The notes beneath the pieces are model-generated. The model made no database searches. It was not told the DNA's origin and worked only from the letters and a program-made list of their open reading frames with translations. The translations under genes and the position numbers were made by a program. 64,000 nt of DNA, from NCBI GenBank assembly GCA_000310025.1, contig FN649743.1, forward strand, positions 1,184,474 to 1,248,473. Direction: 5' to 3'. This DNA is from Ectocarpus siliculosus. Lineage: Eukaryota > Sar > Phaeophyceae > Ectocarpales > Ectocarpaceae. Position 1 is the first letter of the stretch; each line of letters begins with the position of its first letter. Positions 1 to 64,000 of the stretch are shown in pieces.

Positions 1-110
1 TAACCACGGCTCGCTTCGCTCGCCGATATTTTTTCGATATAAATATCGTTATATCGGCTGCGCCGATCTCCGATACATATTATATCGTTCGGCTGCGCCG
101 ATACACAACC
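1..110. repeat. AT-rich palindromic repeat cluster
   Basis: A 13-bp near-palindromic unit (cggctgcgccgat) occurs at about 56-68 and again at about 90-102. It is embedded in AT-rich sequence with several short gatat/atatc inverted repeats. It has no coding potential and looks like the edge of a dispersed repeat cut by the window boundary. The type of element cannot be told from this fragment. Confidence 0.4.
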
Positions 111-769
111 CTAGTTTTTTTCTTATTCTCAACCCAAACGCACGAAAAAATTACATAGATACTGCTGTGTCGTGTCTAAATAAAAACCACCATCTTGTGT
201 CCCCTAGATAATGGAGGGGACACTTGTCGAGGGGAAACTTGATCTTGATTTTCAGAGTAGAAAGCTCGAAGCGCTGCAAAAGGGGGGCAAAAAAGGAAGG
301 GACAACTTGTTTGTCCCCAACCACGTCTCGTCTTGTCTAAACAGACCCAAACGGGCAAGAAAAAAAAAACAACGGCCGATTGCACTACGGCACACCCCAA
401 AAGCAAGCACACTTTGATGTCGTCGCAATAGATCAGCAGCATTGTGTATCCAAGTTCACTTGAGTTTGGCAAGAATTCATCCTCCTGGACAGCATGGTAT
501 CCATACGGGTAAGCGGTCGTGTGCATATGTGAGGCTTCAACGTTGACCATATGTTGACATGTTGCTGTGAGCGGAGGGTTTGGTGCTCGATGGACAGATC
601 GACAACCTACTTGCTGAACCTGATTCGACAGAGTTGTTTTTGTACGGGTTTTACGCCCCAAGGTTTGTTGTGGGAAAACACCGCGACACGGCAGTACAGT
701 CACCAAGTGAGGTTGCAGCGTGAAACCCAGCTCAAGATCGAACAAACAACAGAGATCACCCGTTCGCAC

Positions 770-1218
770 CTGGAACATGGCCTCGAAGATGGCAACAAAC
801 ATGCTAGATGCGCTCTTGCGAAGCTCCTCGAACGAGTTGATGGGCTTTGCAGAAATACCCACGCGGTTCAGCAGAGTGTTGATACTCGCCTGCAATAAAC
901 AACGAACGTCCCGGAAAGAAAGTTCATCGCTGGCACTTCATCCGACGCGGCGATTGCACACATGAGCGGTCGAGGAGTTTCCTCGGGATCCATCTCTCGT
1001 GCCGAAAGCACAAACTGCCTCCTGTGTGCGGGGCTTTGGATCTTGACGTCATAAGAAATGGCGCCAACTCTTGTACATAGCACACTCGACGCACCAACAC
1101 CAAGGCCACGCTGGCAAAACATGCTCTCCTTCGGTTGCTAGCTCCTCACCAGTATGAATCCTTCTTCGGTGGCTTCATCCAGAGACGAGTCTGGCGGGGA
1201 CGGTGAAGCACCGCTCAT
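770..1218 (-). CDS. CEP95-like centrosomal protein, N-terminal exons (partial)
   Basis: Two exons are supported. Exon 1 (1218-1150) starts at ATG, encodes 23 residues rich in Ser, Pro and acidic residues (MSGASPSPPDSS...) and ends at a gtgagg donor. Exon 2 (889-770) follows a ttgcag acceptor in matching phase 0, encodes 40 residues beginning ASINTLLNRVGISAKPINSF and containing SSMFVAIFEAMF, and ends at a gtgcga donor. The pattern of a short helix, a spacer, then FVAxFEAxx recalls the N-terminal CH-like region of CEP95-type centrosomal proteins. That match is from memory and is tentative. The gene continues towards the left edge. A possible third exon near 415-480 (EDEFLPNSSELGY) has plausible splice sites but is unproven. 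It is divergent from CNOT11. Confidence 0.4.
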
Positions 1219-1617
1219 AGTGTGATTGCTGTCCTGCTCTCAGTTTCCTCCCAACGTGTCCTAACGGCGCGCGCGGTTCAAGTTCAGCAGAGCCGGCTTA
1301 TGCTGTGGTCGGACGCCGACACCACCGGATCTATTGGCATAGACCACGTTCCAGCACACTTGTAACCGATGTTGTAATGAGAGAGCTTCCCAATCTTATC
1401 CCTTTCTGTGTCTGTCGGCTGTACAGTACAGGTAGACAGGCTGGTCTGATAGGTCCGCCGAGGGTCCGCCTCACGACAGGGGGCCCCGCGAGTATGACTG
1501 CCACCATATGTTATCCCCCCGCATCAGCCGATCTGTTGAATCGCTGCCCCCTACTGGCCCTGCCCTGCCCTGTGCTTGGTGCCACTCGGCACTTTGTTGG
1601 GTGTGGGTGGTTCAACT
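1219..1617. promoter_or_regulatory. Divergent intergenic promoter region
   Basis: This interval of 399 bp separates the start codons of the CEP95-like gene (minus) and CNOT11 (plus), so it should contain both promoters and 5' UTRs. I see a ccaat pentamer near 1390 but no convincing TATA box. Nothing else is recognisable. Confidence 0.35.
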
Positions 1618-7333
<5,716 letters not shown>

Positions 7334-8243
7334 CCGTGGCGACGTAGTACGGTAGACGCCGAGGAAGAAGAGAGCGCTGTGCTGGCAACGCACGTTTTTT
7401 TACGGTACAGAGGAATGTAGTACAGAAAGGAGTATTTCCCTGTGGTTGAGAGTCGAGGGTGTTCGATTGTACTGATTTGTTTACATCTACTGTACTATCG
7501 CACTCCCAAACGTGTGTTTGATCCAGTCGATTTCGGAGAGGTCAAAAGTAATGGCGAGCTGTTTCTCGTCTTTGGCGTTGATTGTATCGAAACACGAGCA
7601 ATCACCGACAGATTTCACGCAGGCATAAGTTATTGAACGATTCCTTGTTCCCCGGAGTGAACAGCTGGACTTGTCCCGCGCCTCATCTCTCGCTCCACGG
7701 CGGTCCTCCCAGCACAACGTGTGGGAGAAATGCTGACAAAGAACAGTATTTCTGGCGCATCTCTGTGGAAGGAAGAATCAGTGCTTCTAGAGATGAATGT
7801 GCCGGGTTGGCAGAACCGACCCAGTTTCCCCAAGCATCACATACACAACGAGCCTGTTCTGTCTGGATTCTACCCAAAGCTCCATGCGTTGGCATTGTCG
7901 GAGGTATTGGAGGCCGGTCTACCAAAACGGTAGTGCGTCGTTCGTAACTCCTCGGTCCAGCGGCGCCCCGTCCGCCCAATATCGCTTGAGATACTCCGTT
8001 GTTGGCGGTGAATATGATCTGTCGGGAATCCTGCCAAACGGGGAGAGGGGGGATGTTTTATTTAGCTTGCGAAGAGCCTCAAACGAGTGAAGACCAACTA
8101 CTGGTGTACAAATTGCGGTCTAAGAAGGATCAATTTACGACGCCTTACGACACGCAGAGGGAAAGGCTTTACTGCAACCACAACAGACAGATGTGTCCTT
8201 CGTTACCTTATTTCACGACTGCTACCTGCGCCCCCACTGGACC
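7334..8243. other. Convergent intergenic region, no gene seen
   Basis: This stretch of 910 bp lies between the stop codons of CNOT11 (plus) and the coiled-coil gene (minus), so it holds both 3' UTRs and terminators. The ORFs here have no family resemblance and no consistent splice context. I see no transposon ends or RNA gene. Confidence 0.5.
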
Positions 8244-11200
8244 TCACATTCGAAGGGGTATTCGGTTCGTCGGGAATTTCAACAAGCTGCTGATGTCACA
8301 GCTCCCTGCCCCTCCCGCCCGCGATTGTGCCCCGCACGGCGGCCCACACCCATCCGTAAACGGTGGGGCCCCTGGGCCCTGCTTCCACGTTGTCCCGCAA
8401 TCGCGCACCGGTTGGTCGCACACGTGATAAGGGCGAACACACCCCGATCGCTTGTGCCGCATGTCCTCCAAGGGTCCGGGGTCTTTGAGGCGTGAATAGA
8501 CACGTCCGCAACTTTCGGGAGCCAGGCCTCGGGCGGCCGGGAGCCGCCTAAGCTGACGCATGGTGAGCTCGGGACTGACAAACGTTGTCATGGTGCCTGC
8601 TTCGTGGGTGAAGTCACCGTACAGTATCTGTGAGAGGCGGGGGGGAAAAAATAAGTGGAAAAGCACACCAAAGGTTGCGTCCCATCTGAGCCGAAGCGAC
8701 GAGGGATCAAATCCGAGTGAAACTGATACGAGTGAAAAACTCCGCAAACCTCAAGATGCCTTGAAAATTGGCGTCCCGGTACAGTCGGAGCATGTGCCAC
8801 AACAACAAACTCCGTCGTATTTTATTGGTTGTAGCGAAGATTTTATTCCTCGCCATTGTTGCCCACGCTTGCTAGACCTGAAGCCACGGAAAATTCCAGC
8901 GAGCACCGAGTCGACAAACCTCTGTCGCTACCGCCGTGTTCGTCGCCAGCCTGGTTACGTTGGCCTCCACCAAGTCATGCAACTGCTTTCCCACGGCTTG
9001 CGCTTGTTCTTTCTCCCTCTGCAGACGTTCCAGGACAATCAGAGATCACGGGATGAAAAAAAGCAATTGGAAAAAAGAGTCAAGGCGACAAAAGCTCCCG
9101 TGCCTGAAAAGTGTAAAAAAAAGGGGGCCGCTCCGGAAGATTCCTGCACGACGAAGGCAGCTGTGCGCCATTGTTAAGAGGCACGATCACGACTGACTAG
9201 GCTGACTAGTGGTCTAGTGGTGATCGTGCCTCTTAACAAGAGCTAATGTCCGGAGTTCGAATTAATCCTTGAGCATTTTATTCATGAGGATAATATTTTT
9301 GCCCGATATATGGTATAAAAAGTCAATGAGACTTCGTGAAATATGCCGATGAACCTCTTGTACCCAGGGGCAAGGCAGCGCTGATCACAGGGATGGCAAC
9401 CCTGGGGGGACGTGTTCGTGGCTTGAAAGAAAGCTTGACGGACTCGGGCATGAACTTTTGTTACGAAGCACGATGTCCACTAAACCACTAGTCAGCGCTG
9501 AAATTTAGTGGTGGAGTGGTCATCGTGCTTCTTTAACAGAAACAAGTAATTGAAAAAATAGTCAGGGCGAAGAAAGCTCCCGTGCCTGAAACGTGTAACA
9601 AAAACGGGGATCGCCACGAAAGATTCCTGTACGAAGAAGGCAGTTGTGCTCCATCTGACATGATCTCCCCGGCTTCAACAGTCTTTACGGAGTTCCCACC
9701 TCCATAGTGTCTCTGATGGTCTGAGCCTCCACGACGGCAGCCTTGCGCTCCTCCACAGCGCTAGCCCGCACAGATTCTGCTTCCTTCGCCGTGCTGGCGG
9801 CCACGGCAGCGTCCCCAATGGCTCTCTATTGGCGGGTGTATGTGTGGACAAAACCGCGTGAATCAATCTCGTTATTTTGGCTTAGCAGACTTTCCCCCTC
9901 TTCATCAGTAATCCCGAAAATATTGTACGTCCAGAGGGGTGCGACAAAAATTGTGCAACAGGTTCAAGTTGACAACTGTTCTCCGTCGTGGGTTCATGTA
10001 TGCGTGTGTTTGAGTTGGCAGCGGAGAACTGATCGCCATAACACAACAAAGGCGTATGGAACAACGTTACGTCGTGCACTACTGCAGGTCCTCGGTGTGG
10101 TGGATGACCGCAGTTGGGAAATACCACCACGTAAAGCATACCTCAAGCCTGATGTTGACGCGTCTGATGTTCCCCTCTGCTTCCTGCAGACACCTCGCCA
10201 CCTTCCCATGCTGCTTAACTTCAGTAGCGTGCTCAACCTTTAGGGCTGAGTACTTGCGCAGCTCCTTGCTGTTGTCTAATAAAACATCCTTCTGCTTCAA
10301 CAGCGTCTCGTGCAGCTCCTCCTAACGGGTGAAACGGTGTGTCGATCGATGATGATATATTTCCACTGGACAACTATTGCTGGTGCACGGATTGTAGAAT
10401 GGGGCCAGTGCTTGCTCGACACGGAGAGACTTCCTCCTAACGCTATCGACCTCGGAACGGCATTCCACCCACCAAGAACCAAACATCTATCGTCGTTTTG
10501 GTATACACTGAAAGCATCTACATAAAAATAGTAGGACGGCATCTGCCACAACAAATGATGGACCCAGACGGCACGTTTGTGTCTTCCGTCGGGAGCAGAA
10601 AACGGATAGTCTACGACTGTTCTACCATGCGTGCCTTATGTAGAGCACGCGATTGCTTGATTGGCGTGTTTGTATTTGGGTAAGCATACTTTTCTATATT
10701 TCTATCGTAGAGATCGTCTCAAAACACCAAGAAGCCGGGCGGCACCACATGCTGGACATCCGTCTTCGCGTGCCCGGGCAGGCGCGCTATAGGCGTTGTA
10801 TGAGCTATCAACATAACTTGTACTTGAAACAGGACAACGTCGAGTACGCCCTTTTGCGAGGCCATCGCATGGGTTGCACAAGGCTTATCTACCTCCGTAC
10901 CTTCTCAACGAGAAGCTCGTCGTGCTCCTTCTGCAATGCCGCCCTCGTGGCCTCTAGCCTCCGCATAGCCTCTTCCATGTTCGATATTTGTGCGGCCCTA
11001 AATACAACCGATTCAAACAGCGGGCTATGTGAACCATATTCCTGGCAAGAGCTATCTCTAGATTGAATAGCAGGCTGGTGCATTAACCGTAAGTCCATGT
11101 AAGTATCACTGTGCTTGCTTGACGGCCATGCGATCAGTCTACAGCAGGCATTCCATGATCAGCGGAAAGAGGCGATCTTCACCTCGCGAGAGATGCGGGA

Positions 11201-14200
11201 AAGCACGTACAGTACGGCAAAAACGGAGACCTAACCCATGTCGGGTTCGCTGCATTCCGTGCCCTCATGACCGAATTCAATCCGGAGCAAGAGGAAGAAA
11301 AATCACGACTTATGCATCCACGGTCGGACTGTGACGGCTACTCACCTTTGCTTACAGAGGGAATCTAGAAGCAATTGATCTGAGCGTGCGCCGTCGACTC
11401 GGTCGTGGTGCTCCACGGTAGCGATTTGGACCTGAAAGCGACATGTTTCCACGGTCCGAGCTATCAAATGGTAGTCTAGCACCCTTGACAAAATCGGTCC
11501 AGATGTAGTGATTTCATGCACGTCTATTGCGTTGTTATTGCGCCACTTGTTCTAAAAGCTCGTCTCGTCATCACGGCACTGGTTTCATAGACTCCGAAAC
11601 GATTTGTGCCGAACATGCTGGGAAATCCACTCGAAAGTAACCGAAGTTTGTGGTTGGTTACCCGAAATTGAAGCCAGGCGGCCACGGCTCTCGGTCGCTG
11701 TCCTTCAAGCCTGTCCTGTATTGACATGGTCGTGGCAGGTGCTCCTGCCGCTACCCCTGCTTCATCTGTGGGAAGAGGCGGTGGCGTGAGACTCGAACGA
11801 GTGGCGTCGACACCACCCGGCCTCTGTCTCCTGAGCTTCATTATATCTTCCACAGCACGGGCTTCAAGCGGAGGCTTCGGCAAAGCTGGTGGTTCCGCCG
11901 CCAGGTCTCTTTCCCTAAGGCACAACGTCACACGCATGCATGCATACACAGGAGGGCAGAGGGAGGAGCGCTAGAATATAACATTTACTTTCGTACGGGA
12001 AATCCGTGAACCGCGACGTCAGGCATCAGGCATGGAGGTGCAAAGTTCAGTGGGAAGCTACGCTTTGCACCCGCTCCGTTTTGTTAGCGGCAAAGTGGGA
12101 TTTGGTTCACACACAGACCGTGGAAAGCCAACACCAAGAATCGAGCCGGTGCTCCGCCCACGCCCAAAACCTTGTGACACTCAAAGCCGGCGCTTTCCTG
12201 AATCGACGCCTGCCGCTATCCCACGCCACGTGCTTGCATGGCGTCCTTACCCAGTGCACACACACTCTTGTACAGTAGTGATTTCCAAAGAACATTATTG
12301 GTAGTATTCACCTCCAGGCCAACAAGGGCCCCGCACACCAGTCGTCCAGCAGGAAGACGGAGGAGGTCAAAGCCGCCCACAGGGAACGGCTCAGTTTGAT
12401 GTTTGCACGCAGATCTTGTTCGGTCACCTACACCGACCAAGCAACAAGCGACAGTCGGTCGGATCTTGAAACCGCGCCCCACCACACACAAACAAGGATA
12501 GGTTGGGCGTTGCGCGACTTCGTCGACGTCGTGGGTCACGCTTTATCCCGCACACCGGGACTCCAGGACCCCAGCAATTGTTTTGGCGCAGAAAACTTTC
12601 ACTTTGTAAAGTGGAACGCCATACATTTGCACACTACTTGCCCGCAAGAACTTGAATATCCTCCACTAGGAGCACCCTTCTTTGGGAAATTAGTCGGGCG
12701 GCCCATTTAGAACCACGGCTCGTGATCGGTTGGGGGTTGGCGGCGTTGAACGAAACCAACAAGCAATACATTCGCTTCGCTACGGCACCTTGCGCTGCTG
12801 GTTCGATGCTTCCAGTGAAGTCTTGGTTGCACTCAGCTCCACTTGAAGCCGTTCCAATTTGTCTTCAAGACACAGGACCTCTTTTCGCATCCCGTCCAGC
12901 AACACCACCTTTCGAATCAAACCAGGTTACACCCGCACAAGACACGGAACGAGACGGTTGACCCGAAATATCTGCATTTCGTGGCGTCGTTGTTACTCCC
13001 TCGTCGTGTCTGTCAAGAACTGTGAGAACCAAGCCAGACACTACAAGAGAACTACAACGCACAAGTATCTATGCGCAAGACGTGTTAAAGCTCGGAATTG
13101 GAGAGGTCTGTTTTAACCGCGCCAATTTTCACCCTCTCGCAAAACGAAGCAGTTGCGTCTTTCGCGATTGCAGTTTCAAGTCGGGTGTGGATTTGTTCCT
13201 ACCCCCATGCGTTCCATACAAGTCCGGTTAGATATCTGGTAAAAAATGTTACGTGCGAGTTCGAGCCCTGACGAAGGCGGTTAACGCACTAATGTGTACA
13301 ATACAAAACATTGTGTACAACCGGGAGCGTTGCCTAGAATACACATGTAGAGCCATTGGGACAAACACTGAAGCGAAAAATCGCGTACTCACCTGCAACT
13401 TCAACTCCTCGATCATCGTTTGGTCCTTGGCAGTTCTTTGCCGCATGTCCAAAATTGTATCTCGCTGCGAAGCAACCTCTTCCTCCAGCCTCGCTCTCTC
13501 GGCGACGACCTGCCGAAATTCCTGCGTTGGCAGGAGTAGAGCGGTAAACGATCCCAATCACGCCAAACGCAATAGGCATGTTTAGTTGACGTGCATGGGG
13601 AGAAAAAACGACGTGCCGTTCGCAACGTCCTTCCTATTGACCAGTGCCGCGATTTAGCAAGTAGACACGAAGAATTTCTTCCCTCGGGAATGTAGTACAG
13701 CACCTACCTTCATTTGCTCCGCGTGCTCCTTGGCCTCCAGTCTCCGTCGTTCCAATTCGTTTACACACTTGTTCAGTTCCACGCCAAGAACAGCTATCTG
13801 TGCATCGACGAATACCGCACCGGGACTAAGTGCGGTGCAAAAGACGAGGAACGCCCGTACGAAATCTGCAAGATAAGATAAGGCACCAGCATCTGGCAGC
13901 CAACACGATAGTGGCATGGCGTGTGCCCTGGCTGCGGTAAGGTTGGAGGCAACAGTGGTATGAACAACCGATTCGTTCCGCACGGTCTGAACTACTAATG
14001 CATCCAACCGACGCGATGATACTGTTGATATTGCTTGGATGGGGGCATTCATTGCTCTGCGCGTAACTCCCAGCTCGATCCACAGAGCTCGTTGCGTTTC
14101 AGCATCTCCTGCACGCCACTGCACCTACCCTCTCGGCTGCAACCACGTCGGACAGGAAACGTCGTGATGACTCCTCCTCGGCACGCATGCCCTCCGCTTC

Positions 14201-17200
14201 GGCCCAGGATGCATTGCCCTCTGCGCGCAGAGCATTGCGCTTGGCCTGGGAGGCGTTGCGCTCTGCGGCTGCTTCTGCCTCGCCTTTGGCGGTGGTCATG
14301 ATCTCGAGGGAGTGTTTTGTCGCCACTAGTCCCGCCTCCAGAACGCCGTTCACCGTACCCATCTGTATTGTAGATAATAGTTTTGAGCGGTGCACGTTAC
14401 TCTGTGTCTGCAAGGACTGCGTACCACACGCGGGGTTCCGATTCTAGAACACTGGATGTCCACTCTGTTCGGTTCGCCATATGGACGGCAATAAAGCATG
14501 TCTGACATCACGGACAACAGGCGCAGGCAGCAACCGATTCACGCGGGGGACAAACTTGGCGATTTATCTATGGTTAGAAACATTAGTTTCAATGTTCACT
14601 ACCTGGCGGGTTCTACCGCCAGCTAATAAATTAATACTAACATTGTCTTGTTGGCTGCGTTGATCAGAACTCCGCAGACGACCTAAATTTTGTATTGATG
14701 ACTCAACATCGCTCAAGCAAATTAGCAGGTCCCACGAGTCGCACGTAAACCAAACGCTCGTATCTCCATTCGTCCCTAACCTCTTTGAGCTGTAGTCCAA
14801 GTTGAGCCGTGGCGGTCTTTTCCTGGTCGAGTTCCTGCTTGACCTTGTCCGTGCTTTCTTGAGCGTCGTGTAGAGCCATAGAATGCTCCGCAACGGCTAA
14901 AGTTGCTTTGGAAAGTAACTCGCGGCGTTCCTGGCGCGTTAGTCAGTGACAATGCTATGATGAACGGGAAAAAACATGTGCTTGTCACAGGGTACAGTCC
15001 CAAGTGTGACAAGGTTCAAAAGTTCTTGCCCGGCCGGCTGACGTGTTCAAATACCATGCTCCTGGTGACACAGTGGTTGTTCTGGTGCTCGTTTCTTCAA
15101 CGAACGGCTACCTCATTCACAAGACCAACTTGCTATGATAGGCTGTGTAAATTAGACAACATATTCACCTCCAATCCTCGTTCGGCTTCTTCTTTTCCTT
15201 GCCTTTCGCTCTCAAGGCTGCTCTGCGTCTTCGCAAGACTCTCTTGTACGCTTTTCAATTGACTCTGCAGGTTGTTGCAATATTCTTGCAGCTCTCCTCT
15301 GCGTAATAAGGCGGCGGAAGGGCGAGCACGACAGCGACAAAGCAGCCCCCAGTGGACGCCAATCAACACAACGAGCTTGGGATAGTAGTAGATGGACTCT
15401 ACGCGAGGCTGGTCATGCTCCACCTGTTGTGAACGCCCGACGTTCAAGGCCTGGGCTTGTGTCCGGGTTTACAACTGGTAGAGGTGGCTATTTGCAGGTG
15501 GATATTGCCGTCGGGGATCAAGGTACGGCGCTTTGATTGAAGCAAGAACTCTAGATATTCACAGCGAGGGTACAAGCCAACACCCACAGCAGCAGAATGC
15601 AGGCACCACTGCCTCAAAGACGATCGATGGCCGCATGTGCCACAATCTTCGTGACGTACCAACTGCACGTACTAGTGTTTCTCAGTGAACAAACAGATTT
15701 TTTTACGCTGTGCGCATGACACGAAACAGATGGCGTGTACATAGGAGCTGAGTAGAGGGGTACTGGGGGGAAAGCGTTTCGCGAACCAATCGAACACAAA
15801 AGGTACTCGGAGCACCGAGACATGAGCTAGCCGAACGAGCACAGTCAGTTGACCACAAAACCACACTCACTTCGCTACTCCAAGTCGGCGGCAGTCCTCC
15901 TCAAGGTACGAAATGGCAACAGCCATCACGCCCTCGGTGTCGTCTTCGTCCGAACTATCGACGGTGTCAGCTGCAACTGCGTCACTTGAGTCCAACGTGG
16001 CACTCGGGGTGGATGGGCTTGGCGGCGAGGAGGTGGCGTTGCTGTCGGACGTGTCAACGTTGTTGTTGGACACTTTTCTCATGGATGCGCGCCCACCTGC
16101 TCCTACGAAGGAGAAACCAACGAAATAAAACTAGTTTGCGGACTTTGGGTGCTAGTTTCGCAACAAGACAAGGATGTACATAGAACCCGATTTTCGAACG
16201 AAGTCGAAACTAGGGCAGCGTTTCAGGGGGTACTACTTGGGCTATCTACACCGCTTGTACCGCAATGCAAAACACCGATACTGGTTGACACCGGTTTGGT
16301 GCCAAGGGGTGTTCCTGGCGACATCTAAGTGCATCGGAACGGCACATGAGGCATTGTTCTCAAGGGAGCACAAAGAACGTCTCCTGGTGGTTTGGACTAC
16401 CAGAGCTGGTACATGCACCCCACTGCGGCGGTTGGCACCTCACATTGCGCACGACTTCGATGGCCTACATACGTTGGTCCAAACGGTATTCAACCACATC
16501 TTCTGGTTTGCTGCCCGTCCGAGAAAGCACTCCCTTGCTGTTCCACTGACCGGCTTCGATGGCCGGCTCACCTTTTCTCGTCGAGCGGCGCGCGCGTTTT
16601 CCAGAGCGCAGATTGGCAGCAGATTCCTTGACTTCCTCTGGAGGCGCATGTTCCTCCGTTGGTACTTTACTGACGGTGATAGGCAGAGAGAGATTGCTGC
16701 TGTCGCCGCTCCGGTCGGTCCCCTCCGCCTCCTGCAAGCGTGCTCTAGCGCCGTTCCACATCTTGAGAAGCTTCTTGTTGTCTCTCTTGCCCTTCAGGAC
16801 CTGGTGAAAGCAGACCCGACAACGCGGAGAACGAGCACATTGCACGTCAGCTTCGAACGACGTCGTGGGTGACTGTCGAGTGTTCTGCCTGGTCAGATTC
16901 TCCAAATCAAGGGTAGGTCCTAACCGTCGCTTACTCCGCGCGACAACAAGCAACCGGTGAAACCAAAACGTGCCCCCCTCACAAGAACGTCAAACATGGT
17001 GAATGCACGAACATCATCAACCGCGCGGGCTAGAGCATGCCAACAGACAGCGGTCAACATTTCACCCCGCATGTTCCCGACGCCCCACCTGGGCGTCTGC
17101 CTTCGTTAGAAGCGCTTTGAGTTGTGCTATTTCAAGGGCTGCCTGTTCCTCGCGCCTCGCGTACGCCCCGGAGAGGATTTCTTCTCCCACGGCCGCTGTG

Positions 17201-20200
17201 CTCTGTACGGGTAAAAAAAATCGTTGCCCGGGGTGTAGCGGAAGATGGACGGAGGTGGACACGCACACGATGTTCGCATCGTGAAAGTTATCGGCGATTG
17301 AATGAAAGGCGTGTCTAGAGGGCCCGCGATGTGCAGCCCAGCGAAAAACGGCATCTTCCACCGCACGGGGAGAACAGGCTGTTGCGATGCGACCCGACCA
17401 CGTACGGAGCATATCGCAAGAAAGAGCGACGGCGTTGAGAGCGACAAGTTTACAACAAAACATACGATATCCCCGGAAGCTGTGTGCAGCACCTCTACTG
17501 TCGATCTAGCTGCAGCCGCTTGCTCCCTGGCAGCATCCAGCTCCCGTTTCATCAATCCTTTGTCGATCGCCCTGTCCCTTTCCTCGTTCTGCTTCTCCAC
17601 CTTAGCTCGCCAGTATTCGAGTTCTTCTTCCTACCGTGCGGACGCATGAACCGTAACACAAACATACATGTGAGCCTCCTTGGCACTAGGGCCTATCCTT
17701 CGTAATGTCGAAATAGTCGAAGGGTAAATCCAAACTCAAATTTATATGCGACGGGTTATCGCGAAGTACTATAAAATGAAGGAGGGGCGTGTAAAAGAAT
17801 TGTGCATCTGTTTCTTACTTTGTTTTGGTGCTGGGGAAGACATATCTGCAGCGTTGTGCAGGTTATGGGTGATATTCCCAATAGAAGAGGGGCAGGACGG
17901 CGCTACCGGATTCGCAAGGCAAAGCAACGGACATCGATCGGTGTGTGCGCAGATGACGTTTTGAGAGCGACCGCCTTCCGTTCACTCGTGCCGATAAGGA
18001 AGAACCCAAGCCACGAGTTGCCATTCAAGCCCAACAAAATATAACGGTGTGATGAAATACCAGGCAGAAGGGAGTGATTGCTGTTACCTTTCGCCTGAGC
18101 CCTTCAGTCAGTTCCAAGACCAACATCTTGTCGCTCTTCTCTGGCGGCGGTGCTTCGACCTCAGGTTCGCCGTTGAAACCCGCAAACGACCCATCAGCGC
18201 TTGCTGCATCCTGTGGTCGGTCAAGATGCTGTCTCCCCACGGGAGCAGCAGCAATCGTAGCAGCACCCACACAATCCCCACGTGCGGGAAAATTAAGCAG
18301 GGGTTGGGGCGCTGATGCGAAGGTTCAGGGGAAGTGCCGCTTAGCGGGCGCCTGTTTTGTGTTACCGTAGGCTTGTGCAACGCAAGGCGACAACGAACTG
18401 TATTGGTCGATTGTGTTCGTTGTAGAGCGCGTCAGTGACGTTGGTACAACTTTACGTTCACCCATACATTGTGTTTGCCTGACGTTTTGGGCTGTCATGA
18501 AACAATAACACATCCTTTTACGTTTCAATCGTGATGATGGAACTCGGTGGAGGCACCACCACCTCGTGATCTATGAGATAGAGATAGAGATAGAGATAGA
18601 CATGCATTACGCATGTGGTGGAACTGTTACACCCACAGGATGCTGCTACTCCTCGAGATAGCATTTATCAGTGCACCTCGTGAGATCTGCTGTTGCCGTC
18701 GCCACCCTCGCTTGTTAGCATGTTTTGTAGGTTTTCCTCCCTCAGTGCGGCAAGCTCTTCTCGCATCTCCGCCTCGCTTGTTTTTGCGCTGTCCAACAGC
18801 TTTCGAAGCTGTGCAAGATGTGTCGAATTGCGAGCATCAGGCGCGTCTTGTTCAGGACCGCTCCCATCCACCGCGAGGTATCTACTACTTCGTACAACTT
18901 TTACTCAAAGCCGCCCACAATCAGTGAAACGACGCGCCTAGTAAGAACACTCACCACGAGGTTCTGAATTAGTTGTTCGAGAAATGTAATTATTCTTCCG
19001 ATATACCCCTGCCTGATATTGATAGGCGGTGCTGAGAGGGGCTCTCTGGCTTGTGGTCGAGGAATCCATCTGCAGCAGTATGTCTCTCTTTCGTGCTCAC
19101 ATCTATACACTGGACCGGTGCAATAAACAACGATTCGCCTGCGGGCCGCAATCACTTACCTTTGCGATCGAACGTTTGCTGTTCTCTTCATGATCCTCGA
19201 AAGCTTTTAACAGCTTGGCGTTCTTATCGTTCGCTTGTTGGAGGTCGGTGTTGAGCGACGCCACCGTCGCTCGCAACTCGTCTGCAGCGGAAGCCTGATG
19301 AGCAAACCAAGGGTTGAATACATCGTGAATACAGAAGCATATATTGGTTAGCAAGAAGTGGGAAACTTAGACTTCCGAAGCGACGCCTTTGCCAATATGA
19401 CAAAGTTTCGAAGCTGTGCGACGACAGGCGACTGCAGCCGAGTGCACCAGGGTCAGTCTTCATTCTGCCACTGCGTGCTTGGCTGACTGCCCAAATAGCT
19501 CAGTTGAGGTATTTTACTGCTGTAAAACCGGGGATTTAGGCACGGATCGAGGAACTGCACCACCGTGCAATTATAAACCAAGAATGAGATGACTTGTTTG
19601 ATTACACCTTTGCACGGGTATCCGAGAGATCGCACGGGGGAGTGGATTTTCTATAGCCTGGCTTCGGCATACCCATGGTGTGCGAAACAAAAGAGCCGTA
19701 AGGCATCACTTACTCCCAGCGCGCTACCGCATCGCGCCAATGCCACAAAGACAACCGAATCTCACCATGCTTTGCCCTTGCAACAAGCAAGCAAGCTCTC
19801 TTCCCATTTGTGTGGTCTACACGACGCAGCAACGTGGGTTCTCTACCGTTTTGTTCCCAACAACCGCCTTCTTCTCCCCCCGATTCCCCGTACCCCGGCC
19901 GAGCCAAGAGCTCTCTATCGCTGTCGATCCCCATCAAATCTACGTTGCTGTCGCCTAGAACAGTCGCTGTAATTTCTTCAGCATCGCACGGATCGGTGAG
20001 CTGGCACGGAAGTATGACAAGAAATGAATCATGAAACGATCGCACGGTGGTGCCTATTCTCCGATTCTTACCGTAGCTGAAGTTCCACGACACTGGCTGT
20101 GCTGTTCACACGCACGAAGCCCTTTGATCCAACCAGAAATACATATTTCACTTACCTGCGTGTCCCTCTCGAATGCCATGGCTTTTGTTTCTTTTGACGC

Positions 20201-23200
20201 CTCCAGCAAGTGGTGCTCCATCTCTTCTACCTGAAGACGAAGCAAGAAACCAACCACCAACGGAGGCAGCATGTTGAGGTTTACTCAAACAAAACCGATC
20301 CGCAGTAAAAACAAATTCCGAAGTCTTGAGAACGGCGTATTGGCTCTTCCCTCAGCCACGACGTGCCAAACTCGAAGTACACTACAAGTAGCATTTGGTA
20401 TACAGTATGTGGCCCAATATAGTAATTTGAATACATAGTAGAACTGGCATCAAAATCTCTTGTCACAACCTCAACATGTACATGAACCCGATATATCGAA
20501 CAGTGGCACTGCCCTGAATAGTGGCATATTCTCCTCTTGCCCCTACATGCCACTATATCGGGCCACCTACTGTATGTATAAGTCTACCAATACGTCGGCC
20601 TCAAGTTTCAGACCATGAAATATTGGGCATAGGATGTTGTGGTGCATTGGTTGCACAGCGACACACCTTTAAGTTGTCGTCTGCGTCTCGCTGTACTTGG
20701 GCCTGCAGTTCCACCACGACGCTTTCCAGATCCGACACCGTCCGGTTGGCCGATCTCACGCGCGATTCTGCTTTGTCTCTCTCTTCCGAGATCTTGGCCA
20801 CTACCTCTGGCCCCGCATTCGCCAGCTTTTCCTTGAGCATCTTTATTTCCTGTTGTGGCAGGGGATGGATGTCGTCGACAACAAGAACAAGTACTTGCCG
20901 TATTGGAGTAGATCGGCACGGTTGGTGGTGAGTGGCGTAGGGTACGGAGATGCAAAGATTCATACCAATTCAGCGGTGGCTTCGGGAAACGGACGTTGAC
21001 GTAACTGTGCCAATCAACACGTGCCTTCTCTCGACAAGTAGACCCTGCGAGCCGCGCGAGAATGGCGATAGAGTCAAATCCCCACGCACAAGCACCCATA
21101 TTGCCCTCTCTCGACATGAGCGGCATGAGGGCCAGTGCGTAAGGAAGCAGCATACGCAAGCGAGTGTAAACAACCCTATGGTAAGATTTGTGACGCTAAG
21201 GCTGATATTCTGGAAGAAGCTACAAGAATCAGGCGAGCTCTGCGGCGTCTTTCCCAAGAGCCAATCCACTTTTGAAAAATCTCTTGGTATACCCACGGAG
21301 GACTCATAACTTTCACGAAACGTGTGACAGGGAATGTTTCGCAACGGTTCGCTCACTCTCAGTAGCATATTATGGATCTCCGAGAATTCCGACGATGCGG
21401 TTTCGGCCTTTGCTCGGTAGGTCTCCACGATGGCTTTACTGTTGCCTAGCGCTTTCCCGCTCTCCATTAGCTCCTCTCGAATGGTCTCGAGCTGACGCCT
21501 AAGCTTGACCACCTCTTTTTCGTCATAGTGGACAATCTGTCGGGGTGCGAACGTGACACAAACGGTCGGGCGATAGAATAAATACTTGATCCTGGTAGCA
21601 GACATTTTTCCAGGGCATGCGTCCTTTCCTTGCTAGAACTGCGACCAAGAACACACAAAACTTCACCAGAAACCGGAATTGCGCAAGAAGTTCGTAGTGC
21701 TCCACAGCATGGGGCGGAGGATATTTTAACGGCATCCTCCTTACAGAAAATGTGCTAGAGGAGGCACACAGTGCCTCATCTGCTGCCACACCTCCATCGT
21801 ACCCCCGCACTCTTCGCAAGGAGATATCTGCAGCGTGTCGCCCGTGGGCGCGAATAACTCGAGAACTGGGCGGAAATCCAGCGAGGGGATTCCTCCCAAA
21901 GCAACATCGTCCGAGTTTTCGGATCCTGCCGCCGATTTTCCTTCCACCTGCTTCCGGCGAAAGGGTAGATTCGTCCATGTAATGTTTTCCACCACGGTTC
22001 ACTGCATATCTATACCACCTAGCTGGTGGCACCGCAACGAAACCTGTGACTTGCTCTCTTTGTCCCATGTGCACTAGCACGCCTGCAAGCACGACGGTCA
22101 AATTACTGAAGATCTGCTGTTTGAAAGATAAGCATTCTACACGGGCCGCCTGAAAAATTAGAAGCTGCAGGAACTGTGCTGGAACGAGAAAACCTGAATA
22201 TGGAAACCCTGCTTGTAACACCAGCTGGTGGCGAACGTGTGCTCTACCCACCTTACTCTGTATTCGTATAGCTACACACATCTGAGGCGCAAATAATTGA
22301 AGCGCAACTGATTAGAACATTTTGTAAATTTGTCATGTCTCGGATATATTGCTCGTCTGTGTTGCATGCGAGAGCCAGTGCTTCGCTTGGGAGCCACCTT
22401 CAACTTGGCACCGTGAGTTTTGTCTTTCAGCGGGGACCATTCTACTGCGTGGTGCAGGGGGCCCATTGAAACGTACCTGGTCCCGCAAATCTCGCTTGAG
22501 ATGCTCAACATCGACGATGTATGCACGCCGGATGGTGTCCAGCGCTTGGGTGCGACGTTTGACGTGTCTTCTCAGTTCGGCGTTCTCTTTCGTCTGGTGG
22601 AGCAGAGGATAGTGCATTGGAGCTGAATGTTTTCCTTGTAAAATTCCGTTCCGATCGAATGGATCCAGATTTGGAACAAATGTTGGAACCGCATATTGTA
22701 TCGAAATTTCTGGGATCAAGTGACAGAGAGAGACCACAACTTCCTTTCGCTCCCGAAAACCTCGTGGAACGCGCGAACACCAGATTCACATTACCCTGCA
22801 ACCCTACATACACATAGAATGTATAGTATACACAAACAGAAAGACCACCCGTTCAACATATAGCCACAACAGTCGATTTGTTCTCACTTGATCACCGCTC
22901 ACACACAGCTTCTGAATCATACATACATGTAGAAAAGTCTACAACACAACGGCCGGGTGAAGAGTGAAACCTGCTACTGGTGATGACCCTCGTGAGAAGC
23001 CAACTCCTTCAAACAGCTGTCAACGGACGTACGCACCAGCTTATCGACGATCTCTTTCTGCTTGTGCAGGGCCTGCGGTTCTGGCGGGGAGGGGAACTCG
23101 TCCAGAGTTTCGACACTGGCACCTCCCAACGAGATGCCATCGTCGCCAACCGCCTGGGTCATCTCGGATCGAGTCTTGATCAAAACAAATAAAAGCAGTA

Positions 23201-23491
23201 GAGACATAGAGACAAGAGTTATCTTCCCAGGTTTGAGGGACCATCTCTTCCATGTCAAAATGGCATAGTAACCAGCCGTACTCGATGTTGGAGTTCGTTC
23301 GCAAGGACATCAACACAGCAGCAATTGTTGGTCTACTCGGCGTATCCCAAAACGACGTCCTGAGATAGATACAGCAGTAGCCTACAACATTTCACAGCAG
23401 TTGCAAGACAAAATACCGTATCGATCCCAACATAGGCGTCCTCATCATAGATACGATCCGCCGCTCGAGATTCTTCCCCTGGCACCGCCAT
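8244..23491 (-). CDS. Large coiled-coil protein with Cys-containing C-terminal tail
   Basis: I do not recognise a named family. It is a chain of about 29 exons. The start is ATG at 23491 (MAVPGEESRAADRIYDEDAY, exon 23491-23417), followed in phase by 23174-22988. Further exons lie near 22586-22477, 21947-21792, 21536-21357, 20849-20667, 20230-20156, 20000-19714, 19294-19160, 18870-18680, 18250-18089, 17630-17470, 17203-17093, 16806-16476, 16103-15869, 15308-15173, 14930-14780, 14360-14126, 13830-13708, 13527-13394, 12920-12793, 12425-12320, 11920-11670, 10997-10901, 10321-10142, 9825-9700, 9018-8920 and 8627-8244. Most exons are heptad-like and rich in E, K, Q, A and L, for example ERARLEEEVASQRDTILDMR and ELQEYCNNLQSQLKSVQESL. 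The last exon follows a strong pyrimidine tract and encodes about 127 residues with SPELTMRQLRRLP, KDPGPLEDMRHK, CDQPVRDCGTTWKQG and GCGPPCGAQSR before the stop. The protein is roughly 1,500 residues. A scaffold or centrosomal/flagellar role is inference from shape only. Several boundaries, and the 22.2-22.0 kb exon, are uncertain. Confidence 0.6.
9051..9169 (+). repeat. Diverged direct repeat copy 1
   Basis: This ~120-bp segment (aaaagctcccgtgcctgaaa ... gattcctgcacgacgaaggc) recurs in diverged form at about 9538-9657, with small indels. Both copies lie in the intron between the 9825-9700 and 9018-8920 exons of the coiled-coil gene, and each abuts a long hairpin. Confidence 0.65.
9173..9237. 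repeat. Long hairpin 1 with tRNA-like A box
   Basis: The left arm gttaagaggcacgatcac pairs perfectly with the right arm gtgatcgtgcctcttaac. The stem extends partly further inwards. The right arm contains tggtctagtgg (9210-9220), which fits the polymerase III A-box consensus, followed by a possible 4-bp D-stem. A weak B-box-like gagttcgaatt follows at about 9253-9263. It does not fold as a good complete tRNA, so a tRNA-derived repeat is the likelier reading. Confidence 0.55.
9460..9537. repeat. Long hairpin 2, related to hairpin 1
   Basis: Arms gttacgaagcacgatgtcca and the complement of ggtcatcgtgcttctttaac form a second stem of about 30 bp with a few mismatches. Sequence and layout resemble the hairpin at 9173-9237 (shared agcacgat/atcgtgc core and actagt/ccactaa motifs), so the two are diverged copies of one element. 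Confidence 0.6.
9538..9657 (+). repeat. Diverged direct repeat copy 2
   Basis: Second copy of the 9051-9169 repeat, recognisable by gaaagctcccgtgcctgaaa and cgaaagattcctgtacgaag. It follows hairpin 2 directly, whereas copy 1 precedes hairpin 1, giving the order repeat-hairpin-spacer-hairpin-repeat. Confidence 0.65.
18575..18600. repeat. Microsatellite (gagata)n
   Basis: About four perfect copies of a 6-bp gagata unit lie in an intron of the coiled-coil gene. Confidence 0.85.
20402..20573. mobile_element. MITE-like element with 21-bp terminal inverted repeats
   Basis: The left end (cagtatgtggcccaatatag) and the inverted right end (ctatatcgggccacctactg) are the same apart from two mismatches. 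The element is about 172 bp, is flanked by TA on both sides and has no ORF. TA target duplications and ends starting CAGT are typical of Tc1/mariner-pogo-type non-autonomous elements. The assignment to that superfamily is inference. It sits in an intron of the coiled-coil gene. An inner pair (cccgatata...gtggca / tgccactatatcggg) suggests nested or rearranged ends. Confidence 0.6.
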
Positions 23492-23580
23492 GTAAGTGTG
23501 GATGTGTGGACGTGTCAACCCCGACCCCAAGGAGGAGCAGCACGCACGCTGGCACGCGGCGGAATTGAGGAAGTGAACCG

Positions 23581-23608
23581 ATTGGAGTGCCGCTTCGGGT
23601 GAAATTGG
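23581..23608 (-). promoter_or_regulatory. Paired CCAAT boxes upstream of the coiled-coil gene
   Basis: Two attgg pentamers on the plus strand (23581-23585 and 23604-23608) read as CCAAT on the minus strand. They lie about 90-117 bp upstream of the predicted ATG at 23491, which is the usual distance for an NF-Y-type CCAAT box. This supports that start, but the site is a motif match only. Confidence 0.35.
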
Positions 23609-26441
23609 CGGAGCAATAAAAAAGATCGTCCATATGTCCATGAAACCATGCCTACACACCCTGCACTTCTACGCTTGCGTAGTGCTTGTGCACAGAACCT
23701 TTGTGGGTTGCTTGACTTGCAACGAACCGGAGTATTTGTTATGTTGCGTATACACGTGCGCGCACAGAATTTCCACCAAAGGGTGCGATGATGCGCATGG
23801 ATTCCAGCCGCTCATCTGGTTGGTCACCAGACGTGGACGTAGGTGCCGCTTTCCTGTCGCCCAACGCCCAACGCAGAATGATCTTGAATGCGCAACAAAA
23901 AGTCTTATGGTATATTTATGGGATCCTCACCTGCACCTAATTTTATTTCTGTGTTTTTCTGTATATTTAAAAAAAAAATGACTTGTCAATACTGTAGGCT
24001 CTGCGAATGTACCGGAATTCGTCGAACCGACCGCAAACAGATTGCGACACCTATCGTGATGCGTTGTCTCTCACCATAATGCACGTGCTGTCTTGCGCGT
24101 TTCCATAGCCGTACAGTGTCGTCTAGTCGAGAGTACTACCTAGAAGTTGTAGCAGTAGCTTCACGAGTGAAAGTGAAACAGCACGAATGTACATCGCTAT
24201 TGGCTCACTCGTGTCTAGATTGCGTCACCGGTTGGTCCAAAACGTCGTGGAGAGAGAACGAAGGCCAAACAAAGTGAAACCTACCACGACGACACCACCA
24301 CTACAACAACTGACTGCATGCGTCCAAACAAGGAAGAGAGTCGGTCCGGTCAGTTTTTTGTACCGAGAATCTTTGTTATGTGGTTGGTATACATAAATCG
24401 GGTAAATGGGTTGGATTGGATTGTAGGTACTGCGCGTGCACCTCTCGGCTGCTAACTACTAAAAGCGTGTGTGACCAAGCGTCAGGAGCCAAATGTGTCT
24501 TCATATGCATAGCTCCAATCTTGGAGTCGTTCTGAAATGTATGTATAAGAGTAAGCACTTCGAAGTGTTTCAATAAAAAAAATGTTCATCCAATTCAATT
24601 TTGTGGCAAGAGAGCAGCACGTATGCATACATTGTACCGAGTCGGCCTTTTGGCTGTCATCTCTCATTTGTTTTTGCAGAAAGAAGACCAACTCATCTCT
24701 ACACGGAGCCCTCAACTACTGTGAGAGAGCTTGGGGTCTGGAGTGTGGTGGCCATGACCTGCCACCGGAGGTTGACTATTGCCTTTGGTGAAATGTGGCG
24801 AGGAATGACAAACAGGACCGAGCGAACTCAGTCAAACTAGAGTGGGATGGGGAGTCGGGGGAGCCTTCGTGAACTCATTTCCCAACCTCCTGAAGATTCA
24901 AGAACCATTCGCAGCTAGCTGTTGAAAAGAAGAAGATCTTTAGAAGAATAGTGATCTTATATCACACATCTCGCAGAGCTCTAAATATGTAAGTATCTGC
25001 ACTTGCACTGTACTGCATGAATTCACCATATCCTGACCTCCACATCTATCCAAAGGTAAGAGTCCAGCACAACAATTAGCGATTACTACACAGCGTTATA
25101 TTACCTACCTGACAGCTGTGTTTCTACTCTTCCTCCGAGACCATACAATCATAACTCGCCTGTGGGTAACAGGTTCAACAAGAGAATTGGTGCCCATCAT
25201 TTTCACCGGGCTGCTATGCATTCTAGGACGGGTAGGAGAAAGAAAATTGTTTGAACGTTTGGTTGTTTAGGTGTTTGTGGTGTTGAAACAAATCACAAAT
25301 GTGTGCAGGTTTCTGTTTCGTTGAGGTTGTGTGGAAACGCTTTGAGTTGAGACTATTTACATGTCTTTTTTTTCGATTTCATGCCATCTGTAAGTGAAGT
25401 GCAATAGGGTAGTCTGCGACATTGTTCACCGACAGAGAAACACGACTGTACTCGTGCGAATGGAAAGGAACATACTTGCGGCAATAAAAGCGTCAAGCAA
25501 AGGGCGGTCCGGGCATGGGAGTTTGGTCACATAGGTTCCCCGACTTCGTTGTGAACAAGAGCGGATGCAATACACCGGAGTGGCTGACGGCAATGAAAAT
25601 GAGGAGGAAAGCGACTTATCCTCGATCGGGAACAAAAGATAACGCAAGTCCGCACGGGGGAGATGTCCATGCGAATGTCGAACGAGCCCGCCACTCTCGC
25701 CCTTGAACGTGGTCTTCGTGTCCTCAGATGTACTGCCGTTTAGTGTTTGGTGTGCAGTTGTTTCTACGCTGTGGGGGAGGGAACACCCGCTCAGGACTGG
25801 CCGCAGCATGATGCGTAATTAGGTCCTCTCGGCGGGCTAAGGCCCATTGCTTGGTGTTCTTGTACGCGTATGTGATAGGAATCTCCAGTCCGAGTAGCAT
25901 CTTTGCAATGGGTCACTTACAGACGACGTCCGAAACTACCTTGCTTGGCGATTCTGGACGAGAACGCATTACCCCCGCTGGAGCAACAAGAGCGTGCTGA
26001 AATTCCTTCCTTTCACTACTGCGGCCTCGTGGGGCTATGCGCTATTTCACTGAAACATCTCTCTATGCACCTGTAAACCCTACTTCACCTCCTAACGTTT
26101 TGTGTGTGCTATTTTCATCCATGGATCGTCCTCCATGCTATTCATCACTCGCTCTCGTGATTGACATTACGGTCAACGTGAACAGTGATACTTTATGCAA
26201 ATCTCCGCAGGTACAGGACACGGGACAGCTATGTGTCCACACCTAAGCACCACCCGAAGAACTAGAGGCTCTGAACTGCAGTACGTGGTAGCCATATCGT
26301 GTTGTTTGGACACAACAACGCTTTTCACCTGCAAATTTCGACGAGTGTATGTCCTACAGAGGACTGAAAGGAAAAAGAACAATAAAGGGATTACGCCTAA
26401 CACAATCCAAACCGTATCTACCACCAGTGAATAGGGCTAAC
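23609..26441. other. Tandem intergenic region, no gene seen
   Basis: About 2.8 kb separates the 3' end of the p25-alpha/IQ gene from the promoter region of the coiled-coil gene, both on the minus strand. Several ORFs occur, including 127 codons at 25426-25809 minus. None has compositional bias, motif or splice context like the real exons. An A-rich run lies near 23970-23980. I see no RNA gene or transposon ends. Confidence 0.45.
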
Positions 26442-26760
26442 CTATCGCTTTTTCGCCTTCTTTGCGCGGAGCATTTGCTTTTGCTTTTCTAAATCATTGG
26501 TCATTTTCTCGATGTTCGCCATGCCCTTTGGCGGCACAGAGCTTTCCTCGCCGGTGACCGTGTTCCGCCATAGAGGTCTACCAGTAGTCTGCGGCGTGAG
26601 AAACGGTGAAACGCACAAGTGCATGGTAGATCAGGTTCTTCGTCAAGAGCGTGAGAGCAAGACTTGTTCTCGAAGGTTCGATCACTGTTTGTTGCAGATG
26701 CTCAACTAACCTGAAGGTCTTCCTTCCAGCTTCTCGAGCTTAATAATTCTGAGATGATGA
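26442..26760 (-). other. C-terminal degenerate WW module and basic tail
   Basis: Two exons join in phase 0 (donor after DLQ, acceptor before TTG) to give SWKEDLQTTGRPLWRNTVTG followed by EESSVPPKG. The spacing fits a WW domain: first Trp, GR turn, aromatic, Asn, TGE and final PP. The second signature Trp is replaced by Ser/Val, so canonical proline-peptide binding is doubtful. A helical stretch and RAKKAKKR follow, then the stop. The preceding exon (about 26930-26799) ends at a gtgagt donor in matching phase 1. Confidence 0.55.
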
Positions 26761-29700
26761 ACTGTAGGTTCACGAAGGGAGCCCCAAACTCACCCCACGG
26801 CCGACGAGCACACTTCAGACGTACCTCATTCATAACCTCTATCCAGGCCAGGGCTGACTCAGCAGTCTCCGGAGCACCGTCATCGGCTGCAGCTGCTTTA
26901 TTTTCTCCATCCAAATCTCCACTGAGCAAACTGCAGCAATGTAGGAAATATTAGGGATATCGCGTCACGAAGGAAGTTACGGTGCTGTGCTTCCGTCGGG
27001 TGATTTCAATATATAAACATATGCATACGTCGCACCCGTCAGTCAAACCCGTGTACGTACCCCGTATATTGGTTACTGATCGGTCATCAACCGGGATGGG
27101 TCAAATACGTGGAATCATGACCGTTGGTGGTTGATAGAACGGGGGCCATGCAACCCTATGGCGCAAAGCATCAGAGCAATTTCATGCTGAGCTGTATGCC
27201 ACGAGCCAGCCTGGTACTTGAGAGCTCTGCAGCTCTGCGCCATGAGGCGTGGAAATGCCACAGCCGATCACCGCGTCGGCCTAGTGAATACAGGTTGAGG
27301 TGGTCGCGCCGTACGGGTATAATACTTCCTCAATCGTGTGCTGTACGGTATTTTCTCGAGTTGAGCCTTATGAGTGTGATAAAAAGCAGCACGATTATGT
27401 TCCGTGCAGATTGATAACAAGAGCCACGGTGATAATGGAGGGGTTCTGAATCGTAGCTACTTTGGTGGAACGGAACTTGAGCGAACTGGATGTAAAACTA
27501 GAGTCGCCACCTGTTGTCAAGCCCGAACTGAGCGACGTTGAGCTTGAGCTTGAGAGAGCCAACGTGCTCCTCGCTCTTCTTGAGGGTCTTCTTCGCCAGG
27601 GTGTATAGGCGCTTTCGGCGTTTCCTCTTGTAATATTTCGCGGCGTTCCGGAGCATGCGGTTTATGACGTCTTCTTCCAAGACCAAAGTAACCTTGATCA
27701 CAACGAAAGCATAGAAACGGGATGCATGCCGTCGTACAGTTCAGGTACTCTGAATGGTTTGGTTTAGGCTGTTTGATGTCCCTATGGGCAGCGCACGCTG
27801 AGGATGAAACAGCACCAGAGAGTGCAGCCAACCACGATTTTGCCAACGCATCAGAATCTTGACCTGTTAATATCGTTGTTTTGTGTGTGACAAATGTGCG
27901 CCTGTAGATGCTCCTGGAATGAATATAATGTAACAGCTACGTTCGTAATCCCCCCAACATTTCCAAGTACGTGGGGTGGATCTATCACCAGGAGGCTATT
28001 CTTACAATGTTGGGGTGACATGCGCTTGATGGTTGGTTGTACTGTTTGATGAAATAAATTTCACCTGAATGCCGTATTGCACTGCTTGAGAACTCCAGAA
28101 TGCCCTGGATGCGCTGTAACGAGAAAGTTATATGGCAGAGAGGGGCTCGAGATTAGGCGAGGCAATGTGGGAGACAAGTCAAACATGTAGACCGTGATAG
28201 GGGTATATTTCCATTCGCGTCAGTTCCTTGCATCACCGATCATTCTGAAGTCACAAGATCCGAATGCAAGGGCTTCAAAGGTGCAACGTCAACGTCCATC
28301 ACGCTCTTTCGATTCGTTTGACTCACAGTCCTCTTCGGGTGTTTACCCGATAGTCGCTTCTGGCATGAACGTATTTAGAAAATACTTGTTGAACAATAAG
28401 GAACACTCAACATCGTAAAATGCTGCAAGGACCAGCAACCAGCGGTAGCCGCACTCTGTACCTACGAATATTCTCACCCCAAAAGAAGTTTTTGCCTTGG
28501 ATTGAGCACCATCTTGTACAGCAAGACACGCTTGGAGCCCCGCTTGTTCCAAACACGATCCACTCGAATGCGGTCTGCTTCCACGGTTTCCACCTTGAAC
28601 AGCTCGCCTTTAAAGAAGAGAAGAGGAGTATATTCAGCAGCACAACGCGGTAGTCTAGAATCGTGCAGCTACAGCTACAACCAAAATGGTCACTTAGTGG
28701 GACGGTATTCCAACGATGAATGTATTCCTTTGCATTTTTTCTGGAATCTTCAAGGTTATTGAGTTTCGGAAAAATCTTTGGGAGGAGATATTTGCGAAAC
28801 GGGGAAGTTTTCCGACTTCTATTTCGGAAATCTCAAATAAGATTTTTTGCTGGTGGTCGTGGTTTCGATTCCTACGAGAGCTTATGATGAACAAGAATGA
28901 AACTTGATCCAACCCCGTCGTTGCAACAAAGCACAATAAGCCTCAAGCACAATCCGCCTTTGAATAGCGGTATACGTGGAGCACCCCAGAGACACCCGAC
29001 TAATTTCGAGCGCAGCGATTCAAAACGTGAAACCTCGTTGGAATCGTTTTTTCACTGCCGTGATGTAAGTGTCGCAAACGTTTCGAAGGTCGTTTTCGCC
29101 GTGATGATCAAACAGGCAGGGCAATCCCTTACCCTGCACGCGGATGATGTTTTTCGGCTTGAGGAAATCCCCCATGACGTAGGCTGGGTCGGTGTATATG
29201 CAGCGATGCCCCGTTTTCACTGTGTGCCCCCCAGGCAAACGAATCCCCCCTCTCTCGGCTTGGTCCTTGAGTTCGTCGACCGTGCCAAAATCGAAACCTC
29301 GTCTAACGATACCCTGCAGATTCCAGGTATACAGTAGTGGAGGAGTTGACACAGACAGCTTTTCATCTTATGAATTGCGTGGACCGAGCAATCTGCTTTT
29401 GTTTAACATCATTGTCGTTGCCAACGATAGTGGTTCTGACGCTACGCAACCGCGTATGACTGAGATAACACAAGAAGGTTGTCCTCATCCACCACTGGAG
29501 ATTGCTACTGGTAAGCTTAACGTGTGTTCTGGATCCGCAACGCAGTTTAGCCACTTCTTGCGGTACCAAATGTTGTGACAGGCCTACTTTAGTCTTAGCC
29601 CTGGTGTTTTCAGAGTTTGTGTTGGAATTTTTCTTGCCTTTCGCCCGTCCAGCTTCCCCTCCACCCATGCATCATCCTCCCTGTTAAGCGCGATGTATTT

Positions 29701-32700
29701 TATTGGACGCGCGCGAGCCCTCCTAGGAACCCTTTTCAGGACCTGTTCATCCAGTCTGTCGGAAACAAGGCGCGGAGCTAGTCCCTGCGTGTGTTTATAG
29801 TGGGGGAGTTGCAACGACGCCAGGATAAAGACATTTACGCACGGCACATTGTCCCGTGTCTATGCCCAACAATGCTAGCGTAGGGCACCGAGCGGATTGA
29901 GGCGATCGCCTTCAGTTGTCACGCTGCCGGGCGTTCTAAGACCGAGAGCGAAACACAAGGGATGTAGTAGCGTACCCGGTACAAGGTATACCACCACTGC
30001 CTGTGAAGGAGTGGTTCGGCCTTCCCCCACAGAAAGTAGACCTACATCGACACCTTGCGTGCGTGTGATGAAAAACCCACCGTTTATGAGTTTCTCCACA
30101 AATCCGGGTTGACACTGGTTGAAATGACTGCGTAATAGTTGACACCTGCACGAAGCTGTCTGTCTCTCTTGGTTGTAACGCCAACTTGAAGGATTCGATT
30201 CAAGGGCTTTTGCGTGAGAAGAGTACAAGTAGCCTCGACAACTCTCTCAGATACACACCTCAAATCGAACTACTTGAACTAGAAAAGCGTTATATCAGCA
30301 CGCGCTTGTGAATCAAACAACTGTCCGGGGATCGATTCGTGATGATTGCGACTTTATCACGGAAAACTGCGCGTTTAAGTATACCGTATCGTTTAGGAAT
30401 ACCGTGTCGTGTCTCACCGCCAAGTCGAGAGCCTCGTACCAAAGTGCGTTCCGCTTGCGGTCGTCTTTCTTTCTCTGTCTCCATTCTGCGCGATGCCTTG
30501 CCCTGCCAGCCTAACGATAGTTGCAGTTTGAAGGGTATATATGAGGGTACATTCAAATGTCAAGGGCTTATGTTGCTTGACCTTCCGAACCACCTCCGAT
30601 TGCTAGGTCCGTCAGATGCCCTACCGAAAGATTCAACACGAAAAAATCGATGTCGAAGAGATACTACATCGTTCCAGCTTGACAGATGGCCAACTCCCCG
30701 GGGAGGGTTACTCGTGAAGGGTAACCTCATGAACCCTTCTGGCTCATAGGTGTGGGTTCAAATCTTTCCAGAGTGGAAAAACGCACAAGTGAAGAGAGCA
30801 TGGACTGGCGAACCCTCCTCGGGTCAAAATTGAAGGAAGCACTGCAGGAGGAAAAATTGGAGATTTCCTACGTATTGTACTACTTGACCCCGACCGGTGT
30901 GTCATACGTCACCCGAATGGTGTATACTGGTGGCCAGAATAGACGACACGAAAGCCCAAACGGTACGTATATGTAGCGCTATCGCAAATGCCCTTACATT
31001 GACTTGGTATTATCTCACAAACCTTCAAATGGGCCAGCCCTTCGATGCGGCCAATCTTGCCTCGCCATCGTGCCTGAATCCTCACGGCTGCACGTTCTTT
31101 CGCTCGTCCTTGGTCCTCCAACCTATCATGCAACCAGAGAAAAGAGACACTATCACCATGTTTGCATGAATTATCATTGACGCTGTTGTTAACGGCATGC
31201 TTTTGGCGCCGCGGCGCAGGAGTTGACATGGGCCAACCTTATTCCCCGCTGAACGATGTTTGTTTCGATACTCTATCAGGCAAATGTGTTCGCTGCAAAA
31301 ACCTTGATCTTGGGTTGTTCTTGATAGAGCTGGATTCGCGCTGAATACTGTGCAAGCAAGTCACAGCAGGCATCTGTGAGATTGGCCCTTTTTTCTGTTT
31401 TGCGCTCATGTCAGGCTTGAAGGAGTGTGCTTGTGCCGCCCAAAATATGTTTCGACAGGTGGAAGTGAACAGCTGACAGGCAAACAATGACGAGAACACG
31501 TGCAGTGTCTTGTCGGAAAAGGTCATGCTTCCAACGTGAGCCTCGTCCAAGCCATGCAGTTTTGCTACGTTTGCCACCATCACAGCTCGATGGCAGACAT
31601 GCTACAAGTTTGCGGTACTCTATCGCTGCGTTTCCCAACTCCTGGTATAACCAGTCAAGTTCGATGTTCCCACCAAAGAGAGCGCGCTTCCTCGTCCCTC
31701 TCCTTCCGGCTGCGCTTGCGGCAGGCCATGGCGTACTCCATGTGGAGGCTAGCCGGGTAGTATGGTAGTTTTTCAGCCCCGTGATTAACCTGTGAGAAAG
31801 CACACAACAGATAGATGATGCTATTGAACCCTAAATTGTACTTTGTACCTCAACTGGTCGTGCTCCTGTAGTTGACCTCAATAATATGCATTCTGTAGTA
31901 AAAGTAGGCGTATCTGTGGATAACAGAGGATAACAGAGAGGAGTGGCGGTTACTACGACAGGGGGGGGAGATGCCAGGAGCATCCGTGGAACCCCTCTTG
32001 TTCGTTGATGATTATTTATTCCCCTCTCTTCTATCACAGAAGAAAAAAAAATGGCAAGCTTCCGCAAGTGATGCCTTTTGCGTGTTAAAACCTCGAGATC
32101 GGGTTTGCGTTGGTTCACTTCTGATTGTCACTCTGGATTGACGGCCGCTCGTCAGAACCTTCAACGTTTTATTGACGTCACCACCAAGCAACTCCAAGAT
32201 GTCCTGACCTTAGTGCCGTGCCTGTGTACGAAGGCGTAGCATCCAACGCAGTAGACCTCTTCGCAATCATCGCACAGCCACCTCGCCGCGTACCGTCGGC
32301 ATTCCACGCAGGTTACCACTAAAGGAGTCCATCTGCGTCGTGATCGGTGTATGAGGGCAACGAAACCAAAAATGTCCTACAGAATCAACCCATCGATCGC
32401 ACTTTGTCGTTGAATATTGTTGTTGGCAATCTGGGCATCAATGAGCCTCTACAAGTGCTCTTGTAACGCCCGCTGGGCATATTAACCCATGATGTATTGA
32501 AGTAGATAACGTCGATGCACCCATTCCTGAGCGTTGAACTGCCTCAGGGATCGCGACAATAAAATAAATCAAACTGTTATACAGGCGAAACTCCCGAGGA
32601 ATCAATCGATCACAGTTTCTATCCACTGCTGTAGCTTGCAGTATGGAAGGTGCACAGGATAGCTTGCAATATGGAAGGTGCAGAGTAGAAAAGTATGCCG

Positions 32701-35700
32701 CCGAACGTCGTAAGCCTCAGACGGCCAAGCGCATGCTTTGGATATACTTGTATGTACACCCGCAACAATATCAAGGTGCTGCCACCGCACACACGCGCCG
32801 ACGGTATATTTGCGATACCATCAGCCACGTGCCTGTGATTCCACCCCTCCTGTTTTCTTGCAGCGGTCAAAGCCCATGCCTTTGCCCCCCCTCCCCCCCC
32901 CCCTCCTCTTCCCTCTTCGATCGCGGCGGCCTCTGCCTTGGACAGATTGTCTAGACCCGGGTGTTTGTTGAAGAAGCAAACGTCACAGTACGCGGACGTA
33001 GTGCTGGTCTTGAACGTGCAAGTCTCGCAAATTCGGGTGGCCTGCATTCAGATTATTACCGTCACGAGGCGCAAGTGCCAGGCGGGTGGAGATAAAGACG
33101 TTCGTTGGAAGGAGAGACGTCCGACCACCATCGGCCCTGATTGTTTCAAGTTGAAGGAGACAAAACGGTGTTTCCACTAGCAACGAAGGACGGGTGACCC
33201 GTCCTACGTAAAAATAAAAAGGGCATGAGCAGCAGGGAGAGTTTGCAGTGTGACTCCGGAACGTAGCTCGTCTGTTAGAAGATGACTCAAAAAGAAGAGA
33301 GAGGGCGTCAACAGCAGCGGAGCGGGAGACTCCCCTGCTGTTCCAAGATATGACTGAATCGCACTCACATGTTGGTACTTGCAAACACAACACATGTGGA
33401 TGACAGGAGCGACGTGTGCTCGTCGCTTGCCCCTTCCGTGTAGAGCCTGGAAGCACTCTTCGCAGTAACTGTCCCTGCAAGAGGTGCACATCCGCCTCAC
33501 GGGCCTGACGTCACACACCGAACATATTACCTGCAGATACGTGAACAAAATTTTTCACCAAACCAAAGGGTAAGCAAAGATGGTATTCATACTTTCTTCC
33601 TGTAAGTATCGGAGCCGCTGCCAAAAATATCACCGATATCTTCGTATAAACACTCCGTTCGGCATCAAATCGCGATTTTACTCATTCGGGGTTCGCACAT
33701 TCATTCCGGAGGAGATCCGACAGGCCACCGTCTAATTGGATCTGTCTTAGTTTGCAATATTAAGGCCAAACAGCAAGGGTGTTCGCCTTACCAAATGCTC
33801 CGTCTTCGACGTAGCAACCATCATGGCATGCTCGACATCGGCGGCTCCGAACACCTTAGGCTTGGTCCAGGTTGTGACACCCGTTGTAGCGTTCAGCCAG
33901 TAAGGTAGGTGCGTCGTCGGATCAATGAACTTGGAGATTTTTGCTTGAGCGAGGCGGATCGCGCGGCAGCGCGCGCAGTACCTCCTTCCAAGAGACTGCG
34001 CGCGTGAGCGAGGTCATGTATTGGGAGGTGTTAGAAACGGATTTGCAAGCTATTGGTGAACACGTATTTCGTTCACCTAGCGTAGAAAGCAAGACTGTTG
34101 CGGTACTTGTCTTTGTGCCCACTCGCCTGCAATTTGACCACCTCCAGTGACTCTAACGCGGTTCTGGCCACTTTGTCGCTCTCCAGTTGCTTCTGCCTGA
34201 ATCGTTTACGGCCGAGGTATCCTCGAATTGTCGCCTGAATCTTGTTTGCCGATCGGAACACAAACCTGAGATGCGACGAGACGAGAATTTAGGGAAGGGG
34301 AGCGTGGATCTCGCTAGCTGTTCTCCTGGCCCTTGTCGTATGATGAGCATGATAGCCCACCGGTAGACGAAATAAAATCATCCCCTCAGTGTTAGCACTC
34401 TTGCATCGTCTTACTGTGCCTACTTGAGGTGTCTGAGTGACCGGGGTTTCTTGTGGGGCCGGACGTCACTCTGAACGGCTATGTACTGCCACCTATTTTT
34501 ACGCTGCGTACCGATTGGAGAGGCTACTGATGATGCGATACGACGCTATCTTGACCGAAACAATGCGAGGTATCTGAATGGAGCCACCGACAGTACCTCG
34601 AACTACCCAAGAAGAAAGCTGGAAACCTTAACTTCAGAGCATAGTGATAGGCTGCTTGGTGATGTTGGATTACCTTTCACCCGCTTTTTGGCAAAACTTG
34701 CGGTATTCCGTGGCTCCGGGAGCTTTGAGCACCTTCCCCTCAACCAGCTCCAGCAGCCTCGCGGCCTTGGCTTTGAAAGCAAGGAAGTCACGAAACCGCT
34801 TGGTCTTCATCGTAAACCAGCCACAAACAAGCGGTCATGACGGGGGAGAGTGGGAGGGGAGCGTTTCACTGACGGACTGTGAGGCGGCTGACTGTCGATT
34901 CAAACATGTCTACGGTTGTCCCGTGTCTTCACCCTTTCCGTCTGCGAGAAACGTGTCAAGCATCACCAGTTGATTGATCGCTCGGATGGTGTCGAATGTA
35001 ACCAACTCCTTCCAGACTTTGGAAGCACTTCTCAGCGTTCGAGTTTCAGCAACCTTTTCTCCCAAGACGTGGCGTGTAGTTTATCCCGCAAATGCAGGCG
35101 AACCCACACTACGTGATCGGGCTCATTTCTTGTCGTCGCTGGGTCCACAACAACAGTCTCAATCACCGATTGTTGTTCTTCACATGTTTGTGTCGTTCAA
35201 CAATCGTTGTCTGCCACGAGGCTACGTTCGTCGGGTCTTGTCTATTTTACCTGCGCCACATAGGGTCCGACGTCAAACTTGCCGTGGCAATCGCGGTAGT
35301 TGTATGAACCTCTTCCAGACTTAAATTTGACTTCTTTCTTACCTTCGGGAAGAGGGTGGCCGCTACCACGTTGAGGGCAGCAGCGAATTGCGCGTACGTG
35401 AGGGTCTTCTCGTCTTTGTCCTTGACCTGCGTCATACGAGGCGAGGCGATGTGATAGTCGACGTCGCCATGCCTCCGTTGTGTTACCATCCGTGAAACGA
35501 AACAACAAGAACCACATGTGTGTGGGTGGTCTACATTTTCGCGAGTGGTTGAGCATCAGTTTCTGTCGGTGGAAAAGCATATCGGATGAGGTGAAGATAC
35601 CTATTCCTCCACAGCAGGATGGGGACACATGTGCAGCAAACGGGGTTAGCAATGGTTTCGATCATAGGTTTCGTCGTCGACGTTGGTTGCTGCCTCTTTC

Positions 35701-38700
35701 TCTTCCTGTTCCTTATTTGTTCCATGTCCTATCTAGTTGGCGTACTACTTTGGGGATAATCGCGTCTCTCAGACGCTGATTTGATGATAGGGGCGTTCTG
35801 CAGGGATGTGATAGGTACACGACAGAATCAAATTCTTTTCGTAGAAATAGGCGGTACTCTGCGTTGGCCCGTCAAATGAAAAGTTGGTTGAAGATCACAC
35901 TCTACCATCGACGGGACGCAATGGATTGCGTTCATTTCAACCCCCCAAACTTGTTCATACTTGTTTAGAATACGACTGCTTCATGCCAGCCCTGGAAACA
36001 CAAGCGACCCCAAAACGCGCCTATTTGTTGTCGTGGGGTTACGGGCGTGCAACATGCTGAACAAAGGTGATATTGTTGGCATGGACATACATGTACTTGT
36101 GTTGTACCCACCCTGGCGAAGACAAGGTCGACATCGGTAGCGAGGAACGAAGAACTAAACACCCCAGGAGTGCTTGCGAACAGCTTGTTGAACGCCCTGC
36201 CTTCAAGGCGGAAAGAACCTGATCCTTCTTCTCCGCTCCGTTTCACCGCAATTTTTCTGAAAGTTTCAGGAGGAAAAGAGGGCTTGAGGGTTCGCTCCAG
36301 AATGACCAGGCTCGAAGCTGGCGATGGGAGGTGGTACTGAGGTTGGTGACGACGGGAAACCTAAGTTGTTCTCGAGCTCGAGCAGAACAGGTACGGGGGT
36401 AAAAGAGGGACGGAAACTCCGAGGCTAGGACCGGTACGGTCATACAAGTCCCTCGGGAAGATACTGTTGGGACGATGGAAGTGAGCCGTAAGCTCACCGG
36501 AATATGAACTGTGTGACTCCATCACCCCTGCAGGTCGGCGCAGCGGCTCCCTCCACGATAACCCTTAACAAAAAAAATCGGGGAAGATACTATCAATCAC
36601 CGGGGCTTGATATCGAAGTGCAGAGAGCCGAGAGTGCTGAGCCGCATTTGTGCAGCACCGCCCCAACGTCGGTGGGTCTTGCTCTCGCCAACCAAGGAAG
36701 AAATCAGGGCTTCAGTGTGGACGCTATTCGCGAGTCCCTCGCCTTGGACAGTGAAACCCGTGCAACCGACAACTATATCCTCGAATAGGGTTGCCGCCGT
36801 ATGATTGTCAGGACGGCCAACGTTTGCCGCTCACACGTAAAAGAGAGCATAGGGCTGCTTCTACCACCACATTGTTCCCATCCGCGCGGGTGGGATGCGG
36901 TCAACGACTGCAGTGCCAAACGGTGTGATACGGAATGTATGACACTCCCTGTCGTACTCATCACCACACACCTCAGTCTGGCTCTTTCGACGCAAAAGCG
37001 GCTCATTTCCTTGGCCATTGTGGTCATCTCCCACTCGATTTGCTTCGCCTTGACCAGCTTGTTGCGCCGCCGTCTGGCCAGGTATCGGCGTGCGGTGGCT
37101 TGTATCGCGATTGCCGGAGCTGATGTCGTGACGGCTTCTCGCCTCACACGAGCTGCCAGAGATCGAGCCTGCAAATATAGCGAACGTAGGGAGTAGGCAA
37201 AAATGGGCGGTTGTCAATTTGTTGCAGACTCTACTAGTTTCGTTCGACCACATTTAGGACTTTTGGTTCAAGACAGCTGAGGGTTTGGGGGGGGTTGGAT
37301 GGAAGGAGGAATTATGGTGCTTATCGTTGAGGTGTGTCGAATGGTTGTATGCTTGTATCGTGATACTTGTAGTCAACAGCCATCCCGAAGGACGTAGTAC
37401 AGGCTTCAGCGACGGACAAATTTTCTTTCGCGAGTAGTGCAACTTGCACTTGGTGTTGATGAGCAAGGAGACAGCCGGCCGACGGCCCCGTGCCTGGTCT
37501 CAATTTGCGATAGCTTGGAGGCGAGATCCACCCCCTAGGTATTGCTACGTCCGGCACCACCGAGAACAAGTTGTTCAAATAAACTACATTGGTAGATAGA
37601 GATCCCGCTTAAGGCAACGATCTCCATCACCTGCGCTCCCCGTAGCCTTCGCTGCAGCACAGTGGCAGCCTGAACGCGTTGTCGCCTGTCTGCAGCGGCG
37701 CGCTTCCCCAGGAAACCCCTCCAGACCTGAAAAAGAGGCCATAAAGAAAAAGAGGCCATAAAGAAGGACTTCGAGAGCATCTCAATAGCTTTCGTAGCAA
37801 ACGTTTGCCACCGATATATCGCTCTGCGTCGTAGCGCCACACGCGAACAAAGAACCCATCGTACTTGGCTAGTGTAGCTGAACTCGAACGTTTTAGTCCG
37901 GCAATATCGACGTCAAAGTTCCTCGTGAACCAAGTACCCTTGTGAGCGCCTGGAAATCGACCTAACTTTGGCTTGATGTGACTTGACTCACTTTTTGTAC
38001 CCTGACAGCTCGGAGGCCGTATCGCCGAGACTTGGCCTCCACCCTTGCGCGTCGTCCCCTGAAAACACGCTGGAGGTTGTTTGCTGCCTGGTAGTCCACA
38101 ACGAGAGAATCAACTAGACAGTATCGTGAAACCATCGAAGAGACGTGGAGTTGTAAAAATAGTGCTGCAGAGAGTCTCCCGACACAAGAGGTAGTCTCGC
38201 AGAAATTTGATACCGTTCAAGAGTTTCGTTATGGACTGATACAGAACCACACCTTTCAAGTTGAATCATCGAACGGGCGAGGAGTAGTTGCAAGATACCC
38301 GTTCGTTGTCTCAGGTTTTCGAACCAATAATTAAAATTTCCACCGAGTGCACCCGACATAGTTCCTTTTCTGCTTTGGAAGTACAAGCGTCAAACATCAG
38401 TGCAACTTGGCATCAGAACACAAAGTTGTATGCTTCGCACCCTGTACTGTGCTTCGCGGCGGGCTTCAGCATCCTGTCGACGTCGTTGAACCCTCATCCG
38501 CCGAATCCGCACGACCTTGGTCATGAGAGAGTGCAGTATGACGACGGAGTGAACACGAGCATGTAGGGGGACGCGAGTCACGCGATCGCCGAACCGCGAG
38601 TTCTAGCACAGGAACGTGTAGTGGGGGGGGGCTTCGCGCAACTTGGGGTATATTTTGGCAGGAAGGGACCGCCCCAGGCTGTTGCTCTCAAAATTGTCAC

Positions 38701-41700
38701 GTTCCAACTCAGACGTTGCTCGGACACCATCTATGTCAAGCCACAGCAGCTCCATGCTTACTTACTGAAACTTGTGTGGGCCCCCTTCTTTGTCTGCAGT
38801 CGAAACCCTAACGCAATCCTCTACCGTGTCAGGCAATAAACACCTGTCTGTGAAATCGACACCAGATTCGTAGACGAGAACAGCCGACTGCAAGTTCGTA
38901 CGGCAACATCAAGGGTCAATATCAGACCTGTCGGTGGCTCCTGAACAACGCCTGAATCTTGGTGGCAGCTTTTCTGTCCGTCGACTCCTGCCAAGGGTTA
39001 ATTGCTCGTCTCTTGTCGGCCAGCAATATCTGTTACATTGGGATTCAAAAGAGGAAAGGTTTGCTGCGTTTGTCGCCCTTGGTAGAAAGAACGACACCCA
39101 CGAGATGTTCGCAAACGCCTCGAGCAGACTCCATAGCTGTTATCGTAGCAGTCAGCACTCCCGTGCGCTCGGGCAACTGCAGGCGGTAGTGGAAGAGGCG
39201 CGTTGATCCGATCATGGATCCGAAGAGTGACACGATCAGCGATGGCCGTTGTACGAGATTGAAGAGTGGGTAGGATAGAGGTATCATTCTGATACAGAAA
39301 AAGGACATACCAACACAGGGTACGCCTATACTTCCGACATAAGTGTTGAACTGTCAACGATGTTTAGTCGACTAATAGACGTTCGTAGATTCGTGCTGTG
39401 CTCGAGACAATTTAATCCAATCCTGGTATTCACGCAGATTCTGTTGAGGTACGGCCACTAACGGCTGTTGCGAGATGCAATTAAGCCTCTTTTCTAAGGT
39501 GTTCCTCAATAACCGGTCCCTGCACACCACTCTTGCAACTTTTCGGTACGATTTCCACTCCCTGGGTGGTTGGGCGCGGTGTTACCTCTGAGGAGGTTCG
39601 CTACGCCAAAGCAGGAAAGAGCAGCACGTGCCAAACCTTGAGAGCGACAGGATCGATGATGTAGGGCATCCCTTTCCCCTGGGCGGACAGTACGGCCCCT
39701 TCCCGTGCTGCAACAGCCTTGATCCTCGGTACCTCTATCGTGCGGTTCCTCAAAGCACGCTCCGCGTCCATGGTTGACACCAGCTGCTCTCTGGTAGATA
39801 TGATAGGTTTTAGGATGGTTGGGAGCCGAGAAAATCGAATCGCTATGTTCATGAGCAGTAACGTCCTTGTTTCAAGCGCAAAGTTGTTGGCTAGTGATGT
39901 CGCATGCAATCCAGAAGATGTGTTTCCCGGAGGCGGGGTTTGCCTCGCAGAATGTGCGATGCTTCGATAATTGAACATGTAGGGGCAGATGAAATTCCAT
40001 TTAGGGACTCTTTTCCTTGAATCGTAGCCATCAGCAGTGTTCTCAGACTGTACCCCCAAGACCTGGATTGGGCGCATGTGCATACCATGATATGTATCTC
40101 AAGACTCAAATACTCCCATTCTTCCTCACTTTGATCGTTGGAAGCGCCTCTCGTCCACCCTGTTCCAAGCGATCTTCCGCCTGACGATACTCTGAATTTT
40201 GATCGCGGAGGCTATTTCATCCGCGTATCTTTGCGACAATGAAGCGTCGTCATCACCATCACCATCACCATCACCATCAAACAACAGCGTGAACGTCGGG
40301 AGTGGGGCGGGGGGCAGTGTCCGACTTTAGTGTCGTGTGTTCGACTTGTGACATCCCACTCAATCCGTTTGAAACAAAGCACTCTATAGGCGAGTCAAGA
40401 TAACTGCGTGGCCCTAGACCGCAAGCAATCTTTGATGTTTGGTTGGGAACGCAGACGGGCAGAAGCTTCGCAGAATGACTTGCACGGGCGGGTTTCAACT
40501 GAACCCGAGCATTTGTTCCCTTCAAGAACAGTAATCCAGGTCAGCCCTTCTCAATATGAAATGCTTTGTACAGATGAGGCCAACCTTTCCCTCCGCCTAC
40601 CAATCTTGTCGAGGTTGTGAAACGAACTCAGCAGTGCTAGCTCCTACCTGATCAAGAATGCCTCCTTCCTCTTGTGCAGCTCCTTCTTGGCGAGATAGAC
40701 CCTCGCGGCGCGCTGGATTCGGATTGCTCGCGTACGCTTGCCTATCCGTACGAGGGCGCTGAGGTTGCGTTTCAGCACGCGCGACCGCCAGACGGCCTGT
40801 ATCCTGGTCACAGCCCCCTCTCTCCGAAAGCGCTCCTGGAGATTTCCACACCTTCACCAAGTGCGGTGCGGACAGAATTACAGCTGTAGCGTAGTACTGG
40901 TATTCCGACAGGATTGTGCATCAAAAGACATGTTCTTTTACTGGATACATCGCTGGAGCGCATGGCATGAAGCGTTTTAACTGTGAAAAGCGAGGACCAG
41001 AAGCAGAGATATAAGACTCCAACGAAATATAGCATCCACGTGTTAACAACACTACTTCTAAAGTACACCCCACACTACCAGGGTTAAAGTAGAGCGGGTT
41101 GGTGGTTGACGTATGGCAGACGGGGATTTCTCCCACCTGCAGTAGCTACTGAGCGATTGTGCAGGTGCTTCCGACATACCCATTGGGCATATATTATAGC
41201 ACATAAGTTGAATGTGGTAACCTTTTTTCAAACAGAGCCTCCCGCCTAGCTTGGGCTTCCACTTTGGCAGCAACCTCCGCGCGAAGTTTTTCTCTGAACT
41301 CTCTTTCACGTTGCTCTTCTTCTTCTTCAGCTTCTCTAACGCGTCTTTGCTCCTTCCGCCATCTCCGGGCGCGAGCACGAGCGTTCTTTTGCCTTTAGGC
41401 GTACGAAAAGTACCGATTCAGCATAAATGTGTGAAGCACGACGCAGATTGTCAGAGACGGAGAGTGTCATGCTATTCCATGTCAACATCGTGGCACATTG
41501 TAGCATTGTGAGGTAGGCGGAAGAGATGCCTTAGAATTACAGGACATCCGTCGCAGACGAGCGGCTCGAATATTCCATTTCAATGGAGATCTAATGCACA
41601 GTGCTTTAGGCGGCTTCTGTAGGCTACACCATAGCGACCGATATTGAAAAAGGTGAGGTTACTTCGACGTCGGACAAGTTAAAGAACGTCACGGGTGTAC

Positions 41701-44700
41701 CACATAAGGGCAAGTGATAATCGGCTGGCTTTCTGTTTGTCCATTAAAGACAGAACGACGAAAGTTGTTCGGTATGAACGGTGGCGTACTGGAGCGGCGT
41801 GCTACGGAAGTCGCGTATCGCAACCCTTACCTCACAGCCCGTTGCACCCTGCGTGTGGCCTGCAACAGGCACCGCCTCCGTTGCGCTCGTCGGCGACCGC
41901 TCTCCCCACGAATCCACCTCTGCAGCGTCAACGCTTGATTTTGCCTGCGTTGTACAACTCGTTCCACCACACGCTTGGCGTGTCGGTCCTGACATGAGCA
42001 TTTTTAGTTCTTATCGTTGAGTCTTGTCCAATGTTCGGTTTAAGGGACGCAGCCGCAAGGTAATGGCGGGCCAGTGTGTGCCAGCTTTTGAAGCAACAAT
42101 CGACGGGAAAGTTCTCACAGCTGACCACTGCTTTGTGCCTTGTTCGGAAGCGTACAGAAACGTTTTGCATCGTATCTCCTACTGGTATTGTGCCATATCC
42201 GATACGTTAAGGGTAGGGGCATTCCCCGTGTGGCGTACTCGGTCTTTTGCCGCACAGAACCAACGACTGCGCAACAACCTTATTGCGGCTGGACCTGAGC
42301 GTTTTCTCTCACCTGGTTGTCTCTGAGTCTTCGCCTTTCCGCAGCTTCCGTGATGGCTAGCGTTCGCCGCAAAGAGCGTTGAATAAGCACTGTCGCACCC
42401 AGATACCCCGCGAGTACGCTTTCTCCAGACACAGTCTTGACGGCGCGGTGGATTTGGTTGGACGATGGAAAACTGTAGTCAGGACATGCAGTGTCTGATG
42501 GTGTACTCACCTTCCACAATCCGAAAGCATTAATATAGAAAACGTAAGCGTTCTCTTCTTGTACGTATATGCTCCGATCGTATTCTCAAACCCATCAAGA
42601 TTACCCGGTGTTTGTGCACATCACGTATTCTCTCTTCCACAGCTACGACGACGTAAGCCCAATAACCTAGTAGCCTTGTGTCTCGGATCAAAGAAAATAG
42701 CACGTCGTTTCTCACCTTCCATTTACGAAAGGCCAGGAGCAAGAACTCCTTCTGGGCTCTGAATTGCATCGACGAGAACAAGGTCTTGGCTAGGTCCCTG
42801 AGAAGAACATTCCCCTTTGCACCCAGTTCGTCCGCCGCCCTTTCCTGCTGTACCCCTTCATCCGTACTACCTTGTTGTGTTCCCCGACCAACAGCTAATG
42901 CATCCGCACCCTCCATTTTCGTGGTATGTTGCAGCCGCTGTCTTTGTGCGGCTCCTATTGCGCGCAACTCCCGAACAGAGAGAACGGAAGGGCTGCCGGA
43001 TCGCCGAGCCTCAACTTTGTCCTCCGGCTCGCCCAGAAGGGTACGCAACCGGCGCAGATTGTCCGCGAGATCCTCGCGATGCTGGGACTCGTCTACCCCG
43101 ATGACCTTCATGCGTTCGCTCATTTCTAGACCCTCTTCGCTTTCTTCTGCCGATGCTCCTGCTGTTGTTGCTGTTGCTGCCGGTTCACTCGGGCCTCGCC
43201 CATTCGAGCGTCTTATCTTGGTTGTGCTACGGCTGAAAGGCGAACGTTTCGGAGAACCCGTGATGGGCGAGCTAGAGTCCAACGGGTCTTGAAAACAAGA
43301 CGGGCTAATTGTCGGAAGAGTTGTCGTTTTGTCCGGTCTTAAAAGTCCGGCCAGGACACCGTTGCTGTGTTCGGTAAGGCTTTTTGCCACGGCCGTGCTT
43401 TTGGCGGCCGCCAGTACCTCCGTTCGACTGGTGATCGTTGCCGTGAGATCGTCTATGTCAGTTTCGACTAGGCCCACTTGTCTGCGGCCGATGGTGGAGT
43501 ACAGGCCACCTGGTTTTTTTCGGTCGAGCTTCTGCGCCGAAAAGTTTCTGGCGGCTTGTTCGACGCGCTGTGGCAGCAATGGGAGCGCGTGAAGCCCGGA
43601 AGTAGCAAGGCGGCAGGGGGGCGTACGAAATATCATACAACCGCAACTTGGCGGAAAACAATCACCCTATGAGTATGAAGAATACAACAAGATAGTTGCG
43701 ATTTCACATGGACACAAACATTGTCCTTACGCCATGTACCATGAGTGAACCACCGTCGAACGCCAGTATAGTAACAGTTGGAAGAAACAGGATTGGGCGC
43801 ATCTACCTGAAGGTTCTCAAGTTCGCTTTCTTCCGGCCGAGGAAGGCGCCGAATTCTCTTTGACGTCCTAGGAGATATGAGGCTTACTACTGCTGCGCCG
43901 GCTGAAATTGGGCGCGGCGGGTAGTAGTCGAATGAATCGTGTTCGCACGGAGATTTCGTTGAGCACCGCAGACTCGATCGAGAGCTCGATCTTTGACCAT
44001 CATTGTTGTCATGTAGTGTCGACGATGATGCCAACACCGCTGTAGTGAGAGCCTCGACATGACGTCCCAGAGTGTCATAGCTTTGGCTCGGCCTGGTCTC
44101 TGGAGTCTGATTCGTCTTGCTCCCACCTAGCACGAATCCAATGCTGCCTTCACCTCGTCTTTGGAACCTAGTGCCCTCTTCAAGCAGAACGGTACGCCCA
44201 CCGCTTGTATGCGGTGACCCGTCATTTTGTGCCGTTTGGAGTTTTTTTCCGTCACCATTCGCTCGGCTATTCTCGACAGTTTTCAGTCGGTCGAGCTTGT
44301 GCTCTAGCTCTTCTTGCTTTGCCCTAGACGTCCCGATATTTCGAGCCCTCTTCGTGTTAGGGTATGGTCTCTTGCCGAGACGGCCGACAGCAGCTGAGCC
44401 GCTCAGTGCCAAGGGAGCACGCGCGCCGCCGTGGCCAAATGCCCTTGATGAACAAGCTCCATGGTTCACGGATAAGTATGCCTGTTTGCACGCGGTGGAC
44501 CGAGTACACGATGGTCGCTAAGAATACCTGGAGAGTACCACAACGCACATTATTTGCTTTGTAGTTAATCATGGAAGTGTATACGAGTAGTAACATTGCT
44601 ACCCAAACCCTTACACCTTTGAGAAACAAATCTCCGACACTTTGTTGTACGGCAACTACTGCTGTACACAGCAGTACAAAGGTACATAAACAAAACAGCA

Positions 44701-44986
44701 ATATTGTGTATACTATGACTCCAGTCAATGAATGCACTGTTAATTGTGTAACCTGTACGATCTCGTCTGCCTCTTCAGCGGGATCGAGCACGTGTTTCGC
44801 CGGCAGCTCCTTCTTTACGGGGCCCACGCGCCTTCGGCTGGCGAAGTCGTCGAGGAGCTCGTGGTATGAACAACTGTCATGTTCAAGCCTCGACAGACGG
44901 TCTAGGATGCATGGTAGCGTGACCTCGCCATCAAGGTCATCGCAACCGGCATGCTGACGAACCCGAACCTCGGCGGTAGCAGCCAT
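26442..44986 (-). CDS. IQ / p25-alpha / B-box-like / WW multidomain protein
   Basis: This is a chain of more than 30 exons. The start is ATG at 44986 (MAATAEVRVRQHAGCDDLDG, exon 44986-44753). Ser/Arg-rich linker exons follow at about 44440-43807 and 43567-42716. IQ exons are at 42472-42313, 41988-41831, 40835-40648 (two IQ), about 40295-40140, 38987-38928, 38087-37992, 37726-37631 and 37168-36972, with an E/R-rich helix at 41392-41222. A p25-alpha domain is split over 36256-36112 and 35426-35343. Then come helical exons (35053-34967, 34804-34674), an IQ exon (34265 to about 34147), a WW domain (33943-33792), three Cys-rich exons (33530-33369, 33041 to about 32853, 32318-32209) and an IQ exon (31122-31023). 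Less certain exons lie near 30.5-30.4, 29.76-29.65, 29.3-29.08, 28.6-28.5 and 27.7-27.53 kb. A second WW-like module precedes the basic C-terminus (RAKKAKKR, stop). At least about 1,800 residues. p25-alpha proteins bind tubulin and track with cilia and IQ motifs bind calmodulin, so a calcium-linked flagellar role is inferred. It could be two genes. Confidence 0.6.
31023..31122 (-). other. IQ motif exon
   Basis: This exon encodes ERAAVRIQARWRGKIGRIEG, a good IQ motif (IQxxxRGxxxR) preceded by a charged helix. It ends at a gtttgt donor after AHLK. It shows that calmodulin-binding sites continue on the C-terminal side of the zinc-binding exons. Confidence 0.7.
32209..33530 (-). other. Three B-box-like Cys/His zinc-binding exons
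   Basis: Three consecutive exons carry paired Cys motifs. Exon 33530-33369: CSVCDVRPVRRMCTSCRDSY, then CEECFQALHGRGKRRAHV and CCVC. Exon 33041 to about 32853: CETCTFKTSTTSAYCDVCFF, then NKHPGLDNLS. Exon 32318-32209: CVECRRYAARWLCDDCEEVY, then CVGCYAFVHRHGTK. The order CxxC, CxxC, CxxC, H...H resembles B-box zinc fingers in tandem. The middle exon continues into a poly-Gly tract from a C-rich run at about 32886-32905. Zinc binding is inferred from spacing. Confidence 0.65.
33792..33943 (-). other. WW domain exon
   Basis: This exon encodes KFIDPTTHLPYWLNATTGVT followed by TWTKPKVFG. The aromatic-x-Asn-xx-Thr-Gly-xx-Thr-Trp-xx-Pro series is the second half of a WW domain, the fold that binds proline-rich peptides. 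The first Trp would have to come from the upstream exon. It ends at a gtaagg donor after SKTEHL. Confidence 0.65.
35343..36256 (-). other. p25-alpha (TPPP) domain split over two exons
   Basis: Exon 36256-36112 encodes LEGRAFNKLFASTPGVFSSS then FLATDVDLVFAR. Exon 35426-35343 continues in phase 0 with VKDKDEKTLTYAQFAAALNV then VAATLFPK. The sequence TDVDLVFARVKxKxxxTLxYxxFxxAL matches the core of the p25-alpha/TPPP family, which binds tubulin and is conserved in flagellated eukaryotes. The domain normally stands alone or at the end of small proteins. Here it sits between IQ exons. I read the match by eye from knowledge of the family. Confidence 0.7.
37730..37763 (-). repeat. Duplicated pyrimidine tract at a 3' splice site
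   Basis: On the minus strand a 17-bp unit (ctttatggcctcttttt) occurs twice in tandem directly before the cag acceptor of the IQ exon 37726-37631. Only the proximal copy is followed by AG. Confidence 0.7.
40238..40279 (-). repeat. Coding microsatellite (ggtgat)n
   Basis: A run of catcac units on the plus strand encodes alternating Gly-Asp followed by Asp-Asp-Asp on the minus strand, just before the IQ motif SAIKIQSIVRRK of the multidomain gene. The acidic run is in frame with the exon. Confidence 0.6.
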
Positions 44987-45313
44987 TGTACATGCTCCTC
45001 GAGAGGGCGCGAAGCGCACTTGTGCAGGCAACAGAGGAACAAGGAACAGGGAATAAGGACCATGAGCTGACCGTGAGACCGTGCAACATTCGTGACTCGT
45101 GACCGGGTGGCCGTTTTTTTTTTGTTCCCTTGACGCTGATTGGCCGAAAAAGTGACAGTCTCAAGCCTCTCGGTTCCCCTCTTCCCTTCTCATGTCGCAC
45201 GTCTCATGTCCTGCAGCATTTGCGAGGGCTCGGTCGGCCTCTTGCTCACGTTTTCACCGTCAAATCACACCACTGCCTGAGTCACCAGATCCCCGTAGGA
45301 GTACCTGTAGAGA
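44987..45313. promoter_or_regulatory. Shared divergent promoter with CCAAT box
   Basis: This interval of 327 bp separates the ATG of the multidomain gene (minus) from the first ATG of the copper ATPase frame (plus). It contains ctgattggccg: attgg at 45139-45143 reads as GGCCAATCAG on the minus strand, a full CCAAT-box consensus, about 153 bp upstream of the minus-strand start. A T-rich run lies next to it at about 45112-45123. A common promoter for both genes is inference from spacing. Confidence 0.5.
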
Positions 45314-48300
45314 ATGCAGATCGTTAGACCTCGTGACCTGTGTACCTCTTTGCTTGTTGCAAGCAGACCTCATCGACACGCGGTACGGCAATGTGCGAGA
45401 AGACCACGCGTACAGTGGTTAAGTGGCGCCGACTCTTACTCCCTGCCCAAGTCAAAAGGGTTGCCCTATCGGTTGCTCCAGCATGCTGGGGGAATCGAGG
45501 TGTCACTTCCAGAGCAACGCCGCTTTTTTTCGCTGAGGGGAGGAGGGAGCGCAGGTGGAATTTCATCGAGGAATGCCCGAGTGGTGATCGATGTGCAAGG
45601 GCTCAAGGTTTGGTGCTACATGGTACATGTAGATACGCCGTTCGGGCGTTGGACTCTGCGCACACGGTTGTAAACATATAACTCCATTTGGTGTTGGGGA
45701 GATATCTATCGAGGGGTCCGATGCCAAAGAAGGACGATTTGTGCTTGAGTACCGGCGAGACCAATCATAATGCTTGGTTTGAACGCAAGCAAGTTTGGCA
45801 TTCCCCGTGCAAGTTGAACGCGTCTGTTTACTCTCCCCAGTCTTACGAGTTAGTGCCTGCGTGCCAGCCGCCAACCTCACGTTTTCGTATTTCTGTGCAC
45901 CACGCCTTGCAATATGCACACCAAGTGATGTACACCACCATTCTTCACGTTTTGTAGTGTATTCGACGTGTTTGCACTACTGCTGTGCCATGGTGTGCGG
46001 TGGAGTTCCATGGCGTCCTACGATGTGCCGTCACGATGTGCCATGGTGTGCCGTGGTGTCCCATGGCGTCCCATGGCACGGTCCATCGACCTGTCCATAC
46101 TTTGTCCAAATAGTATATATGGTACGGTTGGGAGTGTCTTGGATGATTTCACATCGCATTCGGCGTGATCCGATCCTGCACCTTACGTCGTGAGTCCCGT
46201 TCAAATCTCTGGAGTGTTCATCTGCCCTGTCCCGCAAGAAATCAAGGACAAAAGAGGACACCCACGTACATATCGCCATTATTTCTAACGAATCCTACTC
46301 CAACGTTCTGCCGGTTGCAGTGCGGAGGGTGTGTGTCGAGGGGAGAGGCGGCTTTGAAGGGGGTGCCAGGTGTGGGAGAGGCCACCATCAACCTAGCAAC
46401 AGGCACCGCCACTGTTTCACTATCCGGTAAGAAATATGTCGCAGGTCAAATACTGTCGGTTCGAACAAAATGATGATGTGCGCCAGCACTGCTTTCAGAA
46501 TTGAATAAGCCCTTAGCAGTGGCACGCGGCCTTGTTGGAGTTGGAGGTCAGACGAGGCTGCTCAAATGGCTAGTTTCGTGCTGCACGCACGCACTCGGAA
46601 GTTTTCGAAGAATGACTCGAGGATTTTCACGCCGTCACTTCATTTATGTTGCGCCTTAAGGTGCCACAGATGGAGGAGGAACCCCCGTCGCCACTCCAGC
46701 GGATCTCGTAGCAGCCCTCGCTTCACAAGGATATGCCTCCGAAGTCGTGCGGATCATCTCGGACCTGGAAACTGGGAACCAGCAAAGCGTATCGAGAGGG
46801 GAAGAGAGGTGCGGCCTGACCCTGAATGCCATAACATCCGCGCTTGTCCGAAATACGAGAAGATGAATAATTTCAGTTCAGTTGGTGGTGGTGGTGGTAT
46901 GCGAAGACTAAAGCAACGTCCGTCATAACTGTTTTTTGTCTCCGCCCGTCTGTATGCGTCGGAACAAATCTCATGCAGTGAACATCCTCACGACAGCATT
47001 CTCTCTTCCTCTTTCTTGTCTTTTTTGTATCTCTTTTTGATCCATGTTGTGCACAAGACCTTCCCATACCTTTTCGGCAGCGGTTCGTGGATGCGACAGT
47101 AAACCAGCCCCGAGCCAACCGATCAGTAGCTTTACCCTATTTTGTCCTTTGCATACATCTCCCTCGTTGCCGCTATGCAGTATGCGCCTTCCCCCCGCCT
47201 TCTCTGCCACGACAGGGAAGCCATCACGCCTGCACAGCGCCACGAGCGGGAAGCAGCGGAATCCCGACGGCGTGTCCAACTAAGCATCCTTCTCCTTGCA
47301 GTCTCTGCTACGGCGCACCTCGGACATCACGCTCATCACCTGCTTCCACTGGGGCATGTCCCGTTCTTCTCGTTGTTGCCAGCGGGGTGGTTCGATTGGC
47401 TTCAGGCCGGGGTTGCCACCGCAGCGTTGGTTGGGCCGGGTAGGTCGTGGGCACGCATACTTGCACCTTGTGTACTTGTTGGGGGCGGGCTGTCGCTCCG
47501 GTAGTAGAACAACGACCAGGGCCCTTTGAGATATTGTTGTACAGTGCGATTTGATTCTCCTCTGTTTCGCGTAGGATTGTCATGTGTTTGGCTGGAAAGA
47601 ACTGCAAGAACCCATGGAGTGTTGACGTCATGCATATACCAGTCCACCCGTCGCCCCTTCACCCCACCATCGCGCTGACCGGCTGTTGAAACAGGATCGA
47701 ATCTTATCAAGTCGGGATTGGCATCGCTACGACGGTTGTCCCCCGACATGAACTCCCTAGTGTCGACGGGAGTACTAGCGGTGTACCTGTCTTCATTGGT
47801 CTCGTTACTGAAGCCATCTCTCGGACTAACGGCGACATTCCACGAACCGGTACGCAACCGTTTTGAGACAAAGCTTAAGTAGTCGAAATGGGGAGGATTT
47901 CAGGGGCACCGCAGCAGAGGTTTTGGCCACTGTGGCCAGGTTGGTGTGGTGCAGACATCAAAGATTTCTCTCCACCCCATGATTTTCCTCGACCACAAGC
48001 TCCATGTTGTTCGTTTAAGGTTATCTCGTTGTTTCGAACAGCTTCAAGTATTCTAGTAATATTCCGGGGCACAACATATCCTATTCTTTGGTTCAAGCTA
48101 GCGACCGCTTGCGAGGATCGTCCGCGTCTGGGTGCCCTAGTACAGCGGCGAAAGACGCATGTAGGATGCTGATCACCTGTTACCTACCCAATAAAAGCAT
48201 TTTTTCGAAGAGATATTTCTTTCGTTCCCGAAGTCTTTTTGGATCCGTACACCTGTGTCGCGCTTTCGGTTTCGATAGGTGATGTTGCTTGGAGCTGTTC

Positions 48301-51300
48301 TTCTCGGCAGGAGCTTGGAAGCCAGGCAGCGGCTAAAAGCCGCGAGGGGGCTGCAGAGTCTCTTCGACATCAGGCCCGACAAGGTGGATAGGACAAAGTA
48401 AAGGCGGACGACGTCATCCAAGTGGTTGGATAGCCTACCAACGCCATTGGTAGCAACCTCAATATCATTAAGATGCCAGCGAGAGTAAAATGTTGAAAGT
48501 ACGGATACGAGGTCCGGTAGGATGGTTGGCTGTTTTTTCTTTGCCCCCCCTCAACAGCAAGTCGGGGTCGAACGTATACGCTAGTGTTTGTTAAAATTGC
48601 TTCCTCAATATGGTTCAAGTTTGCTTCATTTGGTTGAGTCGTGTGCCTGATTGAACAATACTATCACGTACGCTGACCTCAATAGGTACTCTACGACAGC
48701 GGTCGTGGTGAGACGAGAACATGACATCATGATAGACATTTTCCTTTCCCCCCCCAGCCTTCTCTCCCTCTTCTTCTCGTAGCTTCCCAACCGCAAAATT
48801 GCCGCTTTCCAGCAGGCCGAAGTCTCAACCTCTGAGCTTCGCCAACCACAAACACATCTCTTTGTGCTCACTCGTTTGTGCGTTTCGTCCATCTTGCCTC
48901 CATAAACTTATCCCTGCGGGGCAGGCACGAACCGTCGACGCCGGCGGCAGAGTGAAGGATATCCCAGCGTCAAGGGTACGCGTTGGTGAGGCGTGATGGT
49001 CGTGATTGTTGCAGCAGGGGATAGAGTCTCCGGGACCTGTCTGCTGTTTACGCCACGCGCGTCCACCCTTGTACAGAAGATAACCCTCGCGTCGTCGTGA
49101 AACGTGTCTTATATCTCGTACAACTGAAAGTAGCGTGGCTTACTGTGTCTGTGTACGGTGGGTGCCATCACCCGGTGCACCGCATTCGACTCTCTGACTC
49201 TCCGCCCTAGAATATTTTCGGTTTCGACCACTCTTTTGCGTCCTGGACCCAAACCACCCCTCAACGATAATGCTGAAACGTACTTTGCAAGCCGCTGCAG
49301 ACGGCATGATAGCGCCCTCCGTTTCGTTTAGTGACTACTCAACCAACCTTAATCTAACCAGCCAATGAAATGGTGCGCATATATTTGGTAGAATTGCCAA
49401 CCGGTATGGTGTTTGCTGCGGCTTTCACAGGTGACACGGTAGAGGTGCTCCCAAGCGATCGATTTTCGGTGGACGGCGTGATTCTCGAAGGCCGGACTGC
49501 GGCTGATGAGTCCTCTCTGACAGGTGGATGTCCGATCTCTGGTTCCTAGCCAAGTTTTCCTTCTTCTGTTTTTGGTTTCCTCAACGCGCACTGCTGTTGA
49601 TATTCAATTGTTCTATTGTGCAGGATGGTGGTCACGTCGCATTCTCGATCATCTTTCCGTCGAACGTTGGGTGTCTAGACTGTATACTCTACTCTGCAAA
49701 AAGCCTACAAAAAGGTCGTTTTGGCTGCTGCTTCGCATGCGTTCTGCCACAGGAGAGCCGATCCCTGTTCCAAAGGGGCCTGGAGACGCAGTGAGGGCGG
49801 GAACCCTGAGCATGGGTGACGGCGGTGCCGTAAGGGTGAGGGCCACGGCTACCGGAGCGCAGAGCGTGCTTGCTTCGGTGATCGCCCTCGTCGAGGATGC
49901 CCAGGTGTGTTGTCGGTTGTGGGCTGTCGTTTGATTGGCTGTGCTAGCTAGCTGTTGGTGCGGGCGTTTGTGCGTCGTTCGTGAGGTGAATTGAGGCGAA
50001 TTGATGGGATTTGGGTGGGCTGTATTTCGGACGGCCGTAAACCAATCTGTTTCGTTTGTCCACGGCGTTTTCGCTGCTGTTCTCCTTGTGGCGTGTCGTG
50101 TACATCCAGGCGTACCCGCCCTGCATCTATTTCTGTCAAGCGCACAACAACGTGGGACTACTACTCGAGCAGACGGATGATAGGATTTTCACGAACCACA
50201 CAACACATACCCGTCAAGTTAGTCGACCCACACCTCCCCCGTCTCCTTCCTTCCCCACGAAAACGAGTCCTCCATCGAAACTCCGCTCACGGGCATGCTG
50301 ACCGTGGAAACGGCACTGATGATGACGACGACCAAACGAAAAACCACCATTATCACACCATTATTCAGGCCCGCAAGGTCCCCGTGCAGCAGCTCGCGGA
50401 CAGGATCGCCGGGAAACTCACCTGGGTCGTCTTCGCCGCATCGGCATCGACGCTCGTCTTCTGGGGTGCCTTGTCTCCGTCCCTCTTGGGCCTTGCAGCA
50501 GGGCCGGCGGCGGCGGCATCTACGGCAACACCGTCGTATCCGGCTCTTGCTGAGGCTCTCGCAGGGGGCTCCCCGTGGGTCCTTGGGTTGCGCCTAGCGG
50601 TGGACGTTTGCCTCGTGGCATGCCCTTGCAGTTTGGGCTTGGCGACACCTACTGCGATCATGGTAAGCAAGGGGCATTGGAGAGGTGGGTTTTAGGCAGC
50701 TGCGATAGGGCGGTGAGGTATGTGAGTCTATTCACGATCATTGAACCTCAAACATGTGCTCTTTTGCACAGGGATGCAATAGCATACTGGGGATAATTTG
50801 TTTTGACGTACCCGCTTCGTCTGGATGTTTTTCTGGAGGAGCATGAGGTCTTATGCCAGTGTTAGTTTCGTCCCTTGCGTTTCAGTTAATCTGTACCATT
50901 GCGTCCATGCAAGGGGCACAGGCATCTTGCGAGATAATGGCATCGATCGACAGTTGCAACAAACCTCTACAGGTCCTGGGAATCATCTGCACGCAAACTT
51001 TGCAGCAACTGAAATATCGCCTCTGCTAGCCCCTCGGCTGATTTCGCAGTCTACACACCGATTACTTGGTGCATGCAGTTGATTTGGTCTTTGGTGGTGC
51101 TCAAACAAGGGTCTTTCATGTTAACACCCCAGGTGGGGACTGGCGTGGCCGCAGAACGCGGACTTCTTCTCAAAGGCGCAGACGTCCTAGAGACAGCGAG
51201 GAAGGTGAGTTTTTGTACAGTATTCTTTCACTCCGTGCTTCGGTGCGGTGCGGTAGTGTAGCGCAGACTGGTTCGACCCTCTCACTCGCTTATGGTCGAT

Positions 51301-54300
51301 CAAGGTTATGAACTACAGTTCAAACTTCGTTTGGGAATCCCGCGTTGTTCCCGCTATTACCGCATCTACTCTTGGATTGTATGTAATGTAACGGGCGTAT
51401 CGCGGGTGTGTGGTACAATATACGTATGACAAAACGTGACAGTCCGTATCCAGTTTGAAGATTATTGTTTTAATTCTTCCCGTCGGACGGGCTCAACGCT
51501 CCTAGCTGAGTGCGAAAGTTGCGGGGCGTTCTACTCGTATTTCCTAGACTAGTCTCCATAAATGCTTTTGCGCCGGTTTACATACCGTATGCAAGACACA
51601 AGAAAACACCCCCCGGCGATGGCGTTTGGGATTACAAAAAAGAAATCACTGGGTGGGTGTGTATTGTGTGTGTGGGTATGGTATCTTATGTTGACCTGTT
51701 CCTTGATCTGAGAATAGGTGTAATGTTCTATGTCAATGTTAGCAATATTACCTATGGGTGTGGTAATTGTTTGTGAGGGTGTTGTTTTATCTGATGTGGG
51801 TGTGTTGTCTTTGTGTCGTATGCTATACGGCGGTAGTTTCGCCTGTTTCTGACGGCCGACTTTCGCTCGTGTTGGCGTCGGTCGTGCTGCGCAGGTGACC
51901 ACTGTGGTGTTCGACAAGACGGGCACGCTCACTCTCGGAAGGCCTTCCATCACCGGTGTGGTTAGTCTGGACCGGGAATGGGACAAAGGGAGGGTAAGCT
52001 TTTGGATGATATAGTATTGTGTGGTCTTGGTGTGGTTGCGTTCGGCTGGTGAACTTCCACATGCTGCTTTGCGTTAGCACCGAACCGGTTGACACCATGA
52101 GATACCGTGCACTGGACTCCGAACGAGTTCACTCTCTCGCTGGTTGGCCGCATTCGATGCAGGTTGCAGAGAACGGACGGTGTCCCGTTGAGATATGATG
52201 ATGACGTTGTGCGTTACCAGCTGTGAAATGCAACATGCCTTTGTTTGTGTGTCTTTAACCCCCCCCCCGGCCTGGCTTGGAAGATACGATCGAAACAGTC
52301 GCCCAACCAAAAGCGAACGTCAATGGTTGAGCTTCGCGACGTCGCTCCCCTCCCCACTCCGTCAGTGCGGCTGTGCGTATATCGGAAACTTAGTGGTCTC
52401 AATGGACTCGGCTACCACGAGCTGTTGTCTTGCCACAAAAGCACGCCGTGATCGAGGAGGGTTTGTAAGCTAAGGCGGAACGGCAGTAAGATTGTAGGTC
52501 CCCTTTGGTGCCCCGCATCCCTGTTGTCCCGTCTTGACACGGACAGATCCTGGAGGTGGCGGCGGCGGTAGAGAGAGGCTGCCGGCATCCCCTGGCAGAG
52601 GCCGTGGTACTGGCTGCGCGAAAGGAGACGCTCGGGGAAGCATCTCACCTAGAAGCGGAGGATCTTCGGACCGTGCCCGGTATGGGTGCTAGCGCACGGG
52701 TGGGTACTCTGCAATCGATTTTCATGCAACTCCCACCGAAACGTTGTTGTGTCAGCGCAAAGGCACCCAGGTGAATGAGGCACATTTGGCAAATACGGGC
52801 CGTTGGTTGTGGTCCTTCCGCCGACCGCGCTTGGTTGGACCAAAGCTCGAACACACCACGCGACGCCAAACCAACGGACACCCACCCATGAAATATGTAC
52901 GCGCGCGTGCATTACGTCGCCTGCATCGAAAACTGTGTGAAACGAGTTTTAGTTCAGATCAACGAAAAAGCGCCCATTGGTGGTTGTTGAATCCCCCCCC
53001 CTTCTTGGCCCTAAGGTGAAGCTTGGCGGCGGGGGCGACGACAGAACGAGCGCTGTCCACGTGGGCAGTCCCAGGTACATGAGGGAGGCCGGGTTCTTCA
53101 CCAGTTCGCATCGCGATGCTTCTTCCTCTAGGCTTGATCCTGTCGTTCGACGGCTTCTGTCTGACGACGACACCGAAGCTGGTGCTGGTGCTGGTGCTGG
53201 TGCTGGTGCTGGTGCTGATGCTGATGCTGATGTCGGTGTCGGCGTCGGTGTTGTTGGGGAGCCCGAAAGCGACCGCAAGGAGTCAAGCGCTGCTCTATTG
53301 GTGAGCGTTTTTTGGTGATATGCAAGATAGATGTGGGGAGACACGATACGACGCAGTGGCTGGCGTCTCCCACGGTGCAGTCCCTCCGAAACTTTGCCTT
53401 CGCATCCATGTGTAGTGCTGTCCACTATTTTTCGTCTTCGACTAAATCGACTCGATTCGACTCAATCCCGTGAGGCGCCCGCCAACACTCGTGCAGTTCG
53501 AAGCACATGCATTGTCTCGAAGGCGTCCAGCATTCCTCCCTTCCATCGTGAAGAGAGCTTCCTCGCATCAAGCCAGATTCTTCCGACGATGACGTCGCTG
53601 ACCGCACGAAGACAGCATGCATCGGGCGTTTGGTTTCTTCACACAGCAGCCGCACAACGGGGGCCCTCTGCCGCTCCTTGCTCTTCTTCTCCACGCAACA
53701 AACGCACTCCCCTTTGCACCCGGCCCCTGTCTTTCCTCCCCTCGCTCCCAAACCGACCAGCACGACGTTTCGCAGCGCCTGGCAGACGGACAAAACACGG
53801 TGGTGGTGGTCGCTGTGAACGGCCGACCCGTCGGCCTGCTGTTTGCGGCGGATTCCATCCGTCCGGCCGCCTCCGATGCTGTGGCTTCCCTCGCTGAACG
53901 GGGTCTCAGCGTGAGGATAGCGAGTGGCGACCGACGGGAGGCCGTGTGGGCGGCGGCCGCGGCGGCTGGGGTACCGCAGGAGGCGGCAAGCTGGGGGGCG
54001 GCTCCAGGTGAAAGCCGGGGCGTATCGCCGACGTTGATGGACGTGTTGGGATGAGGTGCTGTTGTTTTTGCAAGGACCACTCGTCAAGGCCGTTGGCGTT
54101 TTGTTGCTTTAACTCCGGGAGATGAAGGAGTACGGCGTTGCCTACACGTGTCTTGGCAGATGGGTTGTATTGGTAGCTGCTGCTGTAGTCCCCCGTCACT
54201 CGGTTGCAATTTAAGTTGGTAGAGACGATGTTTCTGCGTTTTTTTAGCTGTTATGGTATGTGTTGAGAGTTACTCCATTGTCGGCTCCCGAGATGTTTGT

Positions 54301-55324
54301 CCTCTCTAGCAGAGCATGAGTCCTCCAAACGAAACGATCAACCAACGCCCCCGATCCCGCCGTGTTGGTTCTTAGTTTCCTCCGCCCGCATCACCGCTCC
54401 CCGCCTTACTTCCAGCGTGCGCGTCCATATACAAACAACCACGATGATACCGGAACATTACTTTACGCGTTCTGATGCAGTGGATAAGGTCTCCCTGGTG
54501 AGATCATTGCAGGCTCGGGGTGAGGTGGTCATGCTTGTCGGCGACGGCGTTAACGACTCTCCGGCTCTGGCCGCGGCGGATGTTGGTGTCGCGCTGCGGG
54601 CCGGGACGGGGCAGGCGATGGAAACCGCCGATGTCGTGCTCATGCGGGATGACGTTTGCGGCGCAGGAACCGCGATCGATGTCAGCCAGCTGACTATGCG
54701 GAAGGTGCTGCATAGTGATTGTCTGTCCGAGTGAGAATTCGGTGGTGTGCATGTAGCGGCGGAAAGTTTAGGGATGTCTCACACTTGATGCGGGCATACA
54801 GCAGTGTTGCCTGTCATCTTCTGCGCTCCTCATTGACGGGTAAGGGGGGGGCGAACACAACTGCGGTTGTTGTCGCTCACAATTTCGGTTTTTGCTGGTC
54901 ATGTTCAGAACCTATGAGGCAGGCAGGTGCCTACCGCTCTTCTTGCCGTAACTAGCTGCACCGCGGTTTTTGTAAACTTTCTTGGTCGATATATTGTAGT
55001 CGCTTGAGAGCAAACTACACGTGATGATATATCCCTCTCCACGATTCCCATTGGTTTCCGTTGCACCGTGCGGTTTCATGTCGTCAACAGGTGCGCGAGA
55101 ACCTCGCGTGGTCGCTGGGGTACAACGTCTTGGCGATACCGCTAGCGGCCGGCGCCTTTCTTCCTGGCTGGGGCGTCATGCTGTCGCCCGCACTTGCGGG
55201 GGCAATCATGAGCTGTAGCTCGGTGGCCGTCGTGACGAACTCGCTCTTGTTGAGAAGGACGCTTGCGCGAGAACTCAACACGAAGAGGAAGAGGAAGAGG
55301 GGGGGATGGATAACCTCCAAGTAG
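45314..55324 (+). CDS. Copper-transporting P1B-type ATPase, plastid PAA1/PAA2 type
   Basis: P1B-1 ATPases use ATP to move Cu+ across membranes; PAA-type members feed chloroplast plastocyanin and superoxide dismutase. Seventeen exons, all phase-consistent: 45314-45607, 46321-46426, 46670-46808, 47216-47439, 47695-47849, 48279-48383, 48925-48985, 49431-49523, 49753-49904, 50369-50662, 51133-51204, 51895-51993, 52547-52699, 53016-53300, 53776-54007, 54481-54704, 55091-55324. They give 973 residues, close to plant PAA1. Features in order: presequence ending RFFSLRGGGSAGG; HMA domain VVIDVQGLKCGGC (exons 1-2); membrane helices (exons 4-6, with SPDMNSLVSTG and VMLLGAVLLGRSLEA); actuator DESSLTGEPIPVPKG; CPCSLGLATPTA in the ion path; DKTGTLT phosphorylation site; RHPLAEAV and PGMGASA nucleotide-binding sites; VGDGVNDSPAL hinge; final helices GYNVLAIPLAAG and LSPALAGAIMS. 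CPCA is CPCS here. The start is uncertain: the N-terminus is not an obvious bipartite plastid leader. Confidence 0.93.
45985..46080 (+). repeat. Minisatellite (ccatggtgtgc-like) in ATPase intron 1
   Basis: About eight imperfect copies of a 10-11-bp unit (ccatggtgtgc, ccatggcgtc, acgatgtgcc) lie in intron 1. They are variable in sequence and non-coding, since no exon junction overlaps them. Confidence 0.65.
53178..53250 (+). repeat. In-frame (ggtgct)n repeat in ATPase exon 14
   Basis: Hexanucleotide repeats encode about five Ala-Gly pairs, then Ala-Asp pairs, then Val-Gly pairs, directly after RRLLSDDDTE. The run lies in the nucleotide-binding domain, in a segment that is a variable loop in this family. 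The exon stays open and phase 0 at both ends, so the repeat is translated. Confidence 0.75.
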
Positions 55325-55614
55325 CTCCCCTTTGCTTGTGCATTTTTCCGCTCAGCGAGCTTGGCGGATTCGATTGGTGCAGGAACTGCAACGAAATGGC
55401 CACAGAGCAGATTTGCCAATGCTGAAGCTATGATGCGATCTTGAAACTCGAGGCAAATGTTGGTAACGTTTACGTTGTTGGCATTCGTGTACGCCGACAG
55501 GCATACACCGCTATCACACGGACGGACTAAAACAGGCTCTTTGCAGTGGCTTCCTCTAGGAAGTGGAGGGGACGTTCGGGCCGAACCCGTCCCTGCTGCG
55601 ACCAATCGTTTGGT
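55325..55614. other. Convergent intergenic region
   Basis: This stretch of 290 bp between the stop codons of the copper ATPase (plus) and the SMYD gene (minus) holds both 3' UTRs. No other feature is seen. Confidence 0.6.
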
Positions 55615-58600
55615 TCAAGAAAGATGGTTGTCGCCGTGGACATGAAAGGTCACGCCGTGGTCACCAAAGGATTCGAGAGCGGCGATTTCGCCCGAAAGCC
55701 CGCTGTCCCTTCCTAGACAGACCCAAATCCACCGCAGCCCTGCTGCCATCTCGCCGAAAGCGGCTGGATCCATGCTACCGCCTGTCTCTGGTTGTCCCGA
55801 AAGCTCGATAAGTCCCGGTAGAGCCTCTCCCACCTGCGGCGGGACCGTTCCCGGACCACATGTCACCTCGCTTAGCTTGTTTAAAACCAGACCGGCATCA
55901 ACGCGCATGGCGGCTATATCCCACACCTGCTTGTTGTTGCCGGGTGAAGAGCGAGGCGGGCAGCGAGCAGCAGCGAAGGGCGTAGAAAGTTATTTGCTCC
56001 AATAGCCGTGCATGTATCAATGCATCGTGGGCGGTTCCGAGAGGCTTCCCTCGAAGCAGGCAGACCGCAGACTGACGTCCCCAACCACGCGCGCATGGCA
56101 TCACTGCAGTGCGAAAATGTTCTATTTGGTTATTTATTGGGAGGCACGGAAGACAAAATCAAGTACCCGGAAGCACACACGAAACCTGGTACTGTACACT
56201 CGCGTCCTCGTCACTCTTTGTTGCTCGATTTGTCGATTTTTGAAAATACTTTTCAGTCAAGCGGAGAACTCTCACAACTACTGAAGGCCACTCTGAACGT
56301 CTGCTCACCTCCGCAGCACCGTACATCGCGTCCATGGGGTGCAGCCAACGACTCAGAAACGAGTAAGCCTTGGACCAGCTGTGCGTTGCGATCGCCGCGT
56401 AACTCGCATACCTAACGATGATATTTGTATAGCAAAAGAGTGCAAAAGTGCCCAGAAGAACATGCGTGTAAATCAATGGTTGCGGAACGGTTTCTTGTCT
56501 CATCGCCAAGAGAACATCCACCCTTTCGAGGAACGTTTTGGGTTCGTTGAGCCTCGTTCGCTGCTGTTTGGTCCGGTGTGGCACTGAGGAAGTGTGGGGC
56601 GATCAGACGTTCGTTCGCTCTTACTGTACGTTGGGCTTGACCAGACGCCAACAAGAGCACGTTCCTCACACAAGAAGTGACAAGCAATGCATTGCGCGTG
56701 TACTGCCTGGTGCATTCCGCGTCTACTGTTCGAGTGCGATCACGTTTCCTCAGCTCAGATGACGTTACACACCAAAGGGTTCTATTTAGCTTAAAACGCG
56801 AGCTCAAGGTTAGAACCCCCCCCCTGCAGCTCACCGCAGTGTGCGCAGCAGTTCCTTGTTGAATGGGTGCAAGAGACTCTGCCGAACAAGCAAGCTCTTC
56901 TCCAGCGCCACGAGAGCAACCTGGTTTGGTTGGGATTTTAAACCAGCGCATCGAAGTGGAAGAATCGTGAGGAAGAAGAACCCAGGAGAGGAACTGAATT
57001 CCAGCGGTCTTTCCTCTTGCTCCATGGAAGGTGTTGGCCCCAAGCAAAAGAAGGCCGTGAATCTATTGTATGCACCAAATTGACGTGCAATAGACCCCTG
57101 CTTCCCTTAACCCGCCGGAGTACTCTCGAAACAACCGCCAAGTTTGTTTTCCACCGAAAGGCTTTGACGCCCAAGAGCTGTCCCTTCAAGGTTACACGGG
57201 GGAGGGGGATATCTGGCGGCTCGAGCAAGTCACAACTCTCCACCCACGTCTGGCTCTTCTTGCATGTACGCCTCCATGCCCTTTCGAAAGTTCCTTCCCG
57301 CTCCCAGAAGCCTTTCTTCGCAGCCCCTGTAATCGGCCTCTGGCAAAACTATCATCTCTTGTGCTTCTCGTGCTGCACAGGTAGACCGCGCCGTGCGTTC
57401 TTCAACATAAACGTTTTCCCCTTCTCCCGGTGGGGTTGGTCGTGTAGATGGCTTGTTAAAGGCATGGGATGTGCCACAGTGGCTGCACGCATGACCTGCG
57501 CGCGGAGGTGTGTTGACAAAACCACGGGAAAAAAAACTTGCGGAAAAGAAAAGGAAGGACCGATGAGCTCCCAGTGCACGGGACCGTCGATCATACAAAT
57601 CCACCACCAAATTACCCCCCTATGAATGATGGGTGAAAATCTCCACGTTCGGTCAACAGCTGTGCAACCTTTCATTCAACCGAACTGCTCCGAAAACGCA
57701 CGAGGCAACCAAGAGCGGTCTTGAGTGTACAGGCGAAGAAAAAGCGACAAAGTGAAGCAACCCTCATCCTCACCACCGCGCCATGGAGGGGGAGGCACAG
57801 CGCCAGCACACCCTTTCGTAGGGCAGCGCAGCCCTACCAGCTCAGCATCCCACTGCCTCGAAACACACCTCCGGCATCGGCACGCGAAAAACCAGCTGTG
57901 TCTGCCCGGGCAGATGAGGTTTTGACACGCAGTATGAACGTCGCCGCACGGAAGGGTCGCACGGAGCAAGCATCGCGAACGAGGGTGTGATTTCGATTGC
58001 CACTGTCCTTTGGCGGTATGCAGGTGCTCACTAAACACGACGCGTCGTCTGTCGTTGTGTCTCTTTGTGTTTTGCAAAACAACAGTCTTAGCATCGCGAA
58101 GTTCACTACTCCAACGCGAAAGCTTCTGCTGTACGGCGACATATAGCGAAGAGCCAGGCGTTCGTTTCTTTCTCCATCGGGATGCTTGAATACCGAAAAC
58201 GGCCGCGTTGAAGCCATCTGGTCGAGAGCTCTCCGAAAACATATCGTTTCGTTTTGGATCCTCTTCGTCATGGAGATCTCGAGCTTTGAAAAATTGTCCA
58301 GGGGGTGTGTTATCTTGTGTATACGGTAGTTAGTTCTGCCGCCGAAAACAGAAAAGTCGGGCTCTAGTAGCGCCTCTTTGAGTGTCAGGCAGCTCTAGGT
58401 ATATTTCTTCGATGCTTTGCTGACGACACCTGAGTTGCGCTCGTCGGACAGTTGAAGGCTGGTCGATGGGGATGTAGCTCAAGCATAACTCTTCTCCCGT
58501 CGCGACCGGCTTGGTGCATCGAATCTCCAGCTGTTGTGGGCGTGGAATGGGGTCAAGAAGAAGTCAGGACCAGACAGAACGAGGAATGGGAACATCATCG

Positions 58601-61109
58601 AGTAGAGAACGGCGTTGGTGGCTCTGGGTCAAATAGCAGTGAGGAACGAAGCAAGAATATTCACCAGGTTGATCGGGGACAGTCACGCCACGTCGGCCTG
58701 GGGAGATGCAGATACAGACACACACACACTGCGAACGTAGAGGCACATCGACTCTACGGACGGTCAGGTCGAGGGCATCGCTGGATTAGACATACAGCCT
58801 CTGTGCCCCACGCTCCGATAGAGTGGGGTCAGACCAAGCCAATGGATGACCATCGTGACAGACACCCAAAGGAGCTGCAATTGCGAGAAAAACTACCTCC
58901 AGCCAACCAGTGTGTGCGCGCACCACACTCTCCGAAGGCCTTCGCGGTTGCTTCTTGGTCCGTTCGGAGCACCGACAAGGCAATCAATGATCATATATCG
59001 AACCCGAAACTCGGTGAGTCTCCCGTCGAATCGCACGAAAAGAAACCCCGGCTGCAGAGGGGTGTGCGGACGTGTCACTGCGACTACACAACAAGGGGAC
59101 GAGGGGTATCACCTGGGAACCTCTCCACCAAGCCTGGCAATTGGGAGAGCAGCTGTGGTTGATCATCGCTCCGGACGGGAAGAGCCCTAGCCCGGTCGGG
59201 CCGGTCCCGTCGCAGGTCGTTATTCCGTTCAAGGATACTCGACCGAGCTGACCCACACGCGAGAGACAGAGAGGTATTGACAGAACAGGACACGCGCTTT
59301 GGGTATCAGCGGGGAAGCAACAGCAGAGGAATAAGAGGAAGACGCGGGAGACCTTGGGAGAGTTGAAGCGACAGGAACCACTTCGAAACGTGCTACCACA
59401 TGTCGTGGTAATCTATAACGATCGTCGAGAGGGATGCACAAAAGAGGAGGAGAAGGTCTCGAGAACAACCACAAGAGGCGGTATGTTCGTAGGGACACAC
59501 GAGGCATCGGGTGCACAAACAGCTTGAGCTTCTCTCCTGTTTACCTACCTCTTTCCTAGCCAAGTCCAACAGAGCCGCACTCGGAACGGCCTCTTCGCCC
59601 GGCACTAGCAAGTGTCCCGCTCCAGCGCAACGGTCGAGCATGCCAGCGGCTAGCTTGGCCACCTGCCATGACAAAAGGAGTAAACCAAAGAAGGGACAAG
59701 TAAGAAGGGCGAACCCTGCAGGCGAAAAGAAGGGATGGTTGGCTGGGCGGGTCCCAGAACACCAATAAATTAGTTCACACCAGGACACCTTGGTGACTGC
59801 GGTGCCGGCCGCTCCCTTCCTTCAAGAAGCACCTCTTTCTAATCAGACTCAACAGAGTTCATCATGACGGCGGGATTGAGAACTGGCGCAAACAGCCCAA
59901 GGTTTATTGAGCCACCTAATAACGATCATGGGTTCTTGTCCGCGATTTCCTCAAGATACTCCAAAAGCTGAGCACCACAACCACACGACTTCGCTTCCTA
60001 TGAGCGAGCCGCCACTGTCATTACTTAGCTCTACCGCCACTGAAAGTAGCATCGATACACCAACGACAAGAAAACATCTTCCGCCAAAATGAGCAGAAAA
60101 CTCCCTGAGTTCGGCGAGGGGGGCGCTCGCCAGAAAGTGCAGGACCTATCGAGAATCAACGGTAGCCCATTGTAGCCACACGCCTTCCTTTGAAGTCCCC
60201 CGTCAAACAATCTGGCGGTGTTTTTCGTCCCCCCTCCCCCTTCTCGCTTACCTGCAAGCAGTCTTGTTCGTTTTGTTCGGGCCTGCTACTGCTGCTGCTG
60301 CTGCTGCTGCTACTGCTACTTCGGCATCCCTCCTCCCTTGCAGCCTGCAGCTGCTGCTCGTCGTGTTTGTGCATCAATCTGTCTATCTTGGAGGCCTGCT
60401 CAAGTCCAAGCGAGCCCGAACATCTTCGAAAGAGAATCTTTGCGGACAACCGGACGGTTGAGTATGACACCCGCATATCTTCATGCACGTCGTTCAAAGA
60501 CCTCGAACATTCGGGGCCACTGCTGAAGCCAGTGCCGCTGCTGCCGCCGAACACTGATCGACACTCAACGCATTGAAAGATGCCGCCCACCCTGCGTGTG
60601 TCATTTCACAGTTTGTTGTTTGGGAACAGAGGTCATCAACACGTTGGTTCTGGGCAGCTGGCTCCCTCACTGGTCCACTGGTGAGCATTCGTTGGTTCGC
60701 ATGGATTGGATGCATCGAAAATGGGACAAATCTCGATCAGCCCACACGTTTGTTAGTTGTCTAGATAAAACGAGTGAGATTTGGTGCGTTCATCACACGC
60801 AATACTACGACGAATGCGTTGTTGCTCGTTGTACAGGTCCGCACTCCTACCGTATGGGATCCGCTCCACATAATGGCCTTTACCCAATGACAAAGAATCA
60901 TCAAATTGTGTTCCTTGCCTGCTATCGGTAGTGGTGCGGGCGAGGCAGTCGTCGCAAAGCAGGCGTCCAGGCGTCGCCACGCAGGCCACGGCCCGCTCCG
61001 CCAGGACAACTTCGCCTGGCGTGAGGGAGCGAGCTGCCACACACGCACGGCCCCTTCTTCTATCTACCTCCACCACTCTGTATGGCAGGCTGCTGCCTCC
61101 ATCGCCCAT
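55615..61109 (-). CDS. SMYD-family SET-domain lysine methyltransferase
   Basis: SMYD enzymes methylate lysines of histones and other proteins using S-adenosylmethionine. Ten phase-consistent exons (61109-60919, 60591-60252, 59662-59549, 59247-59113, 58530-58430, 57901-57774, 57339-57248, 56920-56835, 56411-56309, 55926-55615) give 533 residues. Exon 1 has VDRRRGRACVAARSLTPGEV, the N-terminal SET segment with the cofactor-binding loop, then LLCDDCLART opening the MYND insert. Exon 2 has CVECRSVFGG and a poly-Ser run. Exon 4 has LGLFPSGAMINHSCSPNC and exon 5 RCTKPVATGEELCLSYI, the catalytic SET motifs. Exon 6 has ACRCRRC, the post-SET Cys cluster, and RCPTKGCAGAVPP. Exons 7-9 form the C-terminal TPR-like helices, with LLHPFNKELLRTL typical of SMYDs. 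The MYND finger is incomplete: the usual later Cys/His ligands are not obvious. Intron 1 seems to use a GC donor (aggcaagg), the only choice that keeps phase. Confidence 0.87.
60283..60320 (-). repeat. Coding (agc)n repeat, poly-Ser
   Basis: On the minus strand agc/agt codons encode about 12 consecutive serines in SMYD exon 2, between the MYND-like region and the rest of the SET core. The surrounding frame is open and in phase. Confidence 0.8.
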
Positions 61110-63133
61110 CACCGAGTCTTGAGCCGCCCTGCCTGCTGTTGTCTACCTGGCTGGAAAGCTGCTGTGTAAAATTTCAAATTCAATGATCAACGGGAGCGTA
61201 ATACGTTGGAGTTGATGTTGTGGAAACCACGAAATGTTACACGCTGGTATTCATGGAGACCACTACACAACCACTAACCTAAAAATGAATACGTGGACCC
61301 GTAGGAAATTTCATTATTCATTACACTAAATAGTTCGTCCGGCCGACTGTAAGTGGAGAGGGACGGCGGCAGTGTTACAAGTTTGTGTGCCACAGACGTA
61401 AATTTTGTTGTACTCTGAAGAAGTGATTCAATATTGCATACGCCAACACCTTTCAACTGTATTCATCGACACCATATTTCGGACAACTGTACTCCTCACC
61501 GCCTTGACCACCTTCGCTTTCAAAATGCCTCCAATGCCGTGCCGCGGAGAGGAGACCGGTGTGTGCAGATTTGCTACCGGCAGTCTACGAACCTGACAGT
61601 CCCGTGTATATATTTTTTCCCTGGCTCGATCGAGTTGATCGCCAAGCCAAGAGCGTGCCAAGCAAAAAAGCCGTGCGCTCTCGTTATCTTGCCAGTGGTT
61701 CTACTGCTGTGAACTGACGTTAGCCTACTTCGGCAGCAAGGACGGAGATAGATGACGAGCTCAACCGAAAGGCGTGCTGCCCACTTGTGCTTCAGAAACG
61801 CCAACACCGAACATGTTGGATTTGGATCCCTGTTTCGAATTCTTCACGAAACACTACTTGTATTATGACGGCATCATCAAGGTTTTTATCTGGCACACAC
61901 GGGTATTTTATATTTTACTCGTGCCGGACCTAAACCCGCTGGTATATTTCCTGGTCGCGTGTTGTTCACCGGAACTCATGCGTGCACAATTCATCCCCTG
62001 TTCCATGTTCCTCGCCCGACAGATTCCGCACAGAGTGGAGAGTTGTTAACAGAGCGGGCAATCATGGCCTGCTGGAAGATGGGTGCTGGACCAGGTGCTG
62101 GTCGGGTGTCGTTAAGCGATGGTCAGCGATGTGGAACGATGCTTAAGCCGGGGTGAAAAGATAGAGGGTAGTTTCAGAGTAGGGTTACGGGCCTTTTCCA
62201 TCGGCAGGAATGACCTTTGCTGAAGAAGAGCTTTGACACCAGATTGAGCTGAACCCAGCTGGGTCATGATGGCAGGTTGCTCACCGGTACCGACGATGTC
62301 AGCGTTGAGGACAGGAGGCAGACTACTGGTGTCAGCCGTACCGATGCGGTGGACACGTTGCTTAGTCGTGCAAAGCCGAAGGCCACTTGCAACATATCAT
62401 ACATCCTCACACGTGCCTCGTCGGGGTTCAAAGCACTGAAGATTTTAGGTAGGTTCAAATCAAAAGCCCACGATAACTGGCATCAACAGTCATGCCTCCA
62501 AAAACGAACCCAGACTCCGAGGGGCACAAAGCGCTCGTCAGCAGCCATGCACCTTCTAGCCGTGCTTTTCGATAGGCTTCGACCGGGTTGCCTGGCTCAC
62601 CAGTGAAATATGCCAGGTTCACCAAACATGTGTTCGCCGTCGCATCTACAATCTGCTTGGCAGTTGGTTGCGCACCTTCCAGAGCGTGTCTTTTCTGCAT
62701 TAATTAGCCGAAATCGATGGACAAAATCCATTGTCTATGGGGTTTGGTACAACCCTCTTTCCTAGGCGCAACAGAGATCGCTGCTCATCGAAACACATGA
62801 CTGTTCACAACGACAGGGTGTGCGTCGGGTTCCTCACCAACATCAACATTTGACCGGCTTTCAACATACCTCCCACGGGTATATGTACACGTACGGATCG
62901 ACACCACACACAGTAAACAGTACATATAAGACACCGCGGCACCAAGACCAAAAGTCCGAAAAAGTCATACATCGGTACACCGTATATATCCGGAACAAAC
63001 AATACAACGATCCAGCGCTGACGTGCTTTGCTTGTTCTTCAAACGATAAGTCAATCCTCAACGCGCTATCTTGTGCTGGATTGTTGTATTGGACACACTG
63101 TCATCTATCGGATAGACCCAGAGATACGTAGAT
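61110..63133. other. Interval between SMYD start and UTP10 stop
   Basis: This interval of about 2.0 kb holds the SMYD promoter, the UTP10 3' UTR and the coding-like stretch at 62264-62700. I see no TATA or CCAAT box near the SMYD start, no RNA gene and no transposon ends. Confidence 0.4.
62264..62700 (-). pseudogene. Unassigned coding-like stretch (gene fragment or missed gene)
   Basis: Two adjoining minus-strand segments have protein-like composition. The first (62700 to about 62480) reads KRHALEGAQPTAKQIVDATA then NLAYFTGEPGNPVEAYRKAR. It follows a plausible attaatgcag acceptor. The second (about 62430-62264) reads SALNPDEARVRMYDMLQVAF then GFARLSN. A stop and a gap too short for an intron separate them. 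No start, terminal exon or family could be identified. It may be the remnant of a larger gene, part of a repeat, or a poorly resolved gene. The call as pseudogene is a guess. Confidence 0.25.
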
Positions 63134-64000
63134 CTACACCAGGTAGCTCTCGATGGATTCCCCCAAGACTCCTTCGATGTACTTGACCAAAGCGCGGCAC
63201 TCGCTCTCAACTTCCGGATGACCGTCCTGCGAGGGAAACAGCGTAGACGAAAAGAAACAATCGACGTCAGAGGGGTGAAACACAAATCGGTACTCATGCG
63301 ATATGCAACACGAGTCTTACCAGGAGCGGCCACGCAAAAAAGTGCTAAAGGGAATCCAAAGCTGTCTTCCAAACACAAGAGAACAACAGTTCAATTCGTA
63401 GACCCTAACGACCATCCATCTATCTGCATTTCATACAACTTCTGTTAAGCTTTCTCACCTCCAGTAGCTCACTCAGGAATGGCAAGCACTCCGGCAGCAG
63501 CGCCAGGAACTCCTCCCCGACCACCTCGAAACACTGCCGCAACGAAACCAGCGCCGCCACCCTCACGCCCGCCCTCCTCGACCTCGTCTTCATCAGCACG
63601 GCGTTCGCCAGCGCCTTCCACAGCGCGTCCTTGCCCGACGCCGACGCCAACTGAGCCAGGCACGGCCCCACCAACTCTTCCGCGTGGAGCCGACAGGACG
63701 AGACGTCATCCTCCGCTCCTCCTCCCGCTGCGGCAGCGGAGAAATCGGAGCCGCATTCCAGCTGGGCCACCACGGCAGGCAGCACCAGCTCGAAGCGGGT
63801 CTTGTTGACGAAGCCCGATCGGTCCGACTGGAAGCAGCGACGGAGGGCCGAGAGCACGAGGCGCGAAGCGGCCGACCGTCGCCACCGGAGCTCGGGAGTA
63901 TCCTCTCCCTCTCCGTCGTTGCCTTCGCCAATCTCTTCGTCCGAATCTGATGCATCGCCCGAGGACAGAGTCTTGCGGCGCTTTCTCTTGCTGGAGGCTT
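63134..64000 (-). CDS. UTP10: UTP10/HEATR1 U3 snoRNP protein, C-terminal end (partial)
   Basis: UTP10/HEATR1 is a HEAT-repeat subunit of the small-subunit processome, needed for nucleolar pre-rRNA transcription and 18S processing. The window holds its last two exons. The long exon runs from the right edge to 63459. It begins with a basic-acidic linker (KRKRRKTLSSGDASDSDEEI) and then the BP28 C-terminal region with LRRCFQSDRSGFVNKTRFEL, DALWKALANAVLMKTRSRRA and LLPECLPFLSELLE. A gtgaga donor at 63458 joins in phase to the last exon (63226-63134), reading DGHPEVESECRALVKYIEGV then LGESIESYLV and stop. The final residues match the family's typical ending with a Glu-Ser-Tyr series. The gene continues beyond the window. 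Confidence 0.9.

Follow-up and report, generated by a model that had tools for sequence, protein, structure and literature searches.

Gene structure

The gene described here lies on the minus strand of the window, by which we mean the whole stretch of 64,000 nucleotides of Ectocarpus siliculosus DNA that was analyzed. An ab initio model of 36 exons (26442..44986) runs in one open frame from an ATG at 44986 to a stop codon ending at 26442 and encodes 1,840 amino acids. The model was built with fixed splice models and stricter penalties; a self-trained gene finder with weak penalties was dropped as badly over-fitted (554 "exons"). In both finder runs, the stop at 26442 was bypassed through a GC donor (score -0.3) leading into downstream coiled-coil exons. 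The gene end was fixed at 26442 by hand, and the finder, when confined to 45300-26300, chose the same stop. The stricter run lost five of the 36 exons (44527-44508, 30502-30418, 29935-29923, 29680-29638, and 26761-26711) and shifted one boundary. When exons were picked without the phase rule at three penalties, 36, 32, and 30 were found on the minus strand versus 6, 3, and 0 on the other, a contrast that is partly circular because this same gene served to train the coding model. Phases agreed at 19 of 35, 20 of 31, and 19 of 29 junctions at the three penalties (p = 0.063, 0.006, and 0.006 against shuffled phases). The single same-strand gene chain of the original prediction is thus retained, one open frame over 36 exons, presumably read as one transcript, being the best model for 26442-44986. 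The predicted stramenopile origin was likewise supported by a polyketide-synthase exon of the same genome, identical at 91/91 positions to PDB 4b0n, which we take to be an Ectocarpus protein.

The ends of the modelled protein lie outside known families. In a profile search of the protein, no Pfam domain was found in the N-terminal region (42716..44986, minus strand; residues 1-541), which is encoded by four exons (44986-44753, the weak 44527-44508, 44323-43807, and 43567-42716). An unclassified C-terminal region (27511..29313, minus strand; exons 29313-29133, 28607-28478, 28113-28065, and 27692-27511) matched no Pfam family (best E 0.12) and no convincing PDB relative, and a genome search at E up to 0.1 gave no second copy of it. 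The last exon, with the stop codon (26442..26588, minus strand), had looked WW-like by eye. This suggestion was not borne out, as 26442-26630 matched no family and the protein search gave no WW match there; against PDB, the last exon matched a PRPF40A chain alone, at E 0.35.

Domain composition

Using the pattern hydrophobic-Q-x-x-hydrophobic-R-[GRSVK], we identified 12 IQ cores in the spliced protein, ten before the p25-alpha domain, one after it, and one after the B-boxes. All 12 fall within residues 542-1520, where 2,000 shuffles averaged 0.34 cores and never exceeded 3, and the Pfam IQ profile scored 39.2 bits on the protein, over its cut-off, with five stretches each at E up to 1. The ten cores of the IQ array (36972..42435, minus strand; pattern count and Pfam IQ) are carried by eight exons (42435-42313, 41988-41831, 40803-40648, 40228-40130, 38987-38928, 38087-37992, 37726-37631, and 37168-36972) with other exons interspersed, in agreement with the at least eight IQ exons first proposed. 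One motif, VQKVWRGFLGKR, is complete only after splicing of 37992 to 37726. The two further IQ motifs that had been predicted were also found: IQATIRGYLGRKR, between p25-alpha and WW in an exon ending with a GC donor (34127..34265, minus strand), and IQARWRGKIGR, 3' of the B-boxes (31023..31122, minus strand; gene model and pattern). Calcium regulation, part of the original prediction, would be conjecture, because IQ has been described as a Ca2+-independent site (Orosz 2012, PMC3498115).

The p25-alpha domain is divided by an intron, as anticipated, between a first exon at 36112..36256 (gene model, Pfam, and phmmer) and a second at 35343..35426 (Pfam and phmmer), both on the minus strand. The second exon alone scored 19.1 bits, below the profile cut-off of 22.6, and the score rose to 39.9 bits once the exons were spliced. 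An exon 3' of this core (34674..34804, minus strand), with a weak acceptor, lies mostly beyond the Pfam match and was aligned to TPPP by phmmer. The spliced p25-alpha region matched TPPP chains in PDB at 2e-6. The match is a half-domain, a single stretch covering profile positions 15-82 of 153 with the first half present, and the Rossmann-like GXGXGXXGR motif of long-type TPPP was absent from the modelled protein, also when R or K was allowed at its end; tubulin binding can therefore not be assumed. A genome-wide search with the p25-alpha profile gave seven matches, none inside the window, the domain having been missed because its exons are too weak singly. Pairwise alignments were also weak (54 of 1,000 shuffles as good for the window against its relative on C6, and 17 of 1,000 against a locus on C25 that has two p25-alpha domains); the assignment rests on profiles.

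WW domains carry two conserved tryptophans and a closing proline. In the predicted WW exon (33792..33995, minus strand; Pfam, and homologous to C6), the second tryptophan and the closing proline are present and the first tryptophan is absent. The exon scored 24.3 bits (E 3.1e-5) against a curated cut-off of 26.9 and is read as a putative, degenerate WW. B-box zinc fingers are recognized by spaced cysteine pairs and histidines that serve as zinc ligands, and the spliced protein contains three sets of C-x2-C pairs, each followed by a histidine, as putative ligands. B-box 1 and the first cysteine pair of B-box 2 are encoded at 33369..33530 (Pfam and C6 comparison), the remainder of B-box 2 and a glycine-rich stretch at 32829..33041 (gene model and C6 comparison; no Pfam match when this exon was searched singly), and B-box 3 at 32209..32376, all on the minus strand. 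As an open frame alone, the third scored 24.1 bits with zf-B_box, exactly at the cut-off. In the whole protein, p25-alpha, IQ, and the ANCHR-like B-box (40.4 bits, with three stretches each at E up to 1) were over their Pfam cut-offs, while zf-B_box, at 17.9 bits, and WW were under theirs; the three cysteine-rich, B-box-like exons of the original prediction are supported. In TRIM proteins, a RING precedes the B-box. Assignment to the TRIM proteins was rejected, as no RING family of Pfam matched the modelled protein at E up to 1.

Relatives in the same genome

A relative was identified on contig C6 of the same genome, where p25-alpha (33.3 bits) is followed on a single strand by WW, B-boxes, and a final IQ (32.7 bits), as in the module order of the window gene. 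It differs from the window gene in that Pfam sees no IQ between p25-alpha and WW. It does not constitute an independent ab initio gene model, because its p25-alpha and B-box exons, which the ab initio finder did not pick up, were read from open frames and joined by hand. The WW/B-box blocks of the two genes are 28% identical and clearly homologous (E 5e-18 in a single comparison). When the window protein was compared with C6 and C25 by tblastn, three matches at E up to 1 were obtained, all in WW or B-box, and nothing beyond this block was common to the window protein and C6 at that threshold. A likeness of the N-terminal regions, apparent by eye, fell short of significance, being matched in 70 of 1,000 shuffles. 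Four other loci have a B-box with WW or IQ on the same strand (C26:5780-5787k, C6:1665-1668k, C1:1970-1972k, and C3:658-663k), several of the matches being under cut-off. No p25-alpha was seen at these loci in the genome search, but its absence is not established, because the same search missed the p25-alpha of the window itself.

Published relatives

In the original prediction, no named protein was known to combine these domains. In substance this is contradicted by Orosz (2012, PMC3498115, Table 3), where such proteins are given as accession numbers, though without names, and the combination is therefore not new. For E. siliculosus, CBJ49059 is listed with p25alpha, Znf BBOX, IQ, and WW, and CBN75312 with p25alpha, BBOX, and IQ. 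The window gene is probably CBJ49059 or its counterpart, judged from the listed domains: in both, one short p25alpha, Znf BBOX, IQ, and WW are united in one brown-algal polypeptide. CBJ49059 differs in being listed with zf-SNAP50_C, and the larger multidomain proteins are given as 900-1500 residues versus the 1,840 modelled here. No zf-SNAP50_C was found in the window protein by Pfam at E up to 1, a weak test as the paper uses CDD numbers. CBN75312, compared by its listed domains, shares p25alpha, IQ, and B-boxes with the window gene, and our guess is that it corresponds to the C6 relative. Phytophthora infestans XP_002905233 and P. sojae EGZ26181 likewise combine p25alpha, Znf BBOX, and IQ, but are listed with COG5022 and without WW (PMC3498115). 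The available portions of two later papers by Orosz (PMC12731214, PMC10304595) do not mention the combination. The main text of a paper on diatom flagella does not mention TPPP, p25, or calmodulin (PMC5654045), nor does that of a paper on Phytophthora zoospores mention B-box, WW, p25-alpha, or calmodulin-binding (PMC12223298).

A TPPP in the strict sense has p25alpha and no further domain, and the window protein, with its additional domains, falls outside that group. Its single p25alpha is incomplete and is accompanied by further domains, as in the stramenopile form of the TPPP-like multidomain proteins; the window protein also has their B-box and IQ, together with a WW, as in CBJ49059, that is under cut-off. 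We are nearly certain that the window gene encodes a multidomain TPPP-like protein of this stramenopile kind. The combination itself is already known, and the gene model is a useful annotation. FAP265 of Chlamydomonas is also of the TPPP (p25-alpha) family (PMC5607191). Apicortin resembles the window gene in joining p25alpha to another domain, but there a partial p25alpha is combined with doublecortin. To our knowledge, FAP265 is not fused to IQ, WW, or B-box, and apicortin does not include them.

Alternative gene structures and possible function

That the interval holds two same-strand neighbors, split near 35.1 kb (p25-alpha from WW/B-box) or 38.7 kb (at the IQ array), seems very unlikely. 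One gene scored best at all 35 introns tried as split points, but by only 7.0 at 35073, 7.9 at 38721, and 8.9 at 35769 with a second-gene charge of 8, and with the charge removed, splits at 35073 and 38721 came out ahead of the single gene, by 1.0 and 0.1, respectively. Splitting at 35769 would, however, divide the p25-alpha domain, and phase agreement exceeds the shuffles at two of three settings. Furthermore, C6 has p25-alpha, WW, and B-boxes in succession on one strand, and annotated polypeptides from Ectocarpus and two Phytophthora species unite these domains (PMC3498115). Less credible still is a decayed or mis-assembled gene with a domain chain piled up by chance, as the tiny or weak exons (44527-44508, 29935-29923, and 29680-29638) and the one GC donor might suggest. 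Against this stand 12 IQ cores versus a shuffled maximum of 3, the above-cut-off matches to p25-alpha, IQ, and ANCHR-like B-box, and 1,840 modelled codons without a stop, although stops were avoided by design in building the model.

For the single multidomain protein, we tentatively propose, as the likeliest role but at somewhat less than an even chance, that of a flagellar or microtubule scaffold; protein kind and role taken together strike us as evenly poised. The IQ array could form a lever-like helix to which calmodulin or similar light chains bind, the protein could attach through its p25-alpha half-domain to microtubules or to some other partner in the cilium, and WW and B-boxes could recruit proline-rich and other protein partners. 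Jointly, these modules would scaffold the axoneme of the flagella, or the roots of the basal bodies, in motile spores and gametes. FAP265 localizes to flagella and basal bodies, and cells null for it form no flagella before hatching (PMC5607191). The protein might instead be a non-flagellar, calmodulin-carrying scaffold, such as an adaptor at the cortex or in transport, whose p25-alpha half would be vestigial or would serve protein-protein contacts and not bind tubulin. This is a real possibility, if short of an even chance: only half of p25-alpha is present, GXGXGXXGR is absent, and the four other B-box loci with WW or IQ suggest that p25-alpha may have been added to an adaptor of general use. 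The C6 relative, however, keeps p25-alpha too, and the occurrence of p25-alpha is reported to track flagella (PMC10057920), which counts for the flagellar scaffold. Against such a role, the C25 locus with two p25-alpha domains could be the sole provider of tubulin work.

More speculatively, and in our view improbably, the window gene and the relative on C6 could encode a pair of microtubule scaffolds, armed with calmodulin and specific to stramenopiles, that specialize the two unlike heterokont flagella or the basal-body roots, with B-box and WW recruiting lineage-specific partners and one of the pair having an undescribed C-terminal domain. The present model gives a likely exon structure, a module order, and a same-genome relative for a kind of protein that we found documented in a single paper, by accession number alone. 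If the protein is flagellar, it would offer a handle on the building and calmodulin tuning of heterokont flagella.

Gene model and domain content

Exon modelling of the minus-strand reading gave a gene of 36 exons that runs in one open frame from an ATG at 44986 to a stop at 26442 and encodes 1,840 residues. This bears out the original prediction of an IQ, p25-alpha, WW and B-box chain on this strand with the exception of its last module. A stricter gene-finder setting retained 31 of the 36 exons. At three penalties, without a phase rule, the minus strand of the gene stretch yielded 36, 32 and 30 exons and its plus strand 6, 3 and 0, a contrast that is partly circular, as the coding statistics were derived from the gene itself. 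Adjacent junctions agreed in phase in 19 of 35, 20 of 31 and 19 of 29 cases at the three penalties, compared with shuffled means of 14.3, 12.9 and 12.1 (p = 0.063, 0.006 and 0.006). Joining the exons completed domains: the p25-alpha score rose from 19.1 bits in one exon to 39.9 bits in the joined region (Pfam), and the second B-box and one IQ motif are whole only after splicing. Residues 542-1520 hold twelve IQ cores, whereas shuffled sequences averaged 0.34 and never exceeded 3.

In the whole spliced window model, Pfam matched the predicted p25-alpha (35.4 bits), IQ (39.2 bits, five stretches, all with E ≤ 1) and B-box modules, the latter as ANCHR-like (40.4 bits, three stretches, all with E ≤ 1), with WW (19.4 bits) and zf-B_box (17.9 bits) below their cut-offs. 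In single open frames, WW reached 24.3 bits (cut-off 26.9) and zf-B_box 24.1 bits (cut-off 24.1). Residues 938-1440 matched TPPP chains (2e-6) and a Midline-1 chain (4e-4) in PDB. Only positions 15-82 of the 153 in the p25-alpha profile are matched, half of the domain, and the GXGXGXXGR (Rossmann-like) motif is absent from the protein model. Of the WW modules proposed earlier, the internal one was seen in a degenerate form below cut-off, while the C-terminal 'WW-like' exon found no profile support. The unclassified C-terminal region (29313-27511, minus strand, residues 1560-1739) resembles nothing convincingly in Pfam or the PDB, and a genome search at E up to 0.1 turned up no further copy of it.

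Two neighboring features were observed. Coiled-coil exons at about 24000-8300 (minus strand), downstream of the gene, look like another long gene and were joined to it by the finder only via a very weak GC donor. At 46147-50692 (plus strand), an HMA domain (E 7e-9) and part of an E1-E2 ATPase (28.4 bits) probably mark a gene for a heavy-metal P-type ATPase, in head-to-head orientation with the window gene.

A known combination

The original prediction knew of no named protein with these modules. The printed proteins are indeed unnamed, but the combination itself has been known since 2012, without name or function: section 13 and Table 3 of Orosz 2012 (PMC3498115), on multidomain TPPP-like proteins of stramenopiles, list E. 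siliculosus CBJ49059 (p25alpha, zf-SNAP50_C, Znf BBOX, IQ, WW) and CBN75312 (p25alpha, Znf BBOX, IQ), as well as P. infestans XP_002905233 and P. sojae EGZ26181 (p25alpha, Znf BBOX, IQ, COG5022). According to the same paper, the much longer proteins have 900-1500 residues, and those of flagellated stramenopiles always carry one incomplete p25alpha. Among the papers searched for the four accessions, only this one contains them. The window's genome almost certainly belongs to the same genus as the two E. siliculosus entries: one of its polyketide-synthase exons matches PDB 4b0n, the PKS1 of E. siliculosus, at 91 of 91 residues, whereas a second copy in the genome differs clearly from 4b0n. The length of our model (1,840 residues) and its lack of a Pfam match to zf-SNAP50_C count against identity with CBJ49059.

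One gene or two

All 35 introns were tried as split points, and a single gene scored highest each time. The finder alone is nevertheless indecisive, since a second gene costs a fixed charge of 8 in its scoring and the margins at 35073 (7.0) and 38721 (7.9) fall below this. Better evidence is the comparison with a relative in this genome, on contig C6 (C6:1072001-1100000, stretches L011-L013, minus strand), where the modules follow the window's order on one strand, in exons joined by hand, those of p25-alpha and the B-boxes being missing from the finder's own model. Pfam identified two IQ motifs that score weakly (16.3 and 14.2 bits, both below cut-off), a p25-alpha exon (33.3 bits), WW (25.5 bits once joined, below cut-off), B-boxes (ANCHR-like, 45.8 bits, two stretches; zf-B_box, 29.1 bits, two stretches; a third at 11.4 bits, below cut-off) and a final IQ (32.7 bits). 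An IQ between p25-alpha and WW is present in the window gene, whereas Pfam saw none at that place in the relative. The WW/B-box blocks of the two loci share 38 of 137 residues (E 5e-18, single comparison), scoring 208, whereas none of 1,000 shuffles exceeded 73. Pairwise similarity of the N-terminal region and of p25-alpha was not significant, and tblastn with the window protein gave WW and B-box matches only. The window chain is most likely one gene.

Related loci in the genome

A genome-wide p25-alpha search, which overlooked the window's own domain, gave seven matches, six of them at a locus on contig C25 (C25:1837501-1847500, stretch L014, minus strand), where Pfam and the gene-finder model place two p25-alpha domains in a row, resembling the 'double short TPPPs' of stramenopiles described in Orosz 2025 (PMC12731214). 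Ten B-box sites were listed, including one in the window and one at C6:1.08M. Another five, spread over four further loci (C26:5780-5787k, C6:1665-1668k, C1:1970-1972k and C3:658-663k), are accompanied on their own strand by WW, IQ or both at a distance of up to about 7 kb, some matches being below cut-off, and three have neither among the matches listed, the WW and IQ lists being lower bounds. These four loci perhaps represent a wider adaptor family; the p25-alpha search is silent on absence of that domain there.

Possible role

The original prediction proposed a calcium-regulated microtubule or flagellar scaffold. Against a flagellar scaffold speak the half p25-alpha without the Rossmann-like motif, the degenerate WW and the separate C25 locus with its two p25-alpha domains. 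In its favor, the occurrence of p25-alpha proteins is reported to track flagella (PMC10057920), and FAP265, the Chlamydomonas TPPP, occurs at basal bodies as well as in flagella; mutants null for it form flagella only post-hatching and none within the sporangium (PMC5607191). The IQ array could offer a site for calmodulin-like light chains, and the B-box and WW modules might provide the contacts of the putative scaffold. From these reports and modules, our best guess, a tentative one held with somewhat less than even confidence, is that the window protein may be a scaffold of the flagellar apparatus.
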